A stretch of DNA of 64,000 bases from Bacillota bacterium (GTDB taxonomy: Bacteria; Bacillota; Dethiobacteria; DTU022): positions 1-64,000 of the forward strand of contig JAABTH010000008.1 of assembly GCA_011389985.1 (NCBI GenBank). The letters are read 5' to 3'. Made by a program: the position numbers and the translations under genes. Positions 1 through 64,000 of the stretch are shown here, piece after piece (position 1 is the first letter of the stretch; every line of letters begins with the position of its first letter). Under the pieces are notes generated by a model. It was not told the DNA's origin and did not search any database. It was given only the letters and a program-made list of their open reading frames with translations.

Positions 1-468
1 ATCCAAAAATAAAAAGCAAGGCTCATGAATTATGGCAAAAGCCAGTTTAAGCCTTTGTTTCATCCCCGATGAAAAAGTGGCCACAGGACGATCTGTCTCA
101 TTTTCGAGTTGCACCTTCTTCAAAAGATCTTCAAGCGGCATAACGAAGTTTTGATAACCTCTTAATGCTGCAAAAAACTGAAGGTTTTCCAGTGGAGATA
201 ACTGGGGATACATATTTAAATCAGGTGAAACTAAACCCAGCTTGTTTCGAAGTTCTTTAGGGCCGCAACTTTTACCATCAGTATGGTAAATCACTTTTCC
301 TCCCGTAGGTCTTTCAAGTCCACTAATCAGCCGAAGAAGGGTTGACTTGCCGGATCCGTTGGGGCCGGTAACTACATAAATTATACCTTCCTCCAACCGC
401 CAGGAAAGCTTGTGAAAAACTCTTTTCTTTTGGTAAACCTTATCAATCTCAGCTAACTCAATGTGCAT
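1..468 (-). CDS. ABC transporter ATP-binding protein (C-terminus runs off the window)
   Basis: Reverse translation begins MHIELAEIDKVYQKKRVFHKLSWRLEEGIIYVVTGPNGSGKSTLLRLISGLERPTGG (Walker A GPNGSGKS) and contains a signature-like FSSGMKQRLKLA; ORF is open at the window edge. Confidence 0.9.
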   Translation of the reverse strand, partial: MHIELAEIDKVYQKKRVFHKLSWRLEEGIIYVVTGPNGSGKSTLLRLISGLERPTGGKVIYHTDGKSCGPKELRNKLGLVSPDLNMYPQLSPLENLQFFAALRGYQNFVMPLEDLLKKVQLENETDRPVATFSSGMKQRLKLAFAIIHEPCFLFLD

Positions 469-640
469 TTTTAACTCCTTTATTAACAACACTCTCATCT
501 TAAACGACCCTCTAAAAAGCGTCAAGGCAATAACCGGGCAGTAGTAAATAAAAACAGCTTAAAGCAGTTGTTTTAATTAAACATTCAACAGAAGCTATTG
601 CTCAAATTATTAATGGCAGTTATAATAATATCATTAACAA

Positions 641-716
641 GCGCCTGTAGCTCAGGGGATAGAGCAACGGATTCCTAATCCGTGTGCCGCAGGTTCGATT
701 CCTGCCAGGCGCACCA
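641..716 (+). tRNA. tRNA-Arg (CCT anticodon)
   Basis: Cloverleaf: acceptor GCGCCTG/CAGGCGC, anticodon loop TTCCTAA, GGTTCGATTCC T-arm, encoded CCA. Confidence 0.93.
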
Positions 717-723
717 CATCAAT

Positions 724-755
724 AAAAAATCGGAGCACAATGCTCCGATTTTTTA
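724..755 (+). terminator. Rho-independent terminator after tRNA-Arg
   Basis: AAAAAATCGGAGCA-CAA-TGCTCCGATTTTTT. Confidence 0.85.
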
Positions 756-801
756 ACACACTTAATTTTTGTCAAACTAACAGGCTTTATTTAAATTGCT
801 G

Positions 802-1005
802 CTATTCCTTTACAATAAAGGATACTTTGGCGCCAACACGATACCTGACGACTTTATCACCTTCAACTATTGCCTGCTGTGAATCTACATAAACAGTTTG
901 TATATTGCGAACTGTTTTCGCTGCTTCTGTTACTGCAGCCTGGGTAGCGGCCTCCCAACTTTCCGTTGATTCCGCCAAAATCTCAATAACTTTAACTACC
1001 GGCAT
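802..1005 (-). CDS. Dodecin family protein
   Basis: MPVVKVIEILAESTESWEAATQAAVTEAAKTVRNIQTVYVDSQQAIVEGDKVVRYRVGAKVSFIVKE; dodecin length and pattern. Start trimmed from the 102-aa ORF to the internal ATG with an upstream purine-rich RBS. Confidence 0.88.
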   Translation of the reverse strand: MPVVKVIEILAESTESWEAATQAAVTEAAKTVRNIQTVYVDSQQAIVEGDKVVRYRVGAKVSFIVKE

Positions 1006-1099
1006 TATAATCTCTCCTTCTATACTATATTTTAACGCAACACTGCAGTGGCTAACAAAATATGAGTATTTACAATTTAAAATACTTGGATTTGACCGC

Positions 1100-1510
1100 T
1101 TAATATTCAAGAATGCGGGGTAATTTTTTGGCCTGATCCACCCACTTGGTTATTTCGTTTTCGGTAGGAATACGCCTGGCCAGTTTCTTGACTTCATTAA
1201 CCTCAGCCATTTTCTGAGCGAGGTTCTTTGGATTTCGCCTGGCCAGATCAGGAACAGTATCAACACCTGCTGCCTCAAGTAGCTCAGAATACTCCGAACC
1301 GATACCATTAATCCGATAGAGATCGACCATGTTGGCAAATTTCAGGATCTTTTTGTCAGATATGCCTGTTTTGTCTGCCAAATCCTTTCTTTGAGCAGGT
1401 TTTTTTGAACTGAATAATAGTATATCTGTATCCTTGATTCCGGCTTTCCGAAATTTCTGGCCCATGACTTCACTTACACCTTCCAAATCCTCAATTTTGT
1501 AATTTGCCAT
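1100..1510 (-). CDS. DUF4332-like helix-hairpin-helix protein
   Basis: IEDLEGVSEVMGQKFRKAGI and YRINGIGSEYSELLEAAGVDTVPDLARRNP repeats typical of DUF4332/HhH proteins. Confidence 0.75.
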   Translation of the reverse strand: MANYKIEDLEGVSEVMGQKFRKAGIKDTDILLFSSKKPAQRKDLADKTGISDKKILKFANMVDLYRINGIGSEYSELLEAAGVDTVPDLARRNPKNLAQKMAEVNEVKKLARRIPTENEITKWVDQAKKLPRILEY

Positions 1511-1779
1511 TTCCCGTTCCTCCCATTCCCGTGGTTTTCATAACTGTTTTCGACATTTATTCAATATTTCCTCTATTATACTAATAGATATTATTTCTAT
1601 AATTTACATAATGGCATACTTTTATTGCTTTAGTCTTACAAATTTTCCTTGATAAGTGTATCTGTTAGCAATAGAATAAAAACAGAGACTCGAAAAAAGG
1701 TCACTTAACCAGGGATGAACCTGAATCTCCTTCCAAGTCATCAAAAGAAGAATTATTGTTCGAAGAAATAAGGGGCATT

Positions 1780-3183
1780 TTAAACCGGTTTTAATTCAAC
1801 TTCATCCAACCAATCCGGAATAACTGTCGCTATTTTTAATTCTTCCTGAATCTTTTCAGAAAGAGCTTTTTGCGCTTCATCTTCCCCATGAACGATGAAT
1901 ATAGTTTTTGGTTTATGCTCAAACTTATACAGCCAGTTTAGTAAATCACTTTGATCGGCATGAGCTGAATAAGCCCTGTTATCTTCAATGCGAGCCTTAA
2001 CTGTTATTTGCCTGCCAAGCAGCTCAACATTTTTATCTCCGCTAACAATTTGACGACCCAGGGTGCCCTCTGCCTGGTAACCAACAAATAATATTGTGGA
2101 TTCCGGTCGCCATAGGTTGTGCTGTAAATGATATTGAATTCTTCCTGCATCACACATGCCACTTGCCGAAATAATGATGGTATTGCTTTTCCGCTCGTTC
2201 AGCTTCATTGATTCCGCTTTTGTACTGGAGTATTTAAGATTTGGCATCTTAAGCGGATGATGTCCCTTTTTGATCATGTGGTTGGTTTCCCGGTCATACA
2301 GGTCAAAGTTACGTTTAAATATTTCCGTGGCTTTAATAGCAAGCGGGCTGTCTATGTAGATATCAATTTTCGGATCCAGGCGGTCCTGGCTTTGCAAGAG
2401 GCTTAAATCATAAAGGAGATCCTGAGTTCTCTCCACGGCAAAGGATGGGATGATCAGGTTGCCACCCTTCTTCATAGTTTCGTCAATTATTTTTTTCAGT
2501 TCTTCCGGCCTGTCAGGCATTTCCGGATGTAAACGATCTCCGTAGGTTGATTCAAGCACCAGGTAGTCAGCTTCTTCAATAAAGGCGGGATCCTTAACAA
2601 AAGGCTGGGCCGGCCGGCCCAAATCACCGCTAAAAACCAGCTTAGTCTTGCTATCATCTTCCTCGATCCATATCTCTGCGATGCAGGAACCGAGAATATG
2701 CCCGGCTTCACGAAACCTAAATTCTATCCCTGCCGCCGGTTTGTTAACTTCATCTATTTCAGCAATAGTAAATTGCTTAAGAGCATTGGCTGCATCCTGA
2801 ACAGTGTAGATCGGTTCTATCACGGGTTGATTTGATTTTTCTAATTCATAGTTTTTCCTGTTAGCGTCCCACTCCTGGATATGACCGGAATCGGGCAGCA
2901 TCACTTCACACAAGTCTTTTGTAGCTGAGCTGCAATATATCTTACCTTTAAAACCGGCTTTGCAAAGTTTGGGGATTAAACCGGAATGATCAATATGAGC
3001 GTGAGTTAGAATCAAAAAATCAACAGATTCAGGCCTTATTGTGTATACTGCATTATTACGATCTTCGAGCGCTTCTGAGCCTTGAAACATACCACAGTCA
3101 ACTGCAAAGGTTGTCTTTTCTGTTTCGATAACGTAAAAAGAACCGGTAACCGTCCGCGCTGCCCCTAAAAATTTTATTCGCAT
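1780..3183 (-). CDS. MBL-fold RNA exonuclease/hydrolase (CPSF/beta-CASP family)
   Basis: LTHAHIDHSG metal-binding motif, SGDLGRP, beta-CASP motifs, terminal VHGEDEAQ. Confidence 0.9.
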   Translation of the reverse strand: MRIKFLGAARTVTGSFYVIETEKTTFAVDCGMFQGSEALEDRNNAVYTIRPESVDFLILTHAHIDHSGLIPKLCKAGFKGKIYCSSATKDLCEVMLPDSGHIQEWDANRKNYELEKSNQPVIEPIYTVQDAANALKQFTIAEIDEVNKPAAGIEFRFREAGHILGSCIAEIWIEEDDSKTKLVFSGDLGRPAQPFVKDPAFIEEADYLVLESTYGDRLHPEMPDRPEELKKIIDETMKKGGNLIIPSFAVERTQDLLYDLSLLQSQDRLDPKIDIYIDSPLAIKATEIFKRNFDLYDRETNHMIKKGHHPLKMPNLKYSSTKAESMKLNERKSNTIIISASGMCDAGRIQYHLQHNLWRPESTILFVGYQAEGTLGRQIVSGDKNVELLGRQITVKARIEDNRAYSAHADQSDLLNWLYKFEHKPKTIFIVHGEDEAQKALSEKIQEELKIATVIPDWLDEVELKPV

Positions 3184-3589
3184 TTATAAGCCTCCATCTC
3201 TTTGATATATCAACAATTATATGACAAACCTTATTCTCTGTATAGGAAAGCTATGCAGGAGTATAGAAAACAAACAACCGGCTCAGTTTTAACTTCAAAA
3301 TTCTTTTTTCTGCTTTTTCGATCTGATCATTTATTTGCCAAATACAATAATTTATTCTGCTGCTGCAGATTCGCTATCTAAAGCACAACCGCCCTTTCTT
3401 GATTTTGCTGTTTGTCAACATTACAATATAAAGAACCTATTAAAAGGGGTGTTCACCAAATGCATCAGAAATTAAAAATTTTATCAAGCGTGCCCATGTA
3501 ATCGAATTAGTTAAATCACCGGTATAATTTATTCTATTATATACTTAACTTGTTATTATAAGCTATTACTCCAGCAGGAGGTAAGTACC

Positions 3590-4138
3590 ATGCGGGTTAT
3601 CGCGGGTTATGCCAGGGGAACAAGGTTGAAAGCACCCAAAGGAATACTGGTCAGGCCAACGGCAGATAAGGTTAAAGAAGCACTCTTTAGCATCCTGGGC
3701 TCCAGGGTTATAGGGTCTGTTTTTCTCGACCTATATGCCGGTAGCGGCGCAGTTGGTATTGAGGCGCTAAGCCGTGGCGCTGATCAAGCTGTTTTTGTTG
3801 ACAACAGACGGGAAAATATTGCCCTGATTAAAGAAAACCTGAATAAAACTAAGCTTGAAGAACGGGCAACAGTCATAAATTCCGATGTAACCAAAGCAAT
3901 TTCATCCCCGCCACTTGAAAGTATCAGGGCGGATCTTGTTTTCTTAGATCCACCCTATAATCTTAAAGACCTTGGTAATGTGGTTAACCGCCTTTTAGAA
4001 AGCAGACTGTTAAATGCAAAAGCCCTTATTGTGGTTGAACATGCTTATAAAAACAGGCTGTGGAGCAATGCTTTTGAAATCATCAGACAAAAAAAATATG
4101 GTGACACCTGTTTATCATTTATAACTAATCGCGGATAG
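3590..4138 (+). CDS. rsmD: 16S rRNA (guanine(966)-N(2))-methyltransferase RsmD
   Basis: MRVIAGYARGTRLKAPKG.. RPTADKVKEALFSIL, LDLYAGSGAVGIEALSRGA, FLDPPY motif. Confidence 0.95.
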   Translation: MRVIAGYARGTRLKAPKGILVRPTADKVKEALFSILGSRVIGSVFLDLYAGSGAVGIEALSRGADQAVFVDNRRENIALIKENLNKTKLEERATVINSDVTKAISSPPLESIRADLVFLDPPYNLKDLGNVVNRLLESRLLNAKALIVVEHAYKNRLWSNAFEIIRQKKYGDTCLSFITNRG

Positions 4139-4152
4139 ACCTAACTTCTTCT

Positions 4153-5274
4153 TCAACTAAGTTCTTCAAGAGATTCTTTCAGAACAGCAAGAAAGCGTTT
4201 ATTCTCAGATTCCGTCCCATAAGTAACCCTTATGTATGTAGGGAAACCGAAAATATCACCGGTACGAATAATTACGCCTCTTTTAAGCATTGCTCGAAAT
4301 AGCATTTTAGAATCTATACCAGTATTGACAAAGAAAAAATTGGCCTGATCGGGAACAGCCTTGAGACCCAACTCCGCCAACCCTTTATCAATTTGCTTAC
4401 GGGCTGAGACTACCATTTCACGGCTTCTGATAACATGCTGATCATCATCTACTGCTGCAAGTGCAGCAGATTGGGCCATGGCATTAACATTAAAAGGCTC
4501 ACGCACACGGTTTAAATCAGCAACAATTTCATCAGAGGCAATACCATAACCGATTCTCAAACCGGCCAATCCGTAAATTTTTGAAAAGGTGCGCAAAATA
4601 ATAACCGGATAACCTTCTCTAAGATGGTATAAACCGTCACTGTGATCAGAATCATTAGTGTATTCGATGTAAGCCTGATCAAGCACAATTAATACTTTAG
4701 CAGGCAGTTTATCAACCAGGTGATCCAGATCAGTTTTTTTAATAATCGACCCTGTCGGGTTGTTGGGGCTGCAGATAAAGACAGCTTTTGTTTTATTATT
4801 AACCCGTTTTAATATTGCCTCCACATCATATAAGAAATCGTCTCCGGTAAGCGGCACGGGACGAGGCACAGCCCCAACAAGGCGTGTAGCAAAATCATAC
4901 TCAGAGAAACTGGGTTCAACTATAATTGCTTCATCTCCGGGACTGAAATAGGTAAGAGTAATAAAAGAGAGTATTTCATCAGAACCGTTACCAAAAACAA
5001 ACTGGCTTGGATTTACATTAAATTTTTGGGCCAATGCCTTTCTCAAATAATATGAATTGCCATCCGGGTAGATATGCATCTTATCAAGCTTTTTCTGCAT
5101 TGCCTTTACCGCAAGTGGTGACGGACCAAGTGGGTTTTCGTTTGAAGCCATTTTAATAACACTGGTTAAACCCATTTCCCTTTCAACCTCTTCAACAGGT
5201 TTACCGGGAACATAAGGTTTGATCAGCTCCAGGAAAAAACGCATATCCGGTTTATTCAACATCAATTCCTCCAT
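4153..5274 (-). CDS. hisC: Histidinol-phosphate aminotransferase
   Basis: KMASNENPLGPSP, SPNNPTGS, RTFSKIYGLAGLRIGYGIA. Confidence 0.92.
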   Translation of the reverse strand: MEELMLNKPDMRFFLELIKPYVPGKPVEEVEREMGLTSVIKMASNENPLGPSPLAVKAMQKKLDKMHIYPDGNSYYLRKALAQKFNVNPSQFVFGNGSDEILSFITLTYFSPGDEAIIVEPSFSEYDFATRLVGAVPRPVPLTGDDFLYDVEAILKRVNNKTKAVFICSPNNPTGSIIKKTDLDHLVDKLPAKVLIVLDQAYIEYTNDSDHSDGLYHLREGYPVIILRTFSKIYGLAGLRIGYGIASDEIVADLNRVREPFNVNAMAQSAALAAVDDDQHVIRSREMVVSARKQIDKGLAELGLKAVPDQANFFFVNTGIDSKMLFRAMLKRGVIIRTGDIFGFPTYIRVTYGTESENKRFLAVLKESLEELS

Positions 5275-5427
5275 CCACAGTATTTTTATGCCACTTTTAT
5301 TATATCCTACTTTTTCTTATTCAAACTCACTACTCCTCTATCCTCTCTTTTTTTAAATATTTTTTGCATTAGCCCCCTTGTATTATTATTTTAGTTCTGC
5401 TATAATCGCTTAATAATAAATGTAATA

Positions 5428-5670
5428 AAAGCTTTGAAGGGGATAAATACTCTGACATGCCGGATCAGAGAGGGGTTTTACAGCTGAAAAAGCCCCCGGC
5501 AGGATGAGGAATAAGCCACCCCGGAGCTGTTGTGCCGAAGCTTTAAGTAGCCTTAAGCACGACCGGCTGCAATGCCGTTACAGAAAATGAGAGGCTCGAA
5601 TTTGGGGCAACTGGAGTGGTACCGCGGGTTTTAAGCCCGTCTCTTATTAATTAAGAGACGGGCTTTTTGA
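5428..5670 (+). promoter_or_regulatory. T-box leader (riboswitch) upstream of the aminotransferase/his/pdx run
   Basis: Conserved T-box GGAGTGGTACCGCGGG (5613-5628) followed by terminator AAGCCCGTCTCTTATTAATTAAGAGACGGGCTTTTT; structured leader upstream. Confidence 0.92.
5633..5668 (+). terminator. T-box-associated terminator
   Basis: AGCCCGTCTCTTA..TAAGAGACGGGCTTTTT hairpin plus T-run. Confidence 0.9.
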
Positions 5671-5764
5671 TTACTTTTTATCATTAATGTTAAGAGCCCG
5701 AAAAACAGGCAGGATAAATCAATAGTTTTCTATTTATGCAATGCAAATCAAGGGAGGCTTTATC

Positions 5765-7006
5765 ATGACCATTAATTGGCATAACTACTACGCTGACCGC
5801 ACAAAACATATGACGGGATCACAAATCCGTCAATTTTTTGCCTTAACTGAAAGACCTGAGGTGATTTCATTTGCTGGAGGTTTTCCAGGAAATGAATTCT
5901 TCCCCTGCAAAGATATTTCAGCCGCCCTTGCAGCGCTTGTCTTGGAAGACGGCAAACAGGCATTGCAGTATACATCGACAGAAGGAATATATGAGTTACG
6001 AAATTATCTTGCACAGCGAATGACTCTTGAAGGCAAATCTAACAGCCCTGAAAACATTATTATTACCGACGGTTCACAGCAGGGGCTTGATCTTCTCAGC
6101 AGAATTCTTGTAAACCCCGGTGAAACTGTTCTTGTTGAAGAACCGGCTTATATTGGCGGAATGAGCGCCATTAAATCTTATGGCGGCATTCCAATCGGCA
6201 TAGAAATGGACGAACAGGGTGTCCTCCCCGCCGTGATGGAAAAAACAATTGAGAAATTAATTAAAGATGGTAACAAGCCTAAACTATTTTATACGGTTCC
6301 AAATTTCCAGAATCCAACAGGCTATACAACCAGCCTGGAAAGACGACTTAAAGTACTGGATCTTGCATATCGCTATAATATTATAATTATTGAAGATAAT
6401 CCCTATGGCAATCTATGTTATGAAGGGGAAGTGCCATCAAGTTATATGGCTATTGATAAAGGTGAACAGGTTATATATCTCGGATCATACTCGAAAATAT
6501 TAATACCAGGCATACGGATCGGCTGGATGGCCGGATCGCAATCCTTAATTGAAAAAGTATCTTTGGCCAAACAGACCACAAATCTGTGTTCGAGCACTCT
6601 GGGGCAACAACTTGCTTACAGGCTCTCAGCAGAAGGTTATGTAGATATGCATATCAACAAACTGATTGATCTCTATAGAGAAAAACGTGATGTTATGTTA
6701 AATTCAATGAAAAGATACTTTCCTGCTGACGTCATATTCAGCGAACCAAAAGGTGGATTTTTCGTTTGGGTTAAGTTTCCAGATTATTATCCACCAAGCA
6801 GAGAAATATTAAATTTAGCTTTAAAAAATAATGTTGCTTTTGTTCATGGCGAAGGTTTTTACAGCAACATCTCTTCTGGCATTCATGGAGCCCGCTTCTC
6901 TTTTAGTCAACCTAATGCAGAAGAAGTTGAAAAGGGCATAAAGATTCTGGGCAATATTTTACAAGAATTAGGCTGCGACACAAAGCTAAAAGCAGTTGGT
7001 CATTAA
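5765..7006 (+). CDS. PLP-dependent class I/II aminotransferase (2-aminoadipate/aromatic transaminase-like)
   Basis: SFAGGFPGNEFFP, TVPNFQNPTGYT, GSYSKILIPGIRIGWM; start at the ATG preceded by GGGAGG. Confidence 0.88.
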   Translation: MTINWHNYYADRTKHMTGSQIRQFFALTERPEVISFAGGFPGNEFFPCKDISAALAALVLEDGKQALQYTSTEGIYELRNYLAQRMTLEGKSNSPENIIITDGSQQGLDLLSRILVNPGETVLVEEPAYIGGMSAIKSYGGIPIGIEMDEQGVLPAVMEKTIEKLIKDGNKPKLFYTVPNFQNPTGYTTSLERRLKVLDLAYRYNIIIIEDNPYGNLCYEGEVPSSYMAIDKGEQVIYLGSYSKILIPGIRIGWMAGSQSLIEKVSLAKQTTNLCSSTLGQQLAYRLSAEGYVDMHINKLIDLYREKRDVMLNSMKRYFPADVIFSEPKGGFFVWVKFPDYYPPSREILNLALKNNVAFVHGEGFYSNISSGIHGARFSFSQPNAEEVEKGIKILGNILQELGCDTKLKAVGH

Positions 7007-7126
7007 CTGGGAACAAAATATTTTTTCCCTGATCACTGATGTGCGGCGGCTTTTAAGATATAATAAAATCACTTTATAATTTGCAGCAAACCATTTCCGG
7101 AAATATTTACGGCGGGAGCAGTTAAA

Positions 7127-7756
7127 GTGAAACAATTAATTATAGTAGACAGCGGTTGTGCCAACCTCAACAGCATTTTTAAGGCATCCCGGGCAGCCGG
7201 GCTTGATCCTGTTATATCAGATGACCCGAATGAAATAAGTGCCGCCAGTGCAATTATATTTCCCGGTGTAGGCTCATTTGATCATGCCTTATCGATAATT
7301 AAAGATAAAAACCTGATTGACCCACTGAAAAAAGCGCTAAATAGCGGAAAACCTTTCCTTGGAATATGTCTTGGCATGCAGCTTTTGTTTACCGAAAGTG
7401 AAGAAAGTCTTAATTCTAAAACCAAAATAAAAGGCCTACAGGTTATTGAAGGTAAAGCTGTCCGTTTTCCAAACGACCTTCCTGTCCCTCATGTGGGCTG
7501 GAACCAGGTTGAACCGGTTTTAGATCATCCTCTCTTTACCGGCCTTGACAAAAATGCTTATTTTTATTTCACTCACTCTTATTATGTCTGTCCCCTGAAT
7601 AAAAGTCACATTCTTGCGAAAACTGATTACGGTTTTCCCTTTACCTCTGCAGTTTTAAAAGGCAATCTGATCGGTGTTCAGTTTCACCCGGAAAAGAGTG
7701 GCCCTGCAGGCTTGCGCCTGCTCGCTAATTTTGGTAAGATTATAGCCGATCAATGA
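7127..7756 (+). CDS. hisH: Imidazole glycerol phosphate synthase glutaminase subunit
   Basis: IIFPGVGSFDHA, GICLGMQLLF, GVQFHPEKSG; GTG start. Confidence 0.95.
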   Translation: MKQLIIVDSGCANLNSIFKASRAAGLDPVISDDPNEISAASAIIFPGVGSFDHALSIIKDKNLIDPLKKALNSGKPFLGICLGMQLLFTESEESLNSKTKIKGLQVIEGKAVRFPNDLPVPHVGWNQVEPVLDHPLFTGLDKNAYFYFTHSYYVCPLNKSHILAKTDYGFPFTSAVLKGNLIGVQFHPEKSGPAGLRLLANFGKIIADQ

Positions 7757-7786
7757 TGGTGCACTAACATATGACAGGAGACCTTC

Positions 7787-8599
7787 ATGCTGGCAAAACG
7801 AATTATTCCCTGTTTGGATGTGCGGGATGGCCGGGTGGTCAAGGGTACCCGCTTTATTAATTTAAGGGATGCCGGTGATCCAGTTGAAAGAGCAAATTTT
7901 TACAACAATGCAGGCGCTGATGAAATTGTATTTCTTGATATTACCGCATCAGTTGAAGGGCGCAGGGCAATACTTGATGTAATTCGAAAAACTGCTGAAG
8001 TTGTTTTCATTCCCCTCACCGTAGGCGGCGGTATTGACAACACAGATTTCATGCAGGAACTTTTAAATTGCGGCGCTGACAAAGTTTCACTTAATACAGC
8101 TGCCTTGAATAACCCTACACTTATAAAAGACGGAGCAGACAGGTTCGGCCGCCAGTGTATTGTCGCTGCAGTTGATGCCTGCCGCATAACTGATCGCCCT
8201 TCAGAAAAAATGCGCTGGGAAGTCTATAGCCACGGGGGACGTCAGCCAACCGGACGGGACGTTCTGGAGTGGGTCCAGGAAGTCGAACAGCTAGGCGCCG
8301 GGGAAATATTATTGACTTCTATGGATGCTGACGGTACTCAAGATGGTTACGATAATGAGCTCTTAGCTGCAGTTACTGCAGCTGTTAATATACCTGTTAT
8401 TGCTTCAGGAGGCGCCGGCAAACTTGAACACCTGTATGATGCTTTAACAATTGGGGGAGCACATGCTGTGCTTGCTGCATCAATTCTTCATTACGGCACC
8501 TTCAGCATAGCAGATATTAAAAAATACCTGTCCTTAAAAGGACTTCCGGTTAGACCTATAATCGGTAAAAATGATTATGATTTGCGAGAGGAGTTTTAA
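7787..8599 (+). CDS. hisF: Imidazole glycerol phosphate synthase cyclase subunit
   Basis: [41 protein letters not shown]. Confidence 0.96.
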
Positions 8600-8601
8600 A
8601 G

Positions 8602-9486
8602 ATGAAAGAGCAGGGAACGTTTCGGGTTAAAAAAGGCATGGCCCAAATGCAAAAAGGCGGAGTAATCATGGACGTCACGACCGTCGAGCAAGCCCGTATA
8701 GCAGAAAAAGCCGGAGCGGTTGCTGTAATGGCATTGGAACGTGTGCCGGCCGATATTAGGGCAGCTGGTGGAGTAGCCAGAATGGCTGATCCCGAGATGG
8801 TTTTAAAAATCATGGATGCTGTTACAATACCGGTCATGGCCAAGGTTAGAATCGGCCATCTTGCCGAGGCCCAAATTTTAGAAGAACTCGGTGTTGATTA
8901 TATCGATGAAAGCGAAGTTCTAACCCCGGCTGATGAGCAGTATCATATCAACAAACACCTATTTAAGGTTCCCTTTGTCTGTGGCGCAAGGAACCTGGGT
9001 GAAGCGCTAAGGCGTATTTCAGAAGGCGCAGCTATGATCCGCACCAAGGGCGAACCGGGTACCGGTAACGTAGTTGAAGCAGTACGCCATATGCGTAAAG
9101 TTATGGATGAGATTCGTCAGGTCCTTGGTAAAATCGATGATGAACTAGTTGTTATGGCCAAAGAAATGGGAGTTTCTTTAGAAATGCTTAAAGAAGTAAA
9201 AAATGCCGGATGCCTTCCTGTCGTTAACTTTGCTGCCGGAGGAATAGCATCCCCTGCTGACGCGTCTTTAATGATGCAGCTCGGCTCAGACGGTATTTTT
9301 GTCGGTTCGGGTATCTTTAAATCAGAAAAACCAGAGATCGTTGCAGAAGCTATTGTACAGGCTACCCTTCACTATGACGACCCTAAAATTCTTGCTAAAG
9401 TATCAAAGGGTCTCGGCGAAGCAATGCCTGGGTTAGAAATGTCTTCCTTAGCAGAAGCCGACAGAATGCAGGAACGGGGAATATAA
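8602..9486 (+). CDS. pdxS: Pyridoxal 5'-phosphate synthase lyase subunit PdxS
   Basis: [49 protein letters not shown]. Confidence 0.97.
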
Positions 9487-9489
9487 AGA

Positions 9490-10068
9490 ATGAAAATTGG
9501 TGTTCTCTCAGTCCAGGGTGCTGTATCTGAGCATCTTGATCATCTTATCCGCTGCGGAGTTGAAGCGGTAGCCGTTAAAAACATTTCAATGCTGGATGAG
9601 GTTAGAGGTTTAATCTTACCCGGTGGTGAAAGTACAACAATCGGTAAGCTTATTGAGATCTTCGGACTGGCTGAATCAATCAAAAAACGTAGTTTAGAAG
9701 GAAGTCTGGCTGTTTTTGGAACCTGTGCGGGGATGATATTAATGGCCAGGGATATTTCTGATGGAATTGATGAACAACCCCGGCTTGGATTACTGGATAT
9801 TAAGGTTAAAAGAAATGCTTTCGGCAGGCAGCGAGAAAGTTTTGAAACAGAGCTGGAATTTGATTCTTTCGGGTATCCTCTTGTAGGAGTTTTTATCAGG
9901 GCCCCTATTATTGAAAAAACCGGAGAAAACGTTGAGATACTGGCAAAACTACCCGAGGGAATTATTGCAGCAAAAAAAGATAATTTACTTACGACTTCAT
10001 TTCACCCGGAACTTACAGATGATATTAGAGTTCACCAGTATTTTGTTGAGATGTGCAAGAGGGTTTAA
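9490..10068 (+). CDS. pdxT: Pyridoxal 5'-phosphate synthase glutaminase subunit PdxT
   Basis: KIGVLSVQGAVSEHLDHL, LPGGESTTIGKL, FGTCAGMILMA. Confidence 0.96.
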   Translation: MKIGVLSVQGAVSEHLDHLIRCGVEAVAVKNISMLDEVRGLILPGGESTTIGKLIEIFGLAESIKKRSLEGSLAVFGTCAGMILMARDISDGIDEQPRLGLLDIKVKRNAFGRQRESFETELEFDSFGYPLVGVFIRAPIIEKTGENVEILAKLPEGIIAAKKDNLLTTSFHPELTDDIRVHQYFVEMCKRV

Positions 10069-10096
10069 CTGCATAAGACAGAATCAAAGGCATGCT

Positions 10097-10125
10097 TGAA
10101 ACCTCTCAATTAATGAGAGGTTTTA
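10097..10125 (+). terminator. Rho-independent terminator downstream of pdxT
   Basis: GAAACCTCTCAATTAATGAGAGGTTTT. Confidence 0.75.
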
Positions 10126-10171
10126 ATTATGCCTTTCACCCCAGAAGAAAAGCTATTTTTCCTTATTTTTA

Positions 10172-11755
10172 TTATTCCCATTCAATTGTTCCGGGAGGTT
10201 TTGAGGTTATATCGTAAACCACACGGGCCGCTTCTTCTATTTCTCCGGTAATTCTTGCTGAAACCTTTTCCAGCAAATTATGCGGCAACCGGGCCCAGTC
10301 GGCAGTCATCGCATCTTCGGAATGTACTGCCCGTAAGGCAATTACAGGACCATAATGCCTGTCATCTCCCTTGACACCAACAACATCTATACCGGTATAT
10401 ACTGCAAAATATTGCCACAGGGTATCTGCAAGATCTGATTTAATAATCTCTTCCCGAAAGATAGCATCTGCTTTTTTTAGAAGTATAAGTTTTTTTTCTG
10501 TAATATCCCCAATAATTCTAACTGCCAGGCCGGGTCCGGGGAAAGGTTGTCTTTTCAGAATTGTGTCTGGGAGACCCAGTTCAGCGCCAACAAGCCGAAC
10601 CTCGTCCTTAAAAAGTTCACGCAGGGGTTCAATTAGATCAAAACCAAGCTCTTCAGGTAAACCTCCCACATTGTGATGTGATTTTATTACTGCAGCGCCG
10701 CTCACTGAACCACTTTCAATTACATCAGGGTAAATTGTTCCCTGGGCCAGGTAAGTAATATCTCCCATTGACAGTGCTTGATCCTTAAATACTTTAATAA
10801 ATTCGGCGCCAATGATCATTCTTTTTTCTTCAGGGTCTAATACCCCTGCTAATTTTTCAAGAAATTGCTGACGTGCATCTAGATGGATAAATTGACCCTT
10901 AAGTCTCTCCCGGTACAGTTTTGCGACCTGCTCTGCTTCACCCAACCTTAAAAACCCATGATCAACAAAGATGTAAACAGCTCTTTCACCTACCGCTTTA
11001 TCAAGTAAAAATGCTACAACAGATGAATCAACCCCACCGCTCAAAGCGCAAACTACCTTATCGTCTTCACCAAGGGTGTGCCTGATAATTTCAACCGCAT
11101 TATCAATGAAGCTACGTGGTGTCCAGGTCTGGCTGCATTCGCACACCGAAAAAAGGAAATTCTTTAAAACATTATTACCTCCGGGGGTGTGAAATACTTC
11201 GGGATGAAACTGCACACCATATATTTTCCTGTTATTGTCACCGATTGCTGCCATAGTGTTGTTTTCAGTCCGAGCCAAAACTGTAAAATTTGGAGGTGGC
11301 TTAAGAACCTCATCCTGGTGACTCATCCAGCCGCAATTATTTGCCTGATCGAGAAAAAGATCATCAGTAAAAAGCGGTTTTTTTTCAACTACATTAAAAG
11401 AAGTTCGCCCAAACTCAGGACGGGTGCCTCTTTTCACTTCTCCGCCAAGTTCTAATGACAGCAGCTGCATTCCGTAACAAATACCGAGAATTGGTATGCC
11501 GCCACTGTAAACTGCGGGATCGCATCGAGGCGCATCTTCACTGTACACAGAAGCCGGGCTGCCGGATAGGATGATTCCGGCAGGGTTAAGCTCTATTATT
11601 TTATTCCAGGAAGTATCAAAAGGTAAAAGTTCACAATATACCCCGGATTCCCTGATTCGCCTGGCGATTAGCATACTGTACTGACCGCCAAAATCAAGAA
11701 TGACTACTTTTTCACGAAAACTACCGGAGTCGTCAGCCAAAAAATATTTCATCAC
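10172..11755 (-). CDS. guaA: GMP synthase (glutamine-hydrolysing)
   Basis: ILDFGGQYSMLIARRIRE, GICYGMQLL, ALSGGVDSSVVA, C-terminal PPGTIEWE. Confidence 0.97.
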   Translation of the reverse strand: MMKYFLADDSGSFREKVVILDFGGQYSMLIARRIRESGVYCELLPFDTSWNKIIELNPAGIILSGSPASVYSEDAPRCDPAVYSGGIPILGICYGMQLLSLELGGEVKRGTRPEFGRTSFNVVEKKPLFTDDLFLDQANNCGWMSHQDEVLKPPPNFTVLARTENNTMAAIGDNNRKIYGVQFHPEVFHTPGGNNVLKNFLFSVCECSQTWTPRSFIDNAVEIIRHTLGEDDKVVCALSGGVDSSVVAFLLDKAVGERAVYIFVDHGFLRLGEAEQVAKLYRERLKGQFIHLDARQQFLEKLAGVLDPEEKRMIIGAEFIKVFKDQALSMGDITYLAQGTIYPDVIESGSVSGAAVIKSHHNVGGLPEELGFDLIEPLRELFKDEVRLVGAELGLPDTILKRQPFPGPGLAVRIIGDITEKKLILLKKADAIFREEIIKSDLADTLWQYFAVYTGIDVVGVKGDDRHYGPVIALRAVHSEDAMTADWARLPHNLLEKVSARITGEIEEAARVVYDITSKPPGTIEWE

Positions 11756-11772
11756 AAATATTTATTCTCCTT

Positions 11773-13221
11773 TCATTTTCCGTAACCGGGGTACTCACCG
11801 GAAAAACAGGCGGTACAATAATTGCAACTATTCTTACCAACAGCCTGATATAAATCATCAGGTTCTGAAAATGTAAGGCTGTCAGCTCCTATTAACGAAG
11901 CCATCTTTTTAAAATCAGGCCCGAGAGCAGCCAATTCTTCAGCAACTGGTATATCTATACCATAATAACATGGATTTTTATAAGGCGGCGAAGCAATACA
12001 TAGATGAACTTCTGCGGCGCCTAACCTTTTCAGCATTTCTGTGAGTATTCGGGCGGTTGTTCCCCTCACCAGAGAATCATCGACAACAGCAATTTTTTTT
12101 CCCTTAATTACTTCAGCAATGGGGTTGAATTTAAGGCGCACAGCAAGTTCACGACCACTCTGCGTCGGTTCTATAAAAGTCCGGCCCAGATAAGGATTGC
12201 GATAAATTGCCCACTGTAATGGAACATTTAACATTTCAGCCATGCCAATGGCTGCAGAGACACCTGAATCAGGTGATGGCACAACCATATCCAATTCGGT
12301 TTTAATTCGTTTGCCCAGTAAAGCTCCTACTTTTTTACGAACAAGATGCACATTAGATCCATCTATAATACTATCGGGACGGGCAAAGTAGACATACTCG
12401 AAGATGCAGAGCGATTTACATTCAGAGGGAGAGGTCATCTGTGAATGCAAACCATTGGAATTGATTTCAATTATTTCACCTGGTTCTACTTCACGCAGGA
12501 AAGTTGCCCCAACTGTATCAAATGCAGCTGTTTCAGAGGAAATAATATAAGATTGGCCATGGCGGCCTATAACCAGTGGGCGGAACCCGTTAGGATCGCG
12601 AAAGGCAACAAGCCTTTTACCGTCAAAAGCTACGGCAGCATATGCGCCCTCAATTTTCTTAATTGTTTTTTCTACAGCCTGGATCAAGTCATTCCGGCGA
12701 TACTTGAAAAGATAGGTCAATATAATTTCAGTATCTGATGTTGAATGAAAAATATGTCCCTCTTCAAGCAATGCATTATGAAGGCGACGGGTATTTGTCA
12801 GGTTGCCGTTATGAGCAAGGGCAATACCGGACCTGTCAAATGAGCGGGCAACAAGCGGTTGGGCATTTGTGAGACTGCTCGAACCTGTTGTAGAATATCG
12901 GACATGCCCCAAAACCGTGTCTGAAGTAATCGCAGTTAGCTTCTGGCGGGAAAACACATTTTCTACCAAGCCCATATTTTTAATAACTTCAATACCGTTT
13001 GGACCACAATAAGCCATACCGGCACTTTCCTGTCCCCGATGCTGAAGGGCAAGGAGCCCTAGATAGGTGATGATTGCGGCATTGCCCGGCCCTTTGTAAT
13101 TATATATCGCGAAAACCCCGCACTTTTCCCGGGGTTTATCGGCATGTTCATTATGAATAATTGTTTCCTGACCGGTTTGGCATTCCCAACCCTGCCTGTT
13201 TATGATCAGCTCATTTAGCAC
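11773..13221 (-). CDS. purF: Amidophosphoribosyltransferase
   Basis: EKCGVFAIYNYKG (catalytic Cys after a ~34-aa leader), ALQHRGQESAGMA, VVDDSLVRGTTA. Confidence 0.96.
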   Translation of the reverse strand: MLNELIINRQGWECQTGQETIIHNEHADKPREKCGVFAIYNYKGPGNAAIITYLGLLALQHRGQESAGMAYCGPNGIEVIKNMGLVENVFSRQKLTAITSDTVLGHVRYSTTGSSSLTNAQPLVARSFDRSGIALAHNGNLTNTRRLHNALLEEGHIFHSTSDTEIILTYLFKYRRNDLIQAVEKTIKKIEGAYAAVAFDGKRLVAFRDPNGFRPLVIGRHGQSYIISSETAAFDTVGATFLREVEPGEIIEINSNGLHSQMTSPSECKSLCIFEYVYFARPDSIIDGSNVHLVRKKVGALLGKRIKTELDMVVPSPDSGVSAAIGMAEMLNVPLQWAIYRNPYLGRTFIEPTQSGRELAVRLKFNPIAEVIKGKKIAVVDDSLVRGTTARILTEMLKRLGAAEVHLCIASPPYKNPCYYGIDIPVAEELAALGPDFKKMASLIGADSLTFSEPDDLYQAVGKNSCNYCTACFSGEYPGYGK

Positions 13222-13263
13222 TCTATAATTTTCCTATTCCGGATCTTGAATAGCCTATAGTAT

Positions 13264-15354
13264 TCAAAAACCGCTTTCTGCTGAACTTCTGCCTGTTCCA
13301 TCCAGGCGAACCTTATAAACCGTATCATCTTCGGTCTGATCAAGGAAAAAGATCCAATCTCCAATAACATTGATAAATCGAACAGGTTCTGAGGCAAGTT
13401 TTACCCGCTCTGTGCCATCAAAACGTACTTTGTTCAGGGAAAAATTGTCTTCTGCATCAGCATAATAAATCCACCCTTTTGTCGCATTAATAAACCAGGA
13501 CGACCTTTCATTTACAGCGGCATTTTCTGTTCCATCAGGCTTCATACGGTACAGTTTTGAACCTTCAGCTTCATTACTATAGTAAATCCAACCATCACTT
13601 ATACTGATATTACTGGAAGCATGCTCATTTAACACTTCTCTGCCACCAGCATCTGATCGAATCCTATAGATTTTATTACCATCATCGCGGTTAATGTAGT
13701 AAATCCACTCATCCATGACATTAATAAACCAAGCTGAATCATCACTAAGCCTTGTCTTACCTTCGCCATCAATATTGATTTTATATAAACGGTATTCATC
13801 GTTTTGATCAAGATAATAGAGCCAACCGTCGTCGAGAGTGACAAACCAAGCACCCCCGTCAGTAAGAGCTGCTCTCCCACCGCCATTGACATCTATTTTG
13901 TAAATTCTGTTTTGATCATCCCGATTGCTGTAGTAGATCCAGCCTCCCGCTACGTTAATGAACCAGGTCGAATCAGCGCTAAGTACGGTGGCGCCACTAC
14001 CATCTAGCTTGCCCTTATGCAAACTGCCTCCTTCATTTGATCGAAAATAGATCCAATCTTCCTCTGTAGCCACCAGTCCACCATTAATGATGTTGCCTGC
14101 GCTGTTACCAGTAGTATTTACGGTGGTTAATTGTTGTTCTTCCAATAAAGGTTCATTTACTTCTTCAAGCGGTTCGTCCAATGGCTCGGCTACAGTTTCG
14201 GTGCCCAAAAAACCTCCATTCCAAAGGAAATAACCAGCGGCTCCAACAGCAAGCACTAATAATAAACCTATGAGTAAAAAGGGTGAAAAACCTTTTTTCG
14301 CAACCTTCTGCTGGCTGACACTTTTGCTTTCAATAACCTGTGAAGCTGAAGTGTTTACAGCCATGCTTTCTAGTGGCACATTGCCCATCAAAGCTGATTG
14401 AAACTCTTCAACAGTTTGGAAACGATTATCAGCCCTTACAGCCAGTGCTTTTAATAGTGCTCGTTCTTCATTTTCATTCAATTCTGAACCCAGCTGGGTC
14501 GGTGGTTGCAGAGGATCATCAACTAACCTCTCAAGCGATTCAGGAGGCTGTTGACCAGTAATTAAATGATAATAAGTGGCAGCTATTGCATAGATATCTG
14601 TCCAGGGCCCCTGGATCCCTTTACTACGATACTGCTCTTCAGGTGCATAACCGGGCTTAAGTATGATTGAAAGGCTGCGGCCTTTTTCGCCAATCGCTTG
14701 ACGGGCAGCTCCAAAATCGATAAGAATTACCTGTCCTTTTTTATTAATAAATATGTTATCAGGGCTGATGTCGCGGTGCAGCACGTTTACAGCATGTACT
14801 TCACGTAACGCATCCATAACAGGCATCAATATTCCCCTAGCTTGATCTATTGGCAATATGCCACCGGAATTAGCCAGATGCTCTTTGAGCGTGATTCCTT
14901 CAACATAACTCATTACAAAATATGCTGTACCATTAGCCTTAAAAAAATCTCGAACTGAGACTATATTAGGATGGCCTTCAAACTTGGCCAGTGTTCGAGC
15001 TTCCTGTAAGAATTTATCGAGACCATATTCATACTGGCTACCCATACTTCCGGAATAGGCGGATACCTGACTATGGCCGGCAGCACGAGAGGCAAGATCT
15101 TGCGGGAAATACTCTTTGATTGCCAGTTTAACATTTAAATTTAAATCCCAAGCCAGGTAGGTTATTCCAAACCCTCCCTGGCCAAGAACCCTGCCAATTA
15201 AATATTTATTCTCTAAAACTGCCCCGGGTGGTAAAAAAAGCGGAGATTCAGGCTCTGTCCCCTCGATAAAACCACAAACTGGGCATTTAAGATCTCCTTC
15301 TTTCTTCTTACTCATGCAGCCCAAACAAAGATTTTCTACTTCCAAGCGGTTCAC
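13264..15354 (-). CDS. Membrane Ser/Thr protein kinase: N-terminal zinc-ribbon, kinase domain, TM helix, DUF5050-like repeat ectodomain
   Basis: CLGC..CPVCG; GQGGFGITYLAWD, LAIKEYF, LHRDISPDNIFI, LIDFGAAR; TM GFSPFLLIGLLLVLAVGAAGYFLW; about six WFINV..GWIYYxNRDD..IYKI repeats. Confidence 0.9.
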   Translation of the reverse strand: MNRLEVENLCLGCMSKKKEGDLKCPVCGFIEGTEPESPLFLPPGAVLENKYLIGRVLGQGGFGITYLAWDLNLNVKLAIKEYFPQDLASRAAGHSQVSAYSGSMGSQYEYGLDKFLQEARTLAKFEGHPNIVSVRDFFKANGTAYFVMSYVEGITLKEHLANSGGILPIDQARGILMPVMDALREVHAVNVLHRDISPDNIFINKKGQVILIDFGAARQAIGEKGRSLSIILKPGYAPEEQYRSKGIQGPWTDIYAIAATYYHLITGQQPPESLERLVDDPLQPPTQLGSELNENEERALLKALAVRADNRFQTVEEFQSALMGNVPLESMAVNTSASQVIESKSVSQQKVAKKGFSPFLLIGLLLVLAVGAAGYFLWNGGFLGTETVAEPLDEPLEEVNEPLLEEQQLTTVNTTGNSAGNIINGGLVATEEDWIYFRSNEGGSLHKGKLDGSGATVLSADSTWFINVAGGWIYYSNRDDQNRIYKIDVNGGGRAALTDGGAWFVTLDDGWLYYLDQNDEYRLYKINIDGEGKTRLSDDSAWFINVMDEWIYYINRDDGNKIYRIRSDAGGREVLNEHASSNISISDGWIYYSNEAEGSKLYRMKPDGTENAAVNERSSWFINATKGWIYYADAEDNFSLNKVRFDGTERVKLASEPVRFINVIGDWIFFLDQTEDDTVYKVRLDGTGRSSAESGF

Positions 15355-15572
15355 CCCATTTGAATCTTGCTAAATATGATTTAAAACTAGTGCACTGGCT
15401 GTAAATCTTGATTAACTTCAAACCTTATTGTGGCCTACCTAGTTCACTTTATAATTTTTAGCTAATGGTAAACTTTTATCCTTTATAGAATAGCATATTA
15501 CAATACTATCAACTACCCCTGAAAATATAAATTTCAGGTGGTAAAAACTCTTTAAACAAAAAAGATTGTTAT

Positions 15573-16805
15573 TTACTGCTTACCGATTTCAAAGAGCTCA
15601 TTCGGGTTTGCCAGGTAAAAGCGATCGCCGGTTTTAAGTATGTAAGGTTTCCCGGAGACTAATTTTTCACCACTGGCCAGATAGGTTCCATTGCTTGAAG
15701 AATCAATGAGAACGTAGGTATTTGTCGCTTGATCATAGCTAACTGTACAGTGTTTTCGGCTGATGCTGCCCTCCGTTTCAGGGTATGAAACCTGGGATAG
15801 AGCCGGATCCCGGCCGATCACCAGTTGGCCTTTATTAAATTTAAAACTTTGACCGGCAAATTTTCCTTTAATCCCAACCAAGGGAGCCCGATTGGCAAGT
15901 GCCTTGGCTTTTTGATTTTTAACAATCAGAAAACCAGCCAAAGCAAGAAATATAAAAACCCCAATTAGAATATAAGGATAACTTGATTCCTTATCATTAG
16001 TCACAATCGGCTCAGTTTGATCAACGGGTACTAAATCCTGTTCATATTCATCAGCTATCTCTATCGGTGGTTCAACTTGATCATCGGATATAGGAGCAGA
16101 TACTGAAACATTAACCACACAAAATACAGTAATACTATTATCATCAACAGAGCGAGCTATAATCCGTGCTTCCCCTTCCTTGTGAGTTTTTACTCTCGCC
16201 TGGGGGTTTGGCGAAGTGGTTCTGGCAGGATCGATTGGAACAACAGAGGCTACCCCTGCTTCCGTTGATGACCAGATCAAATCCTGGTTCGTGGCATCTG
16301 TCGGCACAATCTTTACCGTTAAGACAACTTCTTCATTTGGACCAATGTTCAAGGCAGTTTGATCTAAAGAAAGCGACCGAACAGGAATGATCACATTCAC
16401 ATCACATGTGGCAGTTTTACCTCCATCAACAGTAGTTACCGTGATAGTTGTTGTTCCTCCTGAAAGTGCAGAAATGGAAGCTGTTGTTGGCCCCGTTGCT
16501 CTTACATCAACTGTTCCCATGGCACTTGATGCCCAGGTGATACTTTTATCAGTTGCATTTTGCGGGTCTACTGTTGCTGTTAAAGTCGCTGATTGGCCCA
16601 CCCTGAGGGTTATGTTATTTCGATCAAGGCTTACTCTTGTTACATTAATAATACCCTGTGCCCATGTAATTGATTCAGAAGTTGAGAAAATAAAACCTGG
16701 TTGTCCTACTAAAAAAAAGAAGATTAAGATCGTAACAGCTAAAATTGCAAGCTTACGGACCACCCTTTTCACCTCACCTGTTCCTGATCGGATCGTGTAT
16801 CCCAT
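15573..16805 (-). CDS. Membrane protein: N-terminal TM/signal, two Big_2-like (Ig-like) domains, TM, cytoplasmic FHA domain
   Basis: LRVGQSATLTATVDPQNATDKSITWASS..., TM YILIGVFIFLALAGFLIV, FHA LVIGRDPALSQVSYPETEGSISRKHCTVSYD..DSSSNGTYL. Confidence 0.88.
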   Translation of the reverse strand: MGYTIRSGTGEVKRVVRKLAILAVTILIFFFLVGQPGFIFSTSESITWAQGIINVTRVSLDRNNITLRVGQSATLTATVDPQNATDKSITWASSAMGTVDVRATGPTTASISALSGGTTTITVTTVDGGKTATCDVNVIIPVRSLSLDQTALNIGPNEEVVLTVKIVPTDATNQDLIWSSTEAGVASVVPIDPARTTSPNPQARVKTHKEGEARIIARSVDDNSITVFCVVNVSVSAPISDDQVEPPIEIADEYEQDLVPVDQTEPIVTNDKESSYPYILIGVFIFLALAGFLIVKNQKAKALANRAPLVGIKGKFAGQSFKFNKGQLVIGRDPALSQVSYPETEGSISRKHCTVSYDQATNTYVLIDSSSNGTYLASGEKLVSGKPYILKTGDRFYLANPNELFEIGKQ

Positions 16806-16808
16806 TAA

Positions 16809-18380
16809 TCAATCAAAAAGTAATATCACTATGTATACAATGATAAATATCCCCAATATAGCAGCGCCAGCAAGCATGTACAGCTTGCCGAGGCCAGGAT
16901 AGATCTTTTTATTATCCTGATTTTGATTAACCTGCTGCGAATAGTAATTCGAATCATTTTTTAAATGTATATTATCTAAATCTAAAAGTATATTTCCATT
17001 AACATCAATTAACTGATTGTTATTAAAATTGATTAAATAATTACTAAGTTGAATTACAGTCCCGGGAGAAAGAGTTACCTCACCTTCAACCGGCTTACCA
17101 TTTATTTGTGTTCCATGAGTACTACCAAGATCACTTAATACCCAGCTTCCTGCTCGATTCTCAATGCTTGCATGATACCGTGAAACCATACTTTCACTGA
17201 TAATCAAATCGTTATCCTGAGCTCTACCAATTCTTATTTTTATCCCTGAAGCACCAGTCTTTTTATTGACAGTTGAAGTATAAGCAGTCTGTACAGAAAC
17301 TGAATCAACTGCAACAGGTGAATCCGGATAATAGTAAGGTTGCCTTTGAACTTGATAATCAGTTTTATCCCTCGAATGTTTAGAGCGATCTTCCTCTTCG
17401 GTAGTTATTGTGCGGGAAAGAGGCATTAATGCATCCTGAAAATCAGCTATACTTTGATAGCGATCTGCCGCTCTTACTTCCATTGCTTTCAACAAAGCAG
17501 CTTCTTGTTCAGCTGTAATAGTAATACCAAGCTGGTTTGGCGGGATCAGAAGATCATCATTTAAACGATCCAGCGATTCGGGTGGCATCCGATTTGTAAC
17601 AGCACGATAAAGGGTCGCAGCTACAGCGTATATATCTGTCCAAGGCCCCTGTATTCCATTACTGCGATATTGTTCCTCCGGAGCATATCCAGGCTTAACG
17701 ATTACTGAGTATTTACTTCCTTTTTCTCCAAGGGCATGACGGGCAGCTCCAAAATCAAGCAACATGACTCTTTTATTGACAGTTATCATAATGTTATCCG
17801 GACTGATATCGCGATGCAGAAGTCCTCCGTCGTGCAGGTAACGAAGGGCATCAAGGACAGGCATAATTACCTTAATTGCTTCATCAAACGACATTCCAGC
17901 GACTCGTTGATCAAGAAAATCAGCAAGGGTAAGCCCTTCAAGATAGCTCATTACCATGTAAGCTGTATCGTTTGCCTCAAAATAATCACGGACAGATACT
18001 ATATTCGGATGCCCTTCAAAGCGAGCTAAATTTTTTGCCTCGTCGAGGAATTTAGAAAGCCCATAATTATACTGTTCAGCCTGTGTACCCTGGTAAATAG
18101 AGACTGTTTCTGTTACCGGATCACGAAAAACAAGTTCGCGAGGAAAAAATTCTTTAATGGCCAATTTTCTTTCTAAATATAAATCCCAAGCCAAATAAGT
18201 TATCCCAAAGCCACCCTGACCGAGAACCCGGCCCAATAAATATTTTTCACTGAGCAAGGTGCGCATTGCTATATGTAAAGGTGAAGCAACAGGAGTTCCT
18301 TCGATCCAGCCACAATATGGGCAAGATTCAACTTCCCCTTTTTCTTCCATACAGCCCATACATAAGTTAGTGAGCTCCAT
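16809..18380 (-). CDS. Ser/Thr protein kinase with N-terminal zinc ribbon, FHA domain and C-terminal TM
   Basis: CMGC..CPYCG; GQGGFGITYLAWD, LLHRDISPDNIMI, LLDFGAAR; FHA IRIGRAQDNDLIISESMVSRYHASIE..DLGSTHGTQING; C-terminal hydrophobic segment. Confidence 0.92.
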   Translation of the reverse strand: MELTNLCMGCMEEKGEVESCPYCGWIEGTPVASPLHIAMRTLLSEKYLLGRVLGQGGFGITYLAWDLYLERKLAIKEFFPRELVFRDPVTETVSIYQGTQAEQYNYGLSKFLDEAKNLARFEGHPNIVSVRDYFEANDTAYMVMSYLEGLTLADFLDQRVAGMSFDEAIKVIMPVLDALRYLHDGGLLHRDISPDNIMITVNKRVMLLDFGAARHALGEKGSKYSVIVKPGYAPEEQYRSNGIQGPWTDIYAVAATLYRAVTNRMPPESLDRLNDDLLIPPNQLGITITAEQEAALLKAMEVRAADRYQSIADFQDALMPLSRTITTEEEDRSKHSRDKTDYQVQRQPYYYPDSPVAVDSVSVQTAYTSTVNKKTGASGIKIRIGRAQDNDLIISESMVSRYHASIENRAGSWVLSDLGSTHGTQINGKPVEGEVTLSPGTVIQLSNYLINFNNNQLIDVNGNILLDLDNIHLKNDSNYYSQQVNQNQDNKKIYPGLGKLYMLAGAAILGIFIIVYIVILLFD

Positions 18381-18410
18381 TTTTCTCTCCCCGGGTGAAT
18401 CAATTCAGAA

Positions 18411-18968
18411 TTATTCGGCCTTGTTTTCCACATCATTTACCATATTCCAATGAAATCTTTCGCTGCACATTGGTATAAACAGCAGCTTAGTTTGACCTAC
18501 TTCGATAATGTCATAGCTATAGAGTTCAACAGGCATAATAACCTCTTCTTCATTCAAAAAAACGAGGCCTTTACTGTCTCCGGGAAACAGCCTGAAAGCA
18601 AGATTCTTCGGGTTAAAACTAACTACCGCATGGTTCTCTCTCGAGATAGTTTGATCGTCAACAATACTTACATCCATTTTTTCCGATCGCCCGATAAAAT
18701 TTTTCTCCGCTGTTATTCTGAAATCTTGACCTTTAACTGGACCACTAATGGCCACAAGCCAACCAACCACTGGATCAATTCCCAGTTTTTGTTTATATAT
18801 ACCTACCGTTTTTCCAGCTTCTCCAGCCGGAGCATTTCCTGATCCCGGTCTTTTAGCCATCGTTTTTTGAATATCAATATTAAGCTCCTGAACACCGCAA
18901 AAAGGGCAAGATGAATGTTTCTTTGAATCGTAATAATGACCATTCTCACATCTGGTTAATGGTTCCAT
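18411..18968 (-). CDS. FHA domain protein with N-terminal zinc-ribbon-like motif
   Basis: MEPLTRCENGHYYDSKKHSSCPFCG; NFIGRSEKMDVSIVDDQTISRENHAVVSF. Start set at the ATG with GGAGGATATAT upstream. Confidence 0.85.
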   Translation of the reverse strand: MEPLTRCENGHYYDSKKHSSCPFCGVQELNIDIQKTMAKRPGSGNAPAGEAGKTVGIYKQKLGIDPVVGWLVAISGPVKGQDFRITAEKNFIGRSEKMDVSIVDDQTISRENHAVVSFNPKNLAFRLFPGDSKGLVFLNEEEVIMPVELYSYDIIEVGQTKLLFIPMCSERFHWNMVNDVENKAE

Positions 18969-19030
18969 GATATATATCCTCCAGTTAATTAATAGCAAAA
19001 CAACTTTAGTTTGTAACCGTTGGCTGTCAA

Positions 19031-19756
19031 CTAGCCAAGCCTGACTGCCACTGCCGAATAATTATCATGCCCAGCTTCAGCACGTTTTAAAAGCAACCTT
19101 TCCATTTGGTTTAGCCAAGGCACCGCGCCTTTCGTTTTCTGTAAACATAACTCCATCTCAATTTCTGTTATATATTCCCAGAAACCATCGCTACACAACA
19201 AAAAAGCATCTCCATTAACAACAGTTTGTAATTCAGCCGATACTTCAAATTTTAAATTATTCCCACCATCAAAGGCAGCCGTAAGACGATTGCGGTCTTC
19301 ATGAAAACGGATCTCTTCCGGTTTAATGATTCCACTGTCTGCCAGTTTTTGCGGAACACTGTGATCTTTTGTCTGGCTTTTAATAACACTCTGCTGAAAA
19401 TAATAGAGACGCGAATCGCCAACATGACCCCAGAGAGCATTACTTCCATCAGTAAGTAAAACCACTAATGTCGCTTTCATATTTTTATTAGCTGCGTCGG
19501 CCTGTTGAACTGATAAATAAACCTGGCTTGTCTTTTCAATATAATTAATCAGCATTTGAGAATTAAGCCCCGGGGAAGCCTTAAAAAACCCTAGCAAAGC
19601 TTCCCCGATTGTTCTAGATGCCAATTCTCCCTTTTGGTGACCGCCCAAACCATCTGCGAGAACATAACACCCGATGCCGTCTGCTTCTACAAAACAACAG
19701 TAATCCTCGTTGTTTCTTCGGCCACCAGCCTTAGAAATCATCGCTGTCTGCAGCAT
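19031..19756 (-). CDS. PP2C-family Ser/Thr protein phosphatase
   Basis: RRNNEDYC, VLADGLGGHQ, GHVGDSRLYYF, LLCSDGFWEY, HDNYSAVAV: metal-binding motifs present. Confidence 0.92.
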   Translation of the reverse strand: MLQTAMISKAGGRRNNEDYCCFVEADGIGCYVLADGLGGHQKGELASRTIGEALLGFFKASPGLNSQMLINYIEKTSQVYLSVQQADAANKNMKATLVVLLTDGSNALWGHVGDSRLYYFQQSVIKSQTKDHSVPQKLADSGIIKPEEIRFHEDRNRLTAAFDGGNNLKFEVSAELQTVVNGDAFLLCSDGFWEYITEIEMELCLQKTKGAVPWLNQMERLLLKRAEAGHDNYSAVAVRLG

Positions 19757-19762
19757 CAGGAG

Positions 19763-21358
19763 TTATCCCTTCTTCAGTTCAAAGGATTCCTTTGGATCCG
19801 CAAGATAAAAGCGATCCCCAGGGTTAAGGTAATAAGGCTTTCCGTTTTCCAAGCGCTGATTTGATGATAAAAATGTTCCATTTGATGATGAGTCTTCCAG
19901 TATAAATTTATTTGTCCGCTCATCATAACGAATCGTAAGATGCTTTCTGCTGATCTCTTCGTCTGTCTGCGGATAAACAAGTTGAGCAAAGCGTGGATCC
20001 CGACCAATAACCAACTGTCCATCGACAAATTCAATCGACTGGCCGGCGAAGTGTCCGGAAACACCCTTGACCAGAGCAATTGGCTTTATTGGTTTTGCCT
20101 TAGTTACCGGTGCGCTTACCGGCTCAGGTTTAGCCTGTGTAACCGGTGAAGGAGTCCTTTGAGTTACAGCCCCCTGGGCACCTGCTGTTGAAGAAACGGG
20201 AGACGCTTGCTTTTTGCCGCCACCCCTGGTGGCCAAGATCACAATCATGATTATTAAAAGAGCCGCTGCCGCACCAATGCCGATAATCAAGGGTGAAATT
20301 CCAGTTTTTTTCTCAATTGCATTTGAGCTTGACGAAAGTGGTCCATCAAGGTAATCACCTCCACCGATGGATTTAACCTGGGCTGTGTAAATACCTGCTC
20401 CAAATTCATCAATTTTCTCACTTAAGTCAACCAGTGTTGTATTTGCACCTACTGAAGCAGAGTAGACACTTTGACCATCTCTGTAGAGAAATATTTCATA
20501 TCCCTGTGCGCCGGAAACCGAATCCCAGCTTACAAGACCTTCAGCAGAGAGGTTGAGGTTAACTGCTGTCGGCAATGGCTGTGGTTCGACAACCACAGGT
20601 TCTTCCTCTTCAACCGGGGGCACAGTGCCTGCCTTCAAGTAAGCAATACCCCGCCCCTCAAGAACATCGACCAGAGCATTTATGTCTACACCGCCTGAAG
20701 TGCCAACTGCAACACCGGGAACATCCCTGATCGCAACGCCAACGACAACTCCATCTGTATTAAGAAGCGGTCCTCCTTCAACATCAGTATTAATTTGAAC
20801 CCGATCTTCCAACACGTAACGACCGTTTACCGTACGGCTGTAAATACTCTTTATAACTGATACATCTTGATACCTGGCCGCCTGAGCATCCCGGGGAAAA
20901 CCAAGAGCATAAATATCATCACCGATATTAACCATTGAACGATTACCAATTTGTAGGGGTTCATAAGGGAAAAGGTGATGTTCCGGATCAAGCCTGAGCA
21001 GTGCTATATTTGACTGCTGTAAAGGCACATAAATTGTAGCCGGAACAAAGTCATCCGCCGAACGCCAAACATAAATGTCGGCATTCTGAATCGTGCCTGC
21101 CCTCACTACATCCCAGCTGGTTGCAATGTACTGAAAAGGTGGCTGATCGCCTATTACAAAACCAGAGCCCTGCCTGATAACATTTCCCGCAACGGCTGCA
21201 TTGGTACCCCTTGTCACCACTCTAATGCGCACAATACTTTTAGTAGCCTCGTCAATTGAAGTTTGAGCAGATACCGTTCCAAGGCTAAAAAGTAAAGCTA
21301 TAACAAATAGAATAATAATTAAAGCTCGACATGTACTCGTTTTCTTTATCATCACCAA
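19763..21358 (-). CDS. Membrane protein: trypsin-like ectodomain (apparently catalytically dead), FN3-like domain, TM, cytoplasmic FHA
   Basis: Signal; SGFVIGDQPPFQYIATSWDVV..SNIALLRLD..INTDVEGGPLLNTDG; FN3-like VNLNLSAEGLVSWDSVSGAQGYEIFLYRDG; TM ISPLIIGIGAAAALLIIMIVIL; FHA LVIGRDPRFAQLVYPQTDEEISRKHLTI. Confidence 0.87.
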   Translation of the reverse strand: MVMIKKTSTCRALIIILFVIALLFSLGTVSAQTSIDEATKSIVRIRVVTRGTNAAVAGNVIRQGSGFVIGDQPPFQYIATSWDVVRAGTIQNADIYVWRSADDFVPATIYVPLQQSNIALLRLDPEHHLFPYEPLQIGNRSMVNIGDDIYALGFPRDAQAARYQDVSVIKSIYSRTVNGRYVLEDRVQINTDVEGGPLLNTDGVVVGVAIRDVPGVAVGTSGGVDINALVDVLEGRGIAYLKAGTVPPVEEEEPVVVEPQPLPTAVNLNLSAEGLVSWDSVSGAQGYEIFLYRDGQSVYSASVGANTTLVDLSEKIDEFGAGIYTAQVKSIGGGDYLDGPLSSSSNAIEKKTGISPLIIGIGAAAALLIIMIVILATRGGGKKQASPVSSTAGAQGAVTQRTPSPVTQAKPEPVSAPVTKAKPIKPIALVKGVSGHFAGQSIEFVDGQLVIGRDPRFAQLVYPQTDEEISRKHLTIRYDERTNKFILEDSSSNGTFLSSNQRLENGKPYYLNPGDRFYLADPKESFELKKG

Positions 21359-21379
21359 TCATCCCTCTTCTCTAAATTA

Positions 21380-22225
21380 TTAATTATCAAAATTGCAGGT
21401 TAAAAGTATAGCAGTTATATTATCCTGATATGGTTGCTTTTTTGCTAAAGCATGCTTTACTAGTTCTTCCGCAGTGATTTGTTCCGCTCTGTTTAAATAG
21501 CTATTTATTTCTTCATCGTCAAGTGTATTTGTCAAACCATCACTGCAGAGCAAAATATGATCTCCTGTCTGTAGTTTTAAGGGCTCACTATTGTAAGCTA
21601 TTTCCATTAATTCGGATAATCCGAGAAAACTGGTTAAATATGCTCCCTCAGGGTGACTATCGGCCTCCTCCCTTGTTACAATCCCTTGCTTAACCTTATC
21701 CAACAATTGATTCTTATAGGTGTGATCCCTGTTAAGCTGAATAAGGGAAGCTTCACGATGGTGATAGATACGGCTATCCCCAGCTGCAATCCAATACATA
21801 TCAGACTCGCATATCAGAGTAGCAACAATTGTTGTCCCAAGCTCAATTTCCTGCCCATCTTTGTATGCAAGATCATATACGGCAGTGTTTGATCTAAGCA
21901 GTGCACGGTGCAATCTTACTGATGGCAACTCATTAGGTTTAACCGGCATGTATTCCTTTAAAAAGCACTTTGCCGCAACACGGCTGGCTTCTTCACCGTA
22001 GGAGAGCCCACCCATACCATCGCATACTAATGCCAATACACCACTGTTATTGGTTAAATGATGATCTCCAAGATCAGAAATTGCAAAAGCATCTTCTTGA
22101 TTCTCGCGATCTCCAATATGCTGATAATTAGAAGGAATCACGTGCAACTGATTACTCAGAACCGGCAAACCATGCTCAATTATTCCACTCGCTTTATTTT
22201 TTTTCTTAAATACAGAAAAACCCAA
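21380..22225 (-). CDS. PP2C-family Ser/Thr protein phosphatase
   Basis: GDRENQEDAFAI, LVCDGMGGLSYGE, IAAGDSRIYHHR, LLCSDGLTNTL, YQDNITAILL. Confidence 0.93.
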   Translation of the reverse strand: MGFSVFKKKNKASGIIEHGLPVLSNQLHVIPSNYQHIGDRENQEDAFAISDLGDHHLTNNSGVLALVCDGMGGLSYGEEASRVAAKCFLKEYMPVKPNELPSVRLHRALLRSNTAVYDLAYKDGQEIELGTTIVATLICESDMYWIAAGDSRIYHHREASLIQLNRDHTYKNQLLDKVKQGIVTREEADSHPEGAYLTSFLGLSELMEIAYNSEPLKLQTGDHILLCSDGLTNTLDDEEINSYLNRAEQITAEELVKHALAKKQPYQDNITAILLTCNFDN

Positions 22226-22420
22226 CCAAAAAGCGCCCCTTTCTATGCCTAAAACTCAGGCAATAATCACACTTTAATTTTATTAAAATAATTCTATGTT
22301 GTAGACAGTATTACCTGCGACGATTATTAAATTTGTATTTAATAAAAGAATTTGCATGAGCCCCAGTTGGATAGTTAAGTCTTTAACTCTTATGGAAAAC
22401 CTGCATTCTAATTGATTTAT

Positions 22421-23416
22421 CTAACTGAATATCGTCTGGCTAAAACGATATACGTTTCCTACCAATAGTGCTGAAATCGCCTGGGCATAAAAAAATCCGG
22501 CAATAGCTAGCACCCAACCAATTACAGGGAGGATCGCTAACAAAACCATCGCGACCCAAATGGCGATAAAGATAAGAATTACCAAAACATATTGTGGTAA
22601 AACAGCTTTGATGCGCATGAAGATTTTATTCATTTGAAAAGCGGAAGCAACTTGACCACTTGCAGCATAAGTGGCCCAAGCCATGGGCAGCAAGAAAGCA
22701 GAAAGTAGAAAAAAGAATAAACTGAAAGAAAGACCAAGGGCCTTTAATAAGCTGGAAGTATTTGTTGAAGTTATAACATAAACCATTGATAAAATCATGG
22801 ATGCTGGTAATAACAAATAAACCGCTTTAATAAAAAACAGGAAAAGCCCTTTTAAAAAAAGATCACCAAAATCAGTCCATTCAGGCATTTCCAGTTTGCC
22901 AGTGTATCCATTATTGATCAATCGCAAACGATACCCACCAGCAAAAAATTCAAAGAATGGGAATGATGATAAAGCGGCTCCAAACAAAAATTTAAGTAGT
23001 CCCCTACCAAATAGTGGTGCAGCCATAATTTCGGGCACTGACAAAACCATTTGTGGGTCATAAAACTCAGCGTTTGCCGGAGAGTGCTTGCTTAACTTAA
23101 ATGGCAATTCAGATTCGTCAAACCAAATTAACTCTAAACAGTTACTTCCAATGACAACTTTGTCTCCAGGGTTAACCAGGGCCTGTTCTAAAACTTTTTT
23201 TCCATTAATAAAAGTTCCATTTAAACTGTCTAAATCAAAAATGTAAAAATGACCATCGCTAAGGGTTTTTATACTGGCATGTTTGCGGGAAACGCTAGAA
23301 TCGGCAAGGGTAAAATATTCGTCACCAGAATCACGGCCGATTATTACTTGACCTTCTGACAATGCAACATATGCTCCTCTATCAGGGCCTTCCTTAACTT
23401 CAATGAACCAAGGCAT
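22421..23416 (-). CDS. FHA domain protein with C-terminal multi-TM region
   Basis: N-terminal VIIGRDSGDEYFTLADSSVSRKHASIKTL..DLDSLNGTFINGKKV, then several hydrophobic segments. Confidence 0.85.
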   Translation of the reverse strand: MPWFIEVKEGPDRGAYVALSEGQVIIGRDSGDEYFTLADSSVSRKHASIKTLSDGHFYIFDLDSLNGTFINGKKVLEQALVNPGDKVVIGSNCLELIWFDESELPFKLSKHSPANAEFYDPQMVLSVPEIMAAPLFGRGLLKFLFGAALSSFPFFEFFAGGYRLRLINNGYTGKLEMPEWTDFGDLFLKGLFLFFIKAVYLLLPASMILSMVYVITSTNTSSLLKALGLSFSLFFFLLSAFLLPMAWATYAASGQVASAFQMNKIFMRIKAVLPQYVLVILIFIAIWVAMVLLAILPVIGWVLAIAGFFYAQAISALLVGNVYRFSQTIFS

Positions 23417-23451
23417 TAATATATGTCTCCTTAGTTATATATGAGATTAAT

Positions 23452-24405
23452 TTATCTGTAATTTACTTTATTTATCTCATGTAAATATCCTTCATACCGC
23501 GATCTGTGAAAACTAATTCTGCTATTTGTATTGCTTATTTTTGTATCAATATCTTGTAAAGCTTTTTTTAATTCTTGCTCACTTAGATTCATTTGGTAAT
23601 ATTTGCTTCTCTGTTCATAGAGATCCTGCTGCTGTTGTTCTAATTGCTTAATTATTTCTTGCTCAACCCTTACGTATTCTTGCATTGAAGATAATGCATC
23701 AGGATCTATTTCACTACTTTTAGTTTCCTGATTAACTGCATCGACTACCCTTATAGTCGGCCCAAAAAGATCTATGATGAATCTCGGAAGATTTTCTGCA
23801 CTCCCAAGAGGATCATTAATAAAATCAAGTATCTTTTCGAGATAACCAGGCTCAGCAAAAGCTCCTTTAAAACTTTTAATAATCGCGTTGATTATTTGCA
23901 ACCATTCAGGTTCTTGTTCGAATTCATAGAGACTATTAAAGGATTCTTGATCCCAATAACCTTCAGGGTATTGAAACTCTTCGTAGCCAGAATCTATACG
24001 AATAGAATTATTTTCATGTTTATTATATTGATCATCAAATTCCACGTAGGGGTCTTCTGATTGATAATGATCGCCATATATATCGTTGGTATAGAAATCA
24101 TCATGATTGCAATTGTTACAATCTTCACTGTTTATAACATTACCAGATCCATTATTACCATATGTTGAGTAAACAGGGTTGTTTAAAACCCACCAATGTT
24201 CATCGTACGAGTTTACTTCGTCGGCAAAAGGCAACTCCCACCAGTTAGCTACAATCCAATTTTGCTCTAAAGCGCTAACTATGCCTGCCGATTGAAATAG
24301 ACTTACAAATACAAGTAATAAGATCAATGCGCGGGATCTCTTTAATTGACGGAATTTTAGCAGGGTAATAAGGCTGGTGATAAATGACAATATCTTATCT
24401 AACAT
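23452..24405 (-). CDS. Hypothetical secreted/anchored protein: acidic Asn/aromatic-rich segment plus C-terminal coiled coil
   Basis: Signal-like N-terminus (LILLLVFVSLFQSAGIVSA), low-complexity EDCNNCNHDDFYTNDIYGDHYQSEDPYVEFDDQ, C-terminal EQEIIKQLEQQQQDLYEQRSKYYQ coiled coil; no family recognised. Confidence 0.7.
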   Translation of the reverse strand: MLDKILSFITSLITLLKFRQLKRSRALILLLVFVSLFQSAGIVSALEQNWIVANWWELPFADEVNSYDEHWWVLNNPVYSTYGNNGSGNVINSEDCNNCNHDDFYTNDIYGDHYQSEDPYVEFDDQYNKHENNSIRIDSGYEEFQYPEGYWDQESFNSLYEFEQEPEWLQIINAIIKSFKGAFAEPGYLEKILDFINDPLGSAENLPRFIIDLFGPTIRVVDAVNQETKSSEIDPDALSSMQEYVRVEQEIIKQLEQQQQDLYEQRSKYYQMNLSEQELKKALQDIDTKISNTNSRISFHRSRYEGYLHEINKVNYR

Positions 24406-24600
24406 TTCATCATCTCCTCAGTTTAAAGCGAAGAGAATATTTTAATCTTTATTAATTGTATTTAAAGTATTTAAAAAGTCAAGTAGAAAGCTAAAACTTT
24501 CATCATACAAACCAGCTAATTTTTCTGTGCCTTTGTTCAAGGTATATCTATTCACCGATGTATTACTATCTGCCACTATCTAACCCTATTTGAAAATTTG

Positions 24601-24629
24601 TTGACAAGTCTAATTCTGGCATGTATACT
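24601..24629 (+). promoter_or_regulatory. Sigma-70-type promoter of glnA
   Basis: TTGACA - 17 nt - TATACT. Confidence 0.8.
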
Positions 24630-24643
24630 TTTTGTGGGCAAAG

Positions 24644-24686
24644 GCGCCCGCTTAAACAGTCGAATGACTGTCAGCGGGCGCTTTTT
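24644..24686 (+). terminator. Leader terminator/attenuator hairpin between the glnA promoter and the ORF
   Basis: GCGCCCGCT-TAA-ACAGTC-GAAT-GACTGT-C-AGCGGGCGC-TTTTT, about 15 nt after the -10 box and about 35 nt before the ATG. Confidence 0.82.
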
Positions 24687-24719
24687 ATTTAACCACTATA
24701 TTAAAAGGAGCTGTTTTTG

Positions 24720-26048
24720 ATGGGTATAACCAAAGAAGATGTTATGGCTATGGCTAATGAATCGGCAGTAAAATTTATACGTCTCCAGTTCACAGATTTA
24801 TCCGGGCAGTTAAAAAATGTGGCTATTACAAAAGACCAGCTGCCAAAAGCTTTGGATAACGAGCTTATGTTTGACGGCTCATCAATTGAAGGTTTTGTGC
24901 GCATCGAAGAATCTGATATGTACCTCCGCCCCGATCTCGATACTTTCACTCTCTTTCCCTGGGGGCCAAGTGAAAACGGAGCAGCAAGACTGATGTGCGA
25001 TGTTTATACACCGGAGGGCGAGCCTTTTGCAGGTTGCCCCCGCAGCCAGCTAAAACGTATGATAGCGCTTGCAGCCGAAGACGGCTACTCAATGAACTGC
25101 GGTCCTGAAGCGGAATTTTTCATGTTTCATACAGATGAAAATGGCGCGCCTACTCTAAACACTCACGATCAGGGCGGTTATTTCGACCTCGCACCAACTG
25201 ACCTTGGCGAAAATGCCAGGCGGGATATGGTTTTAAGTCTTGAGCAGATGGGTCTTGAAATAGAAGCATCACACCATGAAGTTGCCCCGGGACAACACGA
25301 GATTGATTTTAAATATGGAGACGCCCTGCATACTGCTGACGACCTTTCCACATTTCGTTTTGTGGTAAGAACTATAGCCCAGCGTCATGGACTTTATGCT
25401 ACATTTATGCCAAAACCAATTGCCATGATTAACGGATCAGGAATGCATACCCATCTTTCTTTATTTAAGGATGGCAAAAATATTTTTAATGATCCAAACG
25501 CACCTGACGAACTCAGCCAGGAAATGCTGTGGTTCATCGGAGGACTTCTTAAACATGCGAAAGGTTATACAGCCGTAACAAACCCGCTTGTAAACTCATA
25601 TAAAAGATTAGTACCCGGTTACGAAGCTCCTGTATATATAGCCTGGTCGCATCGCAACCGCAGTCCGCTGGTCAGGGTTCCTGCCCGCAGGGGAATCGGC
25701 ACAAGAGTTGAATTAAGAAGCCCCGATCCATCCTGCAACCCTTATCTTGCCTTTGCTGTTATGCTTAGAGCAGGTTTAGATGGTATTCGCAATAAAATAG
25801 ACCCACCGGCACCGGTTAATCTAAACATCTATACCATGACTGATGAAGAGAAAGAATTCCATAACATTAAAAGCCTGCCCGGAACACTTTATGAAGCAAT
25901 TGGGGAACTGGATGAAAATAAGATTATTCAGGAAGCGTTGGGTGAACATATATATGACCGCTTCCGTGAAGGCCGTATGAAGGAATGGAATGAGTACCGT
26001 ATTCAGGTTCACGACTGGGAAGTTAAACAATACCTGGCAAGGTTCTAA
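24720..26048 (+). CDS. glnA: Glutamine synthetase type I
   Basis: [59 protein letters not shown]. Confidence 0.97.
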
Positions 26049-26070
26049 ACTAAGGATTAAGATGGTTCAA

Positions 26071-26101
26071 ACCCTCTCTTCTAGAAGGAGAGGGTTTTTT
26101 T
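26071..26101 (+). terminator. Rho-independent terminator after glnA
   Basis: ACCCTCTCTTCTAGAAGGAGAGGGTTTTTTT. Confidence 0.88.
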
Positions 26102-26181
26102 AAATCTAATTACTCTCTATTGCCATTTTAAGCTAAAAACCATACTATATAAAAAGAAACACTGTTTTTAAGGAGATCAAC

Positions 26182-26763
26182 ATGTCTGATAACCAGTATG
26201 ATTTCTGCATAGGGACAACCGACTCAGTTCTAAAGCGAGAAGTAGTGACTGTGCTGAATCGTGCCGGTTACCACTCATCAGGCGATGCAAAAAGTATCCC
26301 TCTTTTTTTACGTTTGATTCGAACTGTTCAGCCCTGGCTTGCTGTCATAGATACCAATCTACCTCCGGGAAATATAAAGGAACTGGCCGACATTATAGAA
26401 AGTGACGGTTTGGCAGCGGCTATCTTTATTAATACAACAGGTATCAATATGAATCGCTACACTCTATTAAACTGGCCGGTGGATGAAACAGTGCTGGCAG
26501 CAGTTGCAAACGCCGTGTGCAATGAATTTAAACATAAAAAAAGGATGCATGAGAAAATTGCATCCCTTCAGCAAAAGCTTAACGACCGTAAGAGTTTAGA
26601 TAAAGCAAAAGGAATTCTAATGAATCTTTATAAACTGAACGAAGAAGAGGCTTATCGCTTCATGCAGAAAAACAGCATGAGACATCGATTATCAATGATT
26701 GAAATAGCCAACCTTGTAATTAGCTCTCCCGACTCTTTTTCATCTCAATTGCAGCTCCGATAA
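26182..26763 (+). CDS. ANTAR-domain antiterminator with receiver-like N-terminus
   Basis: C-terminal [54 protein letters not shown] (ANTAR three-helix pattern). Confidence 0.85.
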
Positions 26764-28333
26764 AATCCCTGAATAGGGGATGAGAACGTGTCGGCCGGGA
26801 TTTAAATTCAGGATGAAACTGTACTGCTACAAACCATGGGTGATCTTTTATTTCTACCATTTCTACAAGATCATCCTGTTCGTTATAGCCGCTGAATACC
26901 ATACCATGCTTTTCTAACTTATCCATATAATCATTGTTAAACTCAAAACGATGCCTGTGTCTTTCACATATAATTTTTTCTTCATACGCCTTTTCCGCAA
27001 GGGTGTCATTCTTGATTGTGCAGGGATAAGCGCCAAGGCGCAGGGTTCCACCAATTCGGGTATTTTCTTTCTGACCAGGCAGATAAATTATCACAGGTCC
27101 GGGAGTCTCAGGATTAAACTCAGTACTGTGAGCACCTTTAATGGCGGCAGCATTGCGGGCAAATTCTATAACAGAGCACTGCATTCCCAAGCACAAACCA
27201 AGGAATGGAATCTTTTCTTCACGGGCTTTGCGAACAGCACTTATTTTGCCTTCAATGCCTCGCTCCCCAAAACCTCCCGGCACAAGGATTCCGTCTACTT
27301 CGTTTAATATATTACCGGCTTTTCCGCTTTCAATGTCTTCAGCCGGCACTAAAACAACCCTGACTTTAACGCTATGGGCCAATCCGGCATGGGCAAGGGC
27401 AGCATTAATACTGATGTAAGCATCAGGCAGAGCAACGTATTTACCGACCAGTGCAACTGTAACTTCTTCCTTAAGATTTTTTGCCTGATCAACCATTTTG
27501 TTCCATTTTTCCATGGAAGCGCTGTTACATTCAAGATTAAGTTTATCAACTATCATTTTATCAAGATTCTGTTTCTGGAGGAGAAGTGGCACTTCATAAA
27601 TTATGTCGGTATCAATATTTTCAACCACTTCTTCTGGCTGCACATTGCAAAAGAGGGCAATCTTACTCCGTAGATCATCACCGAGAGGTTGTTCAGTCCG
27701 ACAAACGATTAGATCCGGTTGGATACCGATTGAGCGCAGTTCTTTTACACTATGCTGAGTTGGTTTTGTTTTTTGTTCACCTGACATGCGAAGATATGGT
27801 ACAAGTGTTACATGAATAAACAATACATTTTCCCAGCCAATTTCATACCTAAGCTGCCGAATCGCTTCCAAAAAGGGAAGGCTTTCAATATCTCCGACCG
27901 TACCGCCAATTTCAGTAATAACCAGATCAAGATCTTCATTCCCGGCAATTTTGGTCACACATTTTTTGATTTGATCTGTAATATGGGGAATTACCTGCAC
28001 AGTATTACCCTGGTAGAGCCCTTCTCTTTCATCTTCAATAACAGACCAGTATATCTTACCTGCAGTAACATTATTGTCCCGCGTTAAATGTTCATCAATA
28101 AATCTTTCATAGTGCCCAAGATCAAGATCTGTTTCGGCCCCATCTTCTGTGACGAAAACCTCACCATGCTGGTAGGGGCTCATCGTTCCGGGGTCATAGT
28201 TTATATAGGGATCAAACTTTTGAATGGTTAACTTAAAACCTCTGTTTTTAAGTAAGCAGCCCAGAGAAGCCGCTGTTATTCCCTTACCAAGAGATGACAC
28301 TACTCCGCCGGTAATAAAAATGTATTTTGTCAT
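26720..28333 (-). CDS. pyrG: CTP synthase
   Basis: [54 protein letters not shown]. Confidence 0.97.
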
Positions 28334-28396
28334 AAGCGCCCCCTTGCTGCTATTTATGATTATTTTCTGTCAGCAACTGCTGCAGCTGGTTTTACT

Positions 28397-28579
28397 TCAC
28401 CCGCCGCAATTTGAGGAGGCGGTTCCACCGCCTGTAGAACTTTTGCCGGTTCGGAAAGCTGATATAACCCTACCAGCCTCTTTTCCACAGGTTGGGCATG
28501 TAATACTATTAACTGAACTACTGCAAAGTTCTTCCGTTTTCTTCTCACATTTTGAACAGTAAAACTCATAAAGGGGCAA
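28397..28579 (-). CDS. FmdB-like zinc ribbon small protein (probable TTG start)
   Basis: (M)PLYEFYCSKCEKKTEELCSSSVNSITCPTCGKEAGRVIS; GAGGAGG 8 nt upstream of TTG supports a shorter N-terminus than the 66-aa ORF. Confidence 0.78.
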   Translation of the reverse strand: MPLYEFYCSKCEKKTEELCSSSVNSITCPTCGKEAGRVISAFRTGKSSTGGGTASSNCGG

Positions 28580-28626
28580 AACTGCACCTCCTCTCACTCT
28601 TTATATTTCTGCCGCCAGGCGGCTAA

Positions 28627-28719
28627 CTAGGTCCGACCTTTCAATCTCTTCCTCTTTTTAGCCCGTCTTCTTTTCTTACGCTGTCTTTTTAGCGCTTTGC
28701 GTGATTTTTCTTTAGCCAT
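28627..28719 (-). CDS. 30-aa extremely basic mini-protein (not in the supplied ORF track)
   Basis: Reverse strand ATG..TAG: MAKEKSRKALKRQRKKRRRAKKRKRLKGRT. Confidence 0.5.
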   Translation of the reverse strand: MAKEKSRKALKRQRKKRRRAKKRKRLKGRT

Positions 28720-28924
28720 AACCTAAACATATCCCTCCTTTACATAACGTCAAAAACAAAAAAAACCTACCTGTTATTATATCATTGCTTTACTTACGAA
28801 AAAAGAGTAATTTTCATATCAACTAAAAAAGTGAAGAAAACAAAAATAATTTTAATAAAAAGGAATGGAAAAAGCAATAGATAGAGAATATAAGTAATAA
28901 TAATTTCCCGGGGAGGATATTGCT

Positions 28925-31900
28925 ATGGATTTAAGCCCAAACGCCCGCATTACTTACGAAAAACGTTACCTGATCAAAGATGAGAAAGGCAGCCCCATCG
29001 AAAAACCCGAAGACCTGTTGCGCAGAGTTTCAGCAAATATTGCCTCCATAGAAAAAAATTATGGAAAAGATGATCAAGATATTGAAGAGATCGAAAAATC
29101 ATTTTACAACATGATGGCAAATGCTGAATTTATGCCCAATTCACCGACGCTTATGAATGCGGGGCGAGAACTCCAACAGTTAAGCGCCTGTTTCGTGTTA
29201 CCGCTGGAAGATAGTATGGAGGGGATATTTACCGCCCTTAAGAATATGGCTCTGGTTCAGAAAACCGGTGGCGGAACCGGTTTTGCCTTCGATCGACTGC
29301 GCCCGAGCAATGATCTCGTGAGATCAACAAACGGAGTAGCCAGCGGACCATTATCATTTCTAAAGATATTTGATGCTGCAACTGAAGCAGTTAAACAGGG
29401 AGGGACCAGGCGCGGCGCCAACATGGGCTCGCTAATTTATAACCACCCTAATATCCTTGAATTTATTATCTGTAAAGAAAACGAAGATGAAATTAACAAT
29501 TTCAACTTATCAGTCACTGTTTCCGATGAATTTATGAAAAAAGCCATCGGCGATGATCCCGATCCTCTTTATAACCTGATCAACCCCCGGACAAAAGAAA
29601 TATATTGCGACCCTGAAACCGGCAACCCAGTTCAGCTGGATGCCAGGGAAGTTTTTGATCTGATTGTTCAAAAAGCCTGGGGAAAGGGCGACCCGGGTAT
29701 AATCTTTATAGACCGGATGAACCAGTTTAACCCCACCCCTAATATTGGTATTTATGAAACGACTAATCCCTGTATCCCCGAAGATACTTTTATCATGACC
29801 ACCGCAGGCCCAAAGACAGTCAAAAATCTAATCGGAGTTAAGTCAACCTTAATAATTAACGGCATGCCATACCAAACCAGCAAAAGGGGCTTTTTCTCTA
29901 CCGGTAAAAAGCGGCTTTTATCAATCAAAACAAGGGAAGGCTTTAAGGTAAGAGCGACTGTCGATCATCCACTGCTCAGGGTAAATAAAAAAACCCGTTA
30001 CAGTATGGAAACTGAATGGATAGACGCAGGCGCATTAAAGACGGGAGATGAATTGGTTCTCCATAATCATTATTCATTTAAAGAATGGCCGGGGCTCTAT
30101 AGTGAAGATGAGGGTTACCTGATTGGCCTGTTAATCGGTGACGGCACCCTAAAGAAAGATAAAGCGCTTCTATCCGCCTGGCCAGACCACGGCAACCGAG
30201 GCATTATCAACAAATCTTTTGAGGCAGCCCAAACCTTGCCGTGCCGAGCAGATTTTAAAGGCTGGTGGAAAGTAAGCAACCGCAATGAATATAGAATGAG
30301 CCTCGCCTCTTTAAAAAAAGTAGCTCTCTCCCTTGGTATGCGGCCTGGCGATAAAGCTATCACACCATTCCTTGAAACTTCTACTTCATCAGCCTTCGGC
30401 AAAGGTCTGCTTAAAGGTATTTTTGATGCTGATGGTTCTGTACAGGGCTCACAGGAAAAAGGGCTATCAGTGAGGCTGGCCCAAAGTGACCTGGCCAGAC
30501 TGGAAGCGATTCAGCGTATGCTGGCCCGTTTTGGTATTATCAGTACTATTTATAGAGAGAGAAGAAAAAAAGGTCAGACAAAACTACCTGATGGCAGGGG
30601 CGCTTATAAGATTTACAACATTAAAGCTCAACACGAGCTGATTATAACCAAAGACAACTTAATCAGGTTCGCAGAGATGGTAGGCTTCAACGATACAGCC
30701 AAAAAGTGCCGTCTTGCCACCGCACTAAAACAGTATAAAAGAAAATTAAATCGTGAGCGCTACACCGTAACGATAGATTCAATCACTCCCGATCAAATTG
30801 AGGATGTTTATGACGTACAGGTTCCCGGCATTAACTCCTTTGATGCAAACGGAATCATCGTTCATAACTGTGGCGAACAACCACTGCTGCCTTATGAAGC
30901 ATGTTGTCTCGGTTCAATCAACCTCGGTAAGTTTGTATCTGAAAAACAAAAGATTGAATGGGATAAGCTTGCAAAAACTGTTAAAACTGCAGTCCGTTTT
31001 CTTGACAATGTGATAGATGCCAGTAATTACGTAATTCCTGAAATAGCCGCCATGCACAAAGAAGGCAACCGTAAAATAGGCCTGGGCATAATGGGCTGGC
31101 ATGACATGCTGGTCAGGCTTGGCATAAATTATGACAATGAAAAAGCAATTGAAACTGCTGAAGAAGTAATGCAGTTTATAAATTCAGAAGCAAAAAAAGA
31201 GTCAGTTGTTCTGGCTGCTGAAAGGGATGTATACCCCAATTTTAAGGGAAGTATTCATGATAACGGTAAAACCGAAGACCGGGTTCGAAATGCTACCCGG
31301 ACTACTATAGCTCCAACAGGTACTATCTCCATACTGGCCAGTGCCAGCAGCGGCATTGAACCTTATTTCAGCATAGCATTTATCAGAAAAAATATTTTAG
31401 GTGGTCTAGATCTACCAGAGGTTAATCCTGTGTTCCTGGAATTTGCACAAAAAGAAGGGTTTTATAGTGATGAATTGATCAAGGAGATTGCAAGTACCGG
31501 TAAAATACCGGAAGATTCGGATATACCGGGTAAGTATAAAGAATTATTTAAAACTGCTATGGAAATAGATTTCAGCTGGCATGTTCGCCATCAGGCAGCT
31601 TTTCAGAGACATACCGACAACGCTGTCAGCAAGACAATAAACCTGAAGCAGGAAGCTACTGCGGATGATGTTAAAAATGCCTATATAACCGCATGGGAAG
31701 CTGGATGTAAAGGCATTACGATATACAGGGACAGCTCAAGAACCAAGCAGGTCCTAAATGTCGGGGACGGACAATCAGAAGAAACTATTAAACCGACTAA
31801 GCGGCCGAAAACTTTAAGCGGTAACACAACCAGTATCAGAACTGCTCTCGGCAATCTTTTTGTAACAGTTAACACTGCAGACACCAAACCATTTGAACTA

Positions 31901-32242
31901 TTTGCCCAGATTGGTAAAGCAGGCAGCGATGTAGTTGCTTTCACAGAAGCGATAGCCCGCCTGATATCACTGGCCTTACGTTGCGGAGTTAGTGTGGACG
32001 AAATCGTAACTCAGCTCGAAGGTATTGGTGGCGCCAGATCCGTAGGTTTTGGTCCAAACCGCATTATGAGCGTACCTGATGCTATCGGCCAGGCGCTACG
32101 TAAATTGGCCCTGGTTGAAGCCGGTGATGAAGTCCTTAATGGCAATCACCAGCTTGAAATTTGCCCTGACTGCGGCACATGTGCCCTTATAAGGGCTGAA
32201 GGTTGTTTAAAATGCGAAGCCTGTGGTTTTAGCGAATGTTAA
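28925..32242 (+). CDS. nrdJ: Adenosylcobalamin-dependent (class II) ribonucleoside-diphosphate reductase with an in-frame intein
   Basis: LSACFVLPLEDSMEGIF, KTGGGTGFAFDRLRP, GTRRGANMG, CGEQPLLPYEACCLGSINL, ATRTTIAPTGTISILA; C-terminal CPDCG..CxxCG. Confidence 0.95.
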   Translation: MDLSPNARITYEKRYLIKDEKGSPIEKPEDLLRRVSANIASIEKNYGKDDQDIEEIEKSFYNMMANAEFMPNSPTLMNAGRELQQLSACFVLPLEDSMEGIFTALKNMALVQKTGGGTGFAFDRLRPSNDLVRSTNGVASGPLSFLKIFDAATEAVKQGGTRRGANMGSLIYNHPNILEFIICKENEDEINNFNLSVTVSDEFMKKAIGDDPDPLYNLINPRTKEIYCDPETGNPVQLDAREVFDLIVQKAWGKGDPGIIFIDRMNQFNPTPNIGIYETTNPCIPEDTFIMTTAGPKTVKNLIGVKSTLIINGMPYQTSKRGFFSTGKKRLLSIKTREGFKVRATVDHPLLRVNKKTRYSMETEWIDAGALKTGDELVLHNHYSFKEWPGLYSEDEGYLIGLLIGDGTLKKDKALLSAWPDHGNRGIINKSFEAAQTLPCRADFKGWWKVSNRNEYRMSLASLKKVALSLGMRPGDKAITPFLETSTSSAFGKGLLKGIFDADGSVQGSQEKGLSVRLAQSDLARLEAIQRMLARFGIISTIYRERRKKGQTKLPDGRGAYKIYNIKAQHELIITKDNLIRFAEMVGFNDTAKKCRLATALKQYKRKLNRERYTVTIDSITPDQIEDVYDVQVPGINSFDANGIIVHNCGEQPLLPYEACCLGSINLGKFVSEKQKIEWDKLAKTVKTAVRFLDNVIDASNYVIPEIAAMHKEGNRKIGLGIMGWHDMLVRLGINYDNEKAIETAEEVMQFINSEAKKESVVLAAERDVYPNFKGSIHDNGKTEDRVRNATRTTIAPTGTISILASASSGIEPYFSIAFIRKNILGGLDLPEVNPVFLEFAQKEGFYSDELIKEIASTGKIPEDSDIPGKYKELFKTAMEIDFSWHVRHQAAFQRHTDNAVSKTINLKQEATADDVKNAYITAWEAGCKGITIYRDSSRTKQVLNVGDGQSEETIKPTKRPKTLSGNTTSIRTALGNLFVTVNTADTKPFELFAQIGKAGSDVVAFTEAIARLISLALRCGVSVDEIVTQLEGIGGARSVGFGPNRIMSVPDAIGQALRKLALVEAGDEVLNGNHQLEICPDCGTCALIRAEGCLKCEACGFSEC
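29771..30868 (+). mobile_element. Intein (366 aa) with LAGLIDADG-type homing endonuclease inside nrdJ
   Basis: Starts at Cys (NP|CIPEDTFIMT), block-B-like ATVDHPLL, GLLIGDGTL and GIFDADGSV, C-terminal VYDVQVPGINSFDANGIIVHN|C; frame preserved. Confidence 0.95.
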
Positions 32243-32397
32243 GAATTGAATAATGTTTTTTTCTATTTACCTATAAATAGGAAGGATATTTCCATTTAGT
32301 AGCGAATAAGTTGTGATATGGATAATGTCAGTTCATTTTCCATTTAAGGAAAGATCGGTTATCAGTTAATGTTTTCTTTGCTTAGGAGGTTATTGCT

Positions 32398-33036
32398 TTG
32401 AAGGTAGATAAGAGTTCACTTGAGGAAATAGAATCAATAATTTCCAAAATTCAGGGAGTAGTCTCTGGAAAATTAGCATACCAGAATGGTGAGATTGTTG
32501 AGATTCACATTCTCGCAAACTCCAAACGTAACCCCAAGCAAATTGTGCGCGACATTGAATCTGCAATTCTCGTAAAAATGGGAATTGAAATGGATCATAA
32601 GAAAATCAGTATAGCCCAGCTTAGCCCTGAAGAGCCCATACCGGTTAAATCAGGAGATCGGTATAAATTTAGAAGTATTAGTTACAAAGCAGAAAATGGT
32701 GAAACCGAAATAGTTGTTACAATTGATAATAGTAAAAAATCATATTCAGCTAAAGCTTCAGGTCCCAATATTGAGCAAAACCGTTTAAGACTTATATCAA
32801 CAGCCACCTTGTCCGCAATAGAACAGTGTATGAACAATTCCGGAACGCTGGTTTCAGGTAATGTCCAAAAAATTGTATTATGCGGCAAACCAGCCATAGC
32901 GGTTACAGTTAACCACAGATCAAATCATCATGAAGAAATTCTTTTAGGGACAGCGCTTATCAAAGGAGATGATTTCGAGTCGACTATCCGAGCTACCTTA
33001 GATGCCGTTAATAGAAGAATTTCTTTAGTTAATTAG
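32398..33036 (+). CDS. Conserved-looking hypothetical protein
   Basis: 212-aa ORF with GGAGG upstream; MKVDKSSLEEIESIISKIQGVVSGKLAYQNGEIVEIHILANSKRNPKQIVRDIESAI. Confidence 0.7.
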   Translation: MKVDKSSLEEIESIISKIQGVVSGKLAYQNGEIVEIHILANSKRNPKQIVRDIESAILVKMGIEMDHKKISIAQLSPEEPIPVKSGDRYKFRSISYKAENGETEIVVTIDNSKKSYSAKASGPNIEQNRLRLISTATLSAIEQCMNNSGTLVSGNVQKIVLCGKPAIAVTVNHRSNHHEEILLGTALIKGDDFESTIRATLDAVNRRISLVN

Positions 33037-33159
33037 TTTATATTTGAAGCCGGCAGCAGTTAGGGAAATATTTTAATCACAAACGAGCGAATACTGAGCG
33101 GAGCGTCGCCAGCGGCAATAGCGGAAAACCGTTGAGCTACCTGTAAAGGGGGCTTAATC

Positions 33160-33237
33160 ATGAAGCAGACCCTGGTAAAGGCGCTCGTAACACTGGCTGG
33201 CATTATTCTGGCCGGTGCTGCAATGTTTAGATGGTAA
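33160..33237 (+). CDS. Predicted 25-aa single-TM microprotein
   Basis: AAGGGGG then ATG: MKQTLVKALVTLAGIILAGAAMFRW; below the ORF-track length cut-off. Confidence 0.45.
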   Translation: MKQTLVKALVTLAGIILAGAAMFRW

Positions 33238-33279
33238 TTATATAATAAACTGTCTGCCGGCTTTATTAAAAAAAGGTGA

Positions 33280-34599
33280 TTGCACATGAATAACAACATC
33301 CCAAGAAAAGCATTAGTATATATTGCAATTCTCACCTGCATCGCAATTGCCGTTATTTACTATTCTATTAACATGATGGATTGGTCACGGGTAAACCATT
33401 TTCCAGTTCTGGTTTTCCTTCTTCTTATTGTATTAGCCGATTCATACCCCGTTACACTACCCCGGGGTGGTAGCGTAACAGTCAGTTTAGCAGTTAATGC
33501 CGCTTCAATATTATTATTTCAGCCGTTTATTGTTATCATTATCACCATTGCCAGAGATTTATTCCTTTTACTCAAAGGAAACAATCGCATCAAAAACCTA
33601 TTTAACATTTCACAAGTATCTGTATCTACCGGTGTTGCCGCTATACTATACAGACTGCTTACCCCTGCAAGTCCTGATTTTTCATTTGGGCACATACCTG
33701 CTTTTATAGCAGCTATGTTGGTAATTTTTTTACTTAACCCAACTTTCGTTACTCTAATATTAGCCTTAACCCAAGATGAAAAACCCTATGCAATCTGGCT
33801 GGTCAATTTGAAGTGGTGCTCACTAAATTTTGCCAGTATGGCTCCACTGGGAGCGCTTATTGCAGTTATTTACATAAACATCGGTTTTTGGGGACTGGTA
33901 TTATTCTTACTGCCTCTTATCCTGGCCCGTCACACTTTCCAATCTTACATGCAAATGCGTCAAACATTTTTAGACACTATTAAAAGTCTATCAGTAGCTA
34001 TTGACGCCAAAGACCCCTACACAAAAGGTCATTCTTCACGCGTAGCCAACTACGTTGTTTCTCTTGCGCGGGAGATGAAAATGCCGGAGGACAAGGTGGA
34101 AATATTGCAGTATATTGCCCTGATTCATGATGTGGGTAAAGTTTCAATACCTGAAGATATTCTAAAAAAAGATCAACTGCTCTCTGATGAAGAGTTTGGT
34201 ATAATGCGAACTCACTGCGAAGCCGGAGCAGAAGTGCTTCAAAGCATTAAATTTTTTGCACCGGCTTCAGATATTATCAGGCATCATCATGAACGCTGGG
34301 ATGGATTGGGTTATCCTGACCATATCAAAGGTGAGCAAATCCCGATAAGCGCCCGTATTCTGGCCGTTGCCGATGCTTTTGATGCGATGACAAGCGACAG
34401 ACCTTACAGAAAAGCATTAAAACCCAATATTGCTTTAAAAGAACTTGAAGATGGATCAGGATCACAGTTTGATCCTAAAGTAGTTGAAGCTTTTATACGC
34501 ATTTCCTCCAAACTGGATACATGCACTAATGATAACGATTGTTTTAATGGCACAATAACAAAGGATAATGAAATCATCAAAAATAAAATTTATCATTAG
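33280..34599 (+). CDS. Membrane HD-GYP domain protein (putative c-di-GMP phosphodiesterase)
   Basis: N-terminal TM region; SVAIDAKDPYTKGHSSRVANY, ALIHDVGKVSIPEDIL, HHERWDGLGYPDHIKGEQIP. Confidence 0.9.
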   Translation: MHMNNNIPRKALVYIAILTCIAIAVIYYSINMMDWSRVNHFPVLVFLLLIVLADSYPVTLPRGGSVTVSLAVNAASILLFQPFIVIIITIARDLFLLLKGNNRIKNLFNISQVSVSTGVAAILYRLLTPASPDFSFGHIPAFIAAMLVIFLLNPTFVTLILALTQDEKPYAIWLVNLKWCSLNFASMAPLGALIAVIYINIGFWGLVLFLLPLILARHTFQSYMQMRQTFLDTIKSLSVAIDAKDPYTKGHSSRVANYVVSLAREMKMPEDKVEILQYIALIHDVGKVSIPEDILKKDQLLSDEEFGIMRTHCEAGAEVLQSIKFFAPASDIIRHHHERWDGLGYPDHIKGEQIPISARILAVADAFDAMTSDRPYRKALKPNIALKELEDGSGSQFDPKVVEAFIRISSKLDTCTNDNDCFNGTITKDNEIIKNKIYH

Positions 34600-34625
34600 C
34601 CTGAACTGATAAGGAGGACCTATTT

Positions 34626-35171
34626 TTGTTATGGGAAGCCATTCTGCTGGGAATTATTATCGGATGGTTAATAAAAGGCAGAATAAAGAATTTAAATAAT
34701 ATAGAATTAAAAGGTTGGCCACTTATTATTTGCGCCACTGCTATACAGGCTTTCTTATTGATTGATTTTAACTACTTATCAGGTTATCTCTCCTTATATT
34801 ACCGATACCTATACATCTTTTCTTTTATGCTGCTTCTATTGTTTGTCCTTATGCAAAAACGTCAAGCAGGTATTATTATAATTGGATTTGGCATTTTGTT
34901 GAACTTAATTGTCATAACTGCAAACCAGGGGAAAATGCCCGTTGATACTATCAGATTGCCTGAAACTGTTGTAACCGAGCTTTCTTCCGGTGAAATGAGT
35001 CCATTTCACAACACTGCAGATGATACTACCAGCTTTAGATTACTTGGCGACTGGATACCAGTCTGGTATAAAAAGAACAGGTTGCTGAGTATTGGTGATA
35101 TATTATTGGCGGTAGGAGTTATAATTTATATTCCCGCTAACATGAAATTAAAATATAAACCCAAACATTAA
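34626..35171 (+). CDS. DUF5317-like membrane protein
   Basis: MLWEAILLGIIIGWLIKGRIKNLNNIELKGWPLIICATAIQ; multiple TMs; LGDWIPV near the C-terminus. Confidence 0.7.
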   Translation: MLWEAILLGIIIGWLIKGRIKNLNNIELKGWPLIICATAIQAFLLIDFNYLSGYLSLYYRYLYIFSFMLLLLFVLMQKRQAGIIIIGFGILLNLIVITANQGKMPVDTIRLPETVVTELSSGEMSPFHNTADDTTSFRLLGDWIPVWYKKNRLLSIGDILLAVGVIIYIPANMKLKYKPKH

Positions 35172-35253
35172 GAGTTTTCTTTCACGTCACCTAACGCTTA
35201 CGCGACTTATATTTAGTAGACTGAGTCCATGCAAAGTGTAAAATCACCGTAGG

Positions 35254-35282
35254 AAAAAGCCACCTTTGAGGTGGCTTTTTTA
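35254..35282 (+). terminator. Terminator between DUF5317 and the tRNA cluster
   Basis: AAAAAGCCACCTTTGAGGTGGCTTTTTT. Confidence 0.8.
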
Positions 35283-35308
35283 AGTTCCAATTAAAGCTTT
35301 AATTTAAC

Positions 35309-35398
35309 TGGTGCCGGAGACCGGAATCGAACCGGTACGACCATGTTATGGTCGAGGGATTTTAAGTCCCTTGCGTCTGCCTGTTCCGCCACTCCGGC
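35309..35398 (-). tRNA. tRNA-Leu (TAA)
   Basis: Minus-strand GCCGGAG..CTCCGGCACCA with long variable arm; loop ACTTAAAAT. Confidence 0.94.
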
Positions 35399-35405
35399 GA
35401 AAGTT

Positions 35406-35478
35406 GGAGGCGACACCCGGATTCGAACCGGGGATGAAGGATTTGCAGTCCTCTGCCTTACCACTTGGCTATGTCGCC
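35406..35478 (-). tRNA. tRNA-Cys (GCA)
   Basis: Minus-strand GGCGACA..TGTCGCCTCCA, loop CTGCAAA. Confidence 0.94.
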
Positions 35479-35485
35479 AAAAAAA

Positions 35486-35560
35486 TGGAGCGGAAGACGA
35501 GATTCGAACTCGCGACCCTCGCCTTGGCAAGGCGATGCTCTACCACTGAGCTACTCCCGC
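35486..35560 (-). tRNA. tRNA-Gly (GCC)
   Basis: Minus-strand GCGGGAGTAGCTCAGTGGTAGAGC.., loop TTGCCAA, CCA encoded. Confidence 0.95.
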
Positions 35561-35565
35561 ATACC

Positions 35566-35641
<76 letters not shown>

Positions 35642-35645
35642 AATA

Positions 35646-35722
35646 TGGCGGAGCTGACGGGACTCGAACCCGCGGTCTTCGGCTTGACAGGCCGATATGT
35701 TAACCAACTACACCACAGCTCC
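35646..35722 (-). tRNA. tRNA-Asp (GTC)
   Basis: Minus-strand GGAGCTGTGGTGTAGTTGGTTAACA.., loop CTGTCAA, CCA encoded. Confidence 0.95.
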
Positions 35723-35789
35723 ATTCGCATAAATAAGTATACAAAAGGCTTTATGAAAAGTCAACACAATAAGGGTCTCTTCAAGAAAT

Positions 35790-36500
35790 TTATTCAAGCG
35801 ATAAGGTTTTAGGCGACTTTTTTGTTTTCACTTCATGCTGTAGTCTTTTCAAGCGCTCATCTTCTGCCGAGCTGTAGTAGATCAGGCTTTGAAGCTCTAT
35901 AGTTAGATCGGCATTATGAACATGTACTCCTTCAGGCACATTGAGTTTAATCGGTGCGAAGTTCAAAATTGCACTTACACCATGTTTTGTAACCAGATCT
36001 ACAGTTTCCTGGGCTGACATTGCCGGAACCGTTATAATAGCAACTTTAATACCATGCTCTTCAATAAACGATGGGGCTTCGTCTATAGAATAGATGTTAA
36101 TTTCATCAATTTTTTTACCAATCAAGCGAGGATCCTGATCAAAAACAGCGAGAACGTCAACATATGGGTTTTTTGTAGAATTATAACGGGTCAGGGCTGT
36201 TCCCAGATTACCTGCACCAATGATAACTGTTTTAATTGTTTCATCAAGGCCTATTATTTTAATTATTTTTTCCCTCAGGTAAGCGGTGTTGTAACCGGCT
36301 CCGCGTGTTCCGAAAGCGCCAAAATATGCCAAATCTTTACGGATTTGTTCAGCCGTAAATCCGGACTCTTTACTTAGTTCTTTCGAAGAGATCATGTCCA
36401 CCCTGCGTTCGATTAACTGATCCAAAATACGGAGATAAACGGGTAGCCTTTTAATAACTGACTTTGAGATAGCACGATCAGGCATCAATATATCCTCCAA
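35790..36500 (-). CDS. rex: Redox-sensing transcriptional repressor Rex
   Basis: ISKSVIKRLPVYLRILDQL, LAYFGAFGTRGAGY, VIIGAGNLGTAL. Confidence 0.95.
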   Translation of the reverse strand: MEDILMPDRAISKSVIKRLPVYLRILDQLIERRVDMISSKELSKESGFTAEQIRKDLAYFGAFGTRGAGYNTAYLREKIIKIIGLDETIKTVIIGAGNLGTALTRYNSTKNPYVDVLAVFDQDPRLIGKKIDEINIYSIDEAPSFIEEHGIKVAIITVPAMSAQETVDLVTKHGVSAILNFAPIKLNVPEGVHVHNADLTIELQSLIYYSSAEDERLKRLQHEVKTKKSPKTLSLE

Positions 36501-36508
36501 GAATCTTC

Positions 36509-37543
36509 TTATTTTCTGCGGCCCAGTAAGTCTCGGGCCAGACCTTCCAGTAATTCAGCTTTTTTCACACTGATCGATTTCATTTTACTAATAGTATTAA
36601 TTGAAGCTGTCGCATATTCTTCGGCTTTTTGATATGTATATTCGAGCCCGTCACCTGTGAGAACTGCCTGAACAGCATGATTAAAATAATCAGCGTTGCT
36701 ATCTTTTTGTTTTATATAGTTATTAAGCAATTTAGCTGTTTCTTTATCTGCGGTCTGCATGGTGCGAATTAATGGCAATGTTATAACCCTGTTATTTAAA
36801 TCGCCATATAATGGCTTCCCTGTTTCTTTGCCATTATCCGAGTAATCAAGGTAATCATCAATGATCTGAAAAGCTACACCAAGATTATAACCATATTCCG
36901 CCCATAAAATTAGTTCTTCAGGTTCACCGCCGCCAACCAGGCTGCCAGCTTCACAACAACCGGCAAAAAAAGACGCGCTTTTTTTACCAATCCACTTGAA
37001 GTAATCTTCTTCTATATTAGGAGAAGCATAATCGGCAAATGCCTGCTCTATTTCCCCTTCAGCAAGGTTTTGCACGATACCTACGACAACATCCATCAAG
37101 CGCCAACTTCTCTGTTCCACGAGAATTTTATAAACCTGGCTTAAAATATAATCGCCGCAGAGAACTGCAATTTTATTACTCCACTTTCTGTGAACAGTTT
37201 CTTTCCCTCTGCGTATAGAGGCCTGATCAATGACATCGTCATGAAGCAACGATGCCGTATGCATTAGTTCCAGAGCGGCAGCAATATCGATATAAGGCTT
37301 TAAGTTCAAACCAGAACTAGAAGCAGCAGTTAAAAATAAAGCCGGACGGATTCTTTTTCCCGCACTGGTGATAATATAGCTGCCCAACATTTTTATTTCA
37401 GGGCCCGCAGTTTCTATAATCTGACCCAGTCGTTTTTCTACCAGGATCAATTCTTTTTCTATCATGCGCCAGTTATCTGCCAGTATCTCCCTGCCCCTGT
37501 CTTGTAAATATACTTTTGCTATTGCATGTTCGACATAAAACAA
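36509..37543 (-). CDS. Polyprenyl diphosphate synthase
   Basis: LLHDDVIDQASIRRG and FQIIDDYLDYSD Asp-rich motifs. Confidence 0.92.
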   Translation of the reverse strand: MFYVEHAIAKVYLQDRGREILADNWRMIEKELILVEKRLGQIIETAGPEIKMLGSYIITSAGKRIRPALFLTAASSSGLNLKPYIDIAAALELMHTASLLHDDVIDQASIRRGKETVHRKWSNKIAVLCGDYILSQVYKILVEQRSWRLMDVVVGIVQNLAEGEIEQAFADYASPNIEEDYFKWIGKKSASFFAGCCEAGSLVGGGEPEELILWAEYGYNLGVAFQIIDDYLDYSDNGKETGKPLYGDLNNRVITLPLIRTMQTADKETAKLLNNYIKQKDSNADYFNHAVQAVLTGDGLEYTYQKAEEYATASINTISKMKSISVKKAELLEGLARDLLGRRK

Positions 37544-37570
37544 TAAATATCCTTTTATAGAAGTTAACTG

Positions 37571-38143
37571 CTATTGAAAATACTGTTTTTGCACAATTAT
37601 CAGTTCGGGCGGCTGCTTCTGCCTGTTTAGCAACTCTAAATGTAAAACCGTAAACTCTTTAGTTGATAGTTTTTTACAATAGGGAATCAACTTTAGTTTT
37701 TCATAATTTCCTTCTTCGTGCCCTGGATACATTGTTATAGTTATAATTCCGCCCATATTTAGTAAGCTAAGCGCCTGACTTAGACTTTCAATTGTTGTCT
37801 GAACGTTTGTAACCAAACGTTGATCTCCACCAGGTAAATAACCAAGATTATACGTAACAGCAACAACCGGCTCTGTTATATAATCTGTTAATTTTTCATG
37901 ACCGCTTTTAATTAAAGTCACCCGTTCGTATAAAGCTGATTTTCTTAATCTCTCTGCTGTTCTTGTTAGAGCTTCTGTCTGAATATCAAAAGCATAAACA
38001 TGACCCTGTGGGCCAACTTTCTGAGCGAGGTATTCTGTATCATAACCATTGCCGGCTGTAGCATCTATAACCTGATCCCCCGGGCTGATAACCAGGTCGA
38101 GGTAACGATGTGACATATCAGTTACTTTTTTTAAAGCAAACAT
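37571..38143 (-). CDS. SAM-dependent methyltransferase (YtqB/rRNA methylase-like)
   Basis: VIDATAGNGYDTEYLA, YNLGYLPGGDQ. Confidence 0.85.
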   Translation of the reverse strand: MFALKKVTDMSHRYLDLVISPGDQVIDATAGNGYDTEYLAQKVGPQGHVYAFDIQTEALTRTAERLRKSALYERVTLIKSGHEKLTDYITEPVVAVTYNLGYLPGGDQRLVTNVQTTIESLSQALSLLNMGGIITITMYPGHEEGNYEKLKLIPYCKKLSTKEFTVLHLELLNRQKQPPELIIVQKQYFQ

Positions 38144-38157
38144 TACTATAACCTCTT

Positions 38158-38448
38158 TTAATAATTTTCGACTCGGGTTGAGATTATATCTACTCCGTTT
38201 TCCTTTTCAACATATGTAAAAATACTTTCCATAATTTTATCAGCACCCGATCCGTTATAACAAACCACAGCCAGGCCAAGCTCGGATCTTTGCCATAGAT
38301 CCTGACTGCCTACCTCTGTTACAGAAACATTAAAACGATTACGCAATCTCTGTATGAGGCTTTTTATGACCTTTCGCTTTGATTTAAGCGAGGTTGTTCC
38401 GGGAACATACAATTCCAGAAGACAGATAGCCACACGCATTGCAACCAC
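38158..38448 (-). CDS. DUF503 family protein
   Basis: LELYVPGTTSLKSKRKVIKSLIQRLRNRFNVSVTEVGSQDLWQRSELGLAVV. Confidence 0.9.
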   Translation of the reverse strand: MVAMRVAICLLELYVPGTTSLKSKRKVIKSLIQRLRNRFNVSVTEVGSQDLWQRSELGLAVVCYNGSGADKIMESIFTYVEKENGVDIISTRVENY

Positions 38449-38512
38449 CTTCGCATATTTTATTAATAAGCATACATATTTTTTACCTGTAATTTAAATG
38501 CTCTGGCATGGA

Positions 38513-39655
38513 TCATATAAATTGCATCATTATCTTTTGGATGTAGTTGTCGACAGATGTTTTTTTATCCTTCAGGGTCCGGTGAAGCTGCTCCACTGGC
38601 AAATATGCTGCGCTATCATCTAAATCATCCAGGGTTCTAAAGTGTCCTGTTCTACGCCCAAGCCGGTAAATCTCCTGTTCTTTAACTGGCAACTGGAGAT
38701 ACTTGTATATTATTTCCAGCATCTTATTTTTATCTCCTGGCAATTGTCCTGACAGATCCTCAAAAAGATTAAGAATGTGATCGCTGTAAACAAAGCTTTC
38801 AATTCCATCAAGATTTTCAATAAAAAGAGCAAGCTCACGGGCTATACCATCATCGTTTAATGGAACAAATTCTCCCGCTACTACCTTATCATATAGAGGA
38901 CAAACAGTTGGCACAGCCAGAGTACGAAGCCTGATATAATCCGGATTGATTTTATTCAAAAGGGCAGCAGAATCAATTGCATGTTCCCGCCATAGCGCTT
39001 CACCACCCAACCCCGGCATAACATATTCGCTTAAAGAAAGTCCGGCAGCCTTAACATTTATTCCCGCCTCCAGATGCTGCGAAGAAGTTGCTCCTTTTTC
39101 CATATACTCGAGTACCTTGTCGTTTCCGCTTTCCATTCCGATATGAATACGACTTAGACCCGCCTTTTTTAGATTGACCAGATCTTGCACTGAGCGACGA
39201 ACAATTGTCCTTGATCTAGCATAACTTGTAATACGTTTTATAGATGGAAATTCCGCTTTAAGCAAACCTAGTATCTTTTCTAACAAGGAAATAGGTAACA
39301 TAAGGCTGTCAGCATCCTGTAAAAATACGTTCTCGCCCCCTTTGTATAACCAGAAAGCCATTGGAAGCAGATTGTAATAATCGGTTTGAATAAGGCTTAA
39401 GGTCTGCCTGTTAATTACGCCTTTATAACCTGAAGCAGCAGATATAGATCTAATATGTTCAGCAGCTGCTGCCATGTTCTTAATATCTTCTTTGATATCT
39501 TCCAGACTGCGTTTGCTAAATTTATCTTGCTTATAGACAGGGCAAAACAGACAACGATTCCAAGGACAATTGCGGGTTAACCGGACTAACAAACTTCCCG
39601 CTTCGCTGGGAGGACGGATCGGGCCCTGTTCGTAATAATAGCTTGTTGCTGACAT
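38513..39655 (-). CDS. Radical SAM protein
   Basis: RLTRNCPWNRCLFCPVYK cluster motif (CxxxxCxxC-like); ITSYARSRTI; GLSRIHIGMESGNDKVL. Confidence 0.88.
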   Translation of the reverse strand: MSATSYYYEQGPIRPPSEAGSLLVRLTRNCPWNRCLFCPVYKQDKFSKRSLEDIKEDIKNMAAAAEHIRSISAASGYKGVINRQTLSLIQTDYYNLLPMAFWLYKGGENVFLQDADSLMLPISLLEKILGLLKAEFPSIKRITSYARSRTIVRRSVQDLVNLKKAGLSRIHIGMESGNDKVLEYMEKGATSSQHLEAGINVKAAGLSLSEYVMPGLGGEALWREHAIDSAALLNKINPDYIRLRTLAVPTVCPLYDKVVAGEFVPLNDDGIARELALFIENLDGIESFVYSDHILNLFEDLSGQLPGDKNKMLEIIYKYLQLPVKEQEIYRLGRRTGHFRTLDDLDDSAAYLPVEQLHRTLKDKKTSVDNYIQKIMMQFI

Positions 39656-39674
39656 TTAACCCTCCATTTTCAAT

Positions 39675-39700
39675 AAAGGGCACAGTTTCCTGTGCCCTTA
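39675..39700 (-). terminator. Terminator hairpin between response regulator and radical SAM genes
   Basis: AAGGGCACAGTTTCCTGTGCCCTTA. Confidence 0.55.
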
Positions 39701-39731
39701 TCTAATATATTAAAGTTAATAGCATCCTCTT

Positions 39732-40100
39732 CTACTCTGCCAGATATTTTTTCAACAGATCCCATAACTCCTGGGGCTTAAAAGGTTTAGTCATGTAATT
39801 ATCCGCTCCCAAATCAAACGCTCTCTGACGATCTTCTTCTTCAGCTTTGGCAGTCAGAACAATAATTGGGATACTGCTGGTAGCTTCTTCTCCCTTTAAA
39901 ACTTTCAAAACCTCAAATCCATCAATTTTTGGTAATAGCAGATCAAGCAAAATTAAGTCAGGATATTCCCTGCGCACTGCATTTAAAGCTTCTTCTCCGT
40001 CTTCGACAATTTCTACCTGGTAACCGACAGCATCCAGACAGGTTCGCACACCCAGTATTACATTTTTTTCATCTTCTACCAATAGAACTTTTTTGCTCAT
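39732..40100 (-). CDS. Response regulator (receiver domain only)
   Basis: KKVLLVEDEKNVILGVR, DLILLDLLLPKIDGFEVL, VLTAKAEEEDRQ, GADNYMTKPF. Confidence 0.94.
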   Translation of the reverse strand: MSKKVLLVEDEKNVILGVRTCLDAVGYQVEIVEDGEEALNAVRREYPDLILLDLLLPKIDGFEVLKVLKGEEATSSIPIIVLTAKAEEEDRQRAFDLGADNYMTKPFKPQELWDLLKKYLAE

Positions 40101-40103
40101 TCC

Positions 40104-41216
40104 TTAACCTCCATCTTCCTGATCTCCATTTGGCAGTGTAACAGCCTCTTCACCCTGATATACAGGGAAAGTAAAGGTAAAAGTAGTTCCTTTTCCCAAC
40201 TCACTTTCTACCCAAATTTCACCACCATGAGCCATGACTATATCTTTAGCAATAGCTAAACCCAGACCAACCCCACCAGCGCCTTTATGTCCCGGACCAC
40301 TTACCTGAACATATTTGCGAAATATTTTTTCCTGGTGTTCTTTCGGAATGCCACAACCGGTGTCTTCAACAGAAAAGAAATGACGTTTTCCACGCTGCCT
40401 GACTCTTACAGTGATTGTGCCTCCCTGATCTGTATACCGCATGGCATTACCTACAAGGTTGGCAAGAACCCATACCGATTTGTTAAAATCGGCTGCAACA
40501 GGCGGCAGTTTCGGGGGGAGGTCAGTTATTAATTCTATACCCTGTTTATCAGCCTGAACTTTAAGCGGCCTTACCGCTTCCTGAACCAAATCGGCTACAT
40601 CAGTTGGTTCTGCTTCGACATAAATCGTGCCGGATTCAATCCTGGAAAGTTCCATTAGATTATCGATAAGTCTGTTCAATCTTTCGCAATCTGAACCGAT
40701 AGCTTCAAGCACTTCTTTACCTCTCGGAGTCAGATCTCCAAGCATACCCTCTTTTAGCATTTCTACACCGACTATAATTGTTGTAAGGGGTGTTCTGAAT
40801 TCATGGGATACTATTGAAACAAAGTCAGTCTTTATTTTTTCCATCTCGTGGAAGCGGGTTACATCTGTAAGCTGCACAAGAGCGCCCCATAATTTTTCTT
40901 CATGGAAAATAGGGTTAATTGCAATTTTGAAGAAATAACGTTGGTCAAGTCTTTTAATTTTTACCGAGGCTTCTTCATATGAACACTTTAATGCAGATTG
41001 CTGTTCAAAAACTTCAGAAATCAAATCATTTATTTTTTTGATCGAAGTTAATACCGCAATCGGTTTACCGCCGGCTTTTTCAAAATCAGTGTGGAAAAAT
41101 TCGCCGGCCTGCTTATTGAGCCAAACAACTTTTTTATCGAGATCTATCAGGAAAACAGCATCTGCAAGGTTGTCGGCAATTGTTTCAAGATTTATAGGAT
41201 CCGGTAGTTTGTTCAA
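40104..41216 (-). CDS. PAS-domain sensor histidine kinase
   Basis: FVSIVSHEFRTPLTTI H-box; VWVLANLVGNAMRYTDQGG N-box; VEDTGCGIP; GVGLGLAIAK. Confidence 0.95.
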   Translation of the reverse strand: MNKLPDPINLETIADNLADAVFLIDLDKKVVWLNKQAGEFFHTDFEKAGGKPIAVLTSIKKINDLISEVFEQQSALKCSYEEASVKIKRLDQRYFFKIAINPIFHEEKLWGALVQLTDVTRFHEMEKIKTDFVSIVSHEFRTPLTTIIVGVEMLKEGMLGDLTPRGKEVLEAIGSDCERLNRLIDNLMELSRIESGTIYVEAEPTDVADLVQEAVRPLKVQADKQGIELITDLPPKLPPVAADFNKSVWVLANLVGNAMRYTDQGGTITVRVRQRGKRHFFSVEDTGCGIPKEHQEKIFRKYVQVSGPGHKGAGGVGLGLAIAKDIVMAHGGEIWVESELGKGTTFTFTFPVYQGEEAVTLPNGDQEDGG

Positions 41217-41360
41217 AGTTACACCTGCCTTTCAGTAAAAGCATATTATATTATATTGGGTTATTATAGCTAAAGGCCTTTATATTATATCATCTTCGGG
41301 AATCAATGAAAAGCACTTGACCACTATATTCGAATAAAGAAGAAACAAAGAAGAAACAAA

Positions 41361-41380
41361 GCCCCCGCATCGGCGGAGGC
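41361..41380 (-). terminator. Terminator hairpin downstream of the PaaK-like gene
   Basis: Minus strand GCCTCCGCCGATGCGGGGGCTTTGTTTCTT. Confidence 0.6.
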
Positions 41381-41404
41381 TTATGGTATTATTAATGTCT
41401 AACA

Positions 41405-42829
41405 TTATCCAGCACGATTATCAAATATATTTTGCTCGGTGATATTCTTTTCAAGCCCAATTTTACTGACCACTGCATCAATCGTGCTGCTTTCTACTGA
41501 AACAGATATTTCATATTCTTTCTCCAAATCTTCTTTCAGGGCTTGAAGCAAAGCTTCTTCTCCAACTCCTGACACAGCCTTAACGACAACCCTCAAAGAA
41601 TCTTCAGAGCCGGATCGATTAATTTCGCAGTACCAGAGCAAAATATCATCGTGTGCGAACATATTGCTCCTGAGTTGATTACCATTTAATATAATTTTTC
41701 CGGATTTGCCCTGTAAAAAATAATAATGCTCTTTGCGTTCAATATCACCCAGTATCCTTGGTACAGTACGCTTACAATGTGGGCATGGCTCAGTAGTGTA
41801 ACCCCCTGTAGCTAGATCGCCTGTTTTAAAGCGAAGTAAAACTGTACCCCTCGTATCGAGATGAGTAATCACCACTTCACCTCTTTGCCCTTCACCCAGA
41901 ACTTCTCCACTTTCCGGATCGACAATCTCAATCAAAATATGATCAGGATTAGTATGGTAGCCATAACCGGGGGCGCATTCAGCCCAACCTGATTTTGCTT
42001 CTGAGACAAAGTATATCCGCTGTACTTTATGATCTTTTGCCTTAACCGAATCCATCAACCGGGTTAGTTTGTCGACGGCAACCATTGGGGTATAATCAAT
42101 ACCCAGAATGATTCTCTCGAGATTCTGAGCGCTAAACCCAAAGTGTTCAAGAGTCTGGAGAGCAAACCTGGCATAACCAGGCGAAATCGCAATAGTGGAA
42201 GCCTCCATGCTGTCGAGAGCTTTTAAGATCTTCTCAAGACCTAAGACCTTGCCTCCCCCGGTTTGCAAAGCTGTACTGCCAATACCTATAGTGCTGTGAA
42301 ACATTTGCCAAAAAAATGCATTAGGTGCAAAAGTAAAAGCATTAATCAATGTATCATCGCGACCAACGTCGAGCACATCGAAAGCCCTTAACCCTGCTTC
42401 TTTAAGATTATCAAGATCATAATGCGTATACTCGATAGGTACCGGCTTTGCTGTGCGGCCAGCAGTGAAGTAAAGGGTATGAAACTTGTAATGATCAGGG
42501 TCAGGTCCGGTATCTTTTTTACCGAAGAGCGAAAAGCCTTTTTTCTTTACTTTCATCTCGCCCTCTGCGGGAGGTTCGAGCACAAATTTCTTCGGACGAA
42601 GCAGATCATCCTCCCGGGGGACAATATCTGCTTTCTCGGTAAACGGTATTTTCTTTAAATCACTGATACTTTTTATTTCATCAGGATTAATCCCATGATC
42701 ACTAAATAATTTTTTGTAATAAGGATGCCTTAACGCCAACTCTTCTGTTAACATTTTTTGCAGTTCTTCTTCCTGCATTTTTTTAATAGCAGGTGCCGGC
42801 ATCCGGCTTATTTTATTCCATGCCTGCAT
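41405..42829 (-). CDS. Phenylacetate-CoA ligase (PaaK)-like adenylate-forming protein
   Basis: LYFTAGRTAKPVPI, IYFVSEAKSGWAECAPGYGYH, LRFKTGDLATGGYTTEPCPHCKRTVPRILGD. Confidence 0.8.
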   Translation of the reverse strand: MQAWNKISRMPAPAIKKMQEEELQKMLTEELALRHPYYKKLFSDHGINPDEIKSISDLKKIPFTEKADIVPREDDLLRPKKFVLEPPAEGEMKVKKKGFSLFGKKDTGPDPDHYKFHTLYFTAGRTAKPVPIEYTHYDLDNLKEAGLRAFDVLDVGRDDTLINAFTFAPNAFFWQMFHSTIGIGSTALQTGGGKVLGLEKILKALDSMEASTIAISPGYARFALQTLEHFGFSAQNLERIILGIDYTPMVAVDKLTRLMDSVKAKDHKVQRIYFVSEAKSGWAECAPGYGYHTNPDHILIEIVDPESGEVLGEGQRGEVVITHLDTRGTVLLRFKTGDLATGGYTTEPCPHCKRTVPRILGDIERKEHYYFLQGKSGKIILNGNQLRSNMFAHDDILLWYCEINRSGSEDSLRVVVKAVSGVGEEALLQALKEDLEKEYEISVSVESSTIDAVVSKIGLEKNITEQNIFDNRAG

Positions 42830-42859
42830 GCTTTGCCTCCTCTCTGCCTTTCGGCGCTA

Positions 42860-44320
42860 TTATGTACTTGGCCGGTTATCAATTATTCTTTTCTCTTTTA
42901 ATTCTGTTTCCATGCCAAGCTGGGAAATCAGTTCAGGGACCGTTTTAAAGATTACGTCAGTCAGCGATACTTCAGTGTCTCTTAATACTTTTTGCTGCAG
43001 GTCTCCAACAAACTGATCACGGTTAACTTCACCTTTTGTTGCCACGTAGAGCACAATTTCATCAAGATCAAAGGGATCATTATTTCTTTTTCGCATTTCA
43101 ACCTGCCATTCTTCAATATCCGGATGGCTCATCATCAGCGGGAAGAAGTTATTTAAGTTTACAAGCGTTCCTTTAACCTTGGTCATATTAAACTCTTTCA
43201 GTTCAGATTTACGCTGTATATTTGAGCTGATTCTTGGCACAGTACGGCCACAGTTGGGACAGGGTTCATAAAAAAGCCCGCCCTTGGCAATATCACCGGT
43301 GCGATAACGCAAAACTGCTGTTCCACGCCAGTCAAGAGCCGTATATACTATCTCACCTTCTTCGCCTTCACCTACCGGCTCACCACTTTCGGGATCAACC
43401 GTTTCAAAGATCTCCATGTCGGGATAAAGGTGATACCCGTAGTACTCATCGTGGGACGGGCATTCAGGCCAGGCAACTTTAGCTTCTGTCATACCATAAG
43501 TTGCAAGAACCATAACATTATCAGCCCCAAGCTGGGTAAAAAGTTCTTTAATTTTATCTTTAAGCCCGGGAGGCACTCTTTCACCACCGAAGAATATTCG
43601 CTTAATCGACGAAAAATCGCGGCCCTGTTTTACAGCTTCACGAAGAAAATAGTAACAGTAACCCGGTATAAATACTGCAACAGTTGGACGCAGATATTCA
43701 AAAGCATCCATCAAATTATTAGTGCCGACAATTTTGCCGCCCCCACTGTGGAAACCGGCTACATTCATTTTCTCGCCGGCAAAATATGTCTGCCAGAAGG
43801 CAAGGTGCGGCGCAAAAGGAAAACAATTGACAACAATATCATCGCTGGTTACTTCGAATACATCTAACAGTCGATACCCTGATTCGCGAAGATTTTCAAG
43901 ATCTCGTTTTGAATAAACAAAAGGAGTGGGAAGAGCAGTCCTCCCGGTGGTAAAATGAATATGCACCGGTTTGAAATCATAAACCTTATCCTCCACCAAA
44001 GCTTTACCACCTGTCATTGACATCTTGGCCAGGTGTCCGTATTTTTCTGTAAGCTCTTCATCGGGACGGATAACAAAATCTTTCGCTTTTTGCGGTTCTT
44101 CATCTGTAGGAGCTATATCCCATTTATATGTGAACGGTAAATGGCGTAAATCGTCTATACCCTTAATTTTAAAGGGATCGATATTTTGCTCTTTTAACAG
44201 CTTGCTGTAATAAGGACTGTGGAGGTACATCTGGTTTGCAATAAAAGCGCGCAGTTTTCGATCCTGCATCTCTTTTATCTCTTTATAAGGCATCTTACTC
44301 AGCTTCTCCCAATTCTCCAT
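42860..44320 (-). CDS. Phenylacetate-CoA ligase (PaaK)-like adenylate-forming protein
   Basis: HFTTGRTALPTPFVYSKRD, ATYGMTEAKVAWPEC, LRYRTGDIAKGGLFYEPCPNCGRTVPRIS. Confidence 0.85.
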   Translation of the reverse strand: MENWEKLSKMPYKEIKEMQDRKLRAFIANQMYLHSPYYSKLLKEQNIDPFKIKGIDDLRHLPFTYKWDIAPTDEEPQKAKDFVIRPDEELTEKYGHLAKMSMTGGKALVEDKVYDFKPVHIHFTTGRTALPTPFVYSKRDLENLRESGYRLLDVFEVTSDDIVVNCFPFAPHLAFWQTYFAGEKMNVAGFHSGGGKIVGTNNLMDAFEYLRPTVAVFIPGYCYYFLREAVKQGRDFSSIKRIFFGGERVPPGLKDKIKELFTQLGADNVMVLATYGMTEAKVAWPECPSHDEYYGYHLYPDMEIFETVDPESGEPVGEGEEGEIVYTALDWRGTAVLRYRTGDIAKGGLFYEPCPNCGRTVPRISSNIQRKSELKEFNMTKVKGTLVNLNNFFPLMMSHPDIEEWQVEMRKRNNDPFDLDEIVLYVATKGEVNRDQFVGDLQQKVLRDTEVSLTDVIFKTVPELISQLGMETELKEKRIIDNRPST

Positions 44321-44393
44321 AAAGCAATCACCTCCTGTGGGAAATATCAGGCAGGGGTATAATAACCGGAATTACTGCCCCTGCCTGTGCAGT

Positions 44394-46052
44394 TTACTTG
44401 GGGAACATGTCGTACAGGGTAGTCATGAACCACATCACAACGATTGATAGAACAATTACAGTAATGGGCAACCCTTTGCCATTGTAACGTTTTGGATCAT
44501 AATCAGACCAACCATGCATTTCATCTACCTGTCTCTGCAGCTCTTCTCCCGGGGCCGGTGTAAGCCATGAGACCACTACAGTGAGTATAAATGAAATGGG
44601 AACGGCAATTGCAGTAACCTTGATCCACCCCAGGGGACCATAGAAGTACTTGGCAAAAATAGGGAATGGTATTTCTACAGGATCCATGCCCATATAGCCA
44701 ATCATAATCCAGCTGATGAAGGCGATAAGACTGCCAACCACCATGCCGGCACCTACACCGTACTTATTGGTTCTCTTCCACCAGATACCCATTACAATAG
44801 GCACCCCAAGACCGGCCGCTGCAATACCGAAGGCCCACATGATTGCCTCGAGGATAAACTCAGGTGGGTTAAGGGAGAAGAGGATCACTAAAATACCAAC
44901 AACTAACATAGCGCCATAAGAAAGTTTGAGTTTCTTTTCATCATCGACTTCGGGTTTTAACGCTCCGTAAAGGTCGTGAATTAAGCCGGCACCCATAATC
45001 ATCAGCAGACCGGCAACTGTCGACAAACCGGCAGCGACAGAACCGGCAACGGCCAAAGCGAGCCAGCCTTCACCGGCCAGAGCTTCGACAAGAATGAAAA
45101 CAACATAATCGTAAGCGGCTGTGGGAATATCAACCGCCTGGGTCTGCATGTAATAAACAGCAGCAAAACCGGTGGCATATACTGTGGTATTTACCAGGCC
45201 GACCAGGAATACACAAAGCACTGTGCTCCAGCGGGCTTCCTTGGCGTCACGCACTGTAAAAAAGCGCATAACGAAGTGCGGCAGGCCGATAATCCCGAAG
45301 AAAGATCCAAGGAATATTGCAATATAGACAACTGGGTGCACAACCATGGCCCAGAAGTAATGCGGCACCGTCTGAGTCATAAGAGGCACCATATCACCGT
45401 AACCAAGCGGCGGGAAAGCCCAGCCTGAGGCGCCGAGCGTTCTTAATACAATCGCCACGGGAAACATAAGGCAGAAAAGCAGCACTATAGTTTGGAAGGT
45501 CTGGTTATAAGTAACCCCATACATTCCACCCAGGGTAACGTAAAGTGTTACAACCAAACCACCGACAACAATACCTACAACTTCAGGTACGCCAAGTAAA
45601 AAATAAAAAACAATACCGATTCCCTTAAGGTTACCAGCCAGGTAGAGAACAGAAACAATCATCATCACAACAACCGAAATATAACGCAGAGTATTGCTGC
45701 CATATCTTTCTGATATAAAAGCCATCGTCGTAAACGACTTGTGCCGCCGCAAAAAAGGAGCGGCTAACAGCAGCAAACCGATGAAAGCAGCCGTAAATGC
45801 CGCGTATACCGCTACTGCAACATACAGGCCTTCAATAATAAGGGCGGTTAAACCGATAAAAGTAGTAAGACTCAAGGCAAGCGAAACCATAGCCAGACCA
45901 TTATTTATAGCACCTATACTGCGACCGGCCACATAGTAATCGCCAAGGTTACGGGTAAAACGGCGAGCCCAGACACTGATAAAGATGGAGATAAGCAAAA
46001 CTACGATACTGAGAATTAAACCTAAGACAAATACTTCTCCTCTTGGTTCCAT
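44394..46052 (-). CDS. Sodium:solute symporter family protein
   Basis: Multi-TM, DYYVAGRSIGAINNGLAMVSLALSLTTFIGLTALI; GVTYNQTFQTIVLL; GLPHFVMRFFTVRDAKEARWS. Confidence 0.9.
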   Translation of the reverse strand: MEPRGEVFVLGLILSIVVLLISIFISVWARRFTRNLGDYYVAGRSIGAINNGLAMVSLALSLTTFIGLTALIIEGLYVAVAVYAAFTAAFIGLLLLAAPFLRRHKSFTTMAFISERYGSNTLRYISVVVMMIVSVLYLAGNLKGIGIVFYFLLGVPEVVGIVVGGLVVTLYVTLGGMYGVTYNQTFQTIVLLFCLMFPVAIVLRTLGASGWAFPPLGYGDMVPLMTQTVPHYFWAMVVHPVVYIAIFLGSFFGIIGLPHFVMRFFTVRDAKEARWSTVLCVFLVGLVNTTVYATGFAAVYYMQTQAVDIPTAAYDYVVFILVEALAGEGWLALAVAGSVAAGLSTVAGLLMIMGAGLIHDLYGALKPEVDDEKKLKLSYGAMLVVGILVILFSLNPPEFILEAIMWAFGIAAAGLGVPIVMGIWWKRTNKYGVGAGMVVGSLIAFISWIMIGYMGMDPVEIPFPIFAKYFYGPLGWIKVTAIAVPISFILTVVVSWLTPAPGEELQRQVDEMHGWSDYDPKRYNGKGLPITVIVLSIVVMWFMTTLYDMFPK

Positions 46053-46081
46053 TTAAAAGAGTCCCTCCTTTCATAAAGGCA

Positions 46082-46396
46082 TTAGAGCCGTTGTTGTTGT
46101 TCCAACCTATCCATAATTACGCACCAGATTGCCCCGATTACAGTTGCGCCGATCCAGCTTAAAACAATCAGCCAGAAATAGTGCATTGGAAAACCTAAGA
46201 ATCCTTCTTTGGTAACGAACATTGATTCACCATAAAATGGAACCAGCTGCTCCGGTGTTGGCACCTGGTTATAAAACCTTTCATTCATAATAACTACAAT
46301 GGAACTAAAAAAACCGCCTGTTACTGCTACAATGGTAAAACAGATTGCCGTAACCCATACCTCTAATTTGTATCCTTTTTTGCTATCCGATGACAT
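46082..46396 (-). CDS. Small membrane protein, possible symporter-associated small subunit
   Basis: 104 aa, two predicted TMs, directly upstream of the symporter on the same strand. Confidence 0.6.
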   Translation of the reverse strand: MSSDSKKGYKLEVWVTAICFTIVAVTGGFFSSIVVIMNERFYNQVPTPEQLVPFYGESMFVTKEGFLGFPMHYFWLIVLSWIGATVIGAIWCVIMDRLEQQQRL

Positions 46397-46757
46397 GCGG
46401 AATCACCTCCTTTTTTGCATAATATATTTTTTATTTCACATATCATTATTTTTTTTATTATTCGACCCCTTCCCAATTTTTATATTATGCTGTAAATTCA
46501 ATATATTGGTTCGACACTTAATGATCAATTCCCTTCTGATTAGAAACAGAATAATTTTTATAGTGCAAAATATATTATAAGCTGATTATTGAAGTCATAA
46601 TGATAACCTGGTTCATAGTGAGAATATTTTAAGATTTATCTTGATTTGTTTATAATTTTTTAAACTAAGCAGGAAATTTTATAATAATAGGGAATATAAA
46701 ATATAACAATAATTAATATATTGCGCTGATAACGCATAAGGAGGTTCAACTATTTAG

Positions 46758-48437
46758 ATGGAAAAAGTGTGGCTAAAACATTACGAAACAGGAGTACCTC
46801 ACAGTATTGATTATCCCGCCCTCTCACTCTATCAAATTTTTCAAAAAACAGCAGAATTGTACAAAGAAAAGCCTGCAGTCCATTTCATGGGACGTGAATT
46901 ATCATATGGCGAAATTACAGCAGAAGTTAATAGCCTTGCAGCAGCCCTTACAGACCTTGGTGTAAAAAAAGGAGATCGCCTCGCAATTCATTTACCTAAC
47001 AGCACGCAGTTCCCCATTGCATATTTTGCCGCCCTGTCAATAGGGGCAATAGTTGTACCATGCAACCCACTTTATGTAGCGAGGGAAATGGAATACCAGT
47101 TAAAAGATTCCGGCGCAGAAACTATAATTACTTTAACCCGTTTTTATAACATGATTAAAGAAATCCAACCGAAAACTAACCTTAAAAATATAATAGTATC
47201 AAATATTAAAGATTATTTTCCCGGTATGCTCAGTTTCCTTTATACCATTGCAAAAGAAAAGAAAGAAGGCGATCGGGTTGAACTTGCCGGCGACGATTAT
47301 TCCTTTACTGATTTGATAAAGAAATATGCCGGCAAAAAACCTCCTGTTGTGGAAATTAAGCCGGAAGATCGCGCTCTATTCCTTTACACAGGTGGAACAA
47401 CAGGAGTATCAAAAGGAGCTGTTCTACAGCACCGAAACCTGGTTGCCAACATGTACCAGGTTAAAGCATGGTGTACTGATTATGAAGATGGTAAAGAAGT
47501 TATCCTTGGAGTACTGCCTTTCTTCCACAGCTATGGCCTGACAACTATACTTAATCTTGGTCTTTTAAACGGTGGAAAGCTTGTTCTGCTACCACGTTTT
47601 GTGCTGGAAGACGCGCTGAAGACTATAGATAAACAAAAGCCCACTCTTTTCCCGGGGGTTCCAACAATATATGTGGCCATTAACAATGCGCCTAATCTTG
47701 AAAAGTACGATATAAAGTCTATTCGGGTATGTATAAGCGGCGCTGCGCCCCTTCCGGTAGAAGTTCAACAGCAATTCGAAAAGAATACCGGAGGCAAACT
47801 GGTTGAAGGTTACGGCCTGTCGGAAACTTCTCCTGTTACACATGCTAACCCGGTATATGGAAAACGTAAACCCGGCAGCATTGGCCTACCGATGCCCGAT
47901 ACAGAATATAAAATTGTTGATGTTGAAACAGGTGAAAATGAGATGCCTCTAGGTGAAATAGGTGAAATCTGCCTACGAGGACCGCAGGTTATGGAAGGTT
48001 ATCTTAATATGCCTGATGAAACTGCGAACAGTATTCGCAATGGCTGGTTTTATACCGGTGATATTGCCAAAGCAGACGAAGAAGGTTATGCTTACATCGT
48101 TGACCGTAAAAAAGATATGGTCATTGCCGGTGGTTTCAATATTTATCCGCGGGATATCGAAGAAGTGCTGTATACCCACCCTAAAATTCTTGAAGCTGCA
48201 GTTGCCGGAATTAATGATCCTTACCGCGGAGAAACCCTGAAAGCATATTGTGTTCTAAAAGAAGGCGAAAGTTTGACTGATGAAGAGGTTATTGAATACT
48301 GCAAAAAGAACCTGGCCGCCTACAAAGTACCAAAATTGGTAGAATTCAAAGATGAGCTTCCAAAAACCATGATCGGAAAAGTGCTTCGCCGCATGCTTCG
48401 TGAAGAGGAAGAAAAGAAAAACGAGGCAGATAGCTAA
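46758..48437 (+). CDS. Long-chain fatty-acid-CoA ligase (AMP-dependent synthetase)
   Basis: LYTGGTTGVSKGAVLQHRNL, EGYGLSETSPVTHANP, GWFYTGDIAKADEEGY, DRKKDMVIAGGFNIYPRDIEE. Confidence 0.94.
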   Translation: MEKVWLKHYETGVPHSIDYPALSLYQIFQKTAELYKEKPAVHFMGRELSYGEITAEVNSLAAALTDLGVKKGDRLAIHLPNSTQFPIAYFAALSIGAIVVPCNPLYVAREMEYQLKDSGAETIITLTRFYNMIKEIQPKTNLKNIIVSNIKDYFPGMLSFLYTIAKEKKEGDRVELAGDDYSFTDLIKKYAGKKPPVVEIKPEDRALFLYTGGTTGVSKGAVLQHRNLVANMYQVKAWCTDYEDGKEVILGVLPFFHSYGLTTILNLGLLNGGKLVLLPRFVLEDALKTIDKQKPTLFPGVPTIYVAINNAPNLEKYDIKSIRVCISGAAPLPVEVQQQFEKNTGGKLVEGYGLSETSPVTHANPVYGKRKPGSIGLPMPDTEYKIVDVETGENEMPLGEIGEICLRGPQVMEGYLNMPDETANSIRNGWFYTGDIAKADEEGYAYIVDRKKDMVIAGGFNIYPRDIEEVLYTHPKILEAAVAGINDPYRGETLKAYCVLKEGESLTDEEVIEYCKKNLAAYKVPKLVEFKDELPKTMIGKVLRRMLREEEEKKNEADS

Positions 48438-48470
48438 ACACCTGCCAGTAGCTATAATTTTATTATTTAA

Positions 48471-48512
48471 ACATCAAGCGGGTTCTAAAAAGAACCCGCT
48501 TGATGTTTTTAT
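48471..48512 (+). terminator. Terminator after the acyl-CoA ligase
   Basis: CATCAAGCGGGTTCTAAAAAGAACCCGCTTGATGTTTTTATT. Confidence 0.88.
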
Positions 48513-48577
48513 TCGAAGGGCTGTATGTTGCAAAGAATGCTTTATTATTCAAATTAATTATTATTCACCTATTTAAC

Positions 48578-49969
48578 CTACCCAATCCTGTGATCATTCT
48601 TCAGAGTCTCATAGGCAAGCTGCAGTTGTTTTTTTACAGCCTCTGGAGCAGTTCCGCCCCGGCTTTTACGGGCCTCAATCACTTTGGCAGGGTCAAGAAG
48701 GGTATCAATATTATCTGCCAGGCTGGGATGAAACTGTGAACGGGTTTTTTTATCCAGCTCACGTAAACGAATATTTTTTTCATGACAGTAGGCAATTATC
48801 TTCCCCACTATGTGGTGGGCATCCCTGAATGCAACCTGTTTGCGAACCAGATAATCGGCCAGATCGGTTGCACACAGATAATCGTCATCAACAGCAGCCT
48901 CCATGCTGGCCCTGTTTATACTCATAGTTTTTAACATCTCAGCAAAGAGGGGCAGCATTAATTTAATAGTGTCGATGGTATCGAAAAAACCTTCCTTATC
49001 TTCCTGCATATCTTTATTGTAGGCAAGGGGCAGACCCTTCATGACAGTTAAGAGTGCAAAAAGGCTGCCGTATATTCTGCCGCTTTTTGCTCTGACCAAT
49101 TCTGCTACATCGGGGTTTTTTTTCTGCGGCATCATGCTGCTGCCGGTGGTGTAGGCATCATCAAGTTCAATAAACCCAAATTCTGCAGTTGACCAGGTAA
49201 CCAGCTCTTCGCTGAAGCGGCTTAAATGCATAACCAGTATCGCTGCAAAGGAAAGAAATTCCAAGATGTAATCTCTGTCGCTAACGGCATCAATACTGTT
49301 TTCGTAAAGAGCAGTAAATCCAAGGTTTTCTGCAACCTTTTTACGATCAACGGGAAAGCCGGTTCCGGCCAGGGCACCTGCTCCCAGGGGCATTAGATCG
49401 GCACGTTTTAAGGCGCCATGTAATCTCTCCCGGTCACGCTGCAGCATCCAGAAGTAAGTCAGAAGATGATGTGAAAGGAGAACCGGTTGAGCTCTCTGCA
49501 TATGAGTATACCCCGGTATAAGCAAACCAGTATAACGTTCGGCAAGCCCAAGTATTGAGCTTTGCAGCTTTTCAAGCTCACCCATTACTACCTTGCCCTC
49601 TTTAAGCATATACATATGCATATCGAGAGCTACCTGATCATTGCGACTGCGCCCGGTATGAAGCTTACCGCCGACCGCGCCAATCTTTTCAGTAAGCCTT
49701 TTTTCGATATTCATATGAATATCTTCAAAACTAAGATCAAAGGGGAATTTGCCGGACGTAATCTCATCTTTTATTTCATTCAAGCCTTCTATAATTAATA
49801 CGGCTTCACTGGGATCAATGATCTCTTTTTCTGCCAGCATCCCAACATGAGCTATACTGCCCTCGATATCGCAAAACGCCAGGCGTTGATCGAATGGCAG
49901 AGAAGCGGTAAACCGCAGTACCGCTTCTGCTGTATCTTTTGTAAAACGGCCCTGCCATGGCTTTTTCAG
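48578..49969 (-). CDS. argH: Argininosuccinate lyase, probable CTG start overlapping the argG stop (track ORF 48578..49840 is N-terminally truncated)
   Basis: In-frame upstream extension reads (M)KKPWQGRFTKDTAEAVLRFTASLPFDQRLAFCDIEGSIAHVGMLAEKEIID; GGGAGGAGG sits about 7 nt before CTG; downstream GSSMMPQKKNPD signature. Confidence 0.88.
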   Translation of the reverse strand: MKKPWQGRFTKDTAEAVLRFTASLPFDQRLAFCDIEGSIAHVGMLAEKEIIDPSEAVLIIEGLNEIKDEITSGKFPFDLSFEDIHMNIEKRLTEKIGAVGGKLHTGRSRNDQVALDMHMYMLKEGKVVMGELEKLQSSILGLAERYTGLLIPGYTHMQRAQPVLLSHHLLTYFWMLQRDRERLHGALKRADLMPLGAGALAGTGFPVDRKKVAENLGFTALYENSIDAVSDRDYILEFLSFAAILVMHLSRFSEELVTWSTAEFGFIELDDAYTTGSSMMPQKKNPDVAELVRAKSGRIYGSLFALLTVMKGLPLAYNKDMQEDKEGFFDTIDTIKLMLPLFAEMLKTMSINRASMEAAVDDDYLCATDLADYLVRKQVAFRDAHHIVGKIIAYCHEKNIRLRELDKKTRSQFHPSLADNIDTLLDPAKVIEARKSRGGTAPEAVKKQLQLAYETLKNDHRIG

Positions 49970-51201
49970 TTTTTTGCCTCCTCCCGCTTTTCTTCTTTTT
50001 GTTTCATATCCATCATTCCTTTAATAGTCAGCGGTAATCCATAAAGGTTGATAAAACCCTGTGCATCTTTTTGTTCGAAAAGTTCATCTTTTTCAAAGGT
50101 TACCATATCATGGTGGTATAGTGTATACTCTGATTCCCTACCGGCTACACTCATATTGCCCTTATACAATTTAAGTGATATTGTTCCGGTAACACATTCC
50201 TGGGTCTTTTCAACAAAACCATGAAGCGCTTCACGAAGTGGGGTGAACCAGAGTCCGTAATAGATCATTTCTGCATATTTCAGGGCAAGTGTTTCCTTGT
50301 AATGAAGTGTCTCACGATCTATTGTATAATGCTCCAGTTCGCGATGTGCATATGTTAGAAGAGATCCCCCGGGCGTTTCATATATACCTCGGGATTTCAT
50401 GCCCAGCAGGCGGTTTTCTACCAGGTCAACCCTGCCGACAGCATTTCTTCCGGCGATTAAATTCAGTTCATCTACAAGCTGCACCGGTGAAAGTGTAATT
50501 CCGTTTACTTTTACAGGAATACCTTTTTCAAACCCGATAGTAACCATTTCAGGCTCATCAGGGGCATCTAATGGATCAACTGTTAACCTGAACATATCCT
50601 TGTCGGGCTCGCGGTTCGGATCTTCCAATATTCCACCTTCAAAACTGATATGCCAAATGTTACGGTCCATACTGTATGGTTTTTCCGCGGTTACAGGAAT
50701 TGGGATATTATGATTACAGGCATAGTTTATACAATCGGTTCGGGACTGAAGTTCCCACTCCCGCCACGGCGCCACAATTTTAAGGTAGGGGTTTAACGCC
50801 TTAACTGCAAACTCAAACCGAACCTGATCGTTACCTTTACCCGTAGCTCCATGAGCTATGGCCGTTGCACCGACTTTATCGGCGATTTCAACCAGTTTTT
50901 TACCGATAACCGGACGGGCCACTGCTGTTCCAAGCAAATATTTTCCTTCATATACGGCACCGGACTGAACCATGGGAAAGATGTAATCTTTAACAAGCTC
51001 TTCCCTGATATCTTCTATAAATACCTGCGAAGCACCAGTTCTTAATGCTTTTTCCTCAAGACCTTCAAGCTCGGCATCCCCCTGCCCCACATTAGCAGTC
51101 ATCGCCACAATATCATAATTATATTTCTCCTGTAGCCATTTAACAATTACTGAGGTATCCAGACCGCCCGAGTAGGCAAGTACCACTTTTTCTTTAGCCA
51201 T
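49966..51201 (-). CDS. argG: Argininosuccinate synthase
   Basis: KVVLAYSGGLDTSVIVKWL, AHGATGKGNDQVRFE. Confidence 0.97.
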   Translation of the reverse strand: MAKEKVVLAYSGGLDTSVIVKWLQEKYNYDIVAMTANVGQGDAELEGLEEKALRTGASQVFIEDIREELVKDYIFPMVQSGAVYEGKYLLGTAVARPVIGKKLVEIADKVGATAIAHGATGKGNDQVRFEFAVKALNPYLKIVAPWREWELQSRTDCINYACNHNIPIPVTAEKPYSMDRNIWHISFEGGILEDPNREPDKDMFRLTVDPLDAPDEPEMVTIGFEKGIPVKVNGITLSPVQLVDELNLIAGRNAVGRVDLVENRLLGMKSRGIYETPGGSLLTYAHRELEHYTIDRETLHYKETLALKYAEMIYYGLWFTPLREALHGFVEKTQECVTGTISLKLYKGNMSVAGRESEYTLYHHDMVTFEKDELFEQKDAQGFINLYGLPLTIKGMMDMKQKEEKREEAKN

Positions 51202-51226
51202 ATCAAACTCCTCCTTGTTAGTTTTT

Positions 51227-52390
51227 CTAGATTAATTTTTTAAGTACTGCTAATCCATCCTCCAGCTCGTCATCGCTTAAGGTAAGCGGAGGAAGCAGAC
51301 GCAGAATTTTATCACCGATAGCATTGATTAACAAACCATGTTCCGTACATTTTTCCTGCACATATTTAGCTTCGGGCCTCTCTAATTCAAGTGCGCAGAT
51401 CAGGCCGAGGCCGCGAAACTCACCTGATGGACAAGCATCTTCAAGTTCTCTTTTTAACCGTATTCCTTTCGCCGCGACTTCATCCATAAATCCTGCCTCA
51501 GAGATGATCTCCATCACTGCCAGAGCTGCAGCACAGACTACAGGATTTCCACCAAAAGTAGAGGCATGATCACCGGGAATGAAAACATCTTTGCAGTTTT
51601 CCCCGGTCAGTAAAGCGCCGATCGGCAGCCCACCGCCAAGTCCTTTGGCAACCGTTAACAAATCAGGTTTCACTGCAAAATTTTCATATGCCCAAAACTT
51701 ACCTGTCCGCCCCATACCACACTGCACTTCATCAAAAATCAGCAGAAGTCCATTGCGATCGCACAAATGCCTTAAGCCCTCGATAAAATCAGGCTCAGCC
51801 ACATGCACTCCGCCCTCGCCCTGAATAGGCTCAATCATAACCGCTGCAGTCTGGTCATCAATTAGAGCTTCAAAGGAGTCAAGATCATTAAATGTGGCAT
51901 AAGAAAAACCTTCCAGCAAAGGCTTGAAAGCCTGCTGATACTTTTTCTGGCCTGTTGCTGCCAATGCTGCCATGGTCCGCCCGTGAAAGGAACGTTCAGC
52001 CGCTATAATCTTATAACGCCCGGGCTTAAATTTACGGATAAGTTTAATAGCAGCTTCATTGGCTTCAGCCCCGCTGTTGGCAAAAAAAACTTTTCCGCCG
52101 GGTAGGGTTTTATCAACCAGTTCTTTCGCCAGCAGAACCTGCGGCTCTGTATAGTACAGGTTTGATGTGTGGCTTAAAATTCCAGCTTGTTTACAAATTG
52201 CTTCAACTACCTGCGGGTGGCAATGTCCGGCAACATTAACCGCCAGTCCGCTTAAGAAATCAAGATATTTCTTGCCCTGATCATCCCACAGATAAGAACC
52301 CTCGCCCCTGACCAGATAAGGAGTAGAATCGGCTTTCCGGTTATAGGTATTGATAATATATTTTGCTTCCATCTCCTGTATTTTGCTCAT
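51227..52390 (-). CDS. argD: Acetylornithine aminotransferase
   Basis: FANSGAEANEAAIKL, LLIFDEVQCGMGRTGKFWAYE, GDHASTFGGNPV. Confidence 0.95.
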   Translation of the reverse strand: MSKIQEMEAKYIINTYNRKADSTPYLVRGEGSYLWDDQGKKYLDFLSGLAVNVAGHCHPQVVEAICKQAGILSHTSNLYYTEPQVLLAKELVDKTLPGGKVFFANSGAEANEAAIKLIRKFKPGRYKIIAAERSFHGRTMAALAATGQKKYQQAFKPLLEGFSYATFNDLDSFEALIDDQTAAVMIEPIQGEGGVHVAEPDFIEGLRHLCDRNGLLLIFDEVQCGMGRTGKFWAYENFAVKPDLLTVAKGLGGGLPIGALLTGENCKDVFIPGDHASTFGGNPVVCAAALAVMEIISEAGFMDEVAAKGIRLKRELEDACPSGEFRGLGLICALELERPEAKYVQEKCTEHGLLINAIGDKILRLLPPLTLSDDELEDGLAVLKKLI

Positions 52391-52414
52391 TTCAACTTCC
52401 CTCTCCCTATTCTC

Positions 52415-53314
52415 TTATTTGGTAACCATTGTGCCGACACCGGCATCGGTGAATATTTCAAGGATAAGCGAATGGGGAACCCGCCCATCAATTATATGAG
52501 TTCTGCGAACACCACCATCTAAAGCCATAAGGCAGGATTCGACTTTTGGGACCATGCCACCGCTGATTTCACCATTTAGGATCATTGCCCTTGTTTCACG
52601 ACGATTGATTGAAGATATAAATTTCAGGGAGTTCTCATCTTCGCGATAGATACCATCAACGTCGGTAAGAACAATCAGTTTTTCCGCTTTTAAAGAAACA
52701 GCCAGTTCGCCGGCAACATAATCAGCGTTAATATTCAAGCTTTCACCATTCAATCCGGCTCCAATTGATGAGAGAACAGGAATATAACCGTTTTCACTGA
52801 TAGTATGAATAAGAGCCGGGTTGATCTGGATAATTTCGCCTACACGTCCCAGGTCGATTTTTTCTTCGCCTGCTTCACTATTAACCGGAACTTTTTCTTT
52901 ACGCCGGGCCTGCAAAATTTCTGCATCACGGCCGCTTAAACCTACCGCCTTTGCGCCCTGCTGGTTAAAGAGGCTTACAATGTGCTGGTTTACCTTGCCC
53001 ATTAAAACCATTTCAACAATCTCCATGGTTTCATCATCAGTGACTCTTAGACCATTTATAAAATGAGGCTTTTTACCCAGCTTTTCCATCACCCGGGTAA
53101 CCTCTTTGCCGCCACCATGGACCAAGACCGGTTTTATACCGATATATTTCATCAGAACAAGATCCAATATAACCGATTCCATCAGATCGGGACTGACCAT
53201 AGCCTGCCCGCCGTATTTGATCACAAAATATTTTCCGGCATAAGCTCGCATATAAGGCAGGGCTTCTACAAGAACTTCAGCCTTGGGAATACTGCTTAAA
53301 GCTTCCTGATTCAA
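52415..53314 (-). CDS. argB: Acetylglutamate kinase
   Basis: KYFVIKYGGQAM, VLVHGGGKEVTRVMEKLG, LTDVDGIYRED, GGMVPKVESCLMAL. Confidence 0.97.
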   Translation of the reverse strand: MNQEALSSIPKAEVLVEALPYMRAYAGKYFVIKYGGQAMVSPDLMESVILDLVLMKYIGIKPVLVHGGGKEVTRVMEKLGKKPHFINGLRVTDDETMEIVEMVLMGKVNQHIVSLFNQQGAKAVGLSGRDAEILQARRKEKVPVNSEAGEEKIDLGRVGEIIQINPALIHTISENGYIPVLSSIGAGLNGESLNINADYVAGELAVSLKAEKLIVLTDVDGIYREDENSLKFISSINRRETRAMILNGEISGGMVPKVESCLMALDGGVRRTHIIDGRVPHSLILEIFTDAGVGTMVTK

Positions 53315-53334
53315 CTTTTTTCACCTGCTTTCAT

Positions 53335-54555
53335 TTAACTACGGTAATCAGCATTAATATTAATATATTCATGACTAAGATCTGTTCCCCAGGCAGTAAC
53401 CTGGGCAGTTCCAATTTTTAAATCAACGACGACAGAGATATTGCGTTCCTCCAATACGTTTTTCATATTTTCTTCGCTAAAAGGTACAGAACCGCCGTTT
53501 CGGGCAACTTGGTATGGACCAATAAAGATATCCACGAGGGAAGGATCAAAATCTATTCCGGCATAACCAAGAGCGGCAATAATTCTGCCCCAGTTTGCAT
53601 CTTCACCGTAGAAAGCAGTTTTCACGAGGGGTGAATTTAGAATACTACGAGCCATAACCCGGGCGCCGGCTTCGCCAGCGGCTCCTTTAATGGTCAGAGT
53701 AATTAGTTTGGTCATGCCTTCACCATCTTCAACAATCTGCAGGGCCAGTTCGCGGCAGACTGCCTCAAGCATCTCTTTAAATGGCTCAAAGAAAACACTC
53801 TCTTCAGTTACTTCAACCCCTGCCGCTGCCCCGTTAGCTAATATGAGGGCAGTATCGTTGGTAGAAGTATCACCATCAACAGTAATAACATTAAATGACC
53901 TGTCGGATGCCTCACCGAAAAGCTTTTGTAATAAGCCGCGTTCAATTTTCACATCGGTAACTAAAAACGCCAACATAGTTGCCATGTTGGGGCATATCAT
54001 TCCGGATCCTTTGGCCATGCCTGCAATGGTAAACTCACCTTCCGGCATGGTGCACTGGTAGGCAGAGAGCTTGATTTTGGTGTCTGTAGTCATAATAGCC
54101 TTCGCTGCGTCAATATCCGCTTCATAACCGTAACCAAGGGCATCTGGAATCATATTAATACCGGCATTAACCCTATTCATCGGCATTGGTTCGCCGATGA
54201 CCCCGGTAGAACAAACCATAATCTGTCCTGAATTGAAGCCAAAAACTTTAGCAGTATTGTTTGCCATGGCTTTTGTATCGAGCAACCCCTGGCTGCCGGT
54301 GCATGCATTTGCATTCCCGCTGTTTATAATCACAACCCTGATCTGGTTTTCAAGGTGCTCCCTGCACAAATGAACCGGGGCCGCCTGAACGAGGTTACGG
54401 GTAAAAACACCTGCTGCAGCGGTATTATACTCACTGTAAATTATCGCCAGATCATTCTTGCCCTTCTTAATTCCGCAGGAAAAACCGGCTGCTTTAAATC
54501 CTTTGACAGCGGTTATACCACGGTTTTTTAACTTTTTTATGATCGTTTCTTTCAC
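53335..54555 (-). CDS. argJ: Glutamate N-acetyltransferase/amino-acid acetyltransferase
   Basis: NSGNANACTGSQG, KGSGMICPNMATMLAFLVTD (autoprocessing ATMLAF), GEDANWGRIIAALGYAG. Confidence 0.97.
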   Translation of the reverse strand: MKETIIKKLKNRGITAVKGFKAAGFSCGIKKGKNDLAIIYSEYNTAAAGVFTRNLVQAAPVHLCREHLENQIRVVIINSGNANACTGSQGLLDTKAMANNTAKVFGFNSGQIMVCSTGVIGEPMPMNRVNAGINMIPDALGYGYEADIDAAKAIMTTDTKIKLSAYQCTMPEGEFTIAGMAKGSGMICPNMATMLAFLVTDVKIERGLLQKLFGEASDRSFNVITVDGDTSTNDTALILANGAAAGVEVTEESVFFEPFKEMLEAVCRELALQIVEDGEGMTKLITLTIKGAAGEAGARVMARSILNSPLVKTAFYGEDANWGRIIAALGYAGIDFDPSLVDIFIGPYQVARNGGSVPFSEENMKNVLEERNISVVVDLKIGTAQVTAWGTDLSHEYININADYRS

Positions 54556-54609
54556 AACCCTACCTCCGCTTCATACTTAGTAATTGATATTTAATAGCTT
54601 TCTTATTAT

Positions 54610-55644
54610 CTAAATAGCCACATAGTTAAGACCGGCTTCTTCCGGCAGACCCAGCATTATATTCATATTTTGAACAGCCTGTCCGGAAGCGCCCTTAAGC
54701 AGGTTATCAATAACCGAAATAACAATAATACGATTATTACGATTGTCATATTTAACTGCGATGTCGCAAAAATTACTGCCACGAACCAAACGGGTTTCAG
54801 GTAAAGATGGACTTTTCAATACCCGCACAAATGGAGCTTCTCTGTAGAATGCTTCGAATAAATGATTAAGCTCTTTTTCATTGATTAACTCTGTCGGTTC
54901 GGTGTAAATAGTACTTAATATGCCCCTTACCATTGGAACCAGATGAGGTGTAAATGTTACCCTTAAGTCCTTACCTGCTAATCGACTAAGCTCCTGTTCA
55001 ATTTCTGCAGTATGTTGGTGATTAGCCACCCTGTAAGCCTTAAAGTTTTCTGTACAGTCAGGAAAATGAAAAGGCTGTTTAGGAGCTCTGCCCGCCCCGG
55101 AAACACCGGATTTTGAATCAATAATTATGCCGTCCGTTTTTATTATCTTTTTGCTGAGAAGTGGAGCAAGCGCAAGTAAAATACTGGTTGGATAACAGCC
55201 TGGGTTGGCAATAAAGTCTGTGCTTTTGATCATATCTTTATTAAGCTCCGGAAGACCGTAAACTGCTGTGCCAAGCAGTGCTGCAACGGGATGCTCCAGA
55301 TCATACCATTCTTGGTACAAAGAAGAATCGCCCAACCTGAAATCAGCGCTTAAATCAATAACTTTAAACCCCTTTTTATAGAGTTTTGCCGCTGTCTCTG
55401 CCGAATGACCATGAGGTAGGGCGCAAAAAACCACTTCAACCGATTCAGGTATTTCTTCAACTCTAATCTGTTGCAGAACCAGATCAACCATGCCCCTAAA
55501 CTGAGGATGTATTTCACTGTATTTTTTACCGGCAGTACTTCCCGAGCATAATAATACTGGTTCAACTGCCGGATGGGCTTTTAGTAAGCGTACCAACTCA
55601 ACGCCCGTATAACCGGTTGCTCCCAAAACTGCCGTTTCGATCAT
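54610..55644 (-). CDS. argC: N-acetyl-gamma-glutamyl-phosphate reductase
   Basis: AVLGATGYTGVELVRLL, IANPGCYPTSILLALAPL, SGVSGAGRAPK; start trimmed to ATG with GGAGGGG upstream. Confidence 0.95.
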   Translation of the reverse strand: MIETAVLGATGYTGVELVRLLKAHPAVEPVLLCSGSTAGKKYSEIHPQFRGMVDLVLQQIRVEEIPESVEVVFCALPHGHSAETAAKLYKKGFKVIDLSADFRLGDSSLYQEWYDLEHPVAALLGTAVYGLPELNKDMIKSTDFIANPGCYPTSILLALAPLLSKKIIKTDGIIIDSKSGVSGAGRAPKQPFHFPDCTENFKAYRVANHQHTAEIEQELSRLAGKDLRVTFTPHLVPMVRGILSTIYTEPTELINEKELNHLFEAFYREAPFVRVLKSPSLPETRLVRGSNFCDIAVKYDNRNNRIIVISVIDNLLKGASGQAVQNMNIMLGLPEEAGLNYVAI

Positions 55645-55667
55645 CTTATACCCCTCCAAAATAAATT

Positions 55668-55935
55668 AAGCTCCTCATCCATTAAAGGACGAGGAGCTCG
55701 CGGTACCACCTTTATTGATCGACAACTACTAGCCGATCCGCTTAAACCGTTTTCATGAAAAACGGCCTTGATAACGGTATAAAACCGGGCCAGCCTACAC
55801 ACCGGTTTTATAAACCGGCTTCAACCACCACCTCCGGGGTGCGCTTCACCGTTTGCTTACGGTCCGGACTTCCACCAACTCCGGCTCGCTTCTACCTCCA
55901 CAATTCGGTTAATCTCCCCTTCACGGGCATTATAA
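55668..55935 (-). promoter_or_regulatory. T-box leader of the arg operon
   Basis: Minus strand AAGGTGGTACCGCG (plus 55699-55710 CGCGGTACCACC), terminator GAGCTCCTCGTCCTTTAATGGATGAGGAGCTT, upstream AGCGAGCCGGAGTTGGTGGAAGTCCGG and GAAGCGCACCCCGG. Confidence 0.93.
55669..55697 (-). terminator. T-box-associated terminator upstream of argC
   Basis: GCTCCTCATCC ATTAAA GGACGAGGAGC inverted repeat. Confidence 0.8.
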
Positions 55936-56030
55936 TATTGCTTTAGATTCTAACACACACTGACTAGATGTCAATAGCCTTCTGCAAAAAAATATTAGTC
56001 AACCACAAACTTAGTTAAATAGTACATGGC

Positions 56031-57584
56031 TTAGAGGGGTATATTACCATGTTTGCGCATAAGGCGTTGTTCATGCTTCCCGCTCACCATGTTGAGACCA
56101 CGGATAAGATAAGCACGGGTATCGCAGGGATCAATTACTTCGTCAATCCATCCGCGGGCAGCGGCAATATAGGGATTTGCATATTTTTCCCGATACTGGT
56201 CAACCAGTTCTTTTCGCTTAGCTTCTTTATCTTCAGCTGCATCAATATCCCTGCGGTTAACGATATTTACAGCACCTTCAGGACCCATAACAGCAATTTC
56301 TGCTGTCGGCCAGGCCAGACATAAATCAGCACCCAGTGAACGGGAGTTCATCGCTATATATGCACCGCCGTAAGCTTTGCGCAAAATTATTGAGATCTGA
56401 GGTACTGTTGCTTCAGAATAAGCATAAAGCACCTTTGCTCCATGCCTGATTATACCGCCCCATTCCTGTTCAACCCCTGGCAGATATCCCGGCACATCAA
56501 CAAAGGTGATCAGCGGCAGATTAAAACTGTCACAAAAACGAACGAAACGGGCAATTTTGTCAGATGAGTTTATATCCAGGCAACCCGCCTTAACCCGGGC
56601 CTGGTTGGCAATTATTCCGACTGCACGACCATTTATGCGAGCAAAGCCAACTACAGCATTTTGCGCATAATCACGGTGAACTTCAAAAAGCTCGCTTCCA
56701 TCAACAACTCTATTGATTACATCACGAACATCGTAAGAACGGTTCGGGTTTTCAGGAACCAGGGTCTTGAGATCTTCCTGGCTCAGTTCCGGCTCGCGTG
56801 GTTCTACCATAGGAGGATCATCAATATTATTTGAAGGAAGATAGCTTAGTAATTTCCGTATCTGTTGAAAACATATCTTTTCATCTTCTGCAAAAAAATG
56901 TGCCACTCCACTGTTCTTGTTGTGAGTTGCAGCGCCGCCAAGTTCTTCGGCAGATACAGTTTCTCCTGTTACTGCCTTAATTACCTGGGGGCCGGTAATA
57001 AACATATTGCCTATACCACTGACCATAAAAACAAAATCTGTAATAGCCGGTGAATATACAGCTCCCCCGGCGCAGGGCCCCATGATTACCGAAAGCTGGG
57101 GAATAACCCCTGAACAGAGAGTATTTCGGTAAAATATATTGCCAAAACCATCCAGGGAATATACACCTTCCTGGATACGGGCACCTCCTGAATCATTCAA
57201 ACCGATAACAGGGGCCCCGTTTTGTGCTGCCAGATCAAGAATCCGGCATATTTTAGCGGCATGTACTTCACCAAGTGAACCTCCTGCAACTGTAAAATCC
57301 TGAGCGTAAACAAATATTTTTCGGTTATCGATCATACCGTAACCGGTAACAACGCCCTCACCGGGATTGGGGTAATCAAGACTGCTGGCATCTTCAAGAC
57401 CTGTTTGGGAAAAAGTGCCGATTTCTACAAAGCTATCTTCATCCAGCAAACTGTTCAATCTTTCCCGTGCAGTCCTTTTACCTTTTTTGTGCTGATCGGC
57501 AATTCGTTTTTCACCCCCGCCGGCCAAAGTACGGCTGCGTCTCTCTTCGAGGTGTTTAAGTTTTTCATCCATATCTGTCACCAC
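56031..57584 (-). CDS. Acyl-CoA carboxylase/methylmalonyl-CoA carboxyltransferase (12S-type) subunit
   Basis: HKKGKRTARERLNSLLDEDSFVEIG, GLNDSGGARIQEGV, MGPCAGGAVYSPAITDF, GGAYIAMNSRSLGAD. Confidence 0.93.
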   Translation of the reverse strand: MVTDMDEKLKHLEERRSRTLAGGGEKRIADQHKKGKRTARERLNSLLDEDSFVEIGTFSQTGLEDASSLDYPNPGEGVVTGYGMIDNRKIFVYAQDFTVAGGSLGEVHAAKICRILDLAAQNGAPVIGLNDSGGARIQEGVYSLDGFGNIFYRNTLCSGVIPQLSVIMGPCAGGAVYSPAITDFVFMVSGIGNMFITGPQVIKAVTGETVSAEELGGAATHNKNSGVAHFFAEDEKICFQQIRKLLSYLPSNNIDDPPMVEPREPELSQEDLKTLVPENPNRSYDVRDVINRVVDGSELFEVHRDYAQNAVVGFARINGRAVGIIANQARVKAGCLDINSSDKIARFVRFCDSFNLPLITFVDVPGYLPGVEQEWGGIIRHGAKVLYAYSEATVPQISIILRKAYGGAYIAMNSRSLGADLCLAWPTAEIAVMGPEGAVNIVNRRDIDAAEDKEAKRKELVDQYREKYANPYIAAARGWIDEVIDPCDTRAYLIRGLNMVSGKHEQRLMRKHGNIPL

Positions 57585-57613
57585 TTTCTACTTAGTAAAC
57601 TCTGATGCTATAT

Positions 57614-58024
57614 TTATTGATCACGCTCACAAAGTTCAATTAAGACTCCGCCTGTCGACTTAGGATGAAGGAATGCTATTCTTGCTCCACCGGCGCCGTA
57701 TCGGGGTTTTTCATCGATAAGTGCCACTCCCTGTTCTTTAAGTTGTTTAATTTTTTCATCAATATTGGAAACCCTGAAAGAAAGGTGATGAATTCCCTCG
57801 CCTTTTTTCTCAATAAACTTGCCAACCGGCCCATCAGGATCTGTAGATTCAAGTAACTCTACTTTACTCTGGCCAACCGGGAAAAAAGCAACTTTTACCT
57901 TCTGTTCTTCAACAATTTCAGTTCCGCTGCACTCTAGACCAACCTGATCCCTGTATAGTTTCATTGCTGCCTCGAGATCGCTTACCGCTATACCTACATG
58001 ATCTATTTTTTCAAACAAGATCAT
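57614..58024 (-). CDS. mce: Methylmalonyl-CoA epimerase
   Basis: MILFEKIDHVGIAVSDLEAAMKLY, GEGIHHLSFRVSNIDE, STGGVLIELCE; start trimmed from the 184-aa ORF. Confidence 0.94.
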   Translation of the reverse strand: MILFEKIDHVGIAVSDLEAAMKLYRDQVGLECSGTEIVEEQKVKVAFFPVGQSKVELLESTDPDGPVGKFIEKKGEGIHHLSFRVSNIDEKIKQLKEQGVALIDEKPRYGAGGARIAFLHPKSTGGVLIELCERDQ

Positions 58025-58040
58025 CTCTCCAATCTGTTTT

Positions 58041-58436
58041 TCAATTAAGCTTGCGTTTGATAAAACCGATGATATCTTCAGTCGAAGAACCGGGTGTAAA
58101 TACTTCAGCAACACCGTGCTCTTTGAGATAAGTAATATCTTCTCTGGGTATGATACCGCCAACAACAACTATTATATCACTGCTGTCCTGTTCCCGCAGC
58201 ATTTCCACAATAGGCGGTATAAGCTGCATGTGTGCACCTGAAAGAATGCTTAAACCGATAACCTGCACATCTTCCTGCAGGGCGGTTTCGACAATCTGTT
58301 CCGGTGTTTGTCTCAGCCCTGTGTATATAACTTCCATGCCGGCATCTCGAAGCGCCTGGGCTACCACCTTCGCACCACGGTCATGGCCATCGAGACCTAT
58401 TTTACCGACAAGCACCCGTAAAGGTTTATCGGCCAT
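58041..58436 (-). CDS. Methylmalonyl-CoA mutase, B12-binding subunit
   Basis: [43 protein letters not shown] (DxHxxG). Confidence 0.96.
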
Positions 58437-58470
58437 CCGTCAACTCCTCCTCGCATCTACAAGCTTTATT

Positions 58471-60144
58471 TTAGAAATTTATCTGCTGCTGGTATTCCCC
58501 GAAAACATCCCTGAGAACACCACAAATCTCTCCCAGTGTCGCATAAGCCTTAACGGCAGTGAGAATATATGGCATAAGGTTATCGCTTCCCTGTGCTGCC
58601 CTGCGAAGCTCCTGCAGAGATTCGGCTACTTTACCCTGATTTCGTCTTAAACGGACTTCTTTGAGCCTCTCTACCTGACGCTGACTGGTTGCCGGATCCA
58701 TTTTCAACAGATCAATCGGCTGTTCACTGCTGGTTGTAAACTTGTTAACGCCAACAACAATGTGTTCAGCAGATTCCACTTCTTTTTGATACCGGTAAGC
58801 ACTTGACTGGATCTCTTTCTGGATAAAGCCATTTTCAATTGCTTCTACTGCCCCGCCAATTTCATCGATTTTATCGATATAGCTCCATACTTCCTGCTCG
58901 ATATGATCGGTAAGGGTCTCGACAAAATATGAGCCTCCCAGTGGATCTACTGTATCTGTTGCACCAATTTCATAACCGATAACCTGCTGGGTGCGCAAGG
59001 CAAGAAGAACCGAATGTTCACTGGGTAAGGCTAATGCCTCATCACGCGAGTTAGTATGAAGAGACTGGGTTCCGCCAAGCACAGCACTGAGGGCCTGGAA
59101 TGCGACTCGCATTATATTAATATCCGGCTGCTGAGCCGTGAGAGTTGAGCCTGCTGTCTGGGTATGAAACCTGAGCATGAGCGATCGAGGGTTTTTTGCT
59201 TTAAAACGCTCTTTCATCAAACGGGCCCAGATACGCCTGGCTGCCCTGAACTTGGCTATTTCTTCAAAGAAGTTTGAATGGGCATTGAAGAAAAAAGACA
59301 ACCGGGGAGCAAACATATCAACATCCATACCTGCTTTAATCGCTGCTTCAACATAGGCAATGGCATTGCTCAGAGTAAAAGCAACTTCCTGAACAGCAGT
59401 GGAACCTGCCTCCCTGATATGATAACCACTAATACTGATCGTGTTCCAGGTGGGTATATTCTCACCAGCATAGGCAAATATATCTACAATTAGGCGCATT
59501 GATTCACGGGGAGGGAAGATATAGGTTCCCCGGGCAACATATTCTTTCAAAATATCATTTTGAATAGTGCCGTTTATCTGGTCCATTGGAATTCCCTGTT
59601 TTTCAGCTACGGCCATGTACATAGCCAGTAAAACTGCCGCCGGCGAGTTGATCGTCATTGAAGTACTGACCTGATCCAGCGGTATTTTATCCATCAGTAT
59701 TTCCATGTCAGCCAGGGAATCAATTGCTACGCCTACTTTGCCCACTTCGCCGCGGGCAAGGGGGTGGTCGGAATCGTATCCAATCTGGGTCGGCAGGTCA
59801 AAGGCAACGCTTAAGCCGGTTTGTCCCTGGTCGAGCAGATAGCGAAAGCGTTCATTGGTTTCCTCGGCGCTGCCGAAACCGGCATACTGACGCATTGTCC
59901 AAAGCCGGCCCCTGTACATTGTCGGCTGGATCCCGCGGGTATAAGGATATTCACCCGGCCAGTTAAGTTTATCCATGTAGTCATAGTTTTCCATATCCAG
60001 CAAATCATATACACCTTCAAGCTCAAGATCTGATTCAAGCTTAAAAGTTTTACGCTCAGGGTGCTTTTCTTTAACCTTATTTAACTTTTCCAGCCAGGCT
60101 TTCTTGGCTTCATAAAGCATTTCTTTATTTTCGTTATCATACAC
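58471..60144 (-). CDS. Methylmalonyl-CoA mutase, large catalytic subunit
   Basis: [69 protein letters not shown]. Confidence 0.97.
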
Positions 60145-60193
60145 TAAGTCCTCTGCCCCCTTTCGGTATTAACCTGTTTCATTTCAATTACAA

Positions 60194-61063
60194 CTAAGAT
60201 AATATTTTCTTAATCATGGCCGGCACTTCATTAGGCAAACCGGCAACTTCCACACCGGCGGCATTAAGCGCTTTAACTTTGCTTTCAAAAGTACCTCTGC
60301 CTCTTTCAATAATAGCCCCGGCGTGTCCCATACGCTTACCCGGAGGCGCACTGCGACCGGCCAGATAAGCAATAACCGGTTTTTTCATCGACGAGGAAAT
60401 AAAAGTTGCAGCCTCTTCCTCTGAGCTTCCACCGATTTCACCCACAAGTATTACCGTTTTTGTTTCCGGATCTTCTTCAAAGCGCCTGAGCACATCTATG
60501 AAATTCAAACCGACGACTCTGTCACCGCCGAGACCAACAACCGTAGTGGTTCCAATATCATTTCCGGTCAGGTGACCTACAATTTCATAACAAAGGGTGC
60601 CACTGCGGGATACAATTCCCACCGGGCCGGGAACGAAATAACGGTTTGGCATAATACCAATCTTGGAACTTCCAGAGGAAACCAGACCAAAAGTATTGGG
60701 ACCCACAATTACTGCATTCTGTTTTTGGGCATAGGCCATAATATCCATGGCATCCTGCAGGGGGATATGTTCAGGAATAAGCACTATCAGCTTAACTCCT
60801 GCATCCAGCGCTTCAAATGCGGCGTCTCTGGCAAACGGTGCCGGTATAAAAAGAATACTGGCATCAACAGTTTCTTCCTCTATCGCCGCAAAAACAGTGT
60901 CGTAAACGGGGACTCCTTCAACATTCTGACCACCCTTACCAGGGGAGACCCCCGCGATTATATTTGTACCATATTCAAGCATTTGTGCCGTATGAAAAGA
61001 ACCCTGCTTGCCGGTAATACCCTGGACAAGCACACGGGTCTGTTTGTTAATAAATATTGACAT
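60194..61063 (-). CDS. sucD: Succinyl-CoA synthetase (ADP-forming) alpha subunit
   Basis: TRVLVQGITGKQGSFHTAQMLEYGTNI, GHAGAIIERGRGT. Confidence 0.95.
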   Translation of the reverse strand: MSIFINKQTRVLVQGITGKQGSFHTAQMLEYGTNIIAGVSPGKGGQNVEGVPVYDTVFAAIEEETVDASILFIPAPFARDAAFEALDAGVKLIVLIPEHIPLQDAMDIMAYAQKQNAVIVGPNTFGLVSSGSSKIGIMPNRYFVPGPVGIVSRSGTLCYEIVGHLTGNDIGTTTVVGLGGDRVVGLNFIDVLRRFEEDPETKTVILVGEIGGSSEEEAATFISSSMKKPVIAYLAGRSAPPGKRMGHAGAIIERGRGTFESKVKALNAAGVEVAGLPNEVPAMIKKILS

Positions 61064-61156
61064 TAGCTCTACTCCTTTCTTCTATGCAGTTTGAAACAAA
61101 AATCCTTAAAATAAGATTGGAAACTGTTCTACTTAAGTTCAAAACAGAACAGGTTC

Positions 61157-62266
61157 TCAAGATGCTTCGGTTAGATCAACGGCATGACGAACTGCTTCAT
61201 CCATTGAATTAAAGGTTTTAATGCCAACTTTTTCTAATATAGCCCGGCCTTCAGCTTCTTTAGTCCCCACAAGCCGGAAAGAAACCGGAAGATCAATACC
61301 TTTACTTTCTCGTACTTTAACAAAACCTTCCGCAACGATATCGCACCGGGTTATGCCGCCAAAAATATTTATCAATAATACCTTGGGGTTTGTACCGAGA
61401 AGCAGTTCTAATGCCTGGGCAGTTCTTTCAACACTGGCGCCTCCACCAAAATCAAGGAAATTGGCTGCTGCTCCTCCGTAGTGCTGAACCATGTCAAGAG
61501 TAGCCATTGTAATGCCTGCCCCATTGGCCATTACGGCAATATTACCATCAAGTTCCACATAAGCAATATCGAGTTCTTCAGCTTTTAACTCAAGGTCTGT
61601 TTTTTCCTTAACCCGCGGCAGCTGCGGATGACGGTAAAGAGCATCATCATCAATTGTAACCTTAGCATCGGCTGCCACCAGACCGTCAGGTGTAAGCGCC
61701 AATGGATTAATTTCCGCCAATTCCGCATCAAGCTCTCTAAACATTTTATACAGCTTGGGCAGCAGTTTGATAAATTCTTTTTGCAGGGCGCCGCTAACAC
61801 CCATCCTGCGGCAAATTTCACGGGTCATGTAATCCTGCAGTCCGATTGAAACATCAATCGGCCATTTGATCATCCGACCTTCAGCCACTTCTTCAACATC
61901 CATGCCCCCATCAAGAGAAGCAAGTACTACCGGGCAGCGTAAAGCTCCGTCAACTGTAAGAGCAAGGTATAGTTCCTGTTCAATTTGCAGTTTTTCTTCC
62001 ACCAGCAGTTTCTCAACAGTTAAGTCATTTAAACGCATATTGAGGATACGTTCTGCTTCTTTCCTGGCTTCACCGGGATTTGAGGCAAAAGCAATACCCC
62101 CGGCTTTACCTCTTTTACCGCTTAAAACCTGTGATTTAATTACTACATCCCCAAGCTCCGCAGCAGCTTCGGCAGCCTCTTCAGGGCTTTCAACTATTTT
62201 GCTGTGCGGCACAGGGATATCGTAGCGGTGAAACAACTTCTTTCCAAGGTATTCATAAAGCTTCAA
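61157..62266 (-). CDS. sucC: Succinyl-CoA synthetase (ADP-forming) beta subunit
   Basis: MKLYEYLGKKLFHRYDIPVP, VIKSQVLSGKRGKAGGI, INIFGGITRCDIVAEG. Confidence 0.95.
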   Translation of the reverse strand: MKLYEYLGKKLFHRYDIPVPHSKIVESPEEAAEAAAELGDVVIKSQVLSGKRGKAGGIAFASNPGEARKEAERILNMRLNDLTVEKLLVEEKLQIEQELYLALTVDGALRCPVVLASLDGGMDVEEVAEGRMIKWPIDVSIGLQDYMTREICRRMGVSGALQKEFIKLLPKLYKMFRELDAELAEINPLALTPDGLVAADAKVTIDDDALYRHPQLPRVKEKTDLELKAEELDIAYVELDGNIAVMANGAGITMATLDMVQHYGGAAANFLDFGGGASVERTAQALELLLGTNPKVLLINIFGGITRCDIVAEGFVKVRESKGIDLPVSFRLVGTKEAEGRAILEKVGIKTFNSMDEAVRHAVDLTEAS

Positions 62267-62305
62267 CTTAATTCCCCCATTCTCATAAGATGTTATAGTG
62301 CAATA

Positions 62306-63994
62306 TCAGTTGCTGTATTTCTTAAGCTTGTTGTAAAGGGTTGCCAGAGAAATATTTAAAGCCTGGGCAGCTTTCTTTTTGCCTTCAAGACTTTCACCAT
62401 ACCTGGTTAGAGCCAGTTTTAGCATCATTTCTTCCATTTTGTCAAGTGGAATAATTTCATCTATAATTTGCGGTTCACTTACCCCCAACCGCCCAATATA
62501 GGGAAGCAGGTGATGATACTCGATAACCTGACCTTCGGCTACTACCATGGAGCGTTCAATAGCGCTTTTCAATTCGCTGATATTCCCCGGCCATTCATAT
62601 TCGGACATCTCCTGCAGTGCCCGCGGCGATATTTCGGTAATCTTTTTACCCAGTTTACGATTTAACCGGTCGATAAGTGCTTCTGCAAGCAGATGTATAT
62701 CTTCAGACCGTTTCCGCAGCGGAGGAAGCTCAACTGTAACAAGGCTTAAAAGCCGGTAGAGTTTTTCAGAAAAATATCCCTGAATTGATGCCTGCAAAAG
62801 GTTCTCAGCAGTAGAGGCAATAATTCTGACATCTGCTGAAATAGGCTGCTCACCGCCAATGCGACAAAAGGTATTATTTTCGAGCAGCTGTTGCAGTCCT
62901 TTCTGCAAAAAAGGGTTAAGTGAATTTAATTCCTTGATAAAGAGGGTGCTGCCTTCAGCCAATTCTATTTTTCCAATCCTGGTGCGAAGTACTCCCGGCA
63001 TAGCGCCCTTTTCGCACCCAAAAAGTTCAATCTCCTGGAGTGAGTCGGGAACAGCTGAACAGTCAAATATAATTAACGGTCTTTTCTTGCGAGCGCTGTT
63101 ATTGTGGATAGCGTGAGCAAATAGAGCTTTTCCTGTACCACTTTCACCACTTAACAAAACAGCCGACTCGCTCCGGGCTGCTTTCCGTGCTTTCTCAATT
63201 GTAGCTGTATAAATTTTACTCTGGCCGGATAAAAATTCAAAGCTGAACCTGCTTCCGGAAATCTGGTCGATTTGAGCATAAAGGTTATCAATTATTGCAT
63301 TACTGTGCCGCAGTTCATCCATAAGTTTCAGAATATCTCCAACGGGCTGGAAAACAACTACCGCACCCATCAGTTCACCGTCAACTATAATCGGCGAAGC
63401 ATTAGAGATCACATCTGCATCTGAACCGCCAACATACGTGCGGTATCCTGTAACAGGCTTTTGCTGAATAAGAGACTGGGCCAAAGCTCCGTGCGGCGAC
63501 ACCTCAAATATACTTCTTCCAAGACGTTTACTCTCCGGTATACCTGTTACTCTCGTGAAAGCAGGGTTTACATATTTGATGATCCCCTTGTCATTAACTA
63601 CCTCTACCGCATCCTGAACGGCGCTTAATATTGCTCTCAGCTCACCCTGCAGCAAACGGGTTTCAAGCAGCTGTTCACGTGAATTGATGATAGCCCCGAG
63701 GAGGGAATTTGGTGTCAGGCATTCAAGCTTAGCTCCATTAACCAGCTTTCCGGCCAGGTAATCCCTGATTTTTGGTTCACCGGTTGCATCTAAAACAGTT
63801 TCCAATTCTGGCAATGCAACGATCTTGTCAAGATCTGCTGTAACAAAATAGTTTTTTTTCTCCGTCTCGGTAAACCAGTCGATCTGACCATCAGGGCAGG
63901 CTACTCCAACTATCTCAATTTCATCGCATTGCTGAAGAACACGGAACAGTTCAGCACTGCTGTTACCTTTTATTACTAACGCTGTTTTAATCAA
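62306..63994 (-). CDS. PAS + AAA+ (sigma-54 activator-like, degenerate) + Fis-type HTH transcriptional regulator
   Basis: PAS VEVVNDKGIIKYVNPAFTRVTG; Walker A GESGTGKALFAHAIH; GAMPGV in place of GAFTGA; ELPPLRKRSEDIHLL; C-terminal GKKKAAQALNISLATLYNKLKKY. Confidence 0.9.
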   Translation of the reverse strand: MIKTALVIKGNSSAELFRVLQQCDEIEIVGVACPDGQIDWFTETEKKNYFVTADLDKIVALPELETVLDATGEPKIRDYLAGKLVNGAKLECLTPNSLLGAIINSREQLLETRLLQGELRAILSAVQDAVEVVNDKGIIKYVNPAFTRVTGIPESKRLGRSIFEVSPHGALAQSLIQQKPVTGYRTYVGGSDADVISNASPIIVDGELMGAVVVFQPVGDILKLMDELRHSNAIIDNLYAQIDQISGSRFSFEFLSGQSKIYTATIEKARKAARSESAVLLSGESGTGKALFAHAIHNNSARKKRPLIIFDCSAVPDSLQEIELFGCEKGAMPGVLRTRIGKIELAEGSTLFIKELNSLNPFLQKGLQQLLENNTFCRIGGEQPISADVRIIASTAENLLQASIQGYFSEKLYRLLSLVTVELPPLRKRSEDIHLLAEALIDRLNRKLGKKITEISPRALQEMSEYEWPGNISELKSAIERSMVVAEGQVIEYHHLLPYIGRLGVSEPQIIDEIIPLDKMEEMMLKLALTRYGESLEGKKKAAQALNISLATLYNKLKKYSN

Positions 63995-64000
63995 AAGGTC

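Follow-up and report, generated by a model that had tools for sequence, protein, structure and literature searches.

Sequence comparison indicates that a nine-gene island at positions 13264-24405 of the window (the whole 64,000-nucleotide stretch of Bacillota DNA analysed here) is a conserved, portable, and real unit, because its nine-position order recurs between different flanks and its core is found in eight further genomes and a Tindallia MAG. We give about an even chance to the reading that it encodes a self-contained, phosphothreonine-assembled envelope-sensing complex with swappable ectodomains, a mechanism that we infer. More tentatively, and with clearly less than even confidence, it may belong to a new class of envelope apparatus in Bacillota. 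There, a fixed inner phospho-circuit (two PP2C, zinc-ribbon kinases, and a GarA-like hub) would recruit FHA-tailed membrane proteins via phosphothreonine, and cytoplasmic phosphorylation would thereby set what assembles at the surface, be it an enzyme or a sensor (live or dead HtrA protease, D-Ala-D-Ala carboxypeptidase, Ig, propeller, or vWA).

Composition of the island

The original prediction of a contiguous kinase-FHA-PP2C island was confirmed by nine ORFs, all on the minus strand and at the coordinates claimed, by Pfam, and by intact motifs. The island comprises two Ser/Thr kinases (STK), two PP2C, five FHA domains, and a single secreted orphan, arranged as follows (TM, transmembrane segment):

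13264-15354, minus strand: kinase 1, zinc ribbon, STK, TM, and DUF5050 beta-propeller-type ectodomain (Pfam Pkinase 7.5e-31, DUF5050 1e-68)
15573-16805, minus strand: Ig-FHA, signal segment, two Big_2 Ig-like domains, TM, and cytoplasmic FHA (Pfam Big_2 5e-16, FHA 8e-12)
16809-18380, minus strand: kinase 2, zinc ribbon, STK, FHA, and C-terminal TM anchor (Pfam Pkinase 1.3e-32, FHA 5.6e-19)
18411-18968, minus strand: soluble zinc-ribbon/FHA protein, GarA/OdhI-like candidate hub (profile, fold, and conserved Thr)
19031-19756, minus strand: PP2C phosphatase (a) (Pfam PP2C_2 4.2e-11; metal motifs intact)
19763-21358, minus strand: trypsin/FHA, signal segment, HtrA-like pseudoprotease, FN3-like domain, TM, and FHA (Pfam Trypsin_2 2.1e-16, FHA 9.3e-13)
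20093-20233, minus strand: disordered TM-FHA linker of trypsin/FHA, paired PVTxxK (T407, T419), candidate phosphosites (motif count versus shuffle)
21380-22225, minus strand: PP2C phosphatase (b) (Pfam PP2C_2 1.4e-14; metal motifs intact)
22421-23416, minus strand: cytoplasmic FHA and DUF4013 polytopic membrane domain (Pfam FHA 5.1e-16, DUF4013 7.5e-20)
23452-24405, minus strand: orphan, secreted or anchored, with a C-terminal coiled-coil-like region (coding-type codon usage; RBS-like GAGGAG)

In the same order, the Pfam architectures are STK+DUF5050; Big_2 x2+FHA; STK+FHA; FHA; PP2C; Trypsin_2+FHA; PP2C; FHA+DUF4013; and the orphan. Both kinases carry a zinc ribbon and have intact G-loop, K, HRD, DFG, and APE motifs, the metal motifs are intact in both PP2C, and the phosphothreonine-contact residues are kept in most of the five FHA domains. 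A hydropathy scan gave one TM in kinase 1, a C-terminal anchor in kinase 2, at least four TM in FHA-DUF4013, and a signal segment plus TM in both Ig-FHA and trypsin/FHA; the predicted membrane layout places the dead HtrA protease, the Ig-like domains, and DUF5050 outside and all catalytic and FHA parts inside. Codon usage is of the coding type in all nine frames, that of the orphan included. Within the 1.9-Mb genome, all detected FHA domains fall in the island, as do two of the three STKs, the third being a PASTA kinase on another contig; in addition to this PASTA kinase, the genome has a PP2C separate from the island. Since no other FHA was detected in the genome and only one other STK, and the gene order is conserved in relatives, the island was judged to be more than a chance arrangement.

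The genes had further been expected to form one co-transcribed unit with several junctions of 4-36 nt. Short junctions are indeed present, but they measure 3-35 nt, except that 195 nt separate FHA-DUF4013 from PP2C and 218 nt separate Ig-FHA from kinase 1; kinase 1 lies 42 nt from purF. Because of these two gaps and the 42-nt junction, three transcription units would fit better than one, and a single nine-gene unit is not upheld. A scan for promoters and terminators gave counts not above those of shuffles.

Conservation and exchange of parts

All nine positions occur in identical order, between different flanks, in one genome of the same class but a different family, whereas the core kept in the eight further genomes and the Tindallia MAG runs PP2C, trypsin/FHA, PP2C, zinc-ribbon/FHA, and then a kinase and/or Ig/FHA. 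The concern that the neighbours might be unconserved does not hold, the order being kept in ten other loci. Trypsin/FHA and zinc-ribbon/FHA co-occur in an identical set of genomes (8 of 60), and presence of the module is patchy (10 of the 98 genomes of the class); a search for plasmid carriage gave no match to the trypsin/FHA protein. Ig-FHA also adjoins a kinase in genomes G007, G028, G018, G009, and G372 and in Tindallia. In G372, FHA-DUF4013 holds the equivalent position, and the place of the orphan is taken by an unrelated secreted Big_2 protein with no similarity to it; among 43 same-family genomes no convincing homologue of the orphan was found, the best being a weak 15-bit match. The several different ectodomains that had been predicted were borne out by sequence comparison, and they are exchanged between relatives, with a repertoire across loci of live protease, dead protease, Big_2, DUF5050, MORN, VanY carboxypeptidase, and vWA. 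The G028 operon, alone among the relatives, adds a VanY-Big_2-TM-FHA gene (a D-Ala-D-Ala carboxypeptidase-FHA) with intact zinc-ligand motifs.

From residue ~328-344 onward, kinase 1 is 41-45% identical to stand-alone GYF_2-TM-DUF5050 proteins beside purF (G003, G015, and G020), and its kinase domain groups in the tree with the terminal kinases of G007 and G060 (97/98 support); kinase 2 is the sister of the G028 kinase (98/94 support). On sequence grounds, kinase 1 is a chimera of the module's terminal kinase and the resident purF-operon DUF5050 protein, and this fusion beside purF suggests how modules may gain ectodomains from resident genes. In relatives without the module, the site is occupied by stand-alone DUF5050 genes. 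In the same-genus relative G001 the island is gone, and a naive empty insertion site was excluded there by a 15-codon DUF5050 C-terminal stub with a stop before purF, which shows that the island was deleted.

The pseudoprotease and the candidate hub

The trypsin/FHA protein of the window was rightly called a pseudoprotease: its His-Asp-Ser triad is replaced (H to D83, D to N117, and S to E194 in the A3 alignment), while 10 of 14 aligned relatives keep the triad intact. Of the features of HtrA/DegP, it has the trypsin-like fold, with an AF2 model that resembles HtrA, but not the catalytic triad. In the tree this loss is confined to one supported clade, and all three catalytic residues were lost once, in the window's clade. 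The catalytically dead protease may now serve as a sensor, and comparing its clade with live-protease sisters, which occupy the equivalent place in the operon, is a natural way to study the change from protease to sensor. The motif VT[QRK]x[KR] occurs 19 times in 10 of the 11 trypsin/FHA linkers (shuffle mean 0.15, maximum 3), a count inflated by related sequences; the linker without a Thr motif is that of G031.

The zinc-ribbon/FHA protein carries an N-terminal ribbon motif, CxxGH...CPxC, ahead of a divergent FHA without the usual Asn, and homologue comparison places its probable start at the ATG at 18968. Counted from this ATG, Thr54 (T54) is invariant in 21 relatives, together with Gly93, Arg94, Ser109, and Arg110, although related sequences inflate this count; T36 is conserved within the module, and both T36 and T54 lie in a disordered stretch of the structure model. 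By profile and by fold, the protein comes closest, among solved structures, to GarA and OdhI, and it shares with them the FHA fold and a conserved candidate phospho-acceptor Thr in the N-terminal tail; its score against the NCBIfam OdhI equivalog is 17.9 bits (cut-off 200). Because its wider relatives sit in contractile-injection-like loci, the ancestral role may have been nanomachine control.

Proposed mechanism and alternatives

In the mechanism that we propose, ligand binding or a mechanical change at the ectodomains would alter kinase output, and the kinases would phosphorylate linker threonines (T407 and T419 of trypsin/FHA, T36 and T54 of zinc-ribbon/FHA). FHA domains would bind these sites in trans, assembling the membrane proteins around the kinases; the zinc-ribbon/FHA protein may bind its own phosphothreonine, in the manner of GarA/OdhI, so that the hub closes and a target is released or captured, and the two PP2C would reset the state. 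Because ectodomains are exchangeable across loci, what varies would be the input or output on the outside, with the inner circuit kept fixed; the terminal kinase of the window's lineage acquired its DUF5050 ectodomain from the purF operon. The original prediction spoke of an envelope-sensing phospho-relay. A strict relay was not retained, a kinase/phosphatase/FHA assembly switch being proposed instead, while the putative envelope role gains strength from the VanY-Big_2-FHA gene that one relative has in its operon.

The island could instead control, through Thr phosphorylation, a machine for secretion or injection (T6SS Ppk/Ppp/Fha or T7SSc-j type) that is encoded elsewhere or was formerly present. 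Related zinc-ribbon/FHA, PP2C, and STK genes do occur in Bacillota loci that also encode Hcp- and GpD-like proteins; T7SSc, d, e, f, and j contain STK/PPM/FHA genes, and T7SSg contains DUF5050 (PMC11217815). We consider this unlikely: WXG100 (PF06013) has no match in the whole genome, while a B. subtilis positive control matches, on which ground T7SS membership was rejected; control of an injection system was rejected because a marker, a large conserved protein of the related injection-like loci, is absent in 10 of 10 module genomes and matches strongly in three positive-control genomes; and the tree separates the zinc-ribbon/FHA proteins of the module from those of the injection loci. A role in metabolism, with the island tuning the glutamine or purine pathway in the manner of PknG-GarA/OdhI, would account for the position between glnA and purF, a site common to the window and G007, for the spacing of kinase 1 as if it opened the purF-guaA operon, for the nearest solved structures, and for the zinc ribbon on both kinases, which recalls the rubredoxin-like domain of PknG (PMC8546545). 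However, the link drawn from the flanks was rejected, since the neighbours differ in the other module loci whose flanks can be seen; stand-alone DUF5050 genes hold the site in relatives without the module, the curated GarA/OdhI cut-off is not reached, and membrane ectodomains predominate, all of which makes such a regulator quite improbable.

The patchy distribution and the complete loss in a same-genus relative would also suit a kinase system for anti-phage defence or abortive infection, such as KKP or PD-T4-6, and the kinase domains match PADLOC PD-T4-6 models (E down to 4e-47), although over the kinase domain only, with no curated cut-off and many models matching alike. We hold this reading to be very improbable, since the PADLOC matches are to generic kinase, PP2C, or protease domains with no other component matched, the flanks that were read showed no defence genes, and PP2C and secreted ectodomains are not part of PD-T4-6. 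The PP2C-kinase-kinase order of KKP, with cold-shock and FHA domains (PMC11341870), is likewise absent from the island, which differs by Pfam in order and domains.

Whereas much work has been done on FHA domains and multi-component Ser/Thr phospho-signalling in Actinobacteria and T6SS, little is known of them in anaerobic Bacillota. A compact, conserved, and portable module that unites both enzymes and all readers with exchangeable outer parts would allow direct tests of how external inputs are wired to one phosphothreonine switch.

Comparison with known systems

No island protein reaches the cut-off of a curated NCBIfam equivalog, and the openly accessible literature, subscription papers being outside its scope, yielded no description of the trypsin/FHA-PP2C-zinc-ribbon/FHA set. 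New here are the single loss of an HtrA-like triad, the zinc-ribbon/FHA protein nearest to GarA/OdhI with its invariant upstream Thr, the paired VTxxK linker motifs, the kinase 1-DUF5050 fusion, and the carboxypeptidase-FHA of one relative.

As predicted, the island does not correspond to the PASTA/Stp, T6SS, or T7SS arrangement, with no PASTA in its kinases and no WXG100 in the genome. It resembles PrkC/Stp in a membrane STK with an extracellular domain and a PP2C, but Pfam finds no PASTA repeats in kinase 1 or 2, the NCBIfam PknB_PASTA scores are 150 and 156 bits (cut-off 450), and a separate PASTA kinase and PP2C are encoded elsewhere in the genome. Like T6SS PpkA-PppA-Fha, it has STK, PP2C, and an FHA reader in one cluster, with related regulators in Hcp/GpD loci; however, the module genomes examined lack the injection machine, no Hcp/GpD/sheath machine was found among the window genes scanned, and the best TagH/VI_FHA score is 44 bits (cut-off 120). 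The predicted mismatch with TerY-P stands for the nine genes, in which Pfam finds no vWA; vWA proteins do accompany more distant versions of the module. The mycobacterial pknB-pknA-pstP-fhaB-fhaA operon also combines two STKs, a PP2C, and FHA proteins and acts on the envelope, whereas the window island is without rodA/pbpA and has other FHA architectures and two PP2C.

T7SSc-T7SSj share with the island a clustered membrane STK, PPM phosphatase, and FHA in Bacillota, and T7SSg shares DUF5050; the island differs in lacking EssC/WXG100 (Pfam finds no EssC/EccC FtsK-type ATPase among the nine genes), and its two PP2C, trypsin/FHA, and Ig/FHA are not described there (PMC11217815). With GarA/OdhI and PknG/PknB of Actinobacteria the island shares a soluble FHA protein of small size, whose disordered N-terminal tail holds a conserved Thr, and a cognate kinase with a zinc-binding N-terminal module, but in the window protein a zinc ribbon replaces the N-terminus of GarA, and its gene lies in one operon with those for two PP2C and the membrane FHA proteins. 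For the trypsin/FHA protein, the likeness is to RsgI9 of Clostridium thermocellum, in which an S1C protease-like (HtrA-like) ectodomain on a single-pass membrane signalling protein is employed in sensing; there the inner part is an anti-sigma factor, whereas the window protein has an FHA domain instead (PMC12203970).

Composition of the island

All nine open reading frames of the original prediction were found where it had placed them, each with coding-type codon usage, and Pfam searches gave the following domain arrangement, listed from the upstream end.

Genes of the island
23452-24405, minus strand: secreted or anchored orphan
22421-23416, minus strand: FHA-DUF4013 protein
21380-22225, minus strand: PP2C(b)
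19763-21358, minus strand: trypsin/FHA protein (Trypsin_2-FHA), an HtrA-like pseudoprotease
19031-19756, minus strand: PP2C(a)
18411-18968, minus strand: soluble zinc-ribbon/FHA protein
16809-18380, minus strand: kinase 2 (STK-FHA)
15573-16805, minus strand: Ig-FHA protein (two Big_2 domains and FHA)
13264-15354, minus strand: kinase 1 (STK-DUF5050)

Motif inspection showed all key residues of the kinases and PP2Cs to be intact. A hydropathy scan placed one transmembrane segment (TM) of kinase 1 between its kinase domain and DUF5050, and the anchor of kinase 2 at the C-terminus; the trypsin and Ig domains are predicted to lie outside, with their FHA domains inside. Intergenic gaps are 3-35 nt, except for 195 nt between FHA-DUF4013 and PP2C and 218 nt between Ig-FHA and kinase 1, and kinase 1 is followed after 42 nt by purF, itself 17 nt from guaA. 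A whole-genome search detected no FHA domain beyond the island, which is therefore the entire detected FHA apparatus of the cell, and one further STK, which has three PASTA repeats and adjoins a PP2C on another contig.

Conservation in relatives

Relatives share a gene order in which PP2C(b) and trypsin/FHA come first, PP2C(a) and zinc-ribbon/FHA next, followed by STK, Ig-FHA or both. Among the compared genomes, mostly fragmented MAGs, this module is complete, or broken only at contig ends, in G007, G028, G059, G018, G009, G035, G031 and a Tindallia MAG (L044), and G060 also carries it. The finished 3.56-Mb genome G372, of the same class and another family, has all nine positions in the same order (secreted Big_2 protein, FHA-DUF4013, PP2C, trypsin/FHA, PP2C, zinc-ribbon/FHA, STK-FHA, Ig-FHA, STK) between flanks unrelated to those of the window. 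The trypsin/FHA protein was present in 8 of 60 genomes and the zinc-ribbon/FHA protein in the same eight; the frequency in the class was 10/98 genomes. Across a phylum sample of 399 genomes, the wider zinc-ribbon/FHA family occurred in 17, and a trypsin/FHA profile matched with both halves in six.

The outer components differ from locus to locus. The kinases of G372 and G060 bear MORN repeats, and vWA proteins, two of them vWA-FHA, occur in G390, G073 and a Lachnospiraceae locus. An additional VanY-Big_2-TM-FHA protein in G028, with intact zinc-ligand motifs (HxxxxxxD and EPWH), is the most direct pointer to peptidoglycan. Near the module, G028 (L032:467-2875) and G031 (L037:328-2799) also have FHA-FHA-ABC transporter fusion genes of Rv1747-like layout. 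Separately, Lachnospiraceae MAG loci (L046, L052) carry tandem runs of five or six membrane Ser/Thr kinases.

Locus history and the origin of kinase 1

In both the window and G007, the island is flanked by glnA-ANTAR and pyrG at one end and by purF-guaA at the other. The same-genus genome G001 lacks the island, its glnA and purF lying 158 bp apart. It still has VLLDGTGKSQVESGF-stop immediately before purF, a match to the C-terminal end of kinase 1 (RLDGTGRSSAESGF); this stub is what a deletion has left of a DUF5050 gene, whether or not a kinase part was attached. A single-pass DUF5050 protein gene stands directly before purF in G020, and before purF with two more genes in G003 and G015; the G003 protein has a GYF_2 domain, and the N-termini of the G015 and G020 proteins resemble each other. 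In relatives without the island (L174, L176, L177), the gene for such a stand-alone single-pass DUF5050 membrane protein seems to open the purF-guaA operon.

Kinase 1 aligns with the stand-alone DUF5050 proteins only from residue ~328-344 onward, just past its kinase domain, which falls in one group with the G007 and G060 terminal kinases (support 97/98); the G060 kinase has a MORN repeat instead of DUF5050. We infer that kinase 1 is a module kinase fused to a resident DUF5050 gene, a fusion that would explain both why a 218-nt gap precedes kinase 1 and why purF follows so closely.

The pseudoprotease

AlphaFold2 modelled the trypsin/FHA protein with a mean pLDDT of 75 and predicted its protease and FN3 parts well; in a fold search, this model matched HtrA proteases. 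In a 14-sequence alignment, His, Asp and Ser are all lost in the window (D83, N117, E194), G007 and G028, with Ser replaced by Glu in all three; G031 has lost His alone, and the other ten retain the triad. Since the three triad-less sequences form one clade (support 100/99), a single ancestral loss is the simplest reading. The fold matches also included the S1C-NTF2 structure of RsgI9, a protease-like sensing ectodomain with reported polysaccharide binding (PMC12203970).

Candidate phospho-switch sites and possible function

Sequence and models are consistent with an envelope complex that is assembled through pThr and whose ectodomains are exchangeable; in it, the kinases would mark tails, the FHA domains would read the marked tails and the PP2Cs would erase the marks, with the soluble zinc-ribbon/FHA protein as a candidate hub. 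The modelled linker between TM and FHA in the trypsin/FHA protein is disordered, and VT[QRK]x[KR] occurs in 10 of 11 such linkers, with 19 motifs in total where shuffled sequences gave 0.15 on average and at most 3, a comparison that gives no formal probability because the sequences are related. Thr54 of the zinc-ribbon/FHA protein does not vary among 21 sequences, nor do the FHA-loop residues Gly93, Arg94, Ser109 and Arg110, and Thr36 is conserved within the core module; both threonines fall in the stretch between ribbon and FHA that is disordered in the model.

GarA and OdhI close on their own phosphorylated tails, and they are the nearest solved structures to the zinc-ribbon/FHA protein by profile and by fold; as the protein falls short of the GarA/OdhI family cut-off, it resembles them in design and is not a family member. 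Rivals to the envelope complex are metabolic control of the PknG-GarA type, control of a distant secretion machine, and defence; each of them showed a weakness on testing. In ten more distant genomes the zinc-ribbon/FHA gene adjoins a PP2C gene, in most with DnaJ and STK genes too; loci of this sort include Hcp-like and GpD-like proteins and are, by gene content, contractile-injection-like. Their zinc-ribbon/FHA proteins form a separate tree group (support 100/100), and their marker protein was absent from all ten module genomes tested. Bacillota loci L196-L205 encode Hcp-like and GpD-like proteins, DnaJ, two membrane PP2Cs, zinc-ribbon/FHA, STK and several conserved unannotated proteins (e.g., 877 aa), a T6SS/eCIS-like system not well covered by any Pfam or PHROG family.

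Other features of the window

The glnA leader (24628-24716) has a very strong stem-loop and U-run (z -5.4), with no Rfam match reported, and an ANTAR-domain gene (26182-26763) lies immediately downstream of glnA; ANTAR antitermination of glnA is therefore probable. Many glutamine-dependent enzyme genes (hisH, hisF, pdxS, pdxT, guaA, purF, pyrG) share 7127-28333 with glnA and are mostly kept in relatives. An intein that contains a LAGLIDADG_3 domain splits the ribonucleotide reductase at 28925-32242, which has a full-length match in G001. Two T-box leaders (5425-5647 and 55682-55933) precede an aminotransferase gene and gene 54610-55659, respectively, and a tRNA cluster lies at 35312-35722.

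Comparison with known systems

No description of this gene set was found in the open-access literature searched, and none of the curated family models covers the island members. As a kind, gene clusters that combine STK, PP2C and FHA are already known, from PASTA/Stp, the T6SS pathway and the mycobacterial pknB operon. Such clusters are likewise known in T7SSc-j (PMC11217815).
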